Assembly: GCA_004154925.1 (NCBI GenBank)
Contig: QJNS01000016.1
Coordinates: forward strand, 62,001-126,000
Origin: Monosporascus cannonballus
Taxonomy: Eukaryota > Ascomycota > Sordariomycetes > Xylariales
Length of the DNA: 64,000 bases
Reading direction: 5' to 3'
Shown here piece by piece: positions 1 to 64,000 of this stretch (position 1 is the stretch's first letter; every line of letters starts with the position of its first letter). A program made the translations under genes and the position numbers. Below the pieces are notes generated by a model, which did not search any database, was not told the DNA's origin, and saw only the letters and a list, made by a program, of their open reading frames with translations.

Positions 1-458
1 TAAAATATTATTAAGCTTTTAGAAATTCCTTTTTAATAATAGGTTTTTCTAGTTTTAAACAGGTTTTTTCGGCGGTAAGCTTTTTATGTTTAAATTTGCA
101 AAGATTAAAAAGATTATAAGGGCTTTCGTAAGTAATATAGAATAAACATTTTTCCAAATTGTAATAAATCTTATAAGTTTAATTTTTAAACTTGTAACAA
201 AAATAAAAAATATTTAAAAATATAACCAAATTCAGGCAATTAATACATTTTGAAAAAAAAACGAAAACTTTAATATATTTATAAAATTGAAAATTTTTAA
301 TACGACCCGGTATATTAAATAAAAAAAAGTTATTTACCGAAATTAAGTAATAAATAAAATAATCTTTAGGAATAAAAATCTTGGCAAAAGAGAGATCGTA
401 TTATAATCTAACGGTTTTAGCTTTTAGAAATAATTGAAACCTTAGAATAGCCAAGTTC
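1..458. other. AT-rich RIP-mutated DNA, no gene
   Basis: Very AT-rich sequence with stops in all frames and a TpA-rich texture like the retrotransposon interiors nearby. No coding region, LTR end or RNA gene could be recognised. It ends at the 5-bp target-site duplication of the solo LTR that follows. Confidence 0.6.
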
Positions 459-828
459 TGTTATGACCTAACAGGCTGCGGCCCCGGGAAACGGTCGCAA
501 CAAGAAAATGACTAAGCCATGTGGGTCAAGTCACGTGAAGGCTCGACAGGATCGATCGTAGAGCCCATAAAGCCAGGCTCGACAGGATCGATCGTGGAGC
601 CCATGGAGCCAGGCTCGACAGGTTAAAGGAATTAAGTATAAGACGCTCATTTCTTCCATAGTTTAGATAGCTTTTGCTTGCAATACAACATCGTTACCCA
701 AGGCACCCTTGGAATTACGAGACGTGACACAATTACTGTATCCATTGCTCAAATTCCCACGATACTCCTGCCAACATAAACCCGTACGACTAAGGTTTAA
801 TAGTTGGTTAAACCCCCTAGCCGTCACA
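459..828 (+). mobile_element. Solo LTR, family A (370 bp)
   Basis: The unit starts TGTTATGACC and ends CCGTCACA, so it has TG...CA ends. It is flanked by identical AGTTC duplications (454-458 and 829-833), showing a complete LTR left after LTR-LTR recombination. It is much less RIP-mutated than its surroundings. It contains a 36-bp tandem duplication. Its right part matches, inverted, the left part of the LTR at 909, and it is related to the solo LTR at 30623-30977. Confidence 0.85.
540..622 (+). repeat. 36-bp tandem repeat inside LTR (about 2.3 copies)
   Basis: Units at 540-575 and 576-611 differ at only a few G/A sites, and a third partial copy covers 612-622. Each begins GGCTCGACAGGATCGATCGT. 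The sister solo LTR at 30623-30977 carries a single copy in reverse orientation, so this is a duplication within the LTR. Confidence 0.85.
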
Positions 829-908
829 AGTTCCGATTAAGTCAAAAAGTTACGTAACTGGTTTAAAAAGCTTAAGGGCTCTGGTTAGTCAAAAGGACTT
901 AAGCTAGT

Positions 909-1288
909 TGTGACGGCTAGGCGGTTTAACCAACTATTAAACCTTAGTCGTACGGGTTTATGTTAGCAGGAATATCGTAAGAATCTGAGTAATAAATACA
1001 GTAACGTATTACATCTCGTAATTCCAAAAGTGCCTTAAGTAACGATATTATATTGCAAGCTGGTGCTATTTAACTATGGAAATAATAAGCGTATATATCT
1101 TAATCTCTTTATTACTGCTTATTTTTGCTTAATAAAGCTTTGTTAAACGGTTATTTAATGTTATTTAGTCGTATTTAGTCGTACTTAGTTAAGACTCGTT
1201 AAACACTAATTACGTAACCCTGAATTAGCGTAGCTTTGTGATCTTAGCTGGACCGTTTTCGCAGGCCCAGCTAGTTTAGGTTATGATA
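909..1288 (-). repeat. 3' LTR of element A1
   Basis: Begins TGTGACGGCTAGG and ends TTATGATA, where the other copy ends TTGTGACA. It shares the first 180 bp or so with the solo LTRs but has a different middle part. It lies in inverted orientation to the solo LTR at 459-828, with an 80-bp spacer. Confidence 0.85.
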
Positions 1289-1339
1289 CGATTTCCCTTT
1301 TCTCTAAATTTTGCCTTTAAGATTTTTTTTTCTGGTAAA

Positions 1340-1954
1340 CCCTTTTTTTTCAAAATGTTGATCCGTATTATTAAAAATCGTCGTCAGGTTCTTTGGTCTA
1401 TTACGCGACGTTAAAATCTGTTTCTTATTTTTAACGATTTTAATTTTGAAATTATGACGTATTTTTTATATTTTTCCAAAGGCTGGAAATGCAAAATAAT
1501 GAAAAACGTTTCCAAATACAAGGCGTACGTTAAACGTAACTGTCCTTATGATAATAACGGCGTTCCCTTATTTTTCTTAAAGAATATTCGTGCCGAAAAT
1601 TAACGTTTAAAACGCGAAAAGGTATTTGCGGAAAAGCGTTTCCTAGAATTGCAAAAATGCTATTAATAAGAAATAAATAAGGCCATTATGCGGTTAATCC
1701 GTTTTCGAAAACAAAAAACGTTTTTTTATTCGAAAAAAGTTAAAATAATACAGCAAAAATTGCAGTCGTTAAAGGAACTGGAAAAGCAGAAGCGTCGAGA
1801 GCAGGCCAACGCCAAGGTTTTCTTAGCCGCCTTAGCTCCTTTCCTTAAGTTACCTGGCGTTACCTGGCCATTAGAAAACGTTAATTGGGATATTATTATA
1901 TCCGGTGGTTCCGTCGTTATTGGTAAAAGTTTTTTAATAAGCGCTAGGCGTTAA
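1340..1954 (+). pseudogene. Antisense accessory ORF of element A1
   Basis: Located between the pol end and the 3' LTR and oriented opposite to gag-pol. The longest open piece is 1688-1954 (88 residues) and contains a basic/acidic helix (around residues 20-40, QSLKELEKQKRREQA) and a C-terminal stretch NWDIIISGGSVVIGKSF. Upstream in related frames, interrupted by stops, are segments resembling the Cys-rich N-terminal part seen in A2, such as NNGVPLFFLKNIRAEN. The same layout recurs in A2 and A3. I recall similar Cys-motif plus coiled-coil hypothetical proteins as common in fungal genomes. The function is unknown, and it is neither gag nor pol. Confidence 0.6.
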
Positions 1955-1999
1955 TAAAGTTCTTAACGAGTTTCTAGGTATTTTCGGAATCCGGGTATT

Positions 2000-4900
2000 T
2001 TTTTCACTTAATTAGGTACTGGGTAAATCCGCTTTATTTTCGCATGCCGAATATTTTTTTCATTGCGTACGTTTATTCGTCTTTTATTTCCCTATCGTTG
2101 TATACCGTATATATCTTAATTATATCTTTTGTTAATTCGAATAAGAAAATATAAAAAATTGAATAAAATTTAATTTTTAATAAAAATTCTAATTAATAAT
2201 TATTTTTTAAGATTTTCTTAATAATTTTGTATAAACTAATATACTTAAAATCGAGTTTTTTATTAGGTTTTTTTGTTTAAATATTTTTGATAGCGAAAAA
2301 AACCATTTTCCCTTTTTCGAAAATTAATTCCTTTAATCTTTTCTGGTTATAATACTGATTTATTTGATTTCGTACGAATTCTAATTTTGTTTTTATTTTT
2401 TAATATAACTATTATAATTATTTTAACGTAAGGATCGTTTTGATGTTAATTAAATTATTATTGCATACTTTTTTATAAATTTCCGAAATAAAACCAAAAT
2501 TTGTATTCGTAAATGTTATTTTAATATTTTCGTAATAATTAATATTATAAGTTAATTATACGATTAATAATTTTTTAACCTAATTATTTTTTTCATAGTT
2601 AATATAATGTTATAAATAGGTTTTTAAAGTTTAATTTATTTGTTTTATTTATTTATCCGTTTAAGGTTTAAATACGTAAGAAAATTTATGATTTAGGCCG
2701 ATTTATATTATTAGGTTTTGTTAAAATTTAAATACAAATATTAATTTTTTATTTAAAATAATTTTTATAAGTAATCGGTATATATTAAAAATATGTTTAA
2801 AGAAAAGGTATATTATTTGTTCGACGGTTATATTTTCGTAATATAATAAAAAATAAAAAAAATTTGTAAATCGATCGACGATTACGAAAATATTATCGTA
2901 ATATATTTTTATAATTAAATTATTTAATATAGGAAGCTTAATAATAAAGTCGAATATAACTAAATATTATAATCGCTTTGCAATTAATAATAGCTGTAAT
3001 TCTCCGTATGGTGTGTATCGTCGAATTTTCGTTTTGGTATAAATATCGTATTGTTATATAATTTTCTGTACCGTTAATTTTATTTTAAAAAAAGAATATA
3101 TACGTTAAAACCGTTTTAAAGTTTTATAAATTTCTAGATATCCGTATAATTAATGTTCGTATATTTTTCGTATTAAATCTTTTTGATATTTTTCTGGAAT
3201 TTGTATTTTGTCCGTTTTTTAGTTTTCTAAGAGATTATCGTTATAGTATTAAATTTTCTAATATATGTTAAAAGGTATTATCCGAATTATCGCAATCTGT
3301 TATAAGCGTAAATATTCTTTTATAATAGTATCGAAAATAATATGGTTAATTTTAACCTATTTTTCTTCGAAATCTGGTCGCTTGTTTAAAGTATTTGCTT
3401 TATTATTTTCTGAATTCTTTTTATAAATAATAATAAAATCGAAGTTAACCAATTTTTCTACATATTTTAATTATCGTCCTATAAGTTCTCTGATTGTAAT
3501 AAATCGGGTAAGGTTTTAATAATCCGTATAAACCTTAACTTAATGCAAATTTTCTTTCAGGAAATACCTAAATTCTCGAAATACCATAATAATAATTATA
3601 AATTCTTTATTTAAAATACCGTAATTAAGTTCGCTTTTTTCAGTTTATACGGAAAAAAAATAATAAAATATAATTTGCCTTAATTATTTCGTTATTTAAT
3701 TATTATACTTAATGCGTAATTCGAAATATCGGTTTTTAATTTAACAGGACGGTTTAAATTATATATAATTAATATTGGCTTACTGGTAATTGCATCCTTA
3801 ATATTTTAAAATACTTTTTCCGTATTTAACATCAATTTAAATTCTTTTTTTTTCGTAAGGTTCGTTAAAAGTATAATTATTTTGTTAAAATTTCGAATAA
3901 ATTTCTTATAATAATTAGCGAATCCAAGGAATATCTATACCTCCTTAATTATTGTTAATATTTGCCATTTTATAACTGTAGCGATTTTCTTAGGGTCTAT
4001 CCTAATATGTCCTGAGATAATAATATGTCCTAAATATTTTACCTTTTATTTATAAAATTGATTTTTTTTATATTAATAAATAACTTTACGTTTTATAAAG
4101 CTTAAAAAACTTTATAAATGTATTCTGCGTATACTTTTTCCGTTTTCGAAAAGATAAAAATGTTATTAAAATAACAGATATCGGAAATATCGAAGTATTT
4201 TCGTAATACATAATTTACTATCTATTAAAAAGTTATTAATACGTTCGTAAGTCTTATTAATATAATCAAATACTTAAATAATCCCTATTTAGTCCTAAAA
4301 GCTGTTTTTTATTTATATCCTTTTTTGATTTTAATAAGGTTATATTCATTTTTAAGATCGAATGTTATAAATCATTTAATTCGGTAAAATTAGTTTTTTA
4401 TTTCCGTAATTAAAGGTAATAATATTCGATTTTTGATAATAATATTATTTAATTATCGATAGTTAATTATAAGTTGCAATTCTTTATTTTTTTTGATACG
4501 AAAAATATCGGGTAATTTGTTAATAATTTCGAAAATCGAATCCATTCTTTTTATAGCCGATTTTCCAAGTATTTTCTGAAAGTACGTAATTAGTTTTTAT
4601 TAAAATTATAAATAAGGTAAAATTTCGTTAAAACTCTTTTTTTAAAAATTATCTTATAATCTTATTTGCTATATTTTGGTAATTTCGTATCGAACTTTTT
4701 TCTAAAAAACTATTCGTATTTATAATACTAAAATAATATATTAATTAGATTTTTTCACTTTTGGGGTTATTATTTTTATTATTTTAAATCGTTATTTAAT
4801 TATTTTAATTTTGCTTTAATAATAATAATAATGCGTCGTATTTTTTTAATATCCGTTTTCTTTATATTTTATCCTTTTAAGTAATAAAGGTTTTATCGTA

Positions 4901-7150
4901 TCTTTATATTTATATTTATTATTATTATCGATTAAATGTTAAAACTTTAATTTCTTTTTTTTATTTATTAATAAAAAAATAAAAGGAACTTAATTAATTA
5001 GTTTTTCTGTTAATTAAAATTTCGTACTAACGTATTTATAATAATCTTAAAATTATATCGTAATTCTCGAATAAAACGATATCGAAATTAACCGTTTAAT
5101 ATTATCTTTAAATAAAAATCTCGAAATAATTAATTTTGCGTATAATTTTTCCGTTATCTTAAGCGAATTCCTAATCTTCGGCATTTGTCATTATATAATA
5201 TTTATATTTATATTTCCATAATAATTTAAATCTATTAATTATATCTAGTATAATATAATTCTCGCTTAAACCTTCGCAATTTATTATTATAATATACTAA
5301 TATGTTCCGATTTATATTTTTTAAAATAGTAAGGTTATTAACTTTTTTTATTATCGCCTTTAAAGCCTTTTTCGGAAATTCTCTTTAATTCCTTTAGGTT
5401 TCGTTATTTTACGGCTTTTTTATAAGTAATCTTTTTCTTTTAATTCTTATTCGAATTTATTAAGTTTTATTTGTATTTTTTCGTTTAGCGCGTTAAGCTG
5501 CTATATTTGTCGTTATTGTCGGCGTACTATTTCTTTAAATCGTATTAATTATTTTTAATTTTGCCGCAGTTTTTTTTCTTATCGAATAAATTATTTTCTT
5601 ATATTTACGATTATATCTTATTATACGTCGTTTTAATTATTGTTCTTGAAATTTTTTATGAATTAACGTATTTTTTAATAACTTTTTTTAAGAATTTATA
5701 ATAAATGCTAATTGAAAATAAAAATCCGTAATAACTTTTTGATAATATTTTTTACTGTACGCTAAATTCACTTTTTTTCGTTTAGTAATCATATTATCCA
5801 AAGTAATAAAAGGGGTTTTTTTACGAACATTATTTTTTTTCGGGCTAGCTTTTTGTTTCGGCCAGTTATTAAATATTTTTCGGGGTTATAATTCGAAAAT
5901 ATTAATATTATTACTTATCGTTTTTGTTATTTTCGATACGATTTAAAAAGTCGAATCCCTTATAATATATACGTATAATTCGTTCGTAAATATATTATTT
6001 TCATTTTTCGTAATCGGAATATTTTCATTATTAATAATATATAGCGTACTTTTTGCCATATCGATCAGGGGTTTCGGGGCAAACTTCTTTTGTTTAACCT
6101 TAATATTCGCGTAATTATCCTTATAATAGTTTTTATTATGCTTACGATACTTATTAAACCAGTTTTCTAGTTTTTTATATTTTTCGTCGAATTTTTTATC
6201 GTAATAGTCCTTATCGGACTTTTTGCTATGGGCCTAATACGTATTTGACTTGGATTATGTTAATAATTTTGCTATCGTTTTCTTAATTATTTTTGGATTA
6301 TCCCTCCGATATAAGTATCCAATTATCTTATCGTGGCCTTTTGGGTTTTTTATATTTATAAGCCTTATATTTTATTTTGCCGTAATTAAAATATTTAATT
6401 TGGCTTTAATTTTGTTTATAGGTAATGCCGAATTCCAGAAATCTTAACGCCGTTTTGTAAGAAATAAAAGGCGCATTTCGTTTTTTTCCCGGGTTAGATT
6501 TGTTATATCCCGAATATAAAGCATATTATCCCTTTTTTTTGTCGTTTTTCAAATTGTTAATTATTAATTTTAATTATTTTTGCAATATATCGGTTTAAGG
6601 CAATTAGTTATTTAATTCGAATAATTTTATTTTTTATATTATTTTTAAATTCTTTGTAAAATATATCGATAAAAATATCGGCCTGATTATTTCTTTATCC
6701 GATTTTAGCCTTAAGATTTTTGAATATTATAGCGTACTTAGACGTAAGTCCTTTTTATCGGAATTATAAAAGTTATTGGGCCGTAAATCGTTTTTTATCC
6801 GGATTGCTAAAATTATCGCGTATTTTATCCTTAAAATTGGTATAAAATATAAAAATTTTATTAATAAAATCCTTTTTATCCGATTTTCTTATTTTTAGGA
6901 AATTCCTTATAATAGGTTCAAATTAGTTAATAATGTTTTCCGTTAAGTATATTTTTATTATTAGGACCTTATTCGCCGGATCGTTAAAATCTAAAAAGCG
7001 AAAGTAAATTCGTGCCTAAGTTAAAAAGGTTTAAGGGTTGCTCTTTTTATCGTAAGGCTTTGGTTTTTTTAATTTTATATGGGCGAAAAAGGCTTAGGCA
7101 AATAGCGTAACCCTAATTTGTCGGATCTTTATTTCCAGTTTCCGAATTCG
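2000..7150 (-). pseudogene. RIP-destroyed gag-pol of element A1
   Basis: No long reading frame survives. Order is inferred by similarity to A2 and A3 on the minus strand: gag toward 6600-7150, protease and reverse transcriptase in the middle (mutated YLDD at 4162-4173), RNase H about 3470-3650, then integrase toward 2000. Short open stretches on either strand, such as 6250-6447 on the plus strand, are by-products of AT-richness. Confidence 0.7.
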
Positions 7151-7255
7151 AGCCTAAAGCTATTAAATAAGGGTTTCCTAAACGCTGGTCGACATTTTAA
7201 CAGTATTAAATATTATTTAGAATCTAACAGTATTATTAAACAAAAACTTGTAACG

Positions 7256-7635
7256 TATAACAGCTAAACGGTTTAACCAATTATTAAACCTTAATCGTAC
7301 GGGTTTATATTAAACGAGGTGTCGTAAGAATCTAAGCAATAAATATAATAATATATTACGTTTCGTAGTCCTAAAAGTGCCTTGGGTAATAATTTTATAT
7401 TATAAGCTGGTATTATCTAATTATGGAAATAATAAGCGTATATATCTTAATCCTTTGATTACTATTTATTTTTGCTTAATAAAGCCTTATTAAGCGGTTA
7501 TTTAATATTACTTAGTCGTACTTAATCGTGCTCAGTTAAGACCCGCTAAGCACTGATTACGTGATCCTGAATTAACGTAGCTTTGTGATCTTGGCTGGAC
7601 CGTTTTCGCACGCCCAGCTGGCTTGGGTTGTGACA
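7256..7635 (-). repeat. 5' LTR of element A1
   Basis: Direct copy of 909-1288. The last 120 bp or so are nearly free of RIP changes (CTGGACCGTTTTCGCA is intact), while the inner start is strongly mutated (TATAACAGC in place of TGTGACGGC). Confidence 0.85.
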
Positions 7636-8325
7636 TTAGTTGAATATTAAAAGAGCTTAAAAAGGCTTAGAAGGATTTAATTTTAAAAAATAACGTTAAG
7701 CCGTAATAAGTAGTTTAAGCTAGAAATAAGATATATATGTTCGTTATTTCTATACTTTAAATAATACCAGTTTGTAATATTTATTAATATCTATAATTTC
7801 GTTATATCCTTACTATTATAAAACGTAACTAGTTACTTTATTACTTATATTCCTACGATATTACTACTAATATAAACTCGTACGACTTAGGTTTAATAGT
7901 TTGTTAATTAGCCTAGCCGTTACAAAATTACGAATAATAATAACGAATGTCTGTTAATATTAATATAAATAATTATAATAATTTACTTTTTTAAACGAAT
8001 TTCTTTTTAAAAATAAGGCTTTAAAGATTTTTTCGAAAATAAGTTTTTAATCTATATTTTGTATTATTCCGATTTCGTTTGCGTTATATCGGTTTTTTAT
8101 TTAATAATTTTAATTTTCGGTAAAAAACGATCGAATAAAACGTTGATAAAATTTAAAAAAAAATGTTATTTAAATGTTTATAATCGATTACCGTATTTTT
8201 AAATGTTTTAATTTCGAAATAACGACGTAAAAATTGAATTTCTTAATTTTTTTCATAAACGCTTAAGGTTATTATTATTAATTAAGAAATATTATACGTA
8301 TTAACGGAATCGTTTATAGAATAAC
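7636..8325. other. RIP-mutated spacer with a family-A LTR remnant
   Basis: About 7710-7924 resembles the U3-U5 part of a plus-oriented family-A LTR and ends GCCGTTACA, but no clean start or target-site duplication was found. The remaining 400 bp up to element B1 is AT-rich, full of stops and unassigned. Confidence 0.5.
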
Positions 8326-8750
8326 TGTAACGAACCTGTTATACATCCACCTGGAAATATGAGCAGTATCCGAAAATGGAGTCTTGATTTGCAGATAACA
8401 ATAGAGCGAAAAATGATTTATTGGGGGTTTTGTTCGTTAAAAAAATTTAAAGACTTTTTCCTTAATTAGAGAACGATACAGTTGCCTCTGAATTAAAAGC
8501 TTAAATTGATAGTTAAAAAGCGAAATTAAGTAAATATTATTTATATGAAAAATTGATCTGTTATATATCCCGATTCCTAAAATGAATATATCGTGGATCT
8601 ATTAGATCTGTATGATTTAGTCCCTAAATTATCCAGATTAATTAAATCACTTTAAGAACTAGGTTTCCTGCTCGGAGTTTAGCCGTAACAGGTTTGCGCT
8701 AGGCCTTAAAGGTTGGTTTTTTCGAAATAGGAACCCTTGTTTTTGTAATA
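8326..8750 (-). repeat. 3' LTR of element B1
   Basis: The left outer part is lightly mutated and the inner part more so. It ends TTTTGTAATA where the intact end reads CCTGTAACA. Confidence 0.85.
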
Positions 8751-9039
8751 TTATTTCCTTTTTCCAAAGATCTTTATCCTAAAAATAAGAACCGTAAATT
8801 GCTGTTTTGTTTGGTTGGAAACAATTAAAGATATTCCAGTTAATTTTATTATAATAGGTCGTATCTAGAAAGAAAAAAGAAAACCTTGGTTAAATTAACG
8901 CGGTTTTCGCGATATTCGTATTAATTTAATTGAAAAGTTTAGTATTAAGGTTTTCCTTTGTTCGAATTATATTCGTTTTGGCGAAATTAATTGTTTTTAC
9001 GTTCCGGAATACCTAAGTTACAGTTATTATATTTGTTAA

Positions 9040-9537
9040 TAACGTTTTTTTATAACGTTTTAATTATGAATTCATTATAGAAAATAAACGAAACGTAAAA
9101 CCGTTTATTATGCGAATAATGTAAAACCGAAAATAATTTTTTTTGATATATTAAAAAGTTATAAAAAGGGAATAAAAGGCGGGGGAAAAAAGGTTAACCG
9201 AATTGTATCGTTAACAGGATAAAAAGTCGAAGAAATTTGTTAAAAAATTAAGGCATTTACGTTTTTAATAAAACCTTTTTAAAAAAAGGGCGGTAAAGTT
9301 ATTAAAAGAAGGTTTGGAATTAAACCAGTTAAAAAAACGGGAAAGAATAGAAGAAAAGTAGCGTTATATGGACGCGGAATAAGTACAATTTATATTTAAG
9401 ATGAACGTTATTTTGAAGGCGTTTATTTCTTTCGATTAAAATATTAAAGGTTTGGATTTAAACGGAAAACCTTTATTGCTTACGACCTTAACCGCGTTGG
9501 AAATAGTCGGTTAGGATTTTGGCGGTAAAATATCTTA
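9040..9537 (+). pseudogene. Antisense accessory ORF of element B1
   Basis: A degraded reading frame on the plus strand, opposite to gag-pol, next to the 3' LTR. It is rich in Lys/Arg in its first half. Its last part reads GLDLNGKPLLLTTLTALEIVG, a stop in place of one codon, then DFGGKIS and a stop at 9535-9537. The same C-terminal reading is recognisable in B2 on the opposite strand. It is read only through interruptions that fit RIP (CGA, CAA or TGG turned to stops). The product is unknown. Confidence 0.5.
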
Positions 9538-9599
9538 ATTAAATTTATCGTATTTTTTAAGTGGTTAAATAATTTTTACGTATTGTTTTATATAAGTAT

Positions 9600-12500
9600 T
9601 CTTTTTATTTAATTAGTTATTAGATTTTGTTTTTAATTACTTTAAAGTCTAATATTTATTCGACTTTATATTTGTTAAAATTTTTTTTAAGTTTTAAGTT
9701 TATTTTTAACGGGGCGTTTTTAGGTATTAGTTTAAGTAAGGAAATATAAAAAACAAGGTATATTTTTATGTTTTTGGGTAACGATAATCGGTAATTAGTT
9801 TTGGAAATAATTTTTTTAACCTTAAATGGGTTAAGTTTTTTTCGTTTTGATTTATAAGATATTCGAGGTTACGTTTTGTTTTTGACGTAATAGGTAAACC
9901 TTATTTCTTTTCGTTAAAATTAATCTTTTAATTTTTTTTATTATAATATTAAGTTATCCGTTATTAAAGGAATTATAATTCGTTTTAAAAACGAATTTAA
10001 ATTATTTTGATTTTTATTATTAATATTTTTGTTTTTGGGATAATTATAATAATTTTTGGTACTTTATTAAGCGGTTATTTAGGTCGTTTTATTTTTGTAT
10101 TATATCCGTATATAGCGATATAAAAAGATACGCCTATATTTTCGTTAATAAATATATTATAAGCGATTTATGCCAATAATAAAAGTTTTACCCAGTTATT
10201 TTGTTAATAATTAACGTAATTTCGAAAATATTATTTTAAAATTTAATTAAATCGTTTTATTTATTTATCCGTTTAAAAATAATATATTGTCGAAAACTTA
10301 AGCTTAATACCTATTTATTTAAAAAAGTTAGTATTAAATTTTGAAATAAAAAACGTATTTTTATTAGAAATAATTTTTTCTGGTATCTTATATTTATTAA
10401 AGTAATATTTAATAAAGGCATAAATTAAATATTTTGCCATTACGTTTTTTTTAAAAAATAAAAAATATCCATATTTAGTAAATTTATTAATAATTACTTA
10501 TATTTTGTTATATTTAATTTTAATAATTAGGTTTTTAAATAAAAATAAATTAATAATAAAGTTCTAAATTATAATATTCTATGTTTTATTAAGAATATCG
10601 GTTAATTATAATAACCCGTAAGGCTTATAGCGTATTATTTTAGCCTTATTATAAATGTTATAATTTTTAATTATTTTTTTAATTATACGGCGTAATTTTG
10701 GAAAGTCATATTTTTCTTATAATCGTCTGGTGGTTTTGAAAATTCCTTGATATCCGTATAATAGGTTTTTATGGAATTTTTTTATAAATTATTCCTATTA
10801 ATCCTTAGGAATATAAATTTTGCCATAATATAACAATTAACTCTTTGGTTATCCTTTTAGTTATTAAATTTCCTTTTATTTTTCTGTATCGTAAAAATTC
10901 CGGAATTATGTTAAAAATTCGGGCGTTAGTTTTTTTATTATTTTATATAATTGTATGATATTATTTTTATTATATTATAATATTTATATATTTTTTGGGA
11001 ATTTTGGAATCGTAATTTTTTTTATGGCTAAAAATATCCGTTTAAATATTTTCCTTTTTTTGATATGGTATATTTTAAAGTTAAATCTGGATAAAAAAAT
11101 TATTTATTTTTTATGTTATTTATTTAGTTTTTAAATTTTTATAAACCGAATAAGGTTTTTGTAATTAAAATAAATGTCGAAAAGTTTTTTTTATTTTATT
11201 AAAATAAGGTTTTTATTTTTTAAAAGCGTTAATAATTATCAATAATTTTTTGTTGTAAATTTGATATTTAAGTTTTGCATTTCGGAATATTTTTAAGTAA
11301 TATATTATTAGGTATTATTTGCCGTTATTTTTTTATTATTTTAAAATTGCACCTAAAGCGTATTCCGAAATATTTATCTTTAGGCGTTTCTTTTTATTTG
11401 GGTTTGGTATTTTTATTATTAATCCGTTAATAATTATTCTTTTCAGTTTCCGGAATGTTTTTTTTATTTTCTTTAAAAGTTCGAATTTTTTTCCAACGTA
11501 TTTTTTGGTAATAAGTTTCGTTAACGATTTAATAATATCTCCGTATTTCTCGATTAGGCTACGTATATAACTTGTAAATCCTAAGATTTGTCGGATATTT
11601 ATAACGGTCGCCTTATCGAAAATAAGTTAATCTTTAATTATTTCCAGTTTGAAACGTTAAATTTGGATTTGGCCGGAAGTAAAAGTAAATCTTAAAAAAT
11701 CCAGTTTCTGGGTATATTATACGTTTTTGGCTAGGTTAATTCGAATATTAATTTCGTCTAGAATTTTAAGCACTTAAACGATATATTTTTTGTGTTTTTT
11801 TAAAGTTTCGGAATAAATAAGAATATCGTCAAGGTAGACAAATACGAATTTGTCTAAAAATTGTAGTAAAGTAATTATAACCAGATTTTGGAAACTGGCG
11901 GAGGCGTTAATAAGTTCCATCGGCATTATTCGGTATTTGTAAAGTCCATATACTGTTCTAAATATTATTTTCTATTTTTCTTTTTTGGCTATTTTAATAC
12001 GATAATAATTATTACGAAAGTCCAGCATTATAAATTATTTGGCTTTATTAACATTTTTTTAAAATGTTTATAAGTATTAAGGGATATTTATTTTTAATTG
12101 TAATATCGTTTAATTATTTATAATCGATTATTTTTCGGTAAATAAGGTTTCCGTTTTTATCGATTTTTTGTTTGTTATCCTTAATTTTTGGTACTATAAA
12201 AATAAGGTATTTAATAAGAAAATTAAAAAATTAGATATATTTTTTTTAAATTTAGTTATATATTTTTTATAAAACCTTTAATTTTTCTGGGTTTATGTGG
12301 TAAATCTTATGAAGCTTAGGATAATATTTTTTTAATAAGTATTTAATAATTTTATTAATTATGTAGCGGTAATTCATAATTTTTTTTATTTTTGAATAAT
12401 CGCTTAAATCTTTGATATTCTGGCGGTATCGTAAAGATTTAATTAGGGATCCGTATTTACTTAATAGTATAACAAATTTTTCGGATATTTTTTTTTGATA

Positions 12501-15000
12501 TTTTCGTTTCATTTTTTTAGAAAAATATTTGTTTTTTTTTAATTAATCCGTAAATTGCTAAAATAAAGCTAAGATATCTTTAAGGTAATATCTAGCGAAA
12601 TATATTTTTAATATCCTTAAATTTATATTATAAGTTTTTTAATTTTTCGAAAAACTTATTTATTTTCGTATATAAATAAGCTTTTATTTACCGTACGTAA
12701 TTTATAAAACTTTAACTTATATTTTTAAGGAACCTGATATTTTTTTGTTATTATAAAGGAAATAAAATTATTTTTTTCGCCGGAATTAATCATAATTTTA
12801 AATATTTTATTTTTGTATTAAAAAAAATCTCCATTTAATTACATATTTTTTTTATCGTTTTATATAAGGTTTTATAAATTAGGGTTTTTCGGTACCTTAA
12901 TTTCGAAGGCCTTTATAATTTTTTAACTTTTAATATTATTTAGCTTAAGCAAATTTTTATTCGCGAATTTTTTTGATAACATATTTGATGCATTCATCAT
13001 TTTTATACCGAAACCATGTTTTTTTGCTGTATTTGCACTAAGATTCCAAAACCGAATTTTTTTCCTGGTTTATCTTTAGGTTTTATATTTTCTAGGTTAT
13101 GGAATTAAAGAAGTAAATTTCCGAAAAAGATATTCTTATATTTAAAAGTTTATATTAGACGCAAAATATCGAAAAGTAGCATAAATATCCTTACGATATG
13201 GCCTTTTAACTCCGTTCTGATTCGGGATGTAAGTAATAAGATTTAGGATATTCTGGCTATCGTAAAATTTCTATATATCGGTATTCGTTATTTGGTTCTA
13301 TAAATATTTTTTCGTTTTATCCAGGCCAAAAGTTATTATCCTTTTTAGCTTTGAAATAAATAAGATAATCGTTTTAGTAATAAACAGTAAAATATAGCAG
13401 GTCGTAAGGATTTACCATTAATTCTTTTGGGTAAATAATGTATTTTAGGAACTTATAAAGCTCTAGGGACAATTATTTATGGTTGTTAATATCTGGCCGA
13501 AATTAACCGTTTTTTATATATATTTCATATTTCTGGAAATCAAGATAATATTGGTATCCTAACCTTATAGCTATCCTGGAAACCGTTTATCCGGGATAAT
13601 ATTTATAGGCTTTAACCTTAGAATTTTGGCAAACGGGATAATTTTCGTACTTTAAGATGTCGCTTTGGATTTAAGTGGTAATGGCAATAATGAATTCTGG
13701 CTGGAAGGAAATTAAGTTAATTTTTTTTCTTTTCCTTTTTTACCTTACTATCGGTTTTTTGTTCAGCCGTTTTGGTTTTTTTGGGGGGAGTTAAGGAATC
13801 CTTTTTTTTTGGAATTCCTTTTGGCGGAGGAATAATATTTATTTTTGAAATACCCCTTTTTGCCATAATTAAAACATTTTATTTTGGATTTATGTTTTTT
13901 GGGTTCCTTTAAAGCGGAACTTATTTTTTTTTAAGGTTTGCTTTTGTCCTTTTTATTTTGGCTTTTGGAGCTTTTATCGTTACCTCGTCTATTAGTTTTT
14001 TTCTTCTTAAGGTACCGATTAAAAATACGTCGGTCGGCAATAATAACCTTATTTATGTACTCCGGGAAAAATCTTATTTTCGGTTTTTTATATATTTTAT
14101 CCTTAACCAAAGGTTTTAAACCGTTATAATAAGGATAAAATAACGTATTTTCCGCCAAATTAGAAATAACGGTAAGGCGATTAAATTCCGTCGTATATTC
14201 GGCGGCTAACTTGGTTTAATGGAAAAAATATAACTGCTTAATAACGTTTTGCTTTTTATTAGAATTTCCAAACAAAATTCGCATCCGTTTTTCGAAATGG
14301 TCGTATTTGTTAAAAATATAATTAATTATATTTAAGGAATTATTCAGATAATTTTTTAAGTAATTTTTTATAATAAATTTAAATTATAAAAAAAATTTAA
14401 TAAGTAATTATAAAATAGCCATTATTTTTTAATAGTTTTTAATCAAAAAGTTTTTATAGAATTTAAGGTAAAGCATAGTTTGTACCAGGAATTTTTTTAG
14501 GTCCTTAGTTTTATTATAGGGCTTAAGGGGATTCGGTTTATAGCCCTTGACGTTTGGCATTTTATGGTAAGTGGGAGGTAATATAGTTTTTTCGCGGGTT
14601 TAATTTGTTCCGAATAATGGCAAAATCGAAATTCCCTCTGGAATTTGTTTTGCTCCGAACGAAAGTGGTCGAAAACCATTTCCTTAATTTTGTTTTCCGG
14701 CTAAGCCAAATTAAGGAAAAACCGGTTTTTTTCCTTTAGCGAATCGAACGTTCTTTTTTTTCAGGCCTTTAACTTTTTGTGCCAAAAGGTCTAATTTTTC
14801 TTTTATAATAAGTTTTCTTTTTTTTCTTTTTAAAACCTTGGCTTCATATTTTTTCTTAGTTTTTTCCTTAATTATTTCTTTTTTCGACTTTTCTCCCTGG
14901 ATTTCGATAATATTTTTAGGGGTTAAGGTAAGTTATTATTTAGGCTGCGAAAATAATCCTTTTTAAGATCGAATAATAAGGGGTATTATATTATTAATTA
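9600..15000 (-). pseudogene. RIP-destroyed gag-pol of element B1
   Basis: On the minus strand, 13931-14158 gives a gag-like stretch with a FYPYYNGLKPLVKDKIYKK segment, typical of the retrotransposon gag (UBN2-like) C-terminus. The segment 12267-12512 resembles the spacer before reverse transcriptase, and YLDDILIYS is readable around 11813-11836. The rest is broken by stops. Confidence 0.7.
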
Positions 15001-15194
15001 ATTAAAAAAAATTTCGATAAGGGATAAATTATTTAATTTAGTTATTAATCCTTTATTAATTAATAACGGGAATCGGGTATATTATTTATTTTTTAAACGT
15101 CGTCCTGTAATATTAGTTTTATTGAATTTAAGAAAATTTATACTTAATTAGACTTTGAATTATTTGTCGGCTATTAATTAAGGAATTATTAAAA

Positions 15195-15619
15195 TGTAAC
15201 GAACCTGTTATATATCCACCTGGAAATATAAGTAGTATCTGAAAATAAGATCTTGATTTGCAGGTAATAATAAGGCGAAAAATAATTTATTAAGAGTTTT
15301 ATTCGTTAAAAAGATTTAAAGATTTTTTCTTTAATTAAAAAATAATGCAATTACCTTTAAATTAAAGGCTTAGATTAATAGTTAAAAAACGAAATTAAAT
15401 AGATGCTATTTATATAAAAGATTAATTTGTTATATACCCCGATTCCTAAAATGAGTATGTCGTGGATCTGTTAGATTTGTATGATTTGGTCCCCAGATCA
15501 CCCAGATCAACCAGATCACCTTAAAAGCCAGGCTTCCTGCCCGGAGTTTAGCCGTGACAGGTCCGCGCTAGGCCTTAAAGGTTGGTCTCCTCGAGACAGG
15601 AACCCCTGTTCCTGTAACA
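15195..15619 (-). repeat. 5' LTR of element B1
   Basis: Direct copy of 8326-8750. The right 150 bp or so, facing the gene island, is GC-balanced and almost unmutated, whereas the left part is heavily RIP-mutated, so the mutation gradient runs inside one LTR. Confidence 0.85.
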
Positions 15620-16091
15620 ATAACGTATAACTTAATTAACCTTATATAATAATTTAATAGATTATAGTGTTTTTCTGGATTAGTAATACCTTTTGACGAA
15701 TTTTATTAGCTTTTTGTTTCGTCGGTGTACCTTAGATACGGCGTAATATATATTATTTATTAACCTGGTGGCCCTTAGATGTTAAATGCAGGGATTTTTT
15801 ACGTTTTACCTTTTTAATCGTTCGCGCCGTACAAAATTGAGCCGAAAGTTGTATATTATTCGAAAGCGGAGATTTTAAGGAATAAGAAGATAATTCTTCC
15901 AATTTTTAAAAACGCTATTGAGAAGCTTTTTATAGGGAAAGAAATCAGTAAGTGGATTAACGCGCAACGCGGTTGTGGGGTGGCGCGTTGAGGGGATGGG
16001 GCGTTGGTGGGGGGTCGCCTTAGTATGAACGGCTCGAGGGAGAACCGAAGAATGTTGCGGAGTGCTCGGCAACTTTTTGCCTGCTCCATGT
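15620..16091. other. Junction between element B1 and gene island, no gene
   Basis: Starts with the ATAAC duplication, then AT-rich sequence to about 15850, then a rise in GC into the 3' flank of the SGNH/FG-GAP gene. Short overlapping open frames on the minus strand here have no recognisable domain. Confidence 0.5.
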
Positions 16092-18646
16092 TCAGATCCC
16101 AGGTTTCCACGAGCAGGTATTGATGTGCGCATTGACATTCCCGTCTTCGAATACCGTCAAATAATCTGCCTTGCCATCGCCGTTAATGTCGGCGAAGCGA
16201 ACGGGACCTTGCGGGCTTACCCCCCGGCAATGACACCTATAGCAAACCAGTTGCGCGGTCTGCCAACATCAGGAATGTTGCCGGTGTTGTTGTAGGACTT
16301 GGCTGCGCCACCATCGTACACAATCAAGTATTCCGCACGCTTGTCACCTGTGATATGGGCGAAGCGCACCTTGCTACCGGGTTCGCCTACTCCCGTCGCC
16401 ACGCTATACCCGTCTTGCCAGATCCGCGTGCCCGGCTTGGGCGGGATGTTGCCATGGTTGCGGTACGCCGTGACCGCACCGCCGTCCCAGATAACGAGGA
16501 AGTCGGCCCTGCCATCGCCTGTGAGGTCGGCAAAGTGGACCTTATCTCCAGGCAGCCCCTAATCCCCGACGAAATTGTCAGACCCTCCTGCCAGCTGCGG
16601 CCCCTGCCTCTATCGGGGATATTCCCGTTGTTGAGAAACGCCTTCACGGCGCCGCCTCCATAAATAAGGAGATAGTCGGCCAGTCCGTCACCGTTCACGT
16701 CGGCGAACTCAATTCTGGAATTTGAGACGTCCTCTGAAGGACCCAGGGCGGTCTCGCCTGCATAATTCCACACCCCGTCGCCCCGGTTTAACCAGGCTCG
16801 TGCAGCGCCAAGCCGATCGACAAATATGATATCGCCCCTGCGGTCGCCGTCTAGGTCGGCAAAGCGAATACTTTTGATCTTATCCGGAATGATGTCCAAG
16901 TTGCGCCAAGCACAAACGGAGCCGTCCGCCGAGATTGCAAGGAAGTCGGCCCGGCCGTCGCCGTCAATTTCTGAAAACCGGATCATGCCGCCCGTGACGC
17001 CGCTGACGCCGGGCGCAAATGGTACCCCAGTCTTCCCAATTGCGTTTCGCGCTATCTTTGTTTAGGTTTCCTGAGTTGCGAAGGGCGCGCACCGCACCAC
17101 CTTTGTATACAACAAAGTAATCTGAAATACCGTGTTAGCGGAGAAAAAGGGGGAGGTGTCAGTCATTTTAGCTTGATGAGGAAGCGGGAGAGGCATCTGT
17201 TTAAAGAAATACGAATTAGGGGCCACGTACCAGCTTTGCCATCCCCATACAGGCGGGTAGTGTCTGGGGGAACCCCTGAAAGTCCCGGGGCAATCGTGAC
17301 AGGCTCCTCCCAGTTACGCTTGCTCGGTCTTTTCCGTTATTGTGCGTATTCTGTGCCTATTTGACTGCGCCACCGCTATACGCGATGACATAGTCGGCGT
17401 AACCGTCTCCATCCATATCTTCAATGCGTATCTTCTCCCGGACGTCAGGCCCCGTGGCCCACTTGGCGTCAAGCGCCTTGAAAGTCCTCCCGTCATCCAT
17501 GGTCTTCCAGACCCTTGCGGCCCCTTCCGAGTACAAGGCGATCATATCAGCGCGTCCGTCGTTGTCCATGTCGGCCATCCGGACCATGCTGCCAGTCACC
17601 GATTGCCAGGGCGGGTTGATCTTTCCAAGCTCGGTGAAAGGTAGTGGCATACGGTTGTTGATCCACGCCCGGACGGAGCCGTCATCGTCGGCGAGAATGT
17701 AATCCGTGAGCCCGTCGCCGTTCAGATCTGCAAGAATGACCTTGTCTTGACGTCCATTCCGCTGGGCAGGCATCAATGTTCCTAATTCTTCCCAAGTCCG
17801 GAAACCGTCGAAAATTGTACCCATTTTCTTCCAGTTGCCCCCTTCGCAACTGAAAATAGGGCCACTGCCTGCCTGCGTGCCAAGTCCGACTCCATCTTTC
17901 TCGCTTGGCTCCATGGGGTTCCGGATCCAGCCCTTTTCTATTTCCACCTTGATAGCATCCAGCCAAACAGTTGCCATCTTCCGGTACCCCTTGTCGTTCG
18001 GATGCTTCCTGTCCTTTAAGTCGTCCGAAGTGATTATTCCGCTCATATCGGCCAGGAGAACATGCTTTCCTGCCCTCTCGTTCTCCGCCACAAGTTCGTG
18101 AATCCGAGCGTTAAAAGCATCCGTGTTCGCTTGCATCCTCCGGTCATTGGCCCAGATAGTCTTAGCCACAATAACAGTGGTATCGGGGAGCCTATCTAGG
18201 ATATCGTCGATTATTCCTTGGACAAGCCCTGGGGCAGCGTCAACGTCGACCTCGAGGTCCATGTTGTTGGTCCCGGCATGGAGAAGGACAACGTTAGGGT
18301 TAGCCCCGAGGGAACTCCGTGCGTAGCCACGGATCTCGGCGAGGAAAGACCCACTGTGGCCTTCATGTGAGCTATCCTCCATCGTCCCGTCGACTAGGCT
18401 CCCGATCATGTCGATGTCGGCGGCAATATCCGCAAGCATCTCTCGGAAATGGCGTCTGTATCCGTTGCCATCGCTGGATCCACTGCCCTTGGTGATTGAG
18501 TCACCCAGTGGTTGAATACGTAAGACGGACTTGATAGGCTCGGGTGGGGGATCCTGGGATGGGGGGATCCTCTGGTGCGGGAGGCGTAGGTGTGCAACGG
18601 AGCTGCGAAGCACCCTTGGAAGTGCCCAGACTATTTGGGTAAAAGC
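16092..18646 (-). pseudogene. SGNH hydrolase with C-terminal FG-GAP/VCBS repeats, decayed
   Basis: The amino-terminal part is an SGNH/GDSL esterase domain: GDSIT with the catalytic Ser, then HAGTNNM, then HPND with the catalytic His. Seven or more FG-GAP/VCBS calcium-binding repeats follow (pattern D-x-D/N-G-D-G-x-x-D, for example DLNGDGLTDY, DMDGDGYADY, DVNGDGLADY). Family members are usually secreted enzymes acting on ester-linked glycans or lipids. Here the gene is broken: no ATG precedes the domain between 18535 and 18679; a stop follows the fourth repeat (17357-17359); and frame changes are needed near 17310, 17050, 16565 and 16225. A spliceable intron (17230-17122) and a natural end at 16092-16094 show a once-functional gene. 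Assembly indels in G/C runs remain an alternative explanation for some breaks. Confidence 0.75.
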
Positions 18647-18648
18647 AG

Positions 18649-19106
18649 CTATAAAGTGTCCGATGTATCCTGCACACACTTGCCGTGTACAGCGCCCTTT
18701 AAATCAACATAGCTTCCATCACGGCCCTTGTAATAAGCTGGGGTAAAGGTCGGCGTCCGAGAAACGAAGAAGGTGGCTAGATATACTAACTAAAGTGCTC
18801 ATTCGGACCTAAATTCCATTCGAGCACGGTTATATCAACACAGCCGCCCGAGCCCGTGCCGCAACCATCACAGCGAACACCGTGATTACTGCTTACGTCG
18901 TCGAGCTCTGGTATAAAGATAGAGTTATCCACATCACGACAATCCGGTGGCGAGTTATAGAACACGTAGCCCGCGAGACTTATCGATCCAGGAAAGTCGA
19001 CGAATGGTTGGAATTCGTCTACCCCGTAGATGTAGAAATCAGCAGCACCAACGGGATCAAAGATGGCAACTATGCCAGTCAAGGAGAAAAGGGAAATGGG
19101 GCGCAT
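18649..19106 (-). CDS. Small secreted cysteine-containing protein (134 aa, two exons)
   Basis: Exon 1 is 19106-18791 and exon 2 is 18737-18649, joined across a 53-bp GT-AG intron (18790-18738) that keeps frame and gives the ending HFTYYKGRDGSYVDL...KCVQDTSDTL. An amino-terminal signal peptide (MRPISLFSLTGIVAIFDPVGA) precedes a mature protein starting about ADFYIYG. Cysteines occur in NSPPDCRD, VRCDGCGTGSGGC and GKCVQD. The layout matches what I recall of a fungal family of small secreted proteins with a VRCDGC core and an LGHFTYY-like C-terminal segment, of unknown function. It lies head to tail with the SGNH remnant on the same strand and within 500 bp of a retrotransposon, a setting common for fungal effector-like genes. 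A TATA-like box lies about 90 bp upstream. The start is the only ATG before the signal peptide. Confidence 0.75.
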
Positions 19107-19597
19107 TTCTTCTGATATACGAAAACCACCAGTGGGATTAGTATAGGCAGCAAAGTTCCGACGAATCTTGCGTCTTAATTTGGGTTCATGTGGTTATTTA
19201 TACGTCTTTGGCGTCGTGGTTGCGCGCTGTCTAGTGCTATAGCCCGCAAAGCTCTCCTAAATCGTGAAGGAGTCTCACCCGAGACAGCGAAATAGCATTA
19301 TCTATCTCGGGAAAGTTCTCCGCGACCTAGTAGTACTATATGACTACGTCCATAGTACCAAGTCTTACTAACCGCTCACGTCTTACGTGATACAAAATAG
19401 TATCAAGTTCATGAGAAGCATTACTTTCTTAGTTTCCGCTTAGCCGGCTTCAATATATACGTTAGGAGTTCCGAAGCCCAGAGTAGAGTATACAGGGAAC
19501 CCTTTACGCTTCCGCACTAGTTGGCCTATCACATGTAACCCATGGTTATCAAAGGTTAGCCATAAGCTCTCCATGTGGAAAATATAGGTGGGGGTAA
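19107..19597. other. Upstream region of the small secreted protein gene
   Basis: GC-intermediate sequence without an open frame of note. It contains the putative core promoter of the secreted-protein gene and ends in the GGTAA duplication of element C1 (19593-19597). Confidence 0.5.
19195..19202 (-). promoter_or_regulatory. Putative TATA box
   Basis: TATAAATA on the minus strand, about 90 bp before the ATG at 19106, a usual distance in fungal genes with moderate 5' leaders. No other TATA-like element was noticed in the interval. Confidence 0.4.
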
Positions 19598-19803
19598 TGT
19601 TAGGTGCCAAGGTGCGGCCCCCTTTCCGGGGCCCAGCAACCCACTAATATGGCTCCAGTTTGTGTATATATAGAGGGGCTTCGCCCCCGAGTAGTTAGAA
19701 AAGGGCAGGCATTAATGGTTATCTATTTATTACCCATATTATAAACCACTTATTTCGCTGCTTTTTTTGCCTTTTATTCTGTATTTTATTATTTTCCCTA
19801 GCA
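19598..19803 (+). repeat. 5' LTR of element C1
   Basis: 206 bp, TGTTAGGTGCC...CCCTAGCA. It includes GTGTATATATAGAGG, a TATA-like promoter sequence at 19664-19678. The second half is more RIP-mutated than the outer half. Confidence 0.85.
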
Positions 19804-19949
19804 TATTAATACTTTTATCTATCCGTGCAGACCGTTAGGCAAAGGATAGTTTATAACGATTTACGTACCAGGATATCGAATAATAACAAAATGAAAACGC
19901 GGAATAGTAATTTTCCAAAATATAGCTAATTAATCCGAAGATTTTCTAA

Positions 19950-21420
19950 CGATAAAAATAAAAATACTGCTCGACTTATTAACTTTAAATCAGATCTTTA
20001 AAATTATCGTTTTATTATTAAAAAAATTCAAAATTATAAAATCTAAAAGAATAACAGAAAATACAAAAAAAACCATAATATTTGGTAACTTTACAAAAAG
20101 AAAAAAACAGTTTTTCGAATTAAATAATATTAACGAATTAGATTACAAAAAACCTTTAAAACGGAATCGTAATAAGGTCTATTTTAAAATATCGTTATTT
20201 ATCGTACGGTATAAAGGGGTTTTTTAAATAAAATTAATAAATTTCCTTATTAATCTAAAAATCTATTTTACGTTATTAATATTAAATTTTTTATAAACGA
20301 AATAAAAATAATATAAATTAATATTTATTTCGAAAACCTAAATGCTAAAAAATTGTTAAAATTCTTAATTTTGAAAAAAAATAATGATTTAACAGTATTA
20401 ACGTAATTGGAATTCGAAATTTAACTAAAAAAGGATATTAAAATAAAAAGATCCGTAATTTTATAACTAATATCAAGTTAAAGAATTTATAATAACAGGC
20501 TAAAAAATATATATGATTTTTTTTAAAATTAATATAAAATCATAAAAACCGTAAACCTCGATAATTTTTCTGAAAATATACGGATATTATGATAATTATT
20601 TAAATTTACCCTTAAATTATAAAGCAAAATTATTAAAAGAACTTTTCCGGAAATTAAAGTGGATTTAATAATAAAGATATAACGGGCAAAATTAATTTTT
20701 ATTACCTTATACGAAATAAATTCGACGGAAAAAAAAGGAGCAGATAAATCAAAAAAGCTGTACCGGCGTATATCCAAGCCCAGACCGGAAACATACCGGC
20801 GAGTCGACGACTTATTAACCCTATTAGCCCTATTACTACTATTAAAAAAAAGGCCAGTACGAGGCCTATATCGAATCTGCTGGACGGCTGTAAAAGGTTT
20901 ACTACGGCCATACGGTATTATAACTGCGGAAAAAAAACATGTAAGGCCTAATTATCCCGAAATAAAGTGTATTAGATATGGGGAGCCAGGATATAAAGGA
21001 AATTAGTATCCATAGAGCCGCAGTTCCCCGATAATTAGATCGAATAATATATTATTCGGAGTACGAAAGGCTTAGGTTACGGAATAAGAAGCTCCGACTT
21101 TTCGGCCCAGGTTCGAAATAATAGTTAGGCTTCGAATCGGAGGAAAATGAGTTAGATATAAGCGTTTTCGAACAAATGGCGGTAATACTTATTTTATTTC
21201 GTAATAAATTTTTTAGGTAGTTATGGATTACTTAAATTATAAATATCTGATATTTAAATTTAGGCCGAACGTAAAATAAGTAAGTTAAATGAAATTAATT
21301 AATTTCGATTTCAAAATTTATTATAAAGAAAGCCGGCAAAATCCGGCAAATAAATTATTAAGGCGTTCGGATTTAAAGGACGTATTTGCGAAATAAAAGG
21401 TAAACAAATAGGTTTTACCC
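19950..21420 (+). pseudogene. gag remnant fused to the end of RNase H (element C1)
   Basis: Around 20920-21000 a CCHC-type zinc-knuckle region can be read with gaps (CYNCGKK, then CIRCGEPGYK-like with C-to-Y changes), marking gag. Only 300 bp later, 21300-21395 reads NFDFKIYYKESRQNPANKL then LRRSDLKDVF, the typical end of a Ty3/gypsy RNase H domain. The protease, reverse transcriptase and most of RNase H that should lie between are absent, so this is a deletion derivative. RIP has added stops. Confidence 0.6.
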
Positions 21421-21764
21421 CATTTCCTAGAGAAATTTAAGATAATATCCGCAAGGCCTTTAGTGATAAATATTAAAATAATAAAAATTCCGAGTTTTTA
21501 ACGGGTAAACGATTATTTAATAACAGTTTAAAAAATAAAATACGTTTTAACGCTGATTATAATAAAAAATTAAAATAAGTTAAAAATATTTATCATAAAA
21601 TTTGTATAAATAATTTAGTAAAAAAATAATTTTGTAAAATCGTCAATGTAAAGTAATGCCGTAATAAACGGGCCGTTATAAAACATGTTTGGTAAATAAG
21701 TAAAGATTTTTTGTTACGGTTTAAAGAACGGGTTTATATACTCGAAAAACATCCGTTACGAAAA

Positions 21765-22141
21765 TATCACTACCCAATAAGCTCCGGCCTCAAGAAACGG
21801 TTAAACAAGGATTATACGGACCACTACATGGGTTACGTAACAGGTGATCACCACCAAGCCAGTGATCAGAAGTAATTAAAGGGGATCGTAAACGATCATG
21901 ATTACTACCGGTCGTATGATTATCGGCAATTAAATTAAGAAAAAAGGAAATATATACGCTTATTATTTTCATAATTTAGATAATACTAATTTGCAATATA
22001 ATATCGTTACCTAAGGTATCTTTGAAATTACGAAACGTAATACGATTATTAAATTTATTATTTAGATTTTTACAATACTTTTACTAATATAAACCCGTAC
22101 GATTAAGGCTTAATAATTAGTTAAACCGTTTAACCGTTATA
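21765..22141 (+). repeat. 5' LTR of element A2
   Basis: The outer 130 bp or so (from CCCAATAAGCTCCGGCCTC) is nearly unmutated, while the inner end is heavily RIP-mutated (CCGTTATA for CCGTCACA). Confidence 0.85.
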
Positions 22142-22199
22142 TATTATAATTTTTTTTAGTAATAACGTTAGATTCTAAGTAATATTTACTATTGTTAAA

Positions 22200-23500
22200 A
22201 TATTAACCAGCATTTAGAAAACTTTTACTTAGCAGCGTTAGGCTCGAATTCGGGAACTGGAGAAAAAGATCCGACAATTTAGGGCTACGTTACTTATTCA
22301 GATTATTTTTGCCCGTATAAAGCTTAAAAAACTAAAGCCTTACGATAAGAAAAATAACTTTTAAACCTTTTTGATTTAGGCGCGAATTTATTTTCGTTTT
22401 TTAAACCTTAATAATTTAATAAATATAGTCCTAATAATAGGAATATACTTAATAGGAAACGCGGTTAATTAGTTTAAACTTATTATACGGAATTTCCTAG
22501 AAATAAGAAAATCGGATAAAAAAATTTTATTAATAAAGTCTTTTTACTTTATACCAATTTCGAAAATAAAATACGCGATAATTTCGGTAATCCGGACAAA
22601 AAACGATTTACGGCTTAATAATTCCTGTAATTTCGATAAAAAGGATTTGCGTTTACATATATCGTAATATTTAAAATTTTTACGGCCAAAGCCGGATAAG
22701 AAAATAACGAAACCGATATCCTTATTAATATGTTTTATAAGAAATTAAAAAATGATATAAAAATTAAGATTATTCGGATTAAATAATTAATTGCTTTAAA
22801 CCGGTATATTATAAAGATAATCAAGATTAATAATCGATGATTTAAAAAACGATAGAAAAAAGGGATAATATGCTTTACGTTCGGGATATAACAAATCCAA
22901 CCAGAGGAAAAAACGAAACGCATCCTTTATTTTTTATGGAATGGCGTTAAAACTTATGAAATTAGACGTTACTTATAAACAAAATTAAAGTCAGATTAAA
23001 TGCTTTATAACAAAATAAAATATAAGGTTTATAAATACAAAAAACTCAAAACGTTATAATAAGATAATTAAATGCCTATATCAAAGAAATAATCCAGAAA
23101 TAATTAAGGAAACGATAACAAAATTATTAATATAATTTAAGCCAAATACGTATTAGGCTTATAATAAATAATTCAATAAGGATTATTACGATAAGAAATT
23201 TAACGCAAAATACGAAAAGCTAAAAAGCTGGCTTAATAAATATTGCAAATATAATAAAAGACATTATAAAAATAATTACGTAAGTATTAAAATTGGACAA
23301 AAAAACTTTATCCTAAAATACCCGATCGATATAGCAAAATGTACGCCACATATTATTAACGACGAAAATGTTCCGATTACGAAAAATGGAAATAGCATAT
23401 TTATGAACGAATTATTCGTATATATTATAAAGGATTCGAATTTTTAAATCGTACCGGAAATAATAAGAATAATAAGCAATAATATCGATAATTTCGAACT
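22200..23500 (+). pseudogene. gag remnant of element A2
   Basis: The plus strand can be read with stops and gaps as a gag capsid-like region. Segments include GNPDKKRFTA, then KGFAFTYIVIFKIF, then NETDILINMFYKKLKNDIK. These fit the retrotransposon gag core of fungal Ty3/gypsy elements, with a helix ending in a FYKGLKDDIKDEI-like motif. No uninterrupted frame survives. Confidence 0.6.
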
Positions 23501-23999
23501 ATAACCTTAGAAAATATTTAATAACTGGCTGAAATAAAGAGCTGGCCTGAAAAAAAAATAATGCCCATAGAAAAACCCCTTTGGTTATTATAAATAATAT
23601 AATTACTAAACGGAAAAGGAATTAATCCAACGTACGGTAAAAAAGCATTATTAAAAAGTTATTACGAATTTTTATTTTCAATTAATATTTATTATAAACC
23701 TTTACGAAAAAAATTATTAAAGAACAAATACGTCAGTTTATAAAGAGTTTTTTTGGAATAATAGCTAAAATAACGTATAATAGAATATAATTGTAAATAT
23801 GAAAAAATAATTTATTCGATAAGGAAAAATATTATAAAAAGATTAAGAATAATTAATACGATTCGAAGGAATAATACGCCGACAATAATAACAAATATAA
23901 CAGCTTAACGCGTTAAACGAAAAAAATATAAATAAAACTCGACAAATTCGAACAAAAATTAAAAGAAAATGATTATTTATAAAAAAGCCGCAAAATAAC

Positions 24000-26900
24000 G
24001 AAACCCAGAAAAGTTAAAGAGAATTCTCGAAAAAGATTTTAAACGCGACAATAAAAGCCGTTAATAATCTTATTATTTTGGAAATACGAATTAAAACGTA
24101 CTGATATATTATAATAGTGGATTACGGAGCTTTAAGCGAAAATTATATTATACTAAATATATTTAATAAGTTTAAATTGCTATAAAAATATAAGTTAAAA
24201 CCTTATATAACGACAAATACCGAAAATTAGAAATTCGCTTACGATAATAGAAAAATTATATACGAAATTAGTTACCTTAAGATTTTTATTTAAAAACGAT
24301 ATTAAATAGTTAATTTCGATATCGTTTTATTTAAAAATTACGATATAATCTTAAGATTACCATAAATACGTTAATACGAAATTTTAATTAACGGCAAAAC
24401 TGGTCAAATAAAGTTTGTTTTATTCCTTATTAATAAACGAAAAAAAAGAAATTATGATTTTAATACTTAATCGGTAATAACGACGAATATAGGCATAAAA
24501 ACATAATAAAAGCCTTATTACCTAAAAGGATAAAACATAAGAAAAAAACGGGCATTAAAGAAAAATACGATATATCGTTATTATTATCCGAACGAAATTA
24601 AGGCAATTAAATAACGATTTAAAATAACAAGAACAATAATTTAAAAAATTAGAAAATTTAACTAATATATTACTATAATACTATAAATATAAGCAATTTT
24701 TCAAAAGAGAACTCGATTCGAAATTACTAGAATATAACGAATAAGATTATAAAATAATCCTTAAAAAAGGATTTTCGACAAAGTTTTGCCCCATTTACAA
24801 TTTTAACGGAAACGAAATACGCATTTTTAAAAAATACCTAAAAGATCGGTTATAGAAAAAATAAATTCGACTTTTAAAATTACTAGCAGAATATCCGATA
24901 TTTTTCATACTGAAAAAAAAATAAAGAATTACGATTTATAATTAATTATCGATAATTAAACGATGTTATTATTAAAAATTGAATATTATTACCTTTAATT
25001 ACGGAAATAAAAAACCGATTTTACGGAGCCAAATAATTTATAACATTTAATCTTAAAGATAAATATAATTTTATTAAAATTAAAAAAATACGAAATAAAA
25101 ATAACCTTTAGAACAAAATACGGATTATTTAAATATTTGGTTATACTAATAGGATTTACGAATACATTAATAACTTTTTAACAGATAATAAATTATATAT
25201 TACAAAAATATCTCGATGTTTTCGTTATTTGTTATCTCGACGATATTCTTATTTTCTTAAAAATAAAAAAAGCATACGCAAAATATGTTCATAAAATTCT
25301 TTAAGTTTTATAAAACGTAAGGCTATTTATTAACGCAAAAAAAAATTAATTCCATAAATAGAAAAAAAATATCTAGAATATATTATCACCTTAAAATATA
25401 TTAAAATAAACTTTAAGAAAATTATTATAATTACGGAATAACAAACGCCAACGATAATTAAGAAAGTACAAACATTCCTTGGATTTGCCAATTATTATAG
25501 AAAGTTTATTCGAAATTTTAGCAAAATAATTATACCCTTAACGAATCTTATAAAAAAATTCAAATAAATACTAAATACGGAAAATATATTTCAAAATATT
25601 AAGAATACGATTATTAACGAATTAGTACTAATTATATACGATCTAAACCGTTGCGTTAAACTAAAAATCGATATTTCGCATTACGCGTTAAACGTAATAA
25701 TTAAATAACGAAATAATTAAGGTAAATTGTATTTTATTACATTTTTTTTCGTATAAATTAAAAGAAATCGAATTTAATTACGGTATTCCAGATAAGGAAT
25801 TTATGGCCATTATTATGGCATTTCGCGAATTTAGGTATTTCCTAAAGGGAAGTTTGTAGCAAATTAAGGTTTATACGGATTATTAAAATCTTGTCCGATT
25901 TACTACGATTAAAAAGCTTATAAGATAATAATTAAAATATGTAGAAAAATTGGCGAATTTCGACTTTATTATTATTTATAAAAAGGTTTAGAAAATAATA
26001 AAGCAAATACTTTAAGTAAGCGATCAAATTTCGAAAAAAAATTGGTTAAAGTTAGCTATATAATTTTCGATACCATTATAAAAGGATATTTACGCTTATG
26101 ACAGATTGTGATAATTCGGATAATACCTTTAGATATATACCAGAAAATCCAGCAGTATAACGATAATCTTTCAAAAAACTAAAAAAACGAATAAAATATA
26201 AGTTCCAAAAAAATATTAAAAGGATTTCGTACGAAAAATATATGAACATTAATTATACGGATATCCAGGAATCCATAAAACCCTAAAACGGCTTTAACGT
26301 ACATATTCCTTTCCTAAAATAAAATTAACAGTATAAAAAATTATACGGTAATACGATATTTACGCCAAAGTAAAGATTCGACGACATAAATCATACGAAG
26401 AACTATAGCTATTACTAGTCGTAAAACAACTGTGGCATTTAATCATATTCGATTTTATTATTAAACTTCCTATATCAGAAAATTTAATTACGGGAATATA
26501 TTACGATAGTATTTTCGTAATTGTTAACCGATTTACGAAATTATCCTATTTTTCACCATATTATAAGAATACAGACGCCGAACAAATAACATATATTTTT
26601 TTCAAATATGTTTTCAATATATTCGGATTATTTATAGAAATCGTTTCAAACAAAGGATCGATATTCGCATCTAAGTTTTGGCAAAGCCTAATAGCATAAA
26701 TCGATTTAAATTACAAGTTATCCAGCGTATTTAAACCTTAAACGAATGGATAAACCGAATGGATAAATTAAATTTTAAAAGCTTATTTACGATATTACAT
26801 TAATTACGAATAAAATAACTAAATTAAGAAATTGCTAATCGTACAGCTAATTTATAATATTAATTATTACGAAAACATTAAAATAATATCTGCGAATACA

Positions 26901-27483
26901 AATTTTGGGTTTATTTTAAAAGTTTACAAAAAAGTATACGATAACGGTTTAATTAATATCAAAGCACTCCTTATGTTAGAACAGCTATAATAACTGTACT
27001 AAAAAAATAAAAACGGAATTAAAATTCGTACGAAATCAAATAAGTAAATATTATAACCAAAAAAGGTTAAAGGGATTAACCTTCGAAAAAGGAGAAATAG
27101 TTTTCCTTATTACCAAAAATATTTAAATAAAACGACCTAATAAAAAACTCGATTTTAAATATATCGGTCTATACAAAATTACCAAGAAAATCTCAAAAAA
27201 CAATTACTAATTGGAATTTTTACCAAAAGTTAAATTTTATCCAATTTTTCATATTTCTTTATTCGAATTAATAACAGATATAATTAAGGTACATACGGTA
27301 CAAAACGATATTGAAATAAAAAACGAAAAAATATACGAAATGGAGAAAATTTTCGATATACGGAAATAAAACGGATTTACTTAATACTTAATTAAATGAA
27401 AAAAGCATTCGGATTTCGAAAATATCTGGGAACTTACCAAAAATCTTATGGATATTTAACGCCTGCTGAAAAGTTTTTACTAG
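24000..27483 (+). pseudogene. pol remnant of element A2 (RT, RNase H, integrase, chromodomain)
   Basis: Motifs readable in order on the plus strand: YLDDILIF (25233 on; catalytic Asp pair retained), RNase H segment NYGIPDKEFMAIIMAFREF then KVYTDY and VRFTTIKKL (25780-25930), integrase zinc-finger segment GYPGIHKTLKRL (about 26260), and a C-terminal chromodomain-like segment KKHSDFENIWELTKNLMD (27400-27455). Stops interrupt every part. The frame runs to TAG at 27481-27483 and overlaps the antisense ORF by 38 bp. Confidence 0.75.
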
Positions 27484-28075
27484 CAATAACGGGCGCGTCC
27501 TAATTAACAGCCGACTAGTTAATAGCCGGGATATCGGGCTAATCGGCCGCGATATACGTTAATATAATAACCATAACGGCAGCCTCTAATTGTTCTTATT
27601 CCTAACGCTTTTATTCCTTTAATTCGTTTAACGATTAAAATCCGCGTTATATCATAGTAATACCTTTCGAACGAACTAGCATCTTTTGCTTACGTAAACA
27701 AATAAAACGAAAAAAAACTTTATTTATCTTTTCCTAATAATAACGTTAAACTTTGAAGTAAAACCGTTAAAACTTTAATAATGGTTTTTTAACAAGCACT
27801 TTCTTACGTTTTAAACGTTAATATTCGTAACGAATATTCTATAAAAAAATAAATACGCCGGTATTATCGCAAAACCGATTTCGGTTAATATATTTCTTAC
27901 ACCTTAAAACGTTTTCCTTTATTTTATACCTTATATTTTTCGAAAAATAATAAAAACAAGGCATAATTTCGTACTCAAATTCGTTAAAGATTTTTACGAA
28001 ATTAATACGACGAATAGTAAAAAAACGAAAAACGCAATAAATCTTGGAAATATGAAACGATATGATTAAAAACAA
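27446..28075 (-). pseudogene. Antisense accessory ORF of element A2
   Basis: Open part 27839-28075 includes NVLRCKKYINRNRFCDNTGV, a Cys-rich basic motif. Continuing toward 27446 in the same general frame with RIP-type stops are CLRKQKMLVRSKGITMI, then SLNELKE, a charged helix, and finally INWSAVN and DAPVIASKNFSAGVKYP before TAA (27448-27446). This parallels A1 (LRKQK-like, NWD, SGGS segments) and A3. The ORF lies opposite to gag-pol, between pol and the 3' LTR. It could be a regulatory or nucleic-acid-binding protein, but that is only a guess. Confidence 0.6.
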
Positions 28076-28144
28076 AAGAAAGGATATTTATCAAACGAAA
28101 AAAAAAGAAATTTTAACAGCAAGATTTTGGAAAAGGAAAAATCG

Positions 28145-28514
28145 TATTACAACTTAATAAGTTCCGGCCTTAAGAAACGGTTAAATAAGGATTATACGAA
28201 TCATTACATAGGTTACGTAACAGGTAATCACTATCAAGCTAATAATTAAAAATAATTAAAGGGAATTGCAAGTAATTATAATCACCACTGGTTGTATAGT
28301 TACGGGTAATTAAGTTTAAAAAATATATACGTTTATTATTTCCATAATCTAAATAATACCAATTTGTAATATAACATCGTTACTTAAGGTACTTTTGGAA
28401 TTACGAGACGTAATACGATTATTGTATTTATTGCTCAGATTCCCACGATATTTCTGCCAACATAAACCCGTACGACTAAGGTTTAATAGTTGGTTAAACC
28501 GCCTAGCCGTCACA
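28145..28514 (+). repeat. 3' LTR of element A2
   Basis: The outer right half is well preserved (CCAACATAAACCCGTACGAC...GCCTAGCCGTCACA) and the inner left half is RIP-mutated. Confidence 0.85.
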
Positions 28515-28519
28515 GAAAA

Positions 28520-28930
28520 GAGCTGATACGGAGTACTTATAACAGCCTAACGGCAGAATATCAGGGGGTTCCCAAAACCGTTAAGCGGTTAAATACTAGT
28601 TATTTTAGGAGGGTATAAAGGACGTAAAGAAATATGTAACAACGTATGCGGTTTACCAGCGGACAAAAGTTAGGTACTATTTACCTTATGGCGAATTAGG
28701 TTCCTTGCCAGTACCCATAATTTCTTTCCAAGAAATTTCGGTGGAAAAGATCCTTGGCCATAGAGGGTACGGCCGTAATAGGCAGTACCTAATACGGTAG
28801 AAGGGGTATAGTAACGAGGATAATTCGTGGGAGCCGTCGGATAACGTAAATGAGGGGGTAAAACGAGAATACGAAAAAGGAACAAAAAAGATTTAAAGAT
28901 GGAACAAAACAAAAATAACAATTCCATTTA
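28520..28930 (+). pseudogene. Integrase-chromodomain fusion remnant of element C1
   Basis: The plus strand reads an integrase zinc-finger remnant (NSLTAEYQGVPKTVKRL), then VYQRTKV and PYGELGSLPVPIISFQEISV. It passes directly into a chromodomain: EKILGHRGYGRNRQYL, KGYSNEDNSWEPSDNV. In intact elements some 900 bp of integrase core and linker separate these parts, so the catalytic core has been deleted, apparently at ISVD/ISVE-like similarity. Chromodomains in such elements are known to guide integration to marked chromatin. RIP is mild here, with few stops. Confidence 0.65.
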
Positions 28931-29084
28931 TCTGGGCAGTAGGCTGCCAGCCACTAGCGAGGTTCCGGCACCACGCTGGGCGGGTATTTGAAAACTTAAA
29001 AAATCAAAAAAAAAATTAAAAACAATTTAAAAAAATTAAAAAAAAATGACGAGACCATACAACGACCCAGCAGCGACCCCCTTA

Positions 29085-29459
29085 CTACTCCTCCAGACCT
29101 TCGTCCTCCTCGTTTTCAGGCGGGGGAATTAAATCCCCGCGAAAAGGTACCTGCAAGGCATTAGTATTTTAGGGAGTAACGAATTAGCGGTTGCGGCACT
29201 ATTAATAGCTAGGCGTGGGGGTACATACGACCTTGCGATATAGCTCCTAAAGGGTGGCCAGCCCCTTTTGGATGTCCTTAAGGGCGTCGGCGGTACGTTT
29301 CTGTATAGCCACGAGCTTAATAAGGTAATCGGTTGCGTCGTCGACCGCTTTGGCGTTTTTTTCGGCTGCGGCGGCCAGGCGTTTAATAACGAGGCGTTTA
29401 TTTTTTTACCGTTTTACTATAACAACGGTATCGGCTTTCGCCTTTTTGGTAATAGGCAT
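29085..29459 (-). pseudogene. Antisense ORF of element C1 (124 codons, RIP stops)
   Basis: A single reading frame runs from ATG (29459-29457, MPITKKAKADTVVIVKR) to TAG (29087-29085), interrupted only by TAA/TAG codons as expected from RIP of CAA, CAG, CGA or TGG. It contains a predicted helical stretch (LAAAAEKNAKAVDDATDYL, then AIQKRTADALKDIQKGLATL) and an acidic tail (PPPENEEDEGLEE). It lies opposite to gag-pol, between chromodomain and 3' LTR, as in families A and B. The product is not recognised. Confidence 0.6.
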
Positions 29460-30114
29460 AATAATGGCAGCTTTTTTACTTTATAAATTTTTTATTATCA
29501 TTTAAATTACCTTAATAACTTAGTACGCCTAATTAATGATTTTTTTTAATTTGATTATAATTATAAGATTATAAATAATAAAAATTAAATAATTTACGTT
29601 AAAAATATCAAAGTTAATAATTATTACTATAATAAAATTAAAAATAATATAAATATTAAAAAGTAACGTATTATTTAAATTAATATTTAACGATATAAAA
29701 CTTATTTTAAATCTTATAATAATTATATTTATTTGAAACCGTTAAAAACCCGCATTAATTATTATATTTATTCTTTGGTTATTATATTATAATAGTTTTT
29801 TTTCAGGAAAAAAATTTAAAATAATTTATATTCGTTATTTTCATAAACGGGCATAAAGCCGGATAATTATTAACAAATAACGATAAGGTAACGGTAATAC
29901 GGCATAATATAAAAAAATTATTTTATTATTATTATTATTATTATTAAAAAAATACTTTATTTTATTTTGCGTTATATTAAAAGTTTATTTTACGATATCT
30001 TTATTTATAAAGGTTATCACGAATTACCGGTTGCCTTTTTTCGACCCTTTCCCCCCTCCCGGCGAGCTTCTAATAATGCTCCTAAGGATAAGAGTACGGT
30101 AAAAGGGGTAACTC

Positions 30115-30309
30115 TGTCAGGTACCAGGTGCGGCCCTTTTTCCGGGGCTCAGCGACCTACCAGTATGGCTCCAGTTTATGTATATATAGGGGGGCTTCCC
30201 CCCGAGTAATTAGAAAAGGGCAGGTATTAATGGTTATCTATTTACTATGAACTACCTGTTGGGCTGCTTCTTCTGCCTCTTACTCCGTACTTTACCATTT
30301 TCCCTGACA
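30115..30309 (+). repeat. 3' LTR of element C1
   Basis: 195 bp, direct copy of 19598-19803, nearly unmutated, facing the large gene island. It retains the TATATATAG motif. Confidence 0.85.
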
Positions 30310-30622
30310 GGTAATCGGTCTCCTTAGCGCCCTCCATCCTTCGTGTAAAACTCACTGGGCTATTCTTTGTTAGTTACCTCCACTTTCCCACTTGTTTCCA
30401 TTGCCGGTTAATGAGTAGGTTCCCGTAGAATTTATATGGAGAATTTACTTATTTCTATATGCATGCGGGATACCAGTCAGCAGCCCACAGTCAGCAGCAG
30501 CACTGCGAGTATATTCGATGGCATCTGGCATCCTTGCGGTAGTTTAGTCACCAATTTCGACTCCATCGACAATGGCGTGGACTGGCTGGTATGGCGCTGG
30601 GGGCATTACCATGCGTGCCTAC
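30310..30622. other. Unassigned GC-balanced segment
   Basis: Begins with the GGTAA duplication of C1 and ends with the CCTAC duplication of the solo LTR. A 64-codon plus-strand frame (30436-30627) has no recognisable domain. Nothing else seen. Confidence 0.4.
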
Positions 30623-30977
30623 TGTGACGAGCTTGGGGTTTAACCAACTATTAAACCTTAGTCGTACGGGTTTATGTTGGCAGGAGTATCGTGGGAATCT
30701 GAGCAATAGATACAGTAATCGTGTCACGTCTCGTAATACCAAGGGTGCCTTGGGTAACGATGTTGTATTGCAAACGATTGGTATTGATGAGTATTGCAAG
30801 CTGAAGCTATCTAAACTATGGAAATAGTAAGTGTCTTATACTTAACTCTTCCATCCTGTCGAGCCTGGCTCTATAGGCTCCACGATCGATCCCCTCGAGC
30901 CATCACGTGACTTGACCCACATGGCTTAGTCATTTGTTGCGACCGTTTCCGAGGCCGTAACCTGTTGGGTCATAACA
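30623..30977 (-). mobile_element. Solo LTR, family A (355 bp), nearly unmutated
   Basis: TGTGACGAGCTT...GGGTCATAACA with identical CCTAC duplications on both sides (30618-30622 and 30978-30982). Clearly related to the LTR at 459-828 but with one copy of its 36-bp unit. RIP changes are almost absent although many related copies exist in the window. Confidence 0.9.
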
Positions 30978-30982
30978 CCTAC

Positions 30983-31661
30983 CTCAGCCTGATAAGAGCT
31001 TGAATATCACGGGCTTTTGATGCCAACTGTATTTGAGCCAGTTCGATCCAGGCGTTGCAACTCCGTATATTCAGTCGGCTGGCTATTGCAGAGGCAAATG
31101 ATATAATAGTGTAAGGTCAGCCCAAACGACCGGGTCTGACACAGGTGGGTCGAGCACATGCCGAGAATATAATATAAACCGAATTACTGCGTACCTTGCA
31201 CACTGTAAGCACTAAGGACTCGCCAGTGCCATTACTTTATATTGTGCCGAGCCACCTAACGAACGATTGCAACTGCTGGTAAGCTCGTAGATCCGGCGAA
31301 TCAAGACTATGGATCCAGAAGCCCTGATCCCGCCGGCCGGCGTCGGCGACTGCGGCTTTGGGCATGGCTAAGTCGCGACGGGGCCATGATAACATCCAAG
31401 GGGTCTTTTCCTTCGTTGTCGCATCCCCAGAAGGCAGTCCAAATCTGATAAGCAAGGCCCATGGCACTGGTCCAGGTGGAAAGAACCTCGAGACAGATAC
31501 AATTGGGCAACCATCGCGAGTTCAGTTGTTAAGCTTTTGAGCATTATAGAACCTGAAACTATGGGCAAACCACTCACTGTATCAACATGGAAGGCAGGCA
31601 ATATAACTGAATAGTTCTCGAATTAGGCAACCCGTGGTCTTCGAATCAAAGCGCTAGGTGA
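30983..31661. other. Intergenic, downstream of the GH1 gene
   Basis: Normal GC. Overlapping short minus-strand frames (31237-31601) share no domain and lack a consistent exon structure. Presumably holds the 3' UTR of the glycosidase gene. Confidence 0.4.
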
Positions 31662-33524
31662 TCAGTCAACACCCCTGGCTTTCATGAAATCCACCAAGTC
31701 AAAAAAGCTCTTCTTGTACCTCCTCTCCTGGGTTGTGCGGTTGACCGTCTGGATGCCAAAGTGCGCATCGTAGTCCCCGAATTCCCAGTTGTCGGTGTAC
31801 GACCAGGCATACGCGCCGATAACTTCGACGCCATCCTCCCAGATCGCCTTGAGCACTTCCGACATGAAGCTTAGGTAGTAGGTGCTCCGGGGAGAGTCGA
31901 AGAGCTGGTCAGGGAGGTCCTTGTCCGCCTCCCTAAAGACGGGGAAGCCAAACTCTGCGAGGACGACCGGGGTTCGCCAGGTGTTGTGGAGGTAATTGAG
32001 GTAGCTCCGGAGGTATGTTGGCGTAATGTACACGTAACTTTGCGAGCGGTATCCTATGTTCCAACCGAATACGTCGGCTGTGGTCTGGCTTACGCAGTGA
32101 GGGCGATAAGGGGATGAGTAGTCCCCGGCGCAATCCGCGATGCTCTGCTTGTCTCGCGGGATCGGCGGAGCAATCACAGTAGCTGTATATGGATCCACTG
32201 CGAGGAACGACGCAGTCCCGTTAATGTAAGTGAGATCTTCCTCTGACAAAGGAATGTAATCGTGGATAGTCCGCTTGTACGACTCCGGGTAGTCCTGGCC
32301 GAGGAAGATAGGGTTGCAGAAGGGACCCAACTGGAAAGAATTAAAATGATCCGCTGCAATAACATCTGCTTCGCTTTCTGGATTCCGTGGAACGCCGAAA
32401 TTATTGTTAAACTTGAGCGAAATTTTGCCTTCGCCCTTGAGCTCGTCCTTGTAGAAGTGGTAGACACGGGCATGCGATTTAATCACATGATCGATGGACT
32501 TGCCATTGTGCGAATAGAGCAGTGGCTCATTGAAAGTATACCAAGTGGCGACGCGATCCGAGAAATGCGTCATGACAATCTTGGCGTAGTTAACAAAGGC
32601 GTCGGGGAAGCTCTCGTTCTGGTAACCACCGTTGACATAGCCGATGTCCGGCGGCTCTCGAGCAGTCGTGTGGTTGTCGCCATAAAACTGCAGCGGCGTA
32701 TCAAAATGTAAAAGCGTGACCTCAGGCACCATACCCTTTTCAATGACGAAGTTGATTAGCGAGTTATAATGATCAATGCCTTGTTGATTAACGGGCGTCC
32801 CGGGCAGGGCGAATGGCAGGATGCGCGTCCACGCGATGCTGAAAGAGAAGTGCTTGACGCCCATGGCCGCGACGCGCTCAATGTCCTGCTTGTAGTAATA
32901 GTAGTTCTCGTTGGTGACGTAGTCCTTGGCGCGGCCATCCTGGACGAGGATGTCCATGAGGGACGGCGACTTGCCCTCCTCGGCCGTAGCGCCCTCAACC
33001 TGACTGGCCGAGCTGGAGACGCCGAACTCGAAGCCTTCGGGGAAGTTGTAGCAGTCGGTCGGGCCGAAGTAGTCGCGGGGAGGCAAGACGAGCTCCTCGC
33101 TGGGCACGGGCGTGGCGGAGACGGTAGTGCTGAAGACGCCCGTCTCGGTAAAGTTAGGAGGGTTGGCGTACTCCCACAGGCCCGTCCACGCGGCGCTCCC
33201 GTACGGATCGTCCGTATCGGTCGCCGAGTCTGTTGCGTTGGGATCCCATTTGCCCCAGGTCGTGTAGGACTGCGGCGGAATCAGCGTCCTGAGCGACTCG
33301 GGCGGCGCGGCGTAGGTGGCGGTTGTCGTGGGAGGGGGCCGCGACGTCGCATATCTCACTGTCGCCGTGAGAGTGTAGCTGAAGGGTGAGTGAGAGTATG
33401 TGGGCCCCCTGCTGGGAGCGTTGTTGCATTGAGGGCGAGGAGTCGGTCCCTCGGTGGGGAGGAAGACCTGCTGGGCAGTGGCCAGTGATGCCAGGAAGAA
33501 CTGGCTTAGGATTGGAGGCGCCAT
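31662..33524 (-). CDS. Secreted glycoside hydrolase family 1 (beta-glucosidase-like), 620 aa
   Basis: Single exon. The ATG at 33524 gives a signal peptide (MAPPILSQFFLASLATAQ); upstream in-frame codons lack an ATG. Residues about 20-155 form a Ser/Thr/Pro-rich region. The GH1 barrel starts at FPEGFEFGVSSSASQVEGA (about 161). The acid/base Glu is in TFNEP (E333). The nucleophile is most likely in VVLAEFGFPVF (E524), where classical GH1 has TENG. The substrate-pocket segment is WSYTDNWEFGDYDAHFGI. Several NxT/S sequons suggest N-glycosylation. Expected reaction: hydrolysis of beta-glycosides outside the cell. The gene stands alone near the TE border with its 3' end toward the solo LTR. Exact substrate cannot be told. 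Confidence 0.88.
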   Translation of the reverse strand: MAPPILSQFFLASLATAQQVFLPTEGPTPRPQCNNAPSRGPTYSHSPFSYTLTATVRYATSRPPPTTTATYAAPPESLRTLIPPQSYTTWGKWDPNATDSATDTDDPYGSAAWTGLWEYANPPNFTETGVFSTTVSATPVPSEELVLPPRDYFGPTDCYNFPEGFEFGVSSSASQVEGATAEEGKSPSLMDILVQDGRAKDYVTNENYYYYKQDIERVAAMGVKHFSFSIAWTRILPFALPGTPVNQQGIDHYNSLINFVIEKGMVPEVTLLHFDTPLQFYGDNHTTAREPPDIGYVNGGYQNESFPDAFVNYAKIVMTHFSDRVATWYTFNEPLLYSHNGKSIDHVIKSHARVYHFYKDELKGEGKISLKFNNNFGVPRNPESEADVIAADHFNSFQLGPFCNPIFLGQDYPESYKRTIHDYIPLSEEDLTYINGTASFLAVDPYTATVIAPPIPRDKQSIADCAGDYSSPYRPHCVSQTTADVFGWNIGYRSQSYVYITPTYLRSYLNYLHNTWRTPVVLAEFGFPVFREADKDLPDQLFDSPRSTYYLSFMSEVLKAIWEDGVEVIGAYAWSYTDNWEFGDYDAHFGIQTVNRTTQERRYKKSFFDLVDFMKARGVD

Positions 33525-35930
33525 CGCACTGGAGAGGCCCAGGGCGCATAGACGACGCTGATATGGCCGACTGAAGACCAAGCCATGGATACGCGAACCA
33601 CTACCAACTTGTAGTCGACGGCCAAGCACTCATCGTTCGAGCAACTTCAATGCCGTCCACATTGCCGCGCCAAGGAGGAGTTCGCTGCTCGCAAAAGCTA
33701 TCACTGCCAAGGTGGATATCAATTCGGACCGAAGACAGTTCACGACTCGTGATCCCTAGACATGATCCGGGGAGATTTAGGCCGACGCTTGACTTGCATG
33801 GCGAGCGATGCGCCACTGGCCCAAGGAAGCCTGATTCGACGACTCGCCATGGCGTCACGAGGGGGCTCCGCCTTCCCCGCGTGCGGAGAATCTGGTGTGC
33901 GTGATGCGGTATTTCCTCTTGTCGTCCCGGATATTGGAAACCTACCATTCTCGTGTGCAACGCTGGCTCGTATTCGCCAATTGGGTACGAGAGCCCAACC
34001 GATCAGCCCCTATACGGTGTCGACTTACACGAAGCCCAAGGCCAGCACTCCGGCCGAGGCCCCGACAACTGCAAATTTCCGATGAAGAGCAAAGGCAACC
34101 CTACAGCTAAATACATCGATCACGACGCCCATAATGGCGTACCAGAACTGCAGTGGCCGCTGTCGTCGCATTAGTCCCTGGAGGGCTGAGGGTCCAGCTC
34201 AAGCGCCCCCCAAAGACACGACTAAGCCAGGGCAGCAAGGCTAAAAACGCGATGTACGACATCGCCAAAGCGGTAACGACTTTGTTAATCCCGTGAAGGC
34301 TTCCCCCACGAAGTTGCGACGGTAGAAGAGCGATAGGAGAGAGCTTGATGAATCCGAAGGCTTAAGGCGACTGGATCGGGTTGGCTCAGTACATATTGAG
34401 CGTCATGAGGTTCTGCCGCTCCGTATCGGCCGTCACGGTCGCGGTCGCGGTCTGCATACCGTCGCCGCACAAGAGAAGAGGGCAGCTGCCAGGGCGCGGC
34501 GGCACCATCGGCGGGGATGGGAGTCCGCTCGTACGAAGCTCATACCCAGAGGCGTAGCAATGTCAGGGCGGCTCCCACGACCGTTAATTATTGCCGCGTA
34601 TGTCGGTATAGCTCGCTCGGGTGCATACGCAGACGACATTGGTAACCTCTCGCCCCGGAAGAAATGATATATGCAGAGAAAAGCTGAGTATGGGCGATGG
34701 TGAAACAGTTATGATCTAACAAACCTATATCCCTACTTGCAGTCTGCCGGTCATGTAGCCGCGGCCGAATGATTCTATCAACTCCCGCGAGCCGGCCATG
34801 AAATCCTTCAGACTGTGGAGCGTGACGTGGCTGAAGATGGTGGCAGTATAGTAGCCGTACAAACGACGAGTGTGTCATCCTAAAAGACGAGGCTGTAGCT
34901 AGAGCCCAAATCAAAAGCCGGGACTGCCAAACAACCCCGCTAACATATGCGCCTCCATAGTTTACATTGAATGTTTCAGGTTGAGGTTACAGTAAACTGC
35001 GAGCCTTTTACGACGTGCCCCTTTGGACGTCCATATCAACTCTCCAATACCTAGTGGGCTACAGTAGCACTACTAGTCGACGTTTAATTGTGTGGCATTG
35101 GACTACGCAGCTCCCCTGTGACGAAGGCTATGTCTCTAATTTGAGACTTGAGGGCCTTTTCCTTCGATTGACAAGGCTATAAGAAATTGGCTGGCGTCTT
35201 CTCTTGAGCCAACGCCGCGTGTTGTTAGGTACTCAGAGCGCATCGGTGCTTGCGGTCTTCAATATTGTTGTATATAAGGCTCAAAAAGGGGTATGGCAGG
35301 GTCCGACGGGAAGTGAGCTAGGTATGTCAGATTAGCCAGTTTCGGCCAGTGATGAAGGATCGGTGGTGTGGCTCGGAACATGCAAGCAACGATTAACCAT
35401 CGCAACAGAATCATGAGCGCAAAGTGTGGCTCTTCATCTTATAGGACCTATGCTCTCCAAATATACAGCGGCCCATCACAGCACCCAGTTAAGGCTTTGA
35501 ACACCCCCCTTTCACGTTTCATGACTCTTTTATGCTTCTCTTTCCCTTCGACCCGATACGGACCGCGTGCGGCTTTCGTCGCTCCGGAGCTATTCTATAA
35601 CTCGGCTAGCTAGTGTAACTAGCTCTCGGCTGGCTGGAGCCAAACTATAAGAAGTACATAAATGCAACACATTGCACAAGAACTCTGGCCCCTATTCCGT
35701 CACCCCCACACAGTAGATGCCCGGGCCACAAAGGTGTCTTCATTTTTACCCCTCTCTTGTAGGCCCACCCCCTTTCCGCCATGAGCCCAATCTCTCGAAA
35801 ACCGGGGATATGTACCGCGTGGATTCCGGGATTGGGGTCTCCTGCATCACCCGTCCTCCTCAGTTTGACTTTGATGCCCTCAGATTTTCGTGGTATAATC
35901 CCTTGATAGACTTGGACGGAGTGTACAGCT
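33525..35930. other. Long intergenic region without a supported gene
   Basis: GC-rich sequence gives many overlapping short frames on both strands (for example 33762-34085 plus, 34588-34914 minus), but none shows a domain, signal peptide or plausible splice pairing. Includes the promoter side of the GH1 gene. Confidence 0.4.
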
Positions 35931-36669
35931 TCATGTCGATGTGCGCGGGAACACAGTCCGGTTTGATAAAGTGTCCAAAGTACCCAGTGGCCGCCCCGGC
36001 TGGGGTGCTTCCTCACAGAATGATGAAACCAAATCTCTGTTTGAGGTGGAGGCCCCAGAGGGGGTTGAAATCACCATAGAGGTCGAACCGCGGGACGGGT
36101 CCAAATTGGGATAGATGTCTGAGAATTCAAGGCCCCTGGAGGCCTGGCACGCGAGGTCGCGGGAAGGACCGCTTCGCCGAGAAGAGCCCAGCAGCGAGTG
36201 GCCACCCCTGGGGCATAGTAATAGGCACACCCTGATGGACCTGATGTTTAGGTTTGCGGTCTTGAAACGAGCAAAGAGGCTGTCCCATTTGCCATCCTTG
36301 TGGGGGGAGACCTCCGGGGCAGCTATGGAAACAATCCTCCCGCTGGCAAAGATACTCGATCTTGATCTCTCTAATGAGGGAAGCGTTGCGAGAGCCAATC
36401 ATGTCGAAGAAGCGGACCCAAGAGTCAAGTTTCCGGACTACATAGATGGTCCTATAAATAATCGGCACAACTTCCTCATGGAACTTCCTGCAGACCCGGA
36501 GGTAGATCGTGGCCCGTTCGTCGTAAGATATGGGCGAGTCCCCCTTGTCAGAAATAACATCCGAGCGGGCGAAGAGATACGAGTAGATTTCGAGCCTGAT
36601 CTCGCATGGTAGGGCCAAAAGACGGCTAGAATGTCGTGGAATAGTGGCGGTGAGCGAACAGGACTCCAT
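35931..36669 (-). pseudogene. F-box-like protein, frame-disrupted
   Basis: From ATG at 36669 (MESCSLTATIPRHSSRLLALP...) an F-box-like motif LLALPCEIRLEIYSYLF appears at about residues 17-33, then YLRVCRKFHEEVVPIIYRTIYV and WVRFFDMIGSRNASLIREIKIEYL, typical of the large fungal F-box-like families. Beyond this the likely continuation (KWDSLFARFKTANLNIRSIRVCLLL) is in another frame. The switch maps to a run of six identical bases (G on the plus strand, 36302-36307). The shifted frame stays open to 35931. No convincing GT-AG intron bridges the two frames. Either a real one-base insertion or an assembly error in the homopolymer. Substrate unknown. Confidence 0.55.
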
Positions 36670-38036
36670 TTTCAGAAACAACCTTGGGCAGCGGGCTGAA
36701 GAAATGCAGTTACGTTAAACCAGCCGACTGGAGTGACGCTGACCTGAAACGGGAGTGTAGAGGGATGGGGAGATAATCGAAGACCGAGCACTGGAAAGGA
36801 TTCGGCGTGGTCGAAACAGATCGACTTATCGCGCACGTTGGCAGGTGCGATAAGCTGGAATGGGAGATGTGCACTCGAGGACGTGATTTAGCGAGGAGAC
36901 TCGAATGGTGAGCCGGTGAGTGAATAAGCAAAGTGACAAGATCGTGCCAAGGCCGGTTACTCACGTACGGTAGGCAGCAACTGCAAGTGTGGTAGCACCA
37001 CCGAGGTGAGTGTAAGCGCATACAAACGCCGCATTGATTCAAATGGAAGATAATATTGCTTGATTGGTTCGTTTCGAAAAGCATAATGGGCGATTATAGC
37101 CTGTTGCTTGATACGTGCGGAAGTCCCCGGGTCTCTGGGAGGGAGCATAACGTGACAAAATGGGACACGCCGCTACAGCGACATCAAAGTAGCTAGAGGA
37201 AGTGATTAGACCGACTACAGCTCACGATAGCAAGTAACACGTACGGAGTGGTTTCTGGTATCCGTAGATGCATCTAAAATGAGGGGCCGTGGTGCTAGTT
37301 AAGAGACCCCGGAAGTTGGAACAGCGGAAGCCCCCTCTGTTACAGTTTCCTGACCTCTGGTGTGAATTTCATTATGGGCGCTTAATCAATACCCTACTAT
37401 GATCAGGGGTGAATGAGTACAAAATCAGCCATACTTGTGCAAATACCGCCATCGAGATAGTTGTTGAGTAAAGAAGAACACCTTTGGTCATTCTCAGGGG
37501 CTGCAGTACCCTGGAACCTACACCGACGCCTGATTATAGAACCTAAAGAGGAGCCCGGGCGCAGGTAATATAACAGCGGGATCTGCGTGGAGCCCCTTGT
37601 GCTAAGGAGGTGAATAACGTAAATACTGGTTTGATGGATGTACCACCCGCGCACCCGCTTGTAAATTCTGGGCTGCTTCCTAGCTGTGGAAAAACGTATA
37701 TATTTATTGCACTCCCTGGATGAGGACTCTTACGCCTAATGACGGCAGTTAGGACGACCTCAATCTTTTTCGGATGTGTCAACAAGAATTCCGCATTACG
37801 ACAAACATCCACAGGTATAGTGGAGTTTCGGGTCTCAGGGGTTTGAGCGACTGTGCCGAATTTTCACCCACGTACGGTATAGGGGTTTAAACCGGTTACG
37901 GTTAGGAGATTCGGTCATTAATTTCATAGATACAATCCGACTAGTGGCTAGGGTAATTGCGTGCTCGGCCACGAAGGATCCTAACCCATCCCTAAGAATA
38001 TCCCTCTCATTACCTAGTAGTCCCTTGCCATAGACA
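36670..38036. other. Intergenic, no supported gene
   Basis: Mixed composition with scattered short frames only. Nothing resembling an RNA gene or transposon end was recognised. Confidence 0.4.
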
Positions 38037-38470
38037 CTACGACCCTAATCCACGATCTTTGCTTTTCCCACCACACATACGACCCATGAGATGGCCGCCA
38101 TGTAGCGGAACACCTAGCAGCCGCCACCACGCACCGGGCTCGTATCGGGGCGGAGGCTCCTGCATCTGGGCCTGAGGCTGGTACCGCCCGTCGGCGGGGC
38201 CGCCGTCCTTGTCCTTAGAGGAGAGCCGGGCGGTGACCTCGTAGACCTGCTGTACGAGCGCATAGCAGGGACACCAGCACGCGGAGCATAAGTCGTCCGT
38301 CTTGTCGCCTTCGATGCCGAACCGCTCGCGGATCTGGACCCGCTGTGTGTAGACCTGGCTAGTGAAGCATGGTATTAGGGATTCGCCTAGCAGGCCGGAG
38401 CCGACATGTGATAGAGACGGACGGAGGGGGGGGGGGGGGGGGGGGGGNNNNNNNNNCCCCCCCGCCCCCG

Positions 38471-38521
<51 letters not shown>

Positions 38522-38759
38522 AGGATGGCAATAAGTGCACGGCCAGTCACTTACAAACACGCGAGGCGGAAGTGCTGGAGCCCAAAGTTTACCATGCAGT
38601 CTCCGTTGTAGCAGCTCGGATGGCGATCAGGTTGGCGGGGGCGGCTGGACGTCTCGCTGAGGACTGGCAGCTGTGAGTTAGATGAGTAGGACGCAGCCGT
38701 GCGTAGTATATTGACTGGACTTACGGCAGCATGGTAGGAAAGTACCGAGGAGGCAATTG
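38037..38759 (-). CDS. PLAC8-family cysteine-rich protein (5' part unresolved)
   Basis: Three exons are supported on the minus strand: 38759-38725, 38663-38555 and 38358-38037, with GT-AG introns that keep frame. They give NCLLGTFLPCC, then SETSSRPRQPDRHPSCYNGDCMV..., then FQVYTQRVQIRERFGIEGDK and CSACWCPCYALVQQVYEV. This is the PLAC8 layout: a CLLG..PC motif, a NGDC segment, an IRERFGIEG turn and a Cys-rich CCxPC-ALxQQ-EV helix. PLAC8 proteins are small, often membrane-associated, and linked to cell-size or ion homeostasis in plants and animals; their fungal role is poorly known. The C-terminal 70 residues are polar and unconserved. The first exon with the ATG was not located; a donor-like site at 38846/38845 is possible. 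The second intron contains the assembly gap. Confidence 0.7.
38426..38520. repeat. Poly-G run, 9-N gap and poly-C run inside a PLAC8 intron
   Basis: 22 G (38426-38447), N at 38448-38456, then C from 38457 with two single G breaks and 50 uninterrupted C (38471-38520). A change from G-run to C-run across a gap suggests either a G/C homopolymer inverted repeat or two reads stalled on opposite strands and wrongly joined. Translations across it (poly-Gly, poly-Pro) are meaningless. Confidence 0.8.
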
Positions 38760-39397
38760 CTAAATGGCATTAGAGAGTTGGGGAATATGGCATGTCGGGT
38801 TGAGACATGTTGATATTCTGAAAAGGCTCAGAGGATTGTGCGTACCGCATCTTGATCGGAGAGATGATGGCCGGATCGAGATGTGCAAGTATCACGGCGT
38901 GTGTAGGTCAGCTCCATCGAATTGAGCAAGGGGATGATGGAAGAATATAGCGATAGGAATGCTCGGTAGCAAACAAGAGATCTCAAGTCGTAGTGCAATT
39001 GATGAGAGCTGGGGTTGTGATAGCCACAGCACGTGACGGAGAAGTGCGGGAGCAAGGAAGATCACCCATCTCGGACAGTCTACGGTTCATCTCCGCCGGA
39101 TCATTCCTCGCATGGCGGCGTGTCGCTCAGGGAAGGTCCTCCATGCCCTCCATTCCGGTGCCTAGCGGCTTCCAATGCCGATGGCGAGCAGATATTGGGC
39201 TGATGGTATTAGCTGAGTCTGGGCTAAGTAAACAAAGTAGTAAAGCACATGAGTAGCAATATACCTGTTAAGCGACCGACGACGTGTACAGTCAAATCGA
39301 TATACGGGATATCTGCCGCAGGCGACGGGCAGGTAAGGGGGCTCCAATGCGCATCGGTCTGGCACTATTTGACAAACCGAATAGGTGGAACGTGAAA
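38760..39397. other. Intergenic between PLAC8 and NAT4; may hold the PLAC8 first exon
   Basis: A minus-strand ATG near 38918 followed by a GT donor-like site at 38845 could be the missing first exon, but the phase does not match the next exon, so it was not called. Confidence 0.35.
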
Positions 39398-40273
39398 TCA
39401 GTCCTCCTGCATAGGACTCGGCTCCTTCTGCATCGGGCTCGGCGCAGCCGCAACCGCGGCCTCCCGCCGATCCACGGTCTTGCTCATGATAACATAGTCA
39501 GGGACGAACACCTTGCCAGACCGCAGCTTCCGAGGCCCGGGAGAAGTCTCGTCTATGGAGAAGCCCAGCTTCGCGTAGAAACCTAAGGCGTGCTGGTTGC
39601 TCAGGAAGCAGGTCAGCATAACCTTGGCGATGGGCGGCGAGTTGGCGGCGACGTCCCCCAGGAAGCCCATGAGAAGGCGGCTGATCCCGGTTCTGCAATG
39701 GATCGTTCGTCGGGTTAGCAAGAAGGACGGACTGACGCCCGCGAGCACTGGGTTGAAGGCCGAAAGCGCGGTGGGAAACCTGGGCGTCATCGAGTGCGGA
39801 TGGCGGCAGGGAACTCAAACTTACCCTCGTAATTCTGGCTTGAGGTGGATCTCATAACAATAGACGACCGGCTGGCCGTCCTCATACGTCGGCATCAGGG
39901 AAGCGAAGCCCCTAAGACCGCCAGTAGCGTTCTTCACGAGGATGTACCGCAGGTCGGGCGACCTCATCTCGGCAAGCTTCTTGGCGGGCTTCCAGCCGAA
40001 CGAGGAGGGCTCGTAGTCCTTGCGGCTGGTCTCCTCGATCAGGTCGAAGCACGCCTGAAGATCGTCGGCGCTCAGGTTCGCCGTCCGCGTCAGACTCAGC
40101 CGGTGCTGGTCTCGCGTACCCGGATGCGTCCATCGGGTCCAGGACTGACCACCCCCGTCGCCGTCCGGCCGTAGGTGCTCCCTGATGAAGGCCTCGTCAG
40201 ACTTCCGGTTTACGCGCTCGATAGGATTGGTTGTGGCGCGTCTGCGTTTAACGCCTGCTTTTGCGCCGTTCAT
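39398..40273 (-). CDS. NAT4: N-terminal histone acetyltransferase NAT4/NAA40-like (247 aa, two exons)
   Basis: Exons 40273-39825 and 39692-39398 flank a 132-bp intron with GTAAGT donor and TTGCAG acceptor. The splice rejoins LKPELRG to TGISRLLMGFL, restoring the acetyl-CoA-binding motif (R-G-T-G-I), which the intron splits. Other hallmarks: FGWKPAKKLAEM, YILVKN...LRGFASLMPTYEDG, VVYCYEIHL, LTCFLSNQHALGFYAKLGF and DYVIMSK. NAT4 acetylates the N-terminal Ser of histones H4 and H2A. The amino-terminal PIERVNRKSDEAFI segment is also typical. The tail after MSKTVDRRE is a low-complexity extension. Divergent from LYRM2, with which it shares a 533-bp promoter region. Confidence 0.88.
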
Positions 40274-40806
40274 ATCTGGGAAATCAGATGTTTGGCTCGT
40301 CTTATCTTTCCGGGCACAACAAGTCTACGACAACGAATGAGCTTCAGAACGTTTCTGTAATTTGAGTATGTAGCTTGAGAGTGAGTGGACGAGGGACTTT
40401 GAGCACAGCCCCAGTAGCTGGATTAGTGACATAGCTCGTTTGTGATTGGTCAGACCGCGACCCCCACCAAAGAGTACCTATGTAGGTACCTATACTGAGC
40501 AAGAGGCCGAATTTTTCATCCTTGTCAGGTACCCCTTAGCGGCTGAGCCAACGCTATCACTACGTGAGCATATTAAGCTGCTCATTGGGAATAACCGTCT
40601 GTGTAATCGTAATTGAATAATATTTTAAATCTTAGTTAAAAAGAGTTTAGGTTATAAATGTTTTCATGAAACAAATAAACATAACCGAATTTAAGTCGAC
40701 GCTCCGGAACTCCGTGAAGGTTTCCATTCGAACTCCGTTTTCAACTCGGCGGCAAGCCAGCAGCAACACCGATGTCTCCACGGCCCGAACTCTCTCTCAA
40801 CGCGTA
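40274..40806. promoter_or_regulatory. Divergent promoter region NAT4/LYRM2
   Basis: 533 bp between the two start codons, partly AT-rich (40600-40670). An in-frame upstream ATG for LYRM2 exists at 40666 but is thought not to be the main start. No clear TATA box seen. Confidence 0.45.
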
Positions 40807-41266
40807 ATGCGTCTCCTTCCACTTACACTCACAATCCAGTCCGATATCCGAAGTTATGCGACGACAGGCGGCGGCCGCCCGCTGAGGAGCCGTCTCGGGA
40901 CGACGACCCTGAGCCTGGATCACGTAGGTGCCCCCCCGGTCCCCATCCCCGTTCTGGCCCCGCCGGCTCTATCCGGGAGCCGTTACATTAAGTAGATGTC
41001 ACATGCGTCTAATCACCGTGGGATTATTCAGAAGCTGACGAGACCAATAGTTCCTCCTGCGCTCGCGCGCTCTCTCCCTCTACCGGACCATAATCCGGGG
41101 CACGCGGCGGATCGGCGACCCGGCGACGCGGGAGGAGACGCGGCGCTACGCCCGCGCCGAGTTCGAGCGCCACCGCCACGTCACCGACCTCGGGCACATA
41201 CGGTACCTGCTGTCGACGGGCAAGACGGAGTGGGAGGCTATGGAGAGGTATATCGGGGGTATGTAG
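40807..41266 (+). CDS. LYR-motif protein LYRM2-like (110 aa, two exons)
   Basis: Exon 1 40807-40923 and exon 2 41051-41266, joined across a 127-bp intron (GTAGGT donor, CCAATAG acceptor). The joined sequence reads TTTLSLDH-FLLRSRALSLYRTIIR, then TREETRRYARAEFERHRHV, TDLGHIRYLLSTGKTEWEAM and ERYIGGM. The LSLYR tripeptide context, the conserved Phe in REEF-like position and the GHIRYLLSTGK segment identify LYRM2. LYR proteins sit in the mitochondrial matrix with acyl carrier protein; LYRM2 is linked to respiratory complex I assembly. The first 25 residues are basic and suit a targeting peptide. An earlier in-frame ATG at 40666 would give 157 aa. Confidence 0.85.
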
Positions 41267-41629
41267 GAGTATCACACGTATGTGCGTAAGACGCAATAGA
41301 GGATATCTATCTAAGCTGGTCGGATGGACATGGACATTGAGGCTTAAGACAGTCCTCACATTCCAAATAGCACCTGAACCCCGCTGCAAAATATAAACGC
41401 GCCCTTTCGGCGTAATCGGTTCAGGTGTAAATGCGATCCCTGTGCCAAGTGACGCGGTAGCTTATAACATACGAAACCGCACGCTTCTTGGCGGACCTAT
41501 AAACGCTCGATCAAGTCTTTACAGGCCCATCTCCTATTGGTGGTATAATACAATGAGTCTCCTCGCGCTCTCTCCTTCCGACCCCGTAGCTCTCTCCGCC
41601 CGGCCCTCGCCGTTCGTTCCCCGGCTTAA
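41267..41629. other. Convergent 3' region LYRM2 / bL36m
   Basis: 363 bp between the two stop codons; expected to hold both 3' UTRs. No other signal seen. Confidence 0.5.
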
Positions 41630-42213
41630 TCAACCTTGTCGTTGCTTGTGTCTCGGATTCGCGCTGCAGATGATGTATCTATACCCTCGATGTCGCTTGC
41701 CCGCTTTCCTCCGAACGACCTACGTTAAAAAAAAAAACCATCGTCAGCACAAGCCCCAACCTAGCATCGCATCTCCCAGGTATCTATCCTCCCAGCGCCT
41801 CGCTCCTAGCGGTCCACCTCGGCAGTCTACCTCGAGACACGCAACCCGAACCGAACCAAGGCCTCCTCCCCCTCCCCACAGGGATCTTCATGTTAGGCAA
41901 GCTAAGCAAACAGCCGAAGACTAACCTTGCAGTGCTCGCACCGCTTCTTAATCGAACTATGCACCTTCATGCCCCTCGTCTGCTGCCGTGCCGTCATCTG
42001 TGCCTTTGCCTTTGCCTGCAGCGCGGGAGCCGGGCGTGCGGCCATCCCGGGCGCCAGCACCGCCTGCGACGAGATGGCGCGGACGGATCGCAGTTGCCGT
42101 GTTGCTGTCGTTGTGCGGCGTGGGAGTGTGAGCGCTGCTCTGGACGGGGCGGCCGCGGGGGAGAGCAGGGATAGCGCCCGGAGGGACGAGAGGAGGGACG
42201 ATGACGGCGGCAT
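41630..42213 (-). CDS. Mitochondrial ribosomal protein bL36m (125 aa, two exons)
   Basis: Exons 42213-41926 and 41719-41630 with a 206-bp intron (GTTAGT donor, polypyrimidine tract and AACGTAG acceptor). The splice joins KKRCEHCK to VVRRKAGKRHRGYRYIICSA, then NPRHKQRQG and TGA. The zinc-binding set C-x2-C...C-x4-H of L36 is complete and is split by the intron. The domain starts at MKVHSSIKKRCEHC. It is preceded by about 65 residues rich in Ser, Ala, Arg and Leu (MPPSSSLLSSLRALSLLS), a typical mitochondrial import sequence. The product is the smallest protein of the large mitoribosomal subunit, in the peptidyl-transferase/stalk region. The upstream GTG-initiated extension was not used. Confidence 0.9.
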
Positions 42214-42838
42214 TTTTCGCGGCTCCTCTGACGTGCGCACACCGCTTGGATCGACCTATTTTCCGGTTTGCGCGTTTCGGGAGTGGACGGTAGACCGGGC
42301 GGATTGGAGGTATCGGTCGGTGTCGGTGGGTGATATGATGCGATGTGATGTGAAGGTGCACGCGGGTATCTATGTCTATGATAAGGGTGATCGTGGCCGT
42401 ATCAATCAATTTGGGACGGTGTAAATTTTTCGGCAGTTCCCGGCGGCGGGCGCTGGAGCTACCCGGTACCGCCCCAAGCAAGCACTCTACGAAACCCCCT
42501 GAGATATATGACACTTCGAACCCCAACCAAAGGGCCTCCGGTACTTCTTGAATGAGAGCCGGAATATCAATAAGCATCTGTAGGATTCGAAGCGTAAACA
42601 TCTCTAAATGTCGTGGTCCATTTAGATATCTATTCAATTTTTCCCTCACCGTGGTTTCTATAAACCCCTGCAAACGAAGCTAAATACCAGCCGGATGGCA
42701 ATCCGTATCACACGCCAGACTCCAGCGAAACCAATGAATGCATCGAGCACCACGGCTGAGGTATCCCCCTAACTTGCTCAGCTATCTATCCTTTTGGCAA
42801 GACATCTTGAGTCCACATAACCAGCGACCGGAAGGCAT
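42214..42838. other. Intergenic between bL36m start and ILV1 end
   Basis: 625 bp holding the bL36m promoter and the ILV1 3' UTR. Includes a short region with repeated GGTGATATGATGCGATG-like text near 42325-42350. Nothing else supported. Confidence 0.45.
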
Positions 42839-44686
42839 TCAACTCCTCAAGAACGTCTTAAAAACATCGCTCTGCGTGCAGTCGGTCCAGGGATACCCGA
42901 TCTCGCGGAGGCGGTCCTCGAGGTCGGGGACCTCGGCGTCGGGGCACTGGACGCCCGCGAGGATCTTTCCCACGTCGCTGCCGTTGTTGCGGTACTGGAA
43001 CAAACTGATATTGAAGCGCAGGCGCAGGGTGCGCAGGAACTTCTCGAGGGCGCCCGGCCGCTCGGGGAAGTTGAACATGTAGAGGCGCTCGTCGGCGACG
43101 TCCGAGCGCCCGCCGACGAGGTAGCGCACGTGCGACTTGGCGAGCTCGTCGCCCGACAGGTCCGTGACCGTCATTGTCGCGTTTGGGTCCCCCGCGATGC
43201 GGTCCATCAGCGCCTGCAGCTCGGCGGTGCGCTGCGACGCCGCGCCCGACAGCGAGATACCCACGAGCACGTTGGCCACCTCGTCCGTGGCGTAGCGGTA
43301 CGAGAACTCCGTCACCGCGTGCGGCATGACGTTGTTGATGAGCTCCGCGAATGCCCCGGGGCGCTCGGGGATGCTGACGCACAGGAGTGCCTCCTTGCCC
43401 TCGCCCAGCGTCGCGCGCTCCGCCACGAACCTCAGCCGGTCGAAGTTCATGTTGGCGCCGCTAGTAACGGCCACGACGGAGCGGTTCGGGTCGCCCGACG
43501 GGTTCGCCGCGACCCACTTCTTGAGGCCGGCCAGCGACAGCGCGCCCGCGGGCTCCACGATCGAGCGCGTGTCCTCGAATACGTCCTTGATGGCGGCGCA
43601 GATCTCGTCCGTGTTTACGAGGATCACCTCGTCCACCACTTCGGATGCGATGCGGAACGTCTCCTCGCCGACCGTCTTGACGGCCGCGCCATCGGCAAAC
43701 AAGCCCACATGCTTCAGCACCACCCGCTTCTTCTCTCTTAACGACTGGACCATGGCATTGGCGTCCTCGGCTTCGACCCCAATGATCTTGACGTGCGGTG
43801 CAATTCGTTTGATGTACACCCCGACCCCGGCAATGAGACCGCCTCCACCGACGCAGCAGAATACGGCCTCGAGCTTCTGGATGTTTGTCTGTCGGAGCAG
43901 CTCCATGCCTATAGTACCCTGGCCGGCAATGACGTACGGGTCGTCGAACGGCGGGATGTCGATAAGCCCGTGTACCCTCTCTAGCCTCTTGCATTCCTCC
44001 TTGGCAGCGTCGAAGTCTTGGCCGTGGAGGACCACGCAGCCGCCCAACCTTGACACATTCCTGTGCTTGATGCTAGGCGTACCCTGGGGCATGACGATGG
44101 TGGCGGGTACCTTTAATAATCTGGCAGAGTAGGCCACTCCTTGGGCATGGTTCCCGGCACTGCAAGCAACGACGCCCTTCCAGCTCTGGCCCCGGTCCAG
44201 GTGTGCCATTTTGTTGTAGGCTCCGCGCAATTTGAAACTGAAGACGGGCTGCTCGTCTTCTCTTTTTAGCAGCACTTTGCATTCGAGGCGATTCGAAAGG
44301 TTTGTGGCGGGCGTTAGTGAGGTCTCTCTGCATGCTTCGTATACTCGTGATGTGAGGATGAGTCGTAGATACTACAGCCACAGCGCAACAGTCAGCCATT
44401 GGAACCAATTCCTCATATTAAAAAGCCGAGAAAGTGAATAATAGCATCGGGTTATCTCGGAGAATGCATCACGAACATCGGGGTGCCCGTTGGGTAGTAT
44501 AAACTCTTCCGGTACGATGTTCCTGATGCGGGCCTGGTGATCCTCCGATGGCGGCGACGGGTTCGCGCTGTACTCGGTGAGCGACAAGCCGGAGAGGGAC
44601 GGTTGACGGGGCGAGTGGCCGTTGACGCCGTTCTCGACGCCATTGGCCATGACGGCATCGACCGGTACGGAATCCGGGCCCGCCAT
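42839..44686 (-). CDS. ILV1: Threonine dehydratase (580 aa, two exons)
   Basis: Exon 1 44686-44477 and exon 2 44371-42839, with a 105-bp intron (donor GTTCGT, branch-like CTGAC, acceptor TGTAG) that joins PNGHPD to [16 protein letters not shown]-dependent catalytic domain: [18 protein letters not shown] with the Schiff-base Lys at about residue 117, SAGNHAQG, and the glycine loop VGGGGLIAG. Two ACT-like regulatory domains follow ([13 protein letters not shown] and [13 protein letters not shown]). The enzyme converts threonine to 2-oxobutanoate, the first committed step of isoleucine synthesis, is feedback-inhibited by isoleucine, and works in mitochondria in fungi. The amino-terminal 60 residues are polar, as recalled for other filamentous fungi. 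ATG chosen at 44686, since the frame extends upstream without another ATG. Divergent from RCF1. Confidence 0.93.
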
Positions 44687-45262
44687 TCCTATATCTCGGG
44701 CGTCCAAAACTCTTAACGTTAAGAAATGAAAGAATCCAGTGGCCGTGATCAGAGAGCCGGAAGGAAATCCGTTGTCATTCAGAGCTCAGAGGTTCCAAAA
44801 ATTATTGAACCCGATGGCGGGGCCAGGCAGTTGGTGCTGCAGGGCCCGAACGTGGCGTGGGCTGCAGGTCAGCTCCAGTGGGGCCCGGCTCTGATGCGCC
44901 CCTCTTTGGCTCTTATCTTCTGTGGTCCGTCGGCTAGATAACAGATAAGAACCACTGTGTGTATGTATATATGTATGTGTATATGCACGTATATGTGTGC
45001 GTGTATATGTACGTATATATGTATGTATATGACCTAGGCTGCCCAAACCCACCTGCACCCGGCAAGCTTTATCACTCGAGCTCGGCTTTTCACGAATGGA
45101 TGGGATTGGGAGTCGCCGAATCCAAATGCCATCATTAGTTATCACGATCGTGGTGGCCCAAAGCTCAACCCCAACCAGTCCCGCCAACTAGGTACTTACA
45201 AGGGACACAATCGGTTTGCAAAGAATATCTTAGCAGGGTGTCGCCACGATAAAGTCTCCAGG
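44687..45262. promoter_or_regulatory. Divergent promoter region ILV1/RCF1
   Basis: 576 bp between start codons. Contains a 14-bp perfect palindrome TCTTAACGTTAAGA (44711-44724) close to the ILV1 start and a 76-nt alternating pyrimidine-purine tract. No consensus Gcn4/CPC1 site (TGACTC or TGAGTCA) was noticed. Confidence 0.5.
44956..45031. repeat. 76-nt perfect alternating pyrimidine-purine tract
   Basis: TG/TA/CG steps alternate without a break (mostly TGTATG- and TATATG-type units). Such tracts are known to be able to adopt Z-DNA under negative supercoiling, and here it lies between two diverging genes. It is also a hypervariable microsatellite candidate. Confidence 0.8.
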
Positions 45263-46151
45263 ATGACGGACAAATCTCAGATGCCTTCGTCGTTCGACGA
45301 AGACCAGTGCGTTCCTTGCCTAGTGCCGATGCATCTATCTGGTCATACATAGCTCACGTATGAATCATCTAGAGAATACCAAGAGACCGGTTTCCAGAAA
45401 GTAAAGCGCAAGCTGCGCGAAGAGCCTCTGATCCCACTCGGTACGACCTCTCTTTCAATTCTCTGCTCTTCGGTTTCCAGTGGAACCCTGCGTAGACCCA
45501 GCCCTCCATTCCCTCCTTCCGGAAGCCCACCCAAGCACGCACATAGATGTCTAGAGGAGGGCCCGGACCGACCCCACGCTAACCGACCGCTCCCTATGAA
45601 CAGGAACGGCCCTAACCTGCCTGGCGCTGTACAACGCGTGGCGGGCGATGCGGCGGGGGGACCACGAGCAGGTGCAGCGGATGTTCCGGGCGCGGATCGG
45701 GGCGCAGGCGTTCACGGTGGTGGCCATCGTGGCGGGCGGCGCGTACTACGGGGCGGACCGGGAGAAGCGGGCCGAGCTCATCAAGCTCGAGGCCCAGAGG
45801 CGCGCCGAGGAGCGCCACCAGCGCTGGCTGCGCGAGCTCGAGGTCCGCGACCGGGAGGAGCGCGAGCTGCAGGAGAACATGCGCCGCCGCCGCGAGCGCG
45901 TCGAGATGCGCCGCGCCGCCGACCGCGCCGCCGATGGTGTGGCGAAGGACGAGGTCGGTCGCCAGACCGACGCCGCGGGTGGGGGTGGCGAGGCCAAGGT
46001 CGGCAGGGACCAGGCTCAGGCCGGGAATGGTGGTGGTGTGCTGGGTGCGCTGGCGGATGTTGGGGGGTGGTTCGGCACGAGGAAGGGCGACAGCGAGGGT
46101 GCGAAACCAGCTGAGGAGAAGAAGGTAGAGGTCGAGACGCCGAAGAAATAG
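45263..46151 (+). CDS. RCF1: Respiratory supercomplex factor 1 (219 aa, three exons)
   Basis: Exons 45263-45306, 45373-45440 and 45604-46151; introns of 66 and 163 bp keep frame. The product begins MTDKSQMPSSFDEDQ and continues EYQETGFQKVKRKLREEPLI, PLGTALTCLALYNAWRAM. The HIG1 domain has two hydrophobic segments (LTCLALYNAWRA and FTVVAIVAGGAYYG) around the signature QRMFRARIGAQ, which fits Q-x3-R-x-R-x3-Q. A long charged coiled-coil (about residues 105-155, Glu/Arg/Lys-rich) and a low-complexity Gly/Lys tail follow. Rcf1 is an inner mitochondrial membrane protein that stabilises complex III-IV supercomplexes and modulates cytochrome c oxidase. The tail is longer than in yeast. Tail-to-tail with RTC5. 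Confidence 0.9.
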
Positions 46152-46562
46152 GTGCCGTGGGGAGAAACGGACAAAGAAAACTAATACCGTATGACTTACT
46201 GTGTATGGTCATGACGCGACCGGTTGGAAGCGGTTGCACACATTCGGCGTCATACCTGGAAGAGAGCTCCGCTCTGTCTGTATATTTTGGATTCTGTATA
46301 TATAGGGAACGAGCGGGTACATGGCACGACCTATCGGGGACAAGATCACCCCGGATGGGTTTGGAAGAACGTCAATTTGAAGCTCTTTAAGTGTGGTCTA
46401 TACCGATGCTACGCGGTCCTTATTGCCGTGGTCCGCCCATTCCATTCATCCATAAAAACGACCCCTATCCCAACGCCGGACACTATTTTCTTCGATTACG
46501 CAGAAGGGCCAAACCCAGCTCAGTTAGCCCTCTCGTAACACAACTCTTCCTTCCCCCCTTTA
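46152..46562. other. Convergent 3' region RCF1 / RTC5
   Basis: 411 bp between stop codons, expected to hold two 3' UTRs. No gene seen. Confidence 0.5.
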
Positions 46563-48530
46563 TCAACCCATGGACCCACCACTCCTATTCTGCCCCACGA
46601 GGCCCGCCATCTCTAGGAGCGAGCGGTCTGCCTCCTTGTCGCCGGTGCCGAGGTTGATGCGACGCCTCGCCTCCGCCTCGCGGGCCTCCCACTCCCAGCG
46701 CTCGCGCTGCATGCGCGCCTCCTCGTCGCCGCCGCAGCCCCAGACCTCGATGTCGACGACCTCGAAGCGCTCCTGGAAGTCGAACTTCCGGGAGGCGCTA
46801 CCCGCGAACGCGCCGCCCCGCGACGTGTAGTCGTGCGTGAAGACGCCGAACTCGAAGCTCGAGTCCACCGCCAGCGACACGGGACCCAGGTGCCGCAGCG
46901 ACCCCCCGTGGTGGCCCGTGTGCGTGGACCGCGGGGGCGGGCACCCCAGCGTGATGCCCGGCGTCGACACCGTCGGCGATGGCTTCGCGAACGCCACGTA
47001 CTCGTGGTTCAGGGTCGACGCGCGGAACACGTCGTGCGTTGGCGCGAGTTGGAAGAGCAGCGTGTCGGGGCTGCCGAAGCACTCCCTGTGCGTGTGCCGC
47101 CAGGGCTCGCTGACGTAGGCACCGAACACGAGGCGGTCGCGGTGCGCGGGGTCACCGTCGGGGAACCGCTTCGGCGGCAGCGAGTCGTTGAACACGCCCT
47201 CGGAGCCGCCACCCCTCCCCGCTGAGTCGGGGAGCCGCGTGCCAGATATCAGCAGGATGGTGGGCGCGCGCCAGTTGAAGACCTTGGACTCAAAGCTGCC
47301 CATCGAGAACCCCGCGTCGGCGCCCGAGTACAGCAGTCGCAGCCGCCGGAAGAGATCGCTTCCAGGGATGAAGAACGACAGCTGGGATAGGACGCTTGGG
47401 TTCATGATCTGGCCCCTGTCTCGCAAGAGGGGCGGCGGAGCGATGGCCGGCTCCGGAGGCTCCGGTTGGCTATCCCGACGCTTGGAGAGGTCCAGATTTT
47501 TGGAGAAGAGGAAATGCTCGAATAGGGGATTGAACCCCTCGAAGAAGTACGGGAAATTCACGGGTATGATGTTGTTAAACTGCTTAAACGTGATACCGGG
47601 AGACTTCTCCACGTTGAGGAACGCAGATAGGATGTTCTCGGCCGTCACCCGCAAATTCTCGAGCTCCGAACCTTTGACACGATCTGCATAGCTCGATAGA
47701 TTCTCCTGCGAGCCTAGTGGCGCAACCAGGAGCATCAACATGATGAATTTTCGGAAGTTATCGGCGGGTATCATCGCTCCATGGGTCGTTGCCGAGTGCG
47801 AATCTCCTGTCTTGAAGGCATCGTCGATATCCAGGGCGTCCAGAGCACCCAACACCAGCTCGTCGTCGTCGACAGCTTCATCTTCGAAGTCGTCGGCAGC
47901 CTCATCAACAGCGAACCCGGGTGCATGGCTCCTCGCACCGCCCGCATCGCCATCGCCTTTCCGTTCGGCTGCGCTCTTCTCGCTTCGCTGCTTCTCAATT
48001 TCGGAGAATTTCCGATCGCAGACCGCCAAGCTCTTGAACAGCAGCTTCCTCCTATTGCTAACACTCTTGGCGAGGACCTTCGCGAACCGTCCCGTCATGA
48101 TGGTCACAACCATGATCATCTGCTCGAATCCCAATACCGCAGGCGCATCCTGGAGGAACGGGAAGGCTCCGACGTACGACAGCATGTGGAAGATGACCGG
48201 CGACACGGCTAGGATGTCGGGGAGCTCGAGGAAGCGAGCGATGGTGTCCTCCTTGAGATAGCGGAGGCCGGTATGTGGCTCATGGTCGGCAAGAAATTTG
48301 AAGTTGTCCTTAAAGGAGTACAACTCGAAAGGCTCGAAGCATTTACGGGCGAACTTCTCGGCCTGGTCGTTGTCGCCAACACGCAATGTCAGCCAAGCTT
48401 CGTCGCAGATAAGTATATCAGGGGCACAGCTATCTGCAAAGGCATATAAGGATCGAGACGTCCTCACCAGTTCCGTCGTGACCTCTTCCTTGGACCGAGG
48501 CGCTAGCTCATTCGAGTGGGCTTGCCCCAT
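46563..48530 (-). CDS. RTC5: TLDc-domain protein, RTC5-like (655 aa, single exon)
   Basis: The ATG at 48530 gives MGQAHSNE, a fit to the N-myristoylation signal (Gly2, Ser6). The amino-terminal half is alpha-helical (WLTLRVGDNDQAEKFARKC; SPVIFHMLSYVGAFPFL) with an acidic linker (DEAADDFEDEAVDDDEL, about residue 210). The TLDc domain occupies the C-terminal 280 residues: LSQLSFFIPGSDLFRRLRLLYSG, FNWRAPTILLISGTRL, VFGAYVSEPWR, LFQLAPTHDVF, GVFTHDYTSRGGAFAG and FEVVDIEVWGCGG. Yeast Rtc5 was named for telomere capping suppression and is described as a TLDc regulator of vacuolar V-ATPase. A His/Gly/Pro-rich insert (about 510-530) interrupts the domain. Intron-free, ordinary codon use. Confidence 0.9.
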   Translation of the reverse strand: MGQAHSNELAPRSKEEVTTELVRTSRSLYAFADSCAPDILICDEAWLTLRVGDNDQAEKFARKCFEPFELYSFKDNFKFLADHEPHTGLRYLKEDTIARFLELPDILAVSPVIFHMLSYVGAFPFLQDAPAVLGFEQMIMVVTIMTGRFAKVLAKSVSNRRKLLFKSLAVCDRKFSEIEKQRSEKSAAERKGDGDAGGARSHAPGFAVDEAADDFEDEAVDDDELVLGALDALDIDDAFKTGDSHSATTHGAMIPADNFRKFIMLMLLVAPLGSQENLSSYADRVKGSELENLRVTAENILSAFLNVEKSPGITFKQFNNIIPVNFPYFFEGFNPLFEHFLFSKNLDLSKRRDSQPEPPEPAIAPPPLLRDRGQIMNPSVLSQLSFFIPGSDLFRRLRLLYSGADAGFSMGSFESKVFNWRAPTILLISGTRLPDSAGRGGGSEGVFNDSLPPKRFPDGDPAHRDRLVFGAYVSEPWRHTHRECFGSPDTLLFQLAPTHDVFRASTLNHEYVAFAKPSPTVSTPGITLGCPPPRSTHTGHHGGSLRHLGPVSLAVDSSFEFGVFTHDYTSRGGAFAGSASRKFDFQERFEVVDIEVWGCGGDEEARMQRERWEWEAREAEARRRINLGTGDKEADRSLLEMAGLVGQNRSGGSMG

Positions 48531-49988
48531 CTTGTATAGCTTCTAATGGGGGACCCATTCCATAAAATCAGAGCTCCTTTGCTAGCGGTAGGGGCGAGGG
48601 ATGAGGATCTACCGTTGCAGTCGCTTGTAGTGAAGTTAGACGACGTAACCTTGGTTTCCCCCCAGAATGCGCAGGTCGGGAGTGACGTATGCACTATGCC
48701 AGCAAGATTACGGGCCGTGCGGGGGCAAGGGTAGGGGAGGCTAGGGGAGGCAAGGGGGCGCTAAACGCCCTAAGCGCGTGGTGCAGATTAGCATTTGATA
48801 TCAATTCGATAAGCCAGATAGGTAGATAGGAACGTTCACTATCGATTATGGACAGACCACAAGAGCTCCTCTACCTGTACAACACGACACAGGCAACAAC
48901 AGTCCGCTTGATCATACCGCTCTACGGCCGTGACTCTAACTGTTTAGTTGTATCCATCGAGAGGAGAACGGAAAAAATGGCGCATCCACAATTATAATGA
49001 TAGAGAAAATAGAAGATATCTCAAGTCACTCTCGGGGCAAGCCAAAGTAACATCCATTCCGACCCATCGCTGACCCACATCTGACTTTCAGGGCTGGGAT
49101 AATTGTCAAAATGAAAAGCCTGATGGGAGTGGGAGCCTTCGCGGATTGCTCCATTACTTTACGATTTTCGATTCTTGAACGGGTGAAGCTTGCCAAGCGC
49201 CATAATCAGCCCAGCCATCTCCCCGTACTATTCCAGATTTCAATGAATGAAATTTCCTAATACGGGAGCATAAGAGAATAATTAGACTCAGGTACCCAAT
49301 CGGTCCAGGACCAGAGCCCAGCAACCTAGATCCTATAGTTGGAGTGATGGCCGTTGAATCTCCATCTAAGGCATCGATAAAATGGGATAGGCGTTTCCGG
49401 AGGTCTCTCCAAAGTCCGGCGAAGGATTGCTCCCTGTGGACCTAGATAATACCTCTAAAGTTATGAAACGCCGCATCTAGCTCCGAACAAAGCCTCGAGA
49501 ATACACCTCGACGTGGAGCAGTGAGAGAGCTTAGTTTAAAGCCATAGGGACAATGGGCCCACGAGGTCCAACCCGCCCCTTCCAAAGGGATTGCCCTCTT
49601 TATGTGTCGAATCAGATTTGCCACCGGATATTGAGCTATTGCTTTATTGTTACTTGGTGCTATCCATATGTTTGTTCAATGCGTCAACACCATTTGTGAT
49701 TTGATTATTCCCAGCTCTCCTGGTCAACTCTTAAATGAATGGCTTTAGCTCGAGGCTAGACTTTGTCGTCCTTAAAGGAAAAGAGAAGACCCAAGGTATC
49801 CATCTCCAGCCATTTATGAGACGCCATGAAAGGATCCTTTGACTGAGGTTGAGCATAATTTCCAGGTGTCCCATCACATTATATTCCAATCTGCCATCCT
49901 GCTTCTTAGTGTAACAACTCAGGGAACTCGTTGAAACTTTGCGAACATCGACCTGCGGGCTACACCTGGCGATAAACAACCAAGAATA
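48531..49988. other. Intergenic, no supported gene
   Basis: Upstream of RTC5; normal to moderately AT-rich. Short frames at 49442-49624 and 49731-49979 (minus) have no domain. Confidence 0.4.
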
Positions 49989-50224
49989 ATGCGACCTATC
50001 TGTCTCTTCGTCACCGTCGCTGCGGCTGCATCTGCTCTGCCCTCTACCCGAAAGGTGGGCGACGACAGAGTCTCAAAGCCGAAATCCTGAAATATATCCA
50101 AACCATCTTCGAGAAAACCTGCCACGACCTCTGTATTCGGAAGTTCGGCCACTCAGGTAGCGAGCATGACTTATGCATTGACATCTGTCGTTCGTCATCC
50201 CATAACCTGTCTATCTGGCCATGA
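49989..50224 (+). pseudogene. Possible small secreted cysteine-containing peptide, frame-disrupted
   Basis: ATG at 49989 gives a good signal peptide (MRPICLFVTVAAAASALP) followed by STRKVGDDRVSKPKS and a TGA. In another frame starting near 50068 lies AEILKYIQTIFEKTCHDLC, then IRKFGHSGSEHDLCIDICRSS with four Cys, ending at TGA 50222-50224. A one-base shift near 50060-50070 would join the two into about 80 residues. An alternative GT-AG intron (donor after the STRK codons, acceptor at TCAG before 50158) would remove the Cys region. Position at the edge of the TE block suits an effector-like gene, but the evidence is weak. Confidence 0.3.
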
Positions 50225-51527
50225 ACTAACAAGTGTGCTCAATCTAGACAACACACATCTTGACTCGCCTCACGAGGACGTGGGCGTAGAGATAACCCAC
50301 GATATTGAGCCATAAAATAGTAGGGGAGATCCGTGAGGATAGTTTTTTGGGGGGCAGAGGGCAATCAAACGTTCTTATTGTTATAATTCTATCATGTGTT
50401 CCTCCAGTTTGATATTGTGAGATTTAAGACCTGATAATGTCCCGCCTAGTGTGGGGCCTCACATTTTTCAGGTTTGACAGTTATGAGCCCGGTCCGCACT
50501 TCTTTCTAGCCGCGTTTTGATACACTTGTTATATACGTTCTGTTGAAGCTATTCGGAACCTCGCTGTCGCTCCTGCGGTACACCTACTGCTCCGTCACCA
50601 AGGATATCCATCGCCTAGCTGTTACGTTCTTAATTATCTTAGCCCGCTTACTTTTTGCATTACTTCTGAAACCATAGTTGCCTAATTAACAGACCCTGAC
50701 GAATCCTTTTTAGGACGCGTTCCTAGGTATTTACTTAAAAAAAGGACCCCTAAAAAGTATAACACTTTCGAGTTCCACGTTAGTACAAAAGTTGGCATGT
50801 TATAAGCATATATTAATCCTAACGTAACCTAAGTGCTACCCTTATTAATAATGCCGATTTTTCTTAAGCTTTATTATTTCCAAAATAAAATAACTAACGA
50901 ATATGCCGTAAATGGCCCGAATTATTCGAAGTTCGAAAAGGCCTAAAACGTATATAATAAGAAAAAATCCTTATATATTGCTTAAAAAAAGGCGTTTATT
51001 AAAATTAGTACGTTTTTAAACTAATTTATTTACTTTAATTATTATTAGGTATATTGAAAAAAGGTTACGTTTTAAAAAAAGTTAATTATTTTAAAAGATA
51101 AATTTAAGCCTAATAATAACGTTCGAATTTACGAGGTTAACGTTTAATACAAATAACGTTAAAAACTAATAGAATCTAAATGGATATTTAGTTATTTATA
51201 TATTAAAGAATATATATTAAAACCGCGAAATTTTAAATACTAGCCGTTGTAAATTATTACGGCTCCCTTGATTTCCTAAAGGTTGTTAGTATTTATTTAC
51301 CCGATTTTTTATCACCTAAAAGGTTAAAATAAAGGAAACTATATTCGAAAATAAGGATCCTGTTAAGCTTTTACCCGTATAGAAATTCGTAAAGCGGTTT
51401 CGAAACCATATGCGACTGCGGAAGGCTTAAGGCGTTACCGTAAAATAGTTGTTATAAAGAGCGTTCGATATTACCTTAAATAAAGAGATTCTTAATTAAA
51501 TGGATATATCTTTAAATAACCGGAATA
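50225..51527. other. Transition into AT-rich RIP-mutated DNA, unassigned
   Basis: GC falls from about 50600 on. Sequence between 50700 and 51527 looks like an RIP-mutated repeat, but no LTR end, motif or reading frame could be assigned. Confidence 0.45.
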
Positions 51528-51921
51528 TGTGACGGCTAGGCGGTTTAACCAACTATTAAACCTTAAGTCGACGGGTTTATGTTGGCAGAAGTATCGTAGG
51601 AATCTGAGAAATGGATATAATAACATATTACATCTCTTAATACCGGAAATATTTTACTGTAAACGATTAATATTAATAAGTATTACAAATTAAAGTTATT
51701 TAAATTATGGAATTAATAAACGTATATATATTTTTTTAACTGGATTATTACCAATAAGTTGGTAATCCGGTTTATTAGCTTATTATCAGTAAGTTAGTGA
51801 TCCGGCTTATTGGCTTACTACCAGTAAGTTGGTGATCTATTACGTGATCTGATCCATATAATTTTCTTGGCCTTTTTTGTTACGACCGTTTCTGGAGGCC
51901 GTGGCTTATTAGGTCGTAATA
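51528..51921 (-). repeat. 3' LTR of element A3
   Basis: 394 bp, TGTGACGGCTAGG...GGTCGTAATA. Shares the first 80 bp or so with the other family-A LTRs and contains its own 35-bp tandem repeat. Confidence 0.8.
51747..51838. repeat. 35-bp tandem repeat in LTR (about 2.6 copies)
   Basis: Units 51747-51781, 51782-51816 and partial 51817-51838 share (C/T)AGTAAGTT(G/A)GTGATCCGG-like text and differ mainly by C/T and G/A changes, so part of the difference may be RIP. Confidence 0.8.
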
Positions 51922-52139
51922 CGATTTCCCTTTTCCCAAAATTTTGTTCTTAAAATTTCTTTTTTCCTAATAAGTTTTTTCTATATACCTTTAATATATC
52001 TTCCGGTATATTCAAACGTTATTTTCGTAAATTCGAATAACGACTTGCCTTAGTTAATTTAATTGAATTCGAAAGTTTTAACGCGATATTTTGTTTTTTT
52101 TATTTTATTCGGCAACTTAATTACCAAATAATAAATAGG

Positions 52140-52570
52140 GTTTTTCGTTATAAAAAATGTATTCGTTAAAGTTGTTCGTATAACGGAACAGAAATCCCTA
52201 TTTCCATAATTAATCGTTATATTATAAAATCGAAAAAGTTAAAAAAAGAAAAACTAGCGGCCGAAAAATTTTTATCCGAAGTTTTTATGCGTTTTTTTTT
52301 TGCATACGTCGTTAATATTAATACTATTAATCTTAAAGTGCGAAATATGTTAATCGTACCCTTTAATCCTTAAATAATTCCAACGATTTTATGCAGTTAG
52401 AATCGAAATCCGTAATCGAGGTTTAGGCTTTAGAAGGGGTAAACGTTATTGATTGGGATGCGGTAGACTAAAGGCTTTTTTTCGTAGATCTCGTGGATTA
52501 GGATATTATTATTTCGGGTGGTTCCGCCGTTATTAATAAAAGTTTTTTAACAAGCGCTAGGCGCCAGTAA
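52140..52570 (+). pseudogene. Antisense accessory ORF of element A3
   Basis: Opposite to gag-pol, between pol and the 3' LTR. Readable pieces with RIP stops and frame gaps: GTEIPISIINRYII, KSKKLKKEKLAAEKFLSEVF, VIDWDAVD, and the C-terminal DIIISGGSAVINKSFLTSARRQ (read in two parts) ending at TAA 52568-52570. The last segment matches A1 closely, showing one ancestral ORF. Confidence 0.55.
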
Positions 52571-52999
52571 GGTTTTTGGCGGGTTCCTAGGTGTTCTTGG
52601 AATCTGGATGTTTTTTCTACTTAATTAGGTATTAGGTAAGTCCGTTTTATTTTCGTATGTCGAAAATTTTTTTTATTTTATATATTTGTTCGTTTTTTAC
52701 TTCCATATCGTTTTGTGCCGTATATACCTTAATTATATCTGCTGTTAATTCGAATAAAGAAACATAAAAAATTAAATAAAATTTGATTTTCGGTAAAAGT
52801 TCTAATTAATAATTGTTTTTTAAGATTTTTTTTGGCGATTTTGTATAAACCGATATATTTGAAATCGAAATTTTTGCTAGGTTATTTTGTTTAAATATTT
52901 TTGGTAATTAGGGAAATTATTCTTTTTCTTTTTGAAAGTTAATTTTTTTAGCTTTTTTTAGTTGTAATATTTGTTTATTTAATTTCGTACGAATTCCAG

Positions 53000-55909
53000 T
53001 TCTGTTTTTATTTTTTTTGATATAGCTGTCGTAGCTGTTTTGACGTAAAAATTGTTTTAATATTGATTGGATCGTCGTCGCGCGTTTTTTTGTAAATTTC
53101 TGGAATAAAACCAAAATTTCCGTTCGTAGGTGTTATTTTGATATTTTCGTGGTAGCTGGTATTATAAATTAATTATACGATTGGTAATTTTTTAACCCAG
53201 TTATTTTGTTCGTAATTAATATAATATCGTAAATAAGTTTCCAAAGTTTGATTCGTTTATTTTATTTATTTATTTATTTAAGGTCTAAATACGTTAAATA
53301 ATTTATAATTTAGGCCGATTTGTGTTATTAGGCCTTATTAAAACTTAAATGCGAAAGTTAATCTTTTATTTAATATAATTTTTATTAATAATTTATATAC
53401 GTTAAAAATATATTTAAAGAAAATATATATTAATTATTTAACGTTCATATTCTTATAATATGGTAAAAAATAAAAAAATTTCGTAAATCGATCGACGAGT
53501 ACGAAAATAATATTATAATATATTTCCGTAACTGGATTTTTTAACATAAAAAGCTTAATAATAAAATCGAATATAATTAAATATTATAGTTGCTTTACGA
53601 CTAATAATGGTTGTAATTTTCCGTAGGGCTTATATCGTTATACCTTTATTTTGGCGCAAATATCGTATTGTCGTATGATTTTTTGTATTGCTAATTTTAT
53701 TTTAAGAAAAGAATATATGCGTTAAAATTGCTTTAGGGTTTTGTAAATCCTTGGATATTTATGTAATTAATATTTATGTATTTTTCGTATTAAATCCTTT
53801 TGATATTCTTTTGGTATTTATATTTTATCCGTTTTTTGGTTTTCTAGGAAATTGTTGTTATATTATTAGATTTTTTGATATATATTGCTAGGTACTGCCC
53901 AAATCGTCGTAATCTGTTATAGGCGTAAATATCCTTTTGTAATGGTATTAAAGATTATATGGCTAATTTTAACCAATTTTTCTTTAAGATTTGGTCGCTT
54001 ATTTAAAGCATTTGCTTTGCCGTTTTCTGATTTTTTCTTGTGGATGATAACGAAATCGAAGTTCGCCAATTTTTCCGCATATCTTAATTGTCGTTCTATA
54101 AGTTCCCTGGTCGTGGTAAATCGGGTAAGATTTTGATGATCCGTATAAACCTTAACCTGGTACAAATTTCCTTTTAGAAAGTGCCTAAATTCTCGAAATG
54201 CTATAATAATGGCCATAAATTCCTTATTTGAAATACCGTAATTAAGTTCGATTCCTTTTAATTTGTATGAAAAAAATATAATAAGGTACAATTTGCCTTA
54301 ATTATTTCGTTATTTGATTACTGCGCTTAACGCGTAATCTAAAATATTAGTTTTTAATTTAACGAAACGGTTTAAATCGTATATGATTAATACTGGCTCG
54401 CTAATAATTGCATCCTTAATATTTTAAAATGCCTTTTCCGTATTTGGCGTCCATTTAAATTCTTTTTTTTTTTCGTAAAATTTGTTAAAGGTATAATTAT
54501 TTTGTTAAAGTTTCGAATAAATTTTTTGTAATAGTTGGCAAATTTAAAAAATACCTATATTTTTTTGATTATTATTAACATTTGTTATTTTGTAATTGCA
54601 GCGATTTTTTTAGGGTTTATCTTAATATGTTCTAAGGTAATAATATATTCCAGATATTTTGTTTCCTATATATAAAATTGACTTTTTTCCGCGTTAACGA
54701 ATAGCTTTGCGTTTTGTAAAGCTTAAAAAACCTTTTAAACGTATTTTATATATGCTTTTTCCGTTTCTAAAAAAATAAGAATATCGTCGAGATAGCAAAC
54801 GACGAAGATATCGAGGTATTTTCGTAATACGTGGTTAATTATTTGCTAAAAGGTTGCTGGTACGTTCGTAAGTTCTATTAGTATGATCAAATATTTAAAT
54901 AATCCGTATTTCGTTTTAAAAGTTATTTTTTATATGTATTCTTTTTTGATTTTAATAAAGTTATATTTATTTTTGAAATCGAATGCTGTAAATTATTTGG
55001 CTTTATAAAATCGGTTTTTTATTTCCGTAATTAAGGGTAATAATGTTCGATTTTTAACTGTAACGTCGTTTAATTATTAATAATTAACCATAAGTCGTAA
55101 TTTTTCGTTTTTTTTAGGTACGAAAAATATCGGGTACTTTGCCAGTAATTTCGAAGGTTAAATTTATCTTTTTTGTAGCCGATTTTTTAAATATTTTCTG
55201 AAAATATATAGTTTGTTTCCGTTAAGGTTATAAATGGAGTAAAACTTTATTAAAGATCCTTTTTTAAAAATTATTTTATAATTTTATTCGTTATATTTTA
55301 GTAATTTTATGTTAAGTTCCTTTTTGAAAAGCTATTCGTATTTGTAATATTATGGTAATATATTAATTAGATTTTTTAATTTCTTAAGTTATTATTTTTA
55401 TTATTCTAGATCGTTATTCAGTTGCTTTAATTTCGTTTTGATAATAATAACGATACGTTATATTTTTTTAATGCTCGTTTTTTTTTTGTATTTTATTCTT
55501 TTAGGTGGTAAAGTATTTGTCGTATTTTTATGCCTATATTCGTCGCTATTATCGATCAAATATTAAAATCTTAATTTTTTTTTATCTACTAATAGGGTAT
55601 AAGGCGAACCTTATTTGGCCAATTTTTCCATTAATTAGGATTCCGTACTGGCGTATTTATGGTAATCCTAAGATTATATCGTAATTCCCAAATAAAACGA
55701 TGTCGAAATTAACCGTTTAATATCGTCCTTCAACAAAAATCTCGAAATAATTAATTTTGCGTATAATTTTTCCGTTATCGTAAACGAATTTTTAACTTTC
55801 GGCATTTATCGTTATATAAGGTTTTAACTTATATCTTTATAATAATTTAAACTTATTAACCATATCAGGTGTAATATAATTTCTGCCTAAAGTTTCGTAA
55901 TCTATTATT
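53000..55909 (-). pseudogene. pol remnant of element A3 (RT and RNase H part)
   Basis: The open stretch 53917-54291 encodes an RNase H domain: LNYGISNKEFMAIIIAFREF, KVYTDHQNLTRFTTTREL, RQLRYAEKLANFDFVIIHKK and KANALNKRPN. Reverse transcriptase with YLDD lies at 54783-54794, and integrase toward 53000. This is the best-preserved pol piece of the family-A copies. Truncated on its 5' side by the B2 insertion. Confidence 0.75.
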
Positions 55910-56333
55910 TGTTACGGATCCCCGAATAGACCCGTTCTGGAGGCCCCAGGGCTGCAGAAAAGGGAAAAGCTCCATACTTTAAGTTACGTAACTTGGAATG
56001 ATTTAACTGATTTATTAAATTATACAGATCGTTATAATCTGGGTAATTTAATAAATCCAAAAGATTAATATTATATTAGTAAAATAAGAAAAGGTATGAA
56101 ACTTTAGGTTTTTCATATAAATAATTACTTACTTAGTTTTTTATTTTTTAATTATTAATTTAAGCTTTTAATTTAAAAGTAATTATACCGTTTTTTAATT
56201 AAAGAAAAAGTTTTTAAATCTTTTTAACGAATAAATTACTAAATTATTTTTCGCTTTATTATTATTTATAAATTAAGATTTTATTTCGGATATTACTTAT
56301 ATTTCTAAATAGATATATAATAAATTCGTTATA
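55910..56333 (+). repeat. 5' LTR of element B2
   Basis: The first 120 bp or so is almost unmutated (GATCCCCGAATAGACCCG, GGCCCCAGGGCTGCAG) and the rest strongly RIP-mutated. Confidence 0.85.
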
Positions 56334-56589
56334 TTTTAATAATTTTTAATTAATAACCGATAAATAATTTAAAACTTAATTAAGTATAAGCTTTTTTGAA
56401 CTTAATAAAAATAATATTATAAAACGATATTTAAAAAATAAATAATATATCCGATTTTCATTATTAATTAATAAAGGATTAATAACCGGATTAAATAATT
56501 TATTATTTATTAAAAAAATTCTTTAATTAATTAATAATATGGTTTTACTTATTATTTAATTTTAAAAAGGATTATTTTCGCAACCCAGA

Positions 56590-57760
56590 TAACAATTTAC
56601 CCCGGCCCCTAAAGATATTATCGAAGTCCAGGGAAAGGAATTAAAAGAAAAGGTAGTTAAAGAAAAAGCTAAAAAAGAATATAAAGCCGAAATCTTAAAA
56701 AGAAAAAAAAAAGAACTTATTACGGAAGAAAAATTGGACTTTTTAGTCTAGAAGGTTTAAAGCCTGGAATAAGAAAATACCTAATTCGTTTAAGGAAAAA
56801 AACCGATTTTTCCTTAGTTTAACTCGGCCAAAGGACGAAGCTAAAGGGCTGGCTACCGACCACCTTTAGTGGACATAGGACGAATGCAAAAAAGAATCTT
56901 GACTTTATTATTATTTGGCGCTAATTGGATATAGGAAAAAATTGTTTCACCTTTTGGTTATTACGGAATGCTAAACGTTAAAGGTTATAAATTAATTCCC
57001 CTTAAGCCTTATAACGGGTCGGAAAATCCTGATAAATTTTTGGTTTAAGTTAGGTTTTATTTTAAATTTCATAAAACTCTTTTAACGAAAAATTATTAAA
57101 AAGTGATAATTATTTTTTAGCTATTAACCGGACAAATCCGAAAATAGTTCGAACTTATTTTAACGGATTATTTTAAGAAATATCCAGAAAAATTTTCGGA
57201 CTTTATTAATTATATTTTTAGCAAATACGAAAATTTTGAAAAAAAAAATACAAATTTTATTCGGAAATCTAAATAAAAAGTAAAATGTAATTAAGCAATT
57301 TTATTTTTTTTACTAAACCAAATTAACATTTAAATATATAATTGAATTTAACTATTTGGCAATTATTTTTAATTTGCCAAAAAACGCGTTATTTTATTTT
57401 TATTATAATGGCTTAAAATTTTAGATTAAAGATAAATTATATATGGAATTAAAAAGTAAATTGTTTGCAAAATATATAAATAAGGTTATTATTGCCGACC
57501 GACGAACCTTTAATCGGTATTTTAAGGAAAAAAGGACCGATAAACGAAATAACGATAAAAGTTTTTATAACCAAACCAAAAAAAATAAAGGTAAGTTTTA
57601 AAAGGAAATAAATTCCGTTTCGAAAAAACCCAAGAAAAATAAATCCAAAATAAAATGATTTAATTATGGCAAAAAGGGACATTTTAAAAGCAAATGTTAT
57701 TCCCCTATTAAAAGGGATTCTAAGAAAAAAAATTCTTTAATCCCAAAAAAAAATTAAAAC
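56590..57760 (+). pseudogene. gag remnant of element B2
   Basis: Charged region AKKEYKAEIL...EEKLDFLV (56650-56750), a capsid-like part, a NKVIIADRRTFNRYFKEKR-like segment (57480-57535), and a CCHC zinc knuckle readable as FNYGKKGHFKSKCYSP with the first Cys turned to stop and the second to Tyr (57655-57705). Stops throughout. Confidence 0.65.
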
Positions 57761-58099
57761 GGTTAAATAAAAAACCGATAATAAGGTAAAAAAAAAAAAG
57801 AAAAAAATTAATTTGATTTTTTTTAATTAAAATTCATTATTACCATAATTATTTAAATCTAAAACGATAACCCAAAATACGAGAATTATCTTATTTATTA
57901 AGATTTTGAATTAAAGCCTATAAGTATTATCCCGGATAAACGATTTTCAGGATAATTATAAAATTAAGATATTAAAATTATTTTAATTCCCAGAAGTATA
58001 AGATATATATAAAGAACGGTTAATTTTAACCAAATATTAACAGTTACGGATAATTATTTTTAAAGTTTTATAAATTTTTAAAATATATTATTTATAAGA

Positions 58100-61000
58100 A
58101 AATATTATCGGTAAATTTTTACGATTTATTATATTTTACTGCTTACTATTAAAACGATTATTTTATTTATTTCAGAACCAAAAAAAATAATAACTTTTGG
58201 CCTGGATAAAATAATAAAATTTATATCGAACCAGACGATAAATACCGATATATTAAAATTCTCCGATAACCAGAATACCTTAAATCTTATTACTTATACC
58301 CCAAATTAAAACGGAATCAAAAGGCCATATTGCAAAAATATTTATGTTACTTTTTAATATTTTGTATGTAATACGAATTCTTAAATATAAGAATATTTTT
58401 TTCGGAGATTTACCTTATTGATTTTATGACTCGGGAAAAACAGAACAAAAAGGTAAATTAAGAAAAAGGCCCAATTTTGAAGCCTTAATGCAAATACGGC
58501 AAAGAAACATGGTTCCGATATAAAAACGATTAATATATTAAATATGTTATTAAAAAAATTCGCGAATAGAAATTTATTTAAGTCGGAAATTATTAAAAAT
58601 CAAAAAACTATAAAAGTTTTCGAAAATAAGGTATCGAAAAGCTTTAATCGATAAAACCTTATGCGAAATAACGAAAGGAATACGTAGCCAGATTAAGATC
58701 CCCTTTTGATATAAAGGTAAAATACTTAAGGCCATAATTAATTCCGGAACAAAAAATAATTTTATTTCCTTTGCAATAACAGAAAAATATTAAATTCCCT
58801 GGAAATATAAGTTAAAATTTTATAAGTTACATACGGTAAACGGCAATTTATTTACTTACGAAAACGGATAAATTTTCCGAAAAACGGAAAAATTTCCAGT
58901 ATAAATTTAAAGATATTAAAAATATATTTTATTGGATATTATTAATATTTCCGGATACGATATTATTTTAGAAATATTTTGGTTTTATTTTAATAATTTA
59001 CGAATTAATTAAAAAAAGCGAATATTTTCTTAGGACGAAATAGTAAATAAAGATAATTAAAAAAAATTGTTATATTATTAAAGAAATACGGGTTTTTAAT
59101 TAGATCTTTATAATATTTTCGGAATATTAAGGATTTAAGAAATTATTTAAAAATAAAAAAAATTACGAATTACCATTATACGGTTAATAGGATTACTAGA
59201 TATTTATTAAAAAAAGGTATTATCCTAAGTTTTATAAGATTTATTATATAAACCCAGAAAAATTAAAAGTTTTATGGAAAAACATATAATTAGATTTGAA
59301 AAAAAGATATATTTAACTTTTTAATTTTTCTGTTAAATATTTAATCTTTATGGTACCAAAAACCAAAAATAATAAATAAAGGATTAATAAGGATAAAAAC
59401 CTTATTTATCGAAAAATAATCGATTATAAATAATTAAATAATATTATAATTAAAAATAGATATTTTTTAATTTTTATAAATACCTTAAAGGAAAATGCTA
59501 ACAAAATTAAAGAGTTTACGGCGCTTAATTTTTGCGATAATTATTACCGTATCAAAATAATTAAAAGAAAAAAATAAAAAACGGTATTTAGGATAATATA
59601 TGGACTTTATAAATATAAAGTAATATTTATAGGACTTATTAACGTTTTTGCCAGTTTCCAAAGCTTAATAATAATTACCTTCCGATAATTCTTGGATAAA
59701 TTCGTATTTGTTTATCTCGACGATATTCTTATCTATTCCGAAATCCTAAAAAAGCATAAAAAATATATCGCTTAAATATTTAAAATTTTGGACGAAACTA
59801 ATATTCGAATTAATTTTATTAAAAATATATAGCATACCCAGAAATTAAATTTTTTGGGATTTATTTTTATATTAGGATAAATTTAAATTTAACGCTCCAA
59901 ATTAGAAGTAATTAAGGATTAACTTATTTTTAATAAGGCGACCGTATAAATATCTAATAGATTTTAAGATTTACGGGTTACGTACATGGCTTAATTAAGG
60001 GATATAAAAATATAATTAAGCTTTTGACGAAATTTATTATTAAGGAATACGTTAAAAAAAATCGAATTTTTAAAAGAAATAAAAAAAACGTTCCGGGAAT
60101 TAAAAAAAAACAATTATTAACGGACTTATCGTAAAAATGCCAAATCCAAATAAAACGAAATAATTAAAAATAAATACCTTAAAATACGCCTTAAGCGCAA
60201 TTTTGGAATAATAAAAAAATAATGGCAAATAATATTTAGTAACATATTACTTTAAAATATTCCGAAATACAGAATTTAAATACCAGATTTACGACAAAAA
60301 GTTATTAATAATTATTAATGCTTTTAAGGAATAAGAACTTTTTTTAACGGAATAAAAAAACCTTTTGATATTTACTTTAATTACAAAAATTTTACGCGAT
60401 TTATAAAAACCCAAAAGTTAAATAAACGATATAAAAAATAATAAATTTTTCTATCCAAATTTAACTTTAAGATATATTATATCAAAAAGAATATTTAAGC
60501 GGATATTTTTAATTGTAAAAAAATTTATAATTCCAAAATTCCCAAAAAATATATATAAATATTATAATATAATAAGGATAAAATTATATATTTATATAAA
60601 ATAATAAAAAACTAATTACCAAACTCTTAATACGGTTCCGGAATTTTTACGATATAAAAGAATTTAAGGAAATTTAATAACTAAAAGGATAATTAAAAAA
60701 CTAATTGTTATATTACGACAAAATTTATATTCCTAAGAATTAATAGGAACAATTTATAAAGAAATTTTATAAAAACCTATTATATAGATATTAAGAGATT
60801 TTCAAAATTACTTAATAATTGCAAAAAAAATATAATTTCCCTAAGTTACGCCGTATAATTAAAATAATTATTAAAAATTATAACGTTTATAATAAGATTA
60901 AGGCAGTACGTTATAAGTTTTACGGGTTATTATAATTTACCGATATTCCTAATAAAATATAAAATATTATAACTTAAAATTTTATTATTAGTTTATTTCT

Positions 61001-62123
61001 ATTTAAAAACCCAGTTACTAGAGTTAAATATAACGGAATATGAATAATTATTAATAAATTTATTAAATATGGATATTTCTTATTTTTTAAAAGAAATATA
61101 ACGGTAAAATAATTAGCTTACGTTTTTATTAAATAATACCTTAATAAATATAAGATATTTGAAAAAACCGTTTTAAACCAAAATACGTTATTTATTTCAA
61201 AATTTAATATTAAATTTAAATTTTTAATAACGTATTATCTTTAAATAGATAACCAAACCGACAAACTAAATTACATCTTAAAATAATACTTACGAAATTA
61301 CGTTAATTATTAATAAAATAATTAAATAAAATTTTTATTATTGGCATAAATTATTTATAACATATTTATTAATAAGGATATAAGCGTATTTCCTTATATA
61401 GCTATATATGGATATAATATAAAAATAAAATAATTTAAGTAATTATTTAATAAGGTACCAAAAATTATTATAATTATCTTAAAAACAAAGATATTAACAA
61501 TAAAAATTAAAACGATCTAAGCCTGTTTTTAAAACGAATTACGATTTTTATAATAACGGATAATCCAGTATTATAATAAGAAAAGAATTAAAGAATTAAT
61601 TTTAACGAAAGAAAATAAGGTTTATTTATTATGTCAAAAATAAAACGTAATTTTAAATATTTTACAAATCAAAATAAAAAAATTTAGTAATAAGTTTAAC
61701 TTTAAAAAACTTAATTTATTTAAAATTAACGAAGTTATTTCTAAGATTAATTACCGATTGTCGCTATTTAAAAACATAAGAATACACTTTATTTTCCACA
61801 TTTTTTTATTTAAACCAGTATCTAAGAATACCCCGTTAAAAATAGATTTAAAATTCGAAAAAGATTTAAATAAATACGAAATTAAACGAATACTGGATTT
61901 TAGAATAATTAAAAATAAAATCCAGTACTTAATTAAATAAGAAAAATATTTATATAAAGAAAATACGTAAAAATTATTTAACCATTTAATAAATACGATA
62001 AACCTAGTTAAAACGTTTTACCGCCAAAATCCTGACCGACCATTTTTAATACGGCTAAAATCGCAGGCGATAATAGTTTTTTATTTAAATCCAAACTTTC
62101 GGCGTTCTAATCGAAAAAAGTAA
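58100..62123 (+). pseudogene. pol remnant of element B2 with C-terminal chromodomain
   Basis: Reverse transcriptase FVYLDDILIYSEILKKHKKYI (59704-59766, read in parts) retains the catalytic Asp pair. The open stretch 61758-61940 gives the integrase end (FHIFLFKPVSKNTPLKIDL) and a chromodomain (NKYEIKRILDFRIIKNKIQYLIK, then EKYLYKENT with Trp codons lost to stops). The frame then continues to TAA at 62121-62123. Chromodomain elements are chromoviruses. Overlaps the antisense ORF by about 116 bp. Confidence 0.75.
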
Positions 62124-62560
62124 ACGCCTTTATTATGGCGTTTATTTTTAAAATAAGTTATACTTATTTCGTTTTTATATAACGTCGTTTTTTTTCTATC
62201 TTTTTCTATTCTTTTAACTAATCCAGTTCGTAATTTTCAAAAAGCAGCTATAACCTTTTTTTCTTTAAAATATTTTTTAACGATATAAACGTTATAATTT
62301 ATTTATTTTTTTCGATATTTCCTTTTGAAATTTTCGTTATAGTTTTACGAACTCGTTTTTAATAGTATGACGTTCTTTTTGGAAACGGTTACGTTCGGAA
62401 TTAATATTTTTTAACGAAAATATAATAATTACTAATTTATCATAATAATATTAACGACAGGTATAATAATAATAACTTAAAATATTTTTTATCATAAAAT
62501 ACTTAAACTTCTTAAATAAAAAATAATTAGGACAAGGTAATACCTCAAATCCAAACTTGA
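62008..62560 (-). pseudogene. Antisense accessory ORF of element B2
   Basis: Minus strand between the pol end and 3' LTR. The C-terminal part parallels B1 (KFGFK, then GRSGFWR in place of GLDLNGK...GxDFGGK) and ends at TAA 62010-62008, inside the chromodomain tail of pol on the other strand. The amino-terminal limit is uncertain. Strong RIP. Confidence 0.5.
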
Positions 62561-62737
62561 AAATATAAGCAAACCGGTTATCGCAAATCTGACGCTAATT
62601 TGTACAAAAAGGGCGCGCCGGTTTTTCTGCTCGACCCGCCATAATAAGTTAGCGATAAGAAAAACAGTTTTTAATTAGAAAAAAAAAGTACTTACCTTTT
62701 TATCTTTGGGACAAAGATCTTAAAAGGAAAAAAATAA

Positions 62738-63161
62738 TATTACGGATCCCCGAATAAACCCGTTCTGGAAGCCTTAGGGCTATAGAAAAAGGAAAAGCTC
62801 CATATTTTAAGTTACGTAACTTGGAATAATTTAACTAATTTATTAAATTACATAAATCGTTATAATCTAGGTAATCTAATAAATCTAAAAGATCAATATT
62901 ATACTAGTAAAATAAAAGGAAATATAAAACTTTAGATTTCCTATATAAATAATTACTTATTTAGTTTTTCGTTTTTTAATTATCAATCTAAGTTTTCAGT
63001 TTAAAGGCAACCGTACCATTTTTTAATTAAGGGAAAAGTCTTTAAATCTCTTTAACAAATAAACCACTGAATTATTTCTCGCCCTATTGTTACCTGCAAA
63101 TCAAGACTCCATTTCGGATACTGCTCATACCTCCAGGTGGATATATAACAGGTTCGTTATA
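62738..63161 (+). repeat. 3' LTR of element B2
   Basis: The outer 160 bp is well preserved (CTGCAAATCAAGACTCC, CATACCTCCAGGTGG) and the inner part RIP-mutated. Confidence 0.85.
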
Positions 63162-64000
63162 TTATTACAATATATTAATACGTTCTAATTTGTATATCCA
63201 AAGTAATAAAGTTATTAATATTTCCTATCGTTATATTTAAAACCTTTCTTAAAAGTTCCCTTTAATTTCTCTAGGTTTCGTTATTTTGCAGCTTTTTTAT
63301 AAATAATATTTTTTAATTCTTATTTAAGTTTATTAAGTTTTACTTATATTTTTTCGTTTATTACGTTAAATTATTATATTTATTGTTGTTATCGGCATAT
63401 TATTCGTTTAAGCCGTATTAAGTATTTTTAGTTTTTTTATAATGTTTTTTCTTATCGAATAAATTATTTTCTTATATTTGTAATTATATTTTATTATACG
63501 TCGTTTTAATTATCGTTTTAGAAATTTCTTATAAATTAACGTATTTTTTTCTTAATAGCCTTTTTTTCATAAGGATTTATAGTAAATACTAATTAAAAAT
63601 AAAGATCCGTAATAATTATTCAAAAATGCTTTTTTACCGTACGTTGAATTAATTCCTTTTCCGTTTAATAATTATATTATCTATAATAATAAAAGGGGTT
63701 TTTTTGCGGGCATTATTTTTCTTTAGGCTAACTTTTTGCTTTAGTTAACTGTTAAATATTTCCTGGAGCTATGGTTTAAATTTATTAATATTATTACTTA
63801 TTATTTTTGTTATACTTAGTACGGTTTGGAAAATCGAATCCTTTATAATATATGCGGGTAATTTGTACGTAAATATATTATTTCTATTTCTCGTAATCGG
63901 GATATTTTCGTCGTCGACAATATATAGCATATATTTTGCCGTATCGGTCGGATATTCCGGGGCAGAATTTTTTTGTCCAATCCCGGTATTCGTATAGTTA
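63162..64000 (-). pseudogene. gag-pol continuation of element A3
   Basis: Resumes directly after the TTATT duplication and is colinear with A1 from about 5300 to 6140. All frames are broken by stops. Continues past the window edge. Confidence 0.65.

What the first reader, a model, noticed from the sequence alone, without database searches (positions are those of the whole stretch)
27446..28075. Reverse-oriented accessory ORF in family-A retrotransposons, overlapping pol tail to tail
A1 (1340-1954, +), A2 (27446-28075, -) and A3 (52140-52570, +) each carry, between pol and the 3' LTR and opposite to gag-pol, remains of one protein: a Cys-rich basic motif (RCKKYINRNRFCDNTGV in A2), an LRKQK/charged helix, and a C-terminal NW-x-x-(I/V)...SGGS or VIASKNF segment. 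In A2 its stop codon (27446-27448) lies inside the pol chromodomain and overlaps pol by 38 bp. Conservation of position and sequence in copies of both orientations argues against a chance frame. It would need its own promoter, probably in the 3' LTR firing inward. A DNA-binding regulator, silencer-escape factor or antisense control of pol are possible roles (inference).
Basis: partly seen in the sequence, partly recalled or inferred. Interest (0 to 1): 0.85.

Follow-up and report, generated by a model that had tools for sequence, protein, structure and literature searches.

The report
Antisense gene in fungal Ty3 retrotransposons
Mutated copies of a fungal jumping gene carry, on the strand opposite to its replication enzymes, the remains of a real small protein that resembles a miniature zinc-cluster gene regulator; genes in this position are known from other retrotransposons, but their function is not.

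Summary
A2 (27446-27964, minus) is a mutated copy of a real protein-coding gene, antisense to pol, tail to tail, between pol and the 3' LTR. All 84 fetched loci (82 distinct places, all fetched by matching the ORF) show this layout. Transversions, which RIP (the fungal repeat-mutation defence) does not make, fall on its third codon positions between element families (A1 against L064: 1, 1, 22). Unmutated relatives exist in public protein data. The window holds five copies (one weak) in two element families, not three in one. The overlap with pol is 62 nt in both subfamilies examined, not 38.

The protein has a six-cysteine motif, C-x2-C-x6-C-x8-C-x2-C-x6-C, the spacing of Gal4-type Zn2Cys6 clusters, then a long predicted helix. 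The Pfam zinc-cluster model scores below cut-off (10.8 against 21 bits), so I call it Zn2Cys6-like and do not file it there.

Best reading: a small dimeric DNA-binding regulator made from an antisense transcript starting in or next to the 3' LTR. Promoter, DNA binding and target are inferred. Antisense genes at this place are already known (brtn of Botrytis Boty elements; plant Grande, Retand). Homology with brtn could not be tested.

The parts
27446..27964 (-). A2 antisense ORF, internal Met column to stop; the frame stays open upstream to 28087, start unsettled
27869..27958 (-). six-Cys region of A2, spacing C-x2-C-x6-C-x8-C-x2-C-x6-C (several Cys are Tyr in this copy)
27446..27507 (.). 62-nt tail-to-tail overlap of the antisense ORF and pol
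27082..27507 (+). pol tail of A2: SH3_Tf2-1 and chromodomain, pol stop 27505-27507
21765..28510 (+). A2 chromodomain Ty3/gypsy element with LTRs near 21765-22137 and 28145-28510
1355..1957 (+). A1 antisense ORF (candidate start 1355, internal Met 1454, stop 1955-1957)
52089..52564 (+). A3 antisense ORF remains, frame broken; 36.3 bits for 52089-52325, 2.5 bits for the rest
62241..62525 (-). B1 antisense ORF remains in a second element family
   Evidence: 36.9 bits; pol tail 61647-62042 plus
9164..9361 (+). B2 antisense ORF remains, weak
   Evidence: 14.8 bits; pol tail 9596-9883 minus

Best explanation
An accessory gene of chromodomain Ty3/gypsy elements, antisense, between pol and the 3' LTR. 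Shown: protein-level constraint, a repeated tail-to-tail layout, a six-Cys motif with Zn2Cys6 spacing, unmutated relatives, decay by RIP in this genome. Predicted: a long helix, probably a coiled coil, then a Trp-bearing tail that is acidic in 3 of 4 relatives. Inferred: the 3' LTR, or the short stretch inside it, starts an antisense transcript; the product is a small dimeric nuclear DNA-binding protein (zinc cluster plus coiled coil, like a miniature Gal4-type factor) that acts on LTR transcription, much as HBZ of HTLV-1 acts from its antisense 3' LTR transcript (HBZ recalled from general knowledge).
For: Third-position transversions (19 of 38 aligned pairs at p<0.01, pairs not independent), strongest in the Cys (3/2/21) and coil (1/0/22) zones and absent on the LTR side (11/8/12). 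In A2 exactly six of the codon columns 1-169 have the Cys/Tyr pattern, at the Zn2Cys6 spacing. The motif is complete in P0003 and P0004. P0003's one Pfam hit is Zn_clus over residues 25-57. Helix 66-150 of P0003, pLDDT about 96-98 from 71 to 140. Same 62-nt overlap in A1 and A2. 84 of 84 fetched loci antisense to a pol tail.
Against: Zn_clus is below its cut-off (10.8 against 21 bits) and absent for P0002, P0004, P0005 and for the 12 mutated copies. P0002 and P0005 do not hold the full motif. The Cys region of the model is of low confidence (block means 43-50) and pTM is 0.34. No expression or DNA-binding data. In A1 two of the six columns (3 and 25) show no Cys in 31 rows. Stop counts per frame do not single out the ORF.
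Confidence: 0.42

Rival explanations
1. A real accessory protein that works after transcription: it joins the element's nucleic acid or integration complex (nuclear import, targeting beside the chromodomain), and the Cys cluster is structural or binds nucleic acid without sequence preference.
For: Same protein-level evidence; it sits beside the chromodomain in all fetched loci; a review suggests retroviral-accessory-like roles for such ORFs (PMC7264820, section 7).
Against: Zinc-cluster spacing plus coiled coil is the layout of fungal transcription factors (recalled); no direct evidence either way.
Confidence: 0.33
2. The antisense transcript matters, as a source of double-stranded RNA or interference with pol, and the protein is secondary.
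For: Tail-to-tail overlap with pol; antisense RNA roles are discussed in PMC7264820 (passages).
Against: RNA function does not predict third-codon-position transversions or six Cys columns.
Confidence: 0.1
3. The protein acts on the host: it counters silencing or RIP, or alters host genes.
For: The ORF diverges faster than the pol tail (26-56% against 54-67% identity to A1 over 17 loci, one without an ORF hit), as in a conflict with the host; relaxed constraint would look similar.
Against: The divergence is mostly in the C-terminal part (21/13/24) while the Cys and coil parts are constrained. No target known.
Confidence: 0.1
4. A chance open frame on the strand opposite pol, or in spacer DNA, made to look conserved because the copies are related.
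For: Copies within a family differ almost only by transitions (about 1% transversions, no codon signal). In A2 the frame is not poorer in stops (12.8 per copy against 11.1-14.4 in the other frames).
Against:: unmutated relatives, third-position transversions, six Cys columns.
Confidence: 0.02

Closest known systems
brtn of Boty-like Ty3 retrotransposons (Botrytis cinerea, Sclerotinia sclerotiorum; Zhao et al. 2011, Virology 417:248; paper not held, known here from citing papers)
   Same: Additional antisense gene between pol and the 3' LTR of a fungal element with a chromodomain pol (PMC7264820 passages; PMC4227169 passages).
   Different: Sequence of BRTN not available here, so homology, length and motif are not compared; it may be the same family.
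Antisense aORFs of plant elements: Grande gene23, RIRE2, Retand, PvRetro13 (PMC7264820)
   Same: Position and orientation; function unknown; some products nuclear.
   Different: Other element lineages. PvRetro13 ORF2 and Retand ORF4 are reported with other domains. No sequence comparison made.
Gal4-type Zn2Cys6 transcription factors (PF00172)
   Same: Six-Cys spacing; coiled-coil-like helix after it.
   Different: Below the Pfam cut-off; carried by a retrotransposon; much smaller than typical members (recalled).
HBZ of HTLV-1 (recalled; the antisense 3' LTR promoter of HTLV is mentioned in PMC7264820)
   Same: A factor with a coiled-coil-type dimerisation part, encoded on the antisense strand near the 3' LTR.
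   Different: bZIP, not a Cys cluster; a retrovirus. An analogy only; no homology claimed.

Membership tests
Antisense accessory ORFs between pol and 3' LTR (aORF-3R) | lies between pol and the 3' LTR, opposite to gag-pol | tested here: met
   84 of 84 fetched loci antisense to a pol tail; the LTR side was seen for the window elements, not checked locus by locus
Antisense accessory ORFs between pol and 3' LTR (aORF-3R) | kept in most copies of the family | tested here: inconclusive
   5 of 5 Ty3 elements in the window, one weakly; the genome loci were fetched by matching the ORF, so copies without it would be missed
brtn family | sequence homology to BRTN | not testable with these tools
   paper not held; no sequence at hand
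Zn2Cys6 binuclear cluster (PF00172) | six Cys at C-x2-C-x6-C-x5-12-C-x2-C-x6-8-C (range recalled) | tested here: met
   A2 Cys/Tyr columns 3, 6, 13, 22, 25, 32; complete in P0003 and P0004, not in P0002 and P0005
Zn2Cys6 binuclear cluster (PF00172) | match above the curated Pfam cut-off | tested here: not met
   P0003 10.8 bits against 21; no hit in P0002, P0004, P0005 or 12 mutated copies
Zn2Cys6 binuclear cluster (PF00172) | binuclear zinc fold | tested here: inconclusive
   Cys region block means 43-50 pLDDT, four sequences, no zinc in the method
Zn2Cys6 binuclear cluster (PF00172) | sequence-specific DNA binding | not testable with these tools
   needs the bench
Ty3/gypsy chromodomain element | RT, then integrase, then chromodomain, between LTRs | tested here: met
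   RVT_1 and Integrase_H2C2 above cut-off, SH3_Tf2-1 above cut-off, Chromo 22.9 against 25.1 bits just below; LTRs

The most novel reading that the evidence does not exclude
Fungal Ty3 elements have long carried their own miniature Gal4-type transcription factor, expressed from the 3' LTR on the antisense strand, that reads sites in their LTRs and sets sense transcription or latency: an independent parallel to HBZ of HTLV-1.
Probability: 0.3. Interest if true: 0.75.

Novelty: new variant of a known kind. Interest (0 to 1): 0.52.

Why it matters
The review seen here (PMC7264820, section 7, on plant elements) says no clear similarity to database proteins has been described for antisense retrotransposon ORFs and that their function is unknown. 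A Zn2Cys6-like motif with a coiled coil gives a concrete, cheaply testable prediction for this one. It also shows a way to find such genes in RIP-destroyed genomes: transversion-only codon tests and Cys/Tyr columns recover a protein feature from copies that look like noise.

Tried and rejected
Pfam on short stop-free pieces gave nothing relevant. A protein search with a 94-aa piece gave none at E<=1, probably because of the length filter. IMG/VR, GTDB genome contigs and plasmids gave no relative. Within-family transversions are too few for a codon test. Stop counts per frame were not decisive. CCG/CGG triplets kept in at least half of the LTR copies were not weighed against chance, and CpG context is hit less by the mutation seen here, so they are a lead only. 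PDB sequence search with the four relatives: 12 weak hits, best E 0.055, AlcR E 0.56. A fold search was not run, because the model is one confident helix plus low-confidence parts. Considered and set aside: a chance frame; a pure antisense RNA.

Full report
WHAT IS THERE. The window is G000:C79:62001-126000 of an 88.8-Mb genome in 618 contigs. GC-rich gene islands alternate with AT-rich retroelements. The elements show RIP: GC 0.21-0.25, TpA/ApT 1.08-1.11 and (CpA+TpG)/(ApC+GpT) 0.55-0.64 in four elements, against 0.55, 0.79 and 1.09 in the gene island. C/T and G/A differences among copies lie mainly in CpT and CpA context. The genome has at least 111 matches to the fungal Zn2Cys6 domain (150 of 157 candidates scored), so the host is a fungus, probably an ascomycete (inference).

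THE A2 ELEMENT. It spans about 21765-28510 with LTRs near 21765-22137 and 28145-28510. X-stopped pieces of its pol match RVT_1 (2.8e-8), Integrase_H2C2 (3.1e-8) and SH3_Tf2-1 (3.5e-12) above cut-off, and RT_RNaseH_2 (0.0035) and Chromo (8.4e-5) below cut-off. It is a chromodomain Ty3/gypsy element.

THE ANTISENSE FRAME is present in A1, A2 and A3 as reported. An alignment of 12 copies gives a protein of about 170 aa from an internal Met. In 31 aligned rows per subfamily (30 loci plus the window copy, which is itself one of the 30) this Met column is ATG in 20 and ATA in 11, in both A1 and A2. An upstream start at 1355 in A1 (ATG 15, ATA 14 of 31) is supported by codon-position bias in 1355-1453 and by the relative P0001, which by eye reads Val at the internal Met position. 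The column I took as equivalent in A2 is ATT in 30 of 31 readable rows, so the A2 start is unsettled.

ENDS AND OVERLAP. The A2 antisense stop column is TAA in 30 and TGA in 1 of 31. Both overlaps are 62 nt.

POSITION. In 84 of 84 fetched loci (82 distinct places, two of them the window's own A1 and A2) the ORF is antisense to a pol tail, with BLAST-hit ends -115 to +222 nt apart. All these loci were fetched by matches to the ORF and part of each query overlaps pol, so this is not an unbiased sample. The search tool scored 40 of 893 DNA candidates and 150 of 1328 protein candidates, so copy number is a lower bound. In the window, a profile scan found the ORF in 5 of 5 Ty3 elements: A1 and A2 (both in the profile), A3 36.3 bits, B1 36.9, B2 14.8; ten shuffled windows gave at most 7.1.

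IS IT CODING? RIP makes transitions, so I counted transversions only. Between families they fall on codon position 3 of the antisense frame: A1-L064 [1,1,22], A1-L061 [2,2,16], L064-L063 [0,2,19], L064-L062 [2,1,21], L064-L076 [1,1,25], A2-L076 [6,7,21]. Of 45 pairs among ten sequences, six were left out by design, one gave no alignment, and 19 of the 38 aligned reach p<0.01; pairs share sequences and are not independent, and only the best aligned stretch was counted. Pairs without the signal include A2-L079 [7,3,8], A2-L082 [5,3,2], A1-A2 [3,4,5] and the three led by L061, whose frame is shifted. By zone, against L061, L063 and L064: LTR side 11/8/12, 1280-1354 2/7/7, 1355-1453 1/6/17, Cys region 3/2/21, coil 1/0/22, C-terminal part 21/13/24, pol overlap 0/1/0, pol only 1/10/9. 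Within families there are about 1% transversions in the ORF and no signal. Stop counts did not discriminate well: A1 6.4 per copy against 5.9-13.8 in the other five frames, A2 12.8 against 11.1-14.4. One frame on the pol strand shares the same third position; identity is highest in the antisense frame in 7 of 10 pairs (A1-L064: 96 of 139 against 78 of 137 in that frame), and in the other three that pol-strand frame is higher. The database relatives match the antisense frame, which decides it.

RELATIVES. The 12-copy alignment found P0001 (E 2.7e-7) and P0002 (E 0.68) in 5.8 billion proteins; profile comparison with P0002 gives E 7.8e-11. P0002 then found P0003, P0004 and P0005 at 2.8e-31, 3.6e-21 and 7.3e-19. 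They are open frames on contigs of 981-4830 bases, organism unknown; I could not see whether pol lies beside them. P0002 finds 39 places in this genome; the best 20 were fetched and all 20 lie beside a pol tail.

WHAT THE PROTEIN LOOKS LIKE. In A2 exactly six of codon columns 1-169 (columns with fewer than 15 readable rows skipped) are at least 85% Cys or Tyr with two or more Cys: 3, 6, 13, 22, 25, 32. In A1 they are 6, 13, 22, 30 and 32; columns 3 and 25 are Tyr in 30 of 31 with no Cys. Tyr is what RIP makes of Cys codons. The spacing C-x2-C-x6-C-x8-C-x2-C-x6-C is that of Zn2Cys6 clusters (range recalled) and is complete in P0003 and P0004, not in P0002 and P0005. P0003's only Pfam hit is Zn_clus at 10.8 bits over residues 25-57, cut-off 21; P0002, P0004, P0005 and the 12 mutated copies gave none. 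AlphaFold models residues 66-150 of P0003 as one helix, pLDDT about 96-98 from 71 to 140; the Cys region is at 43-50 and the tail at about 39-51; pTM 0.34. The best 42-residue heptad moment exceeds all 500 shuffles in P0002 and P0004, and all but 13 and 19 in P0003 and P0005; the window was chosen as the best, which flatters the test. The last 60 residues hold 12, 15 and 11 acidic residues in P0003-P0005 but 4 in P0002, with one or two Trp. I call it Zn2Cys6-like and do not file it under PF00172.

MECHANISM. Shown: protein selection on the Cys and coil parts, layout, decay by RIP. Predicted: the helix. Inferred: an antisense transcript from the 3' LTR or the short gap inside it, dimerisation, DNA binding, an effect on LTR transcription. 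The ORF diverges faster than the pol tail (26-56% against 54-67% identity to A1 over 17 loci, one without an ORF hit), which would also fit a factor in conflict with the host.

LITERATURE. Antisense ORFs between pol and the 3' LTR are known in plants and in Boty of Botrytis cinerea and Sclerotinia sclerotiorum (PMC7264820, passages and section 7). brtn is named in PMC8365987, PMC4227169 and PMC5987419 (passages). The original paper, Zhao et al. 2011, is not held and was seen only in reference lists. I saw no paper giving such an ORF a Zn2Cys6-like motif in the listings of searches, which cover open-access papers only; the original brtn paper may contain such a statement.

VERDICT. A real gene at a place where such genes are known, with a new and testable idea of what its protein is.

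Noticed in passing
window 55912-63039: A second-family Ty3 element (B1) lies between two DNA stretches that match A2 (52527-55909 and 63163-63981), so it appears inserted into A3.
   Followed up: partly
window 62000-62900 and 8700-9750: B1 and B2 align in DNA mainly in the pol tail (77% over 320 nt) and hardly in the antisense ORF, so the ORF diverges much faster than pol.
   Followed up: partly
L062 474-965 (minus): A copy whose N-terminal part is A1-like (80% DNA identity) and whose C-terminal end resembles A2: a likely recombinant inside the antisense ORF.
   Followed up: no
window 28130-28540 and 850-1212: CCG/CGG triplets kept in at least half of the copies at several LTR positions, including a CCG pair eight bases apart in both subfamilies; not tested against chance.
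   Followed up: no
window 16387-18679, 31662-33629, 42839-44275, 46563-48530: GC-rich islands with ordinary-looking genes: GDSL lipase with FG-GAP repeats, glycosyl hydrolase family 1, threonine dehydratase, TLDc protein.
   Followed up: no
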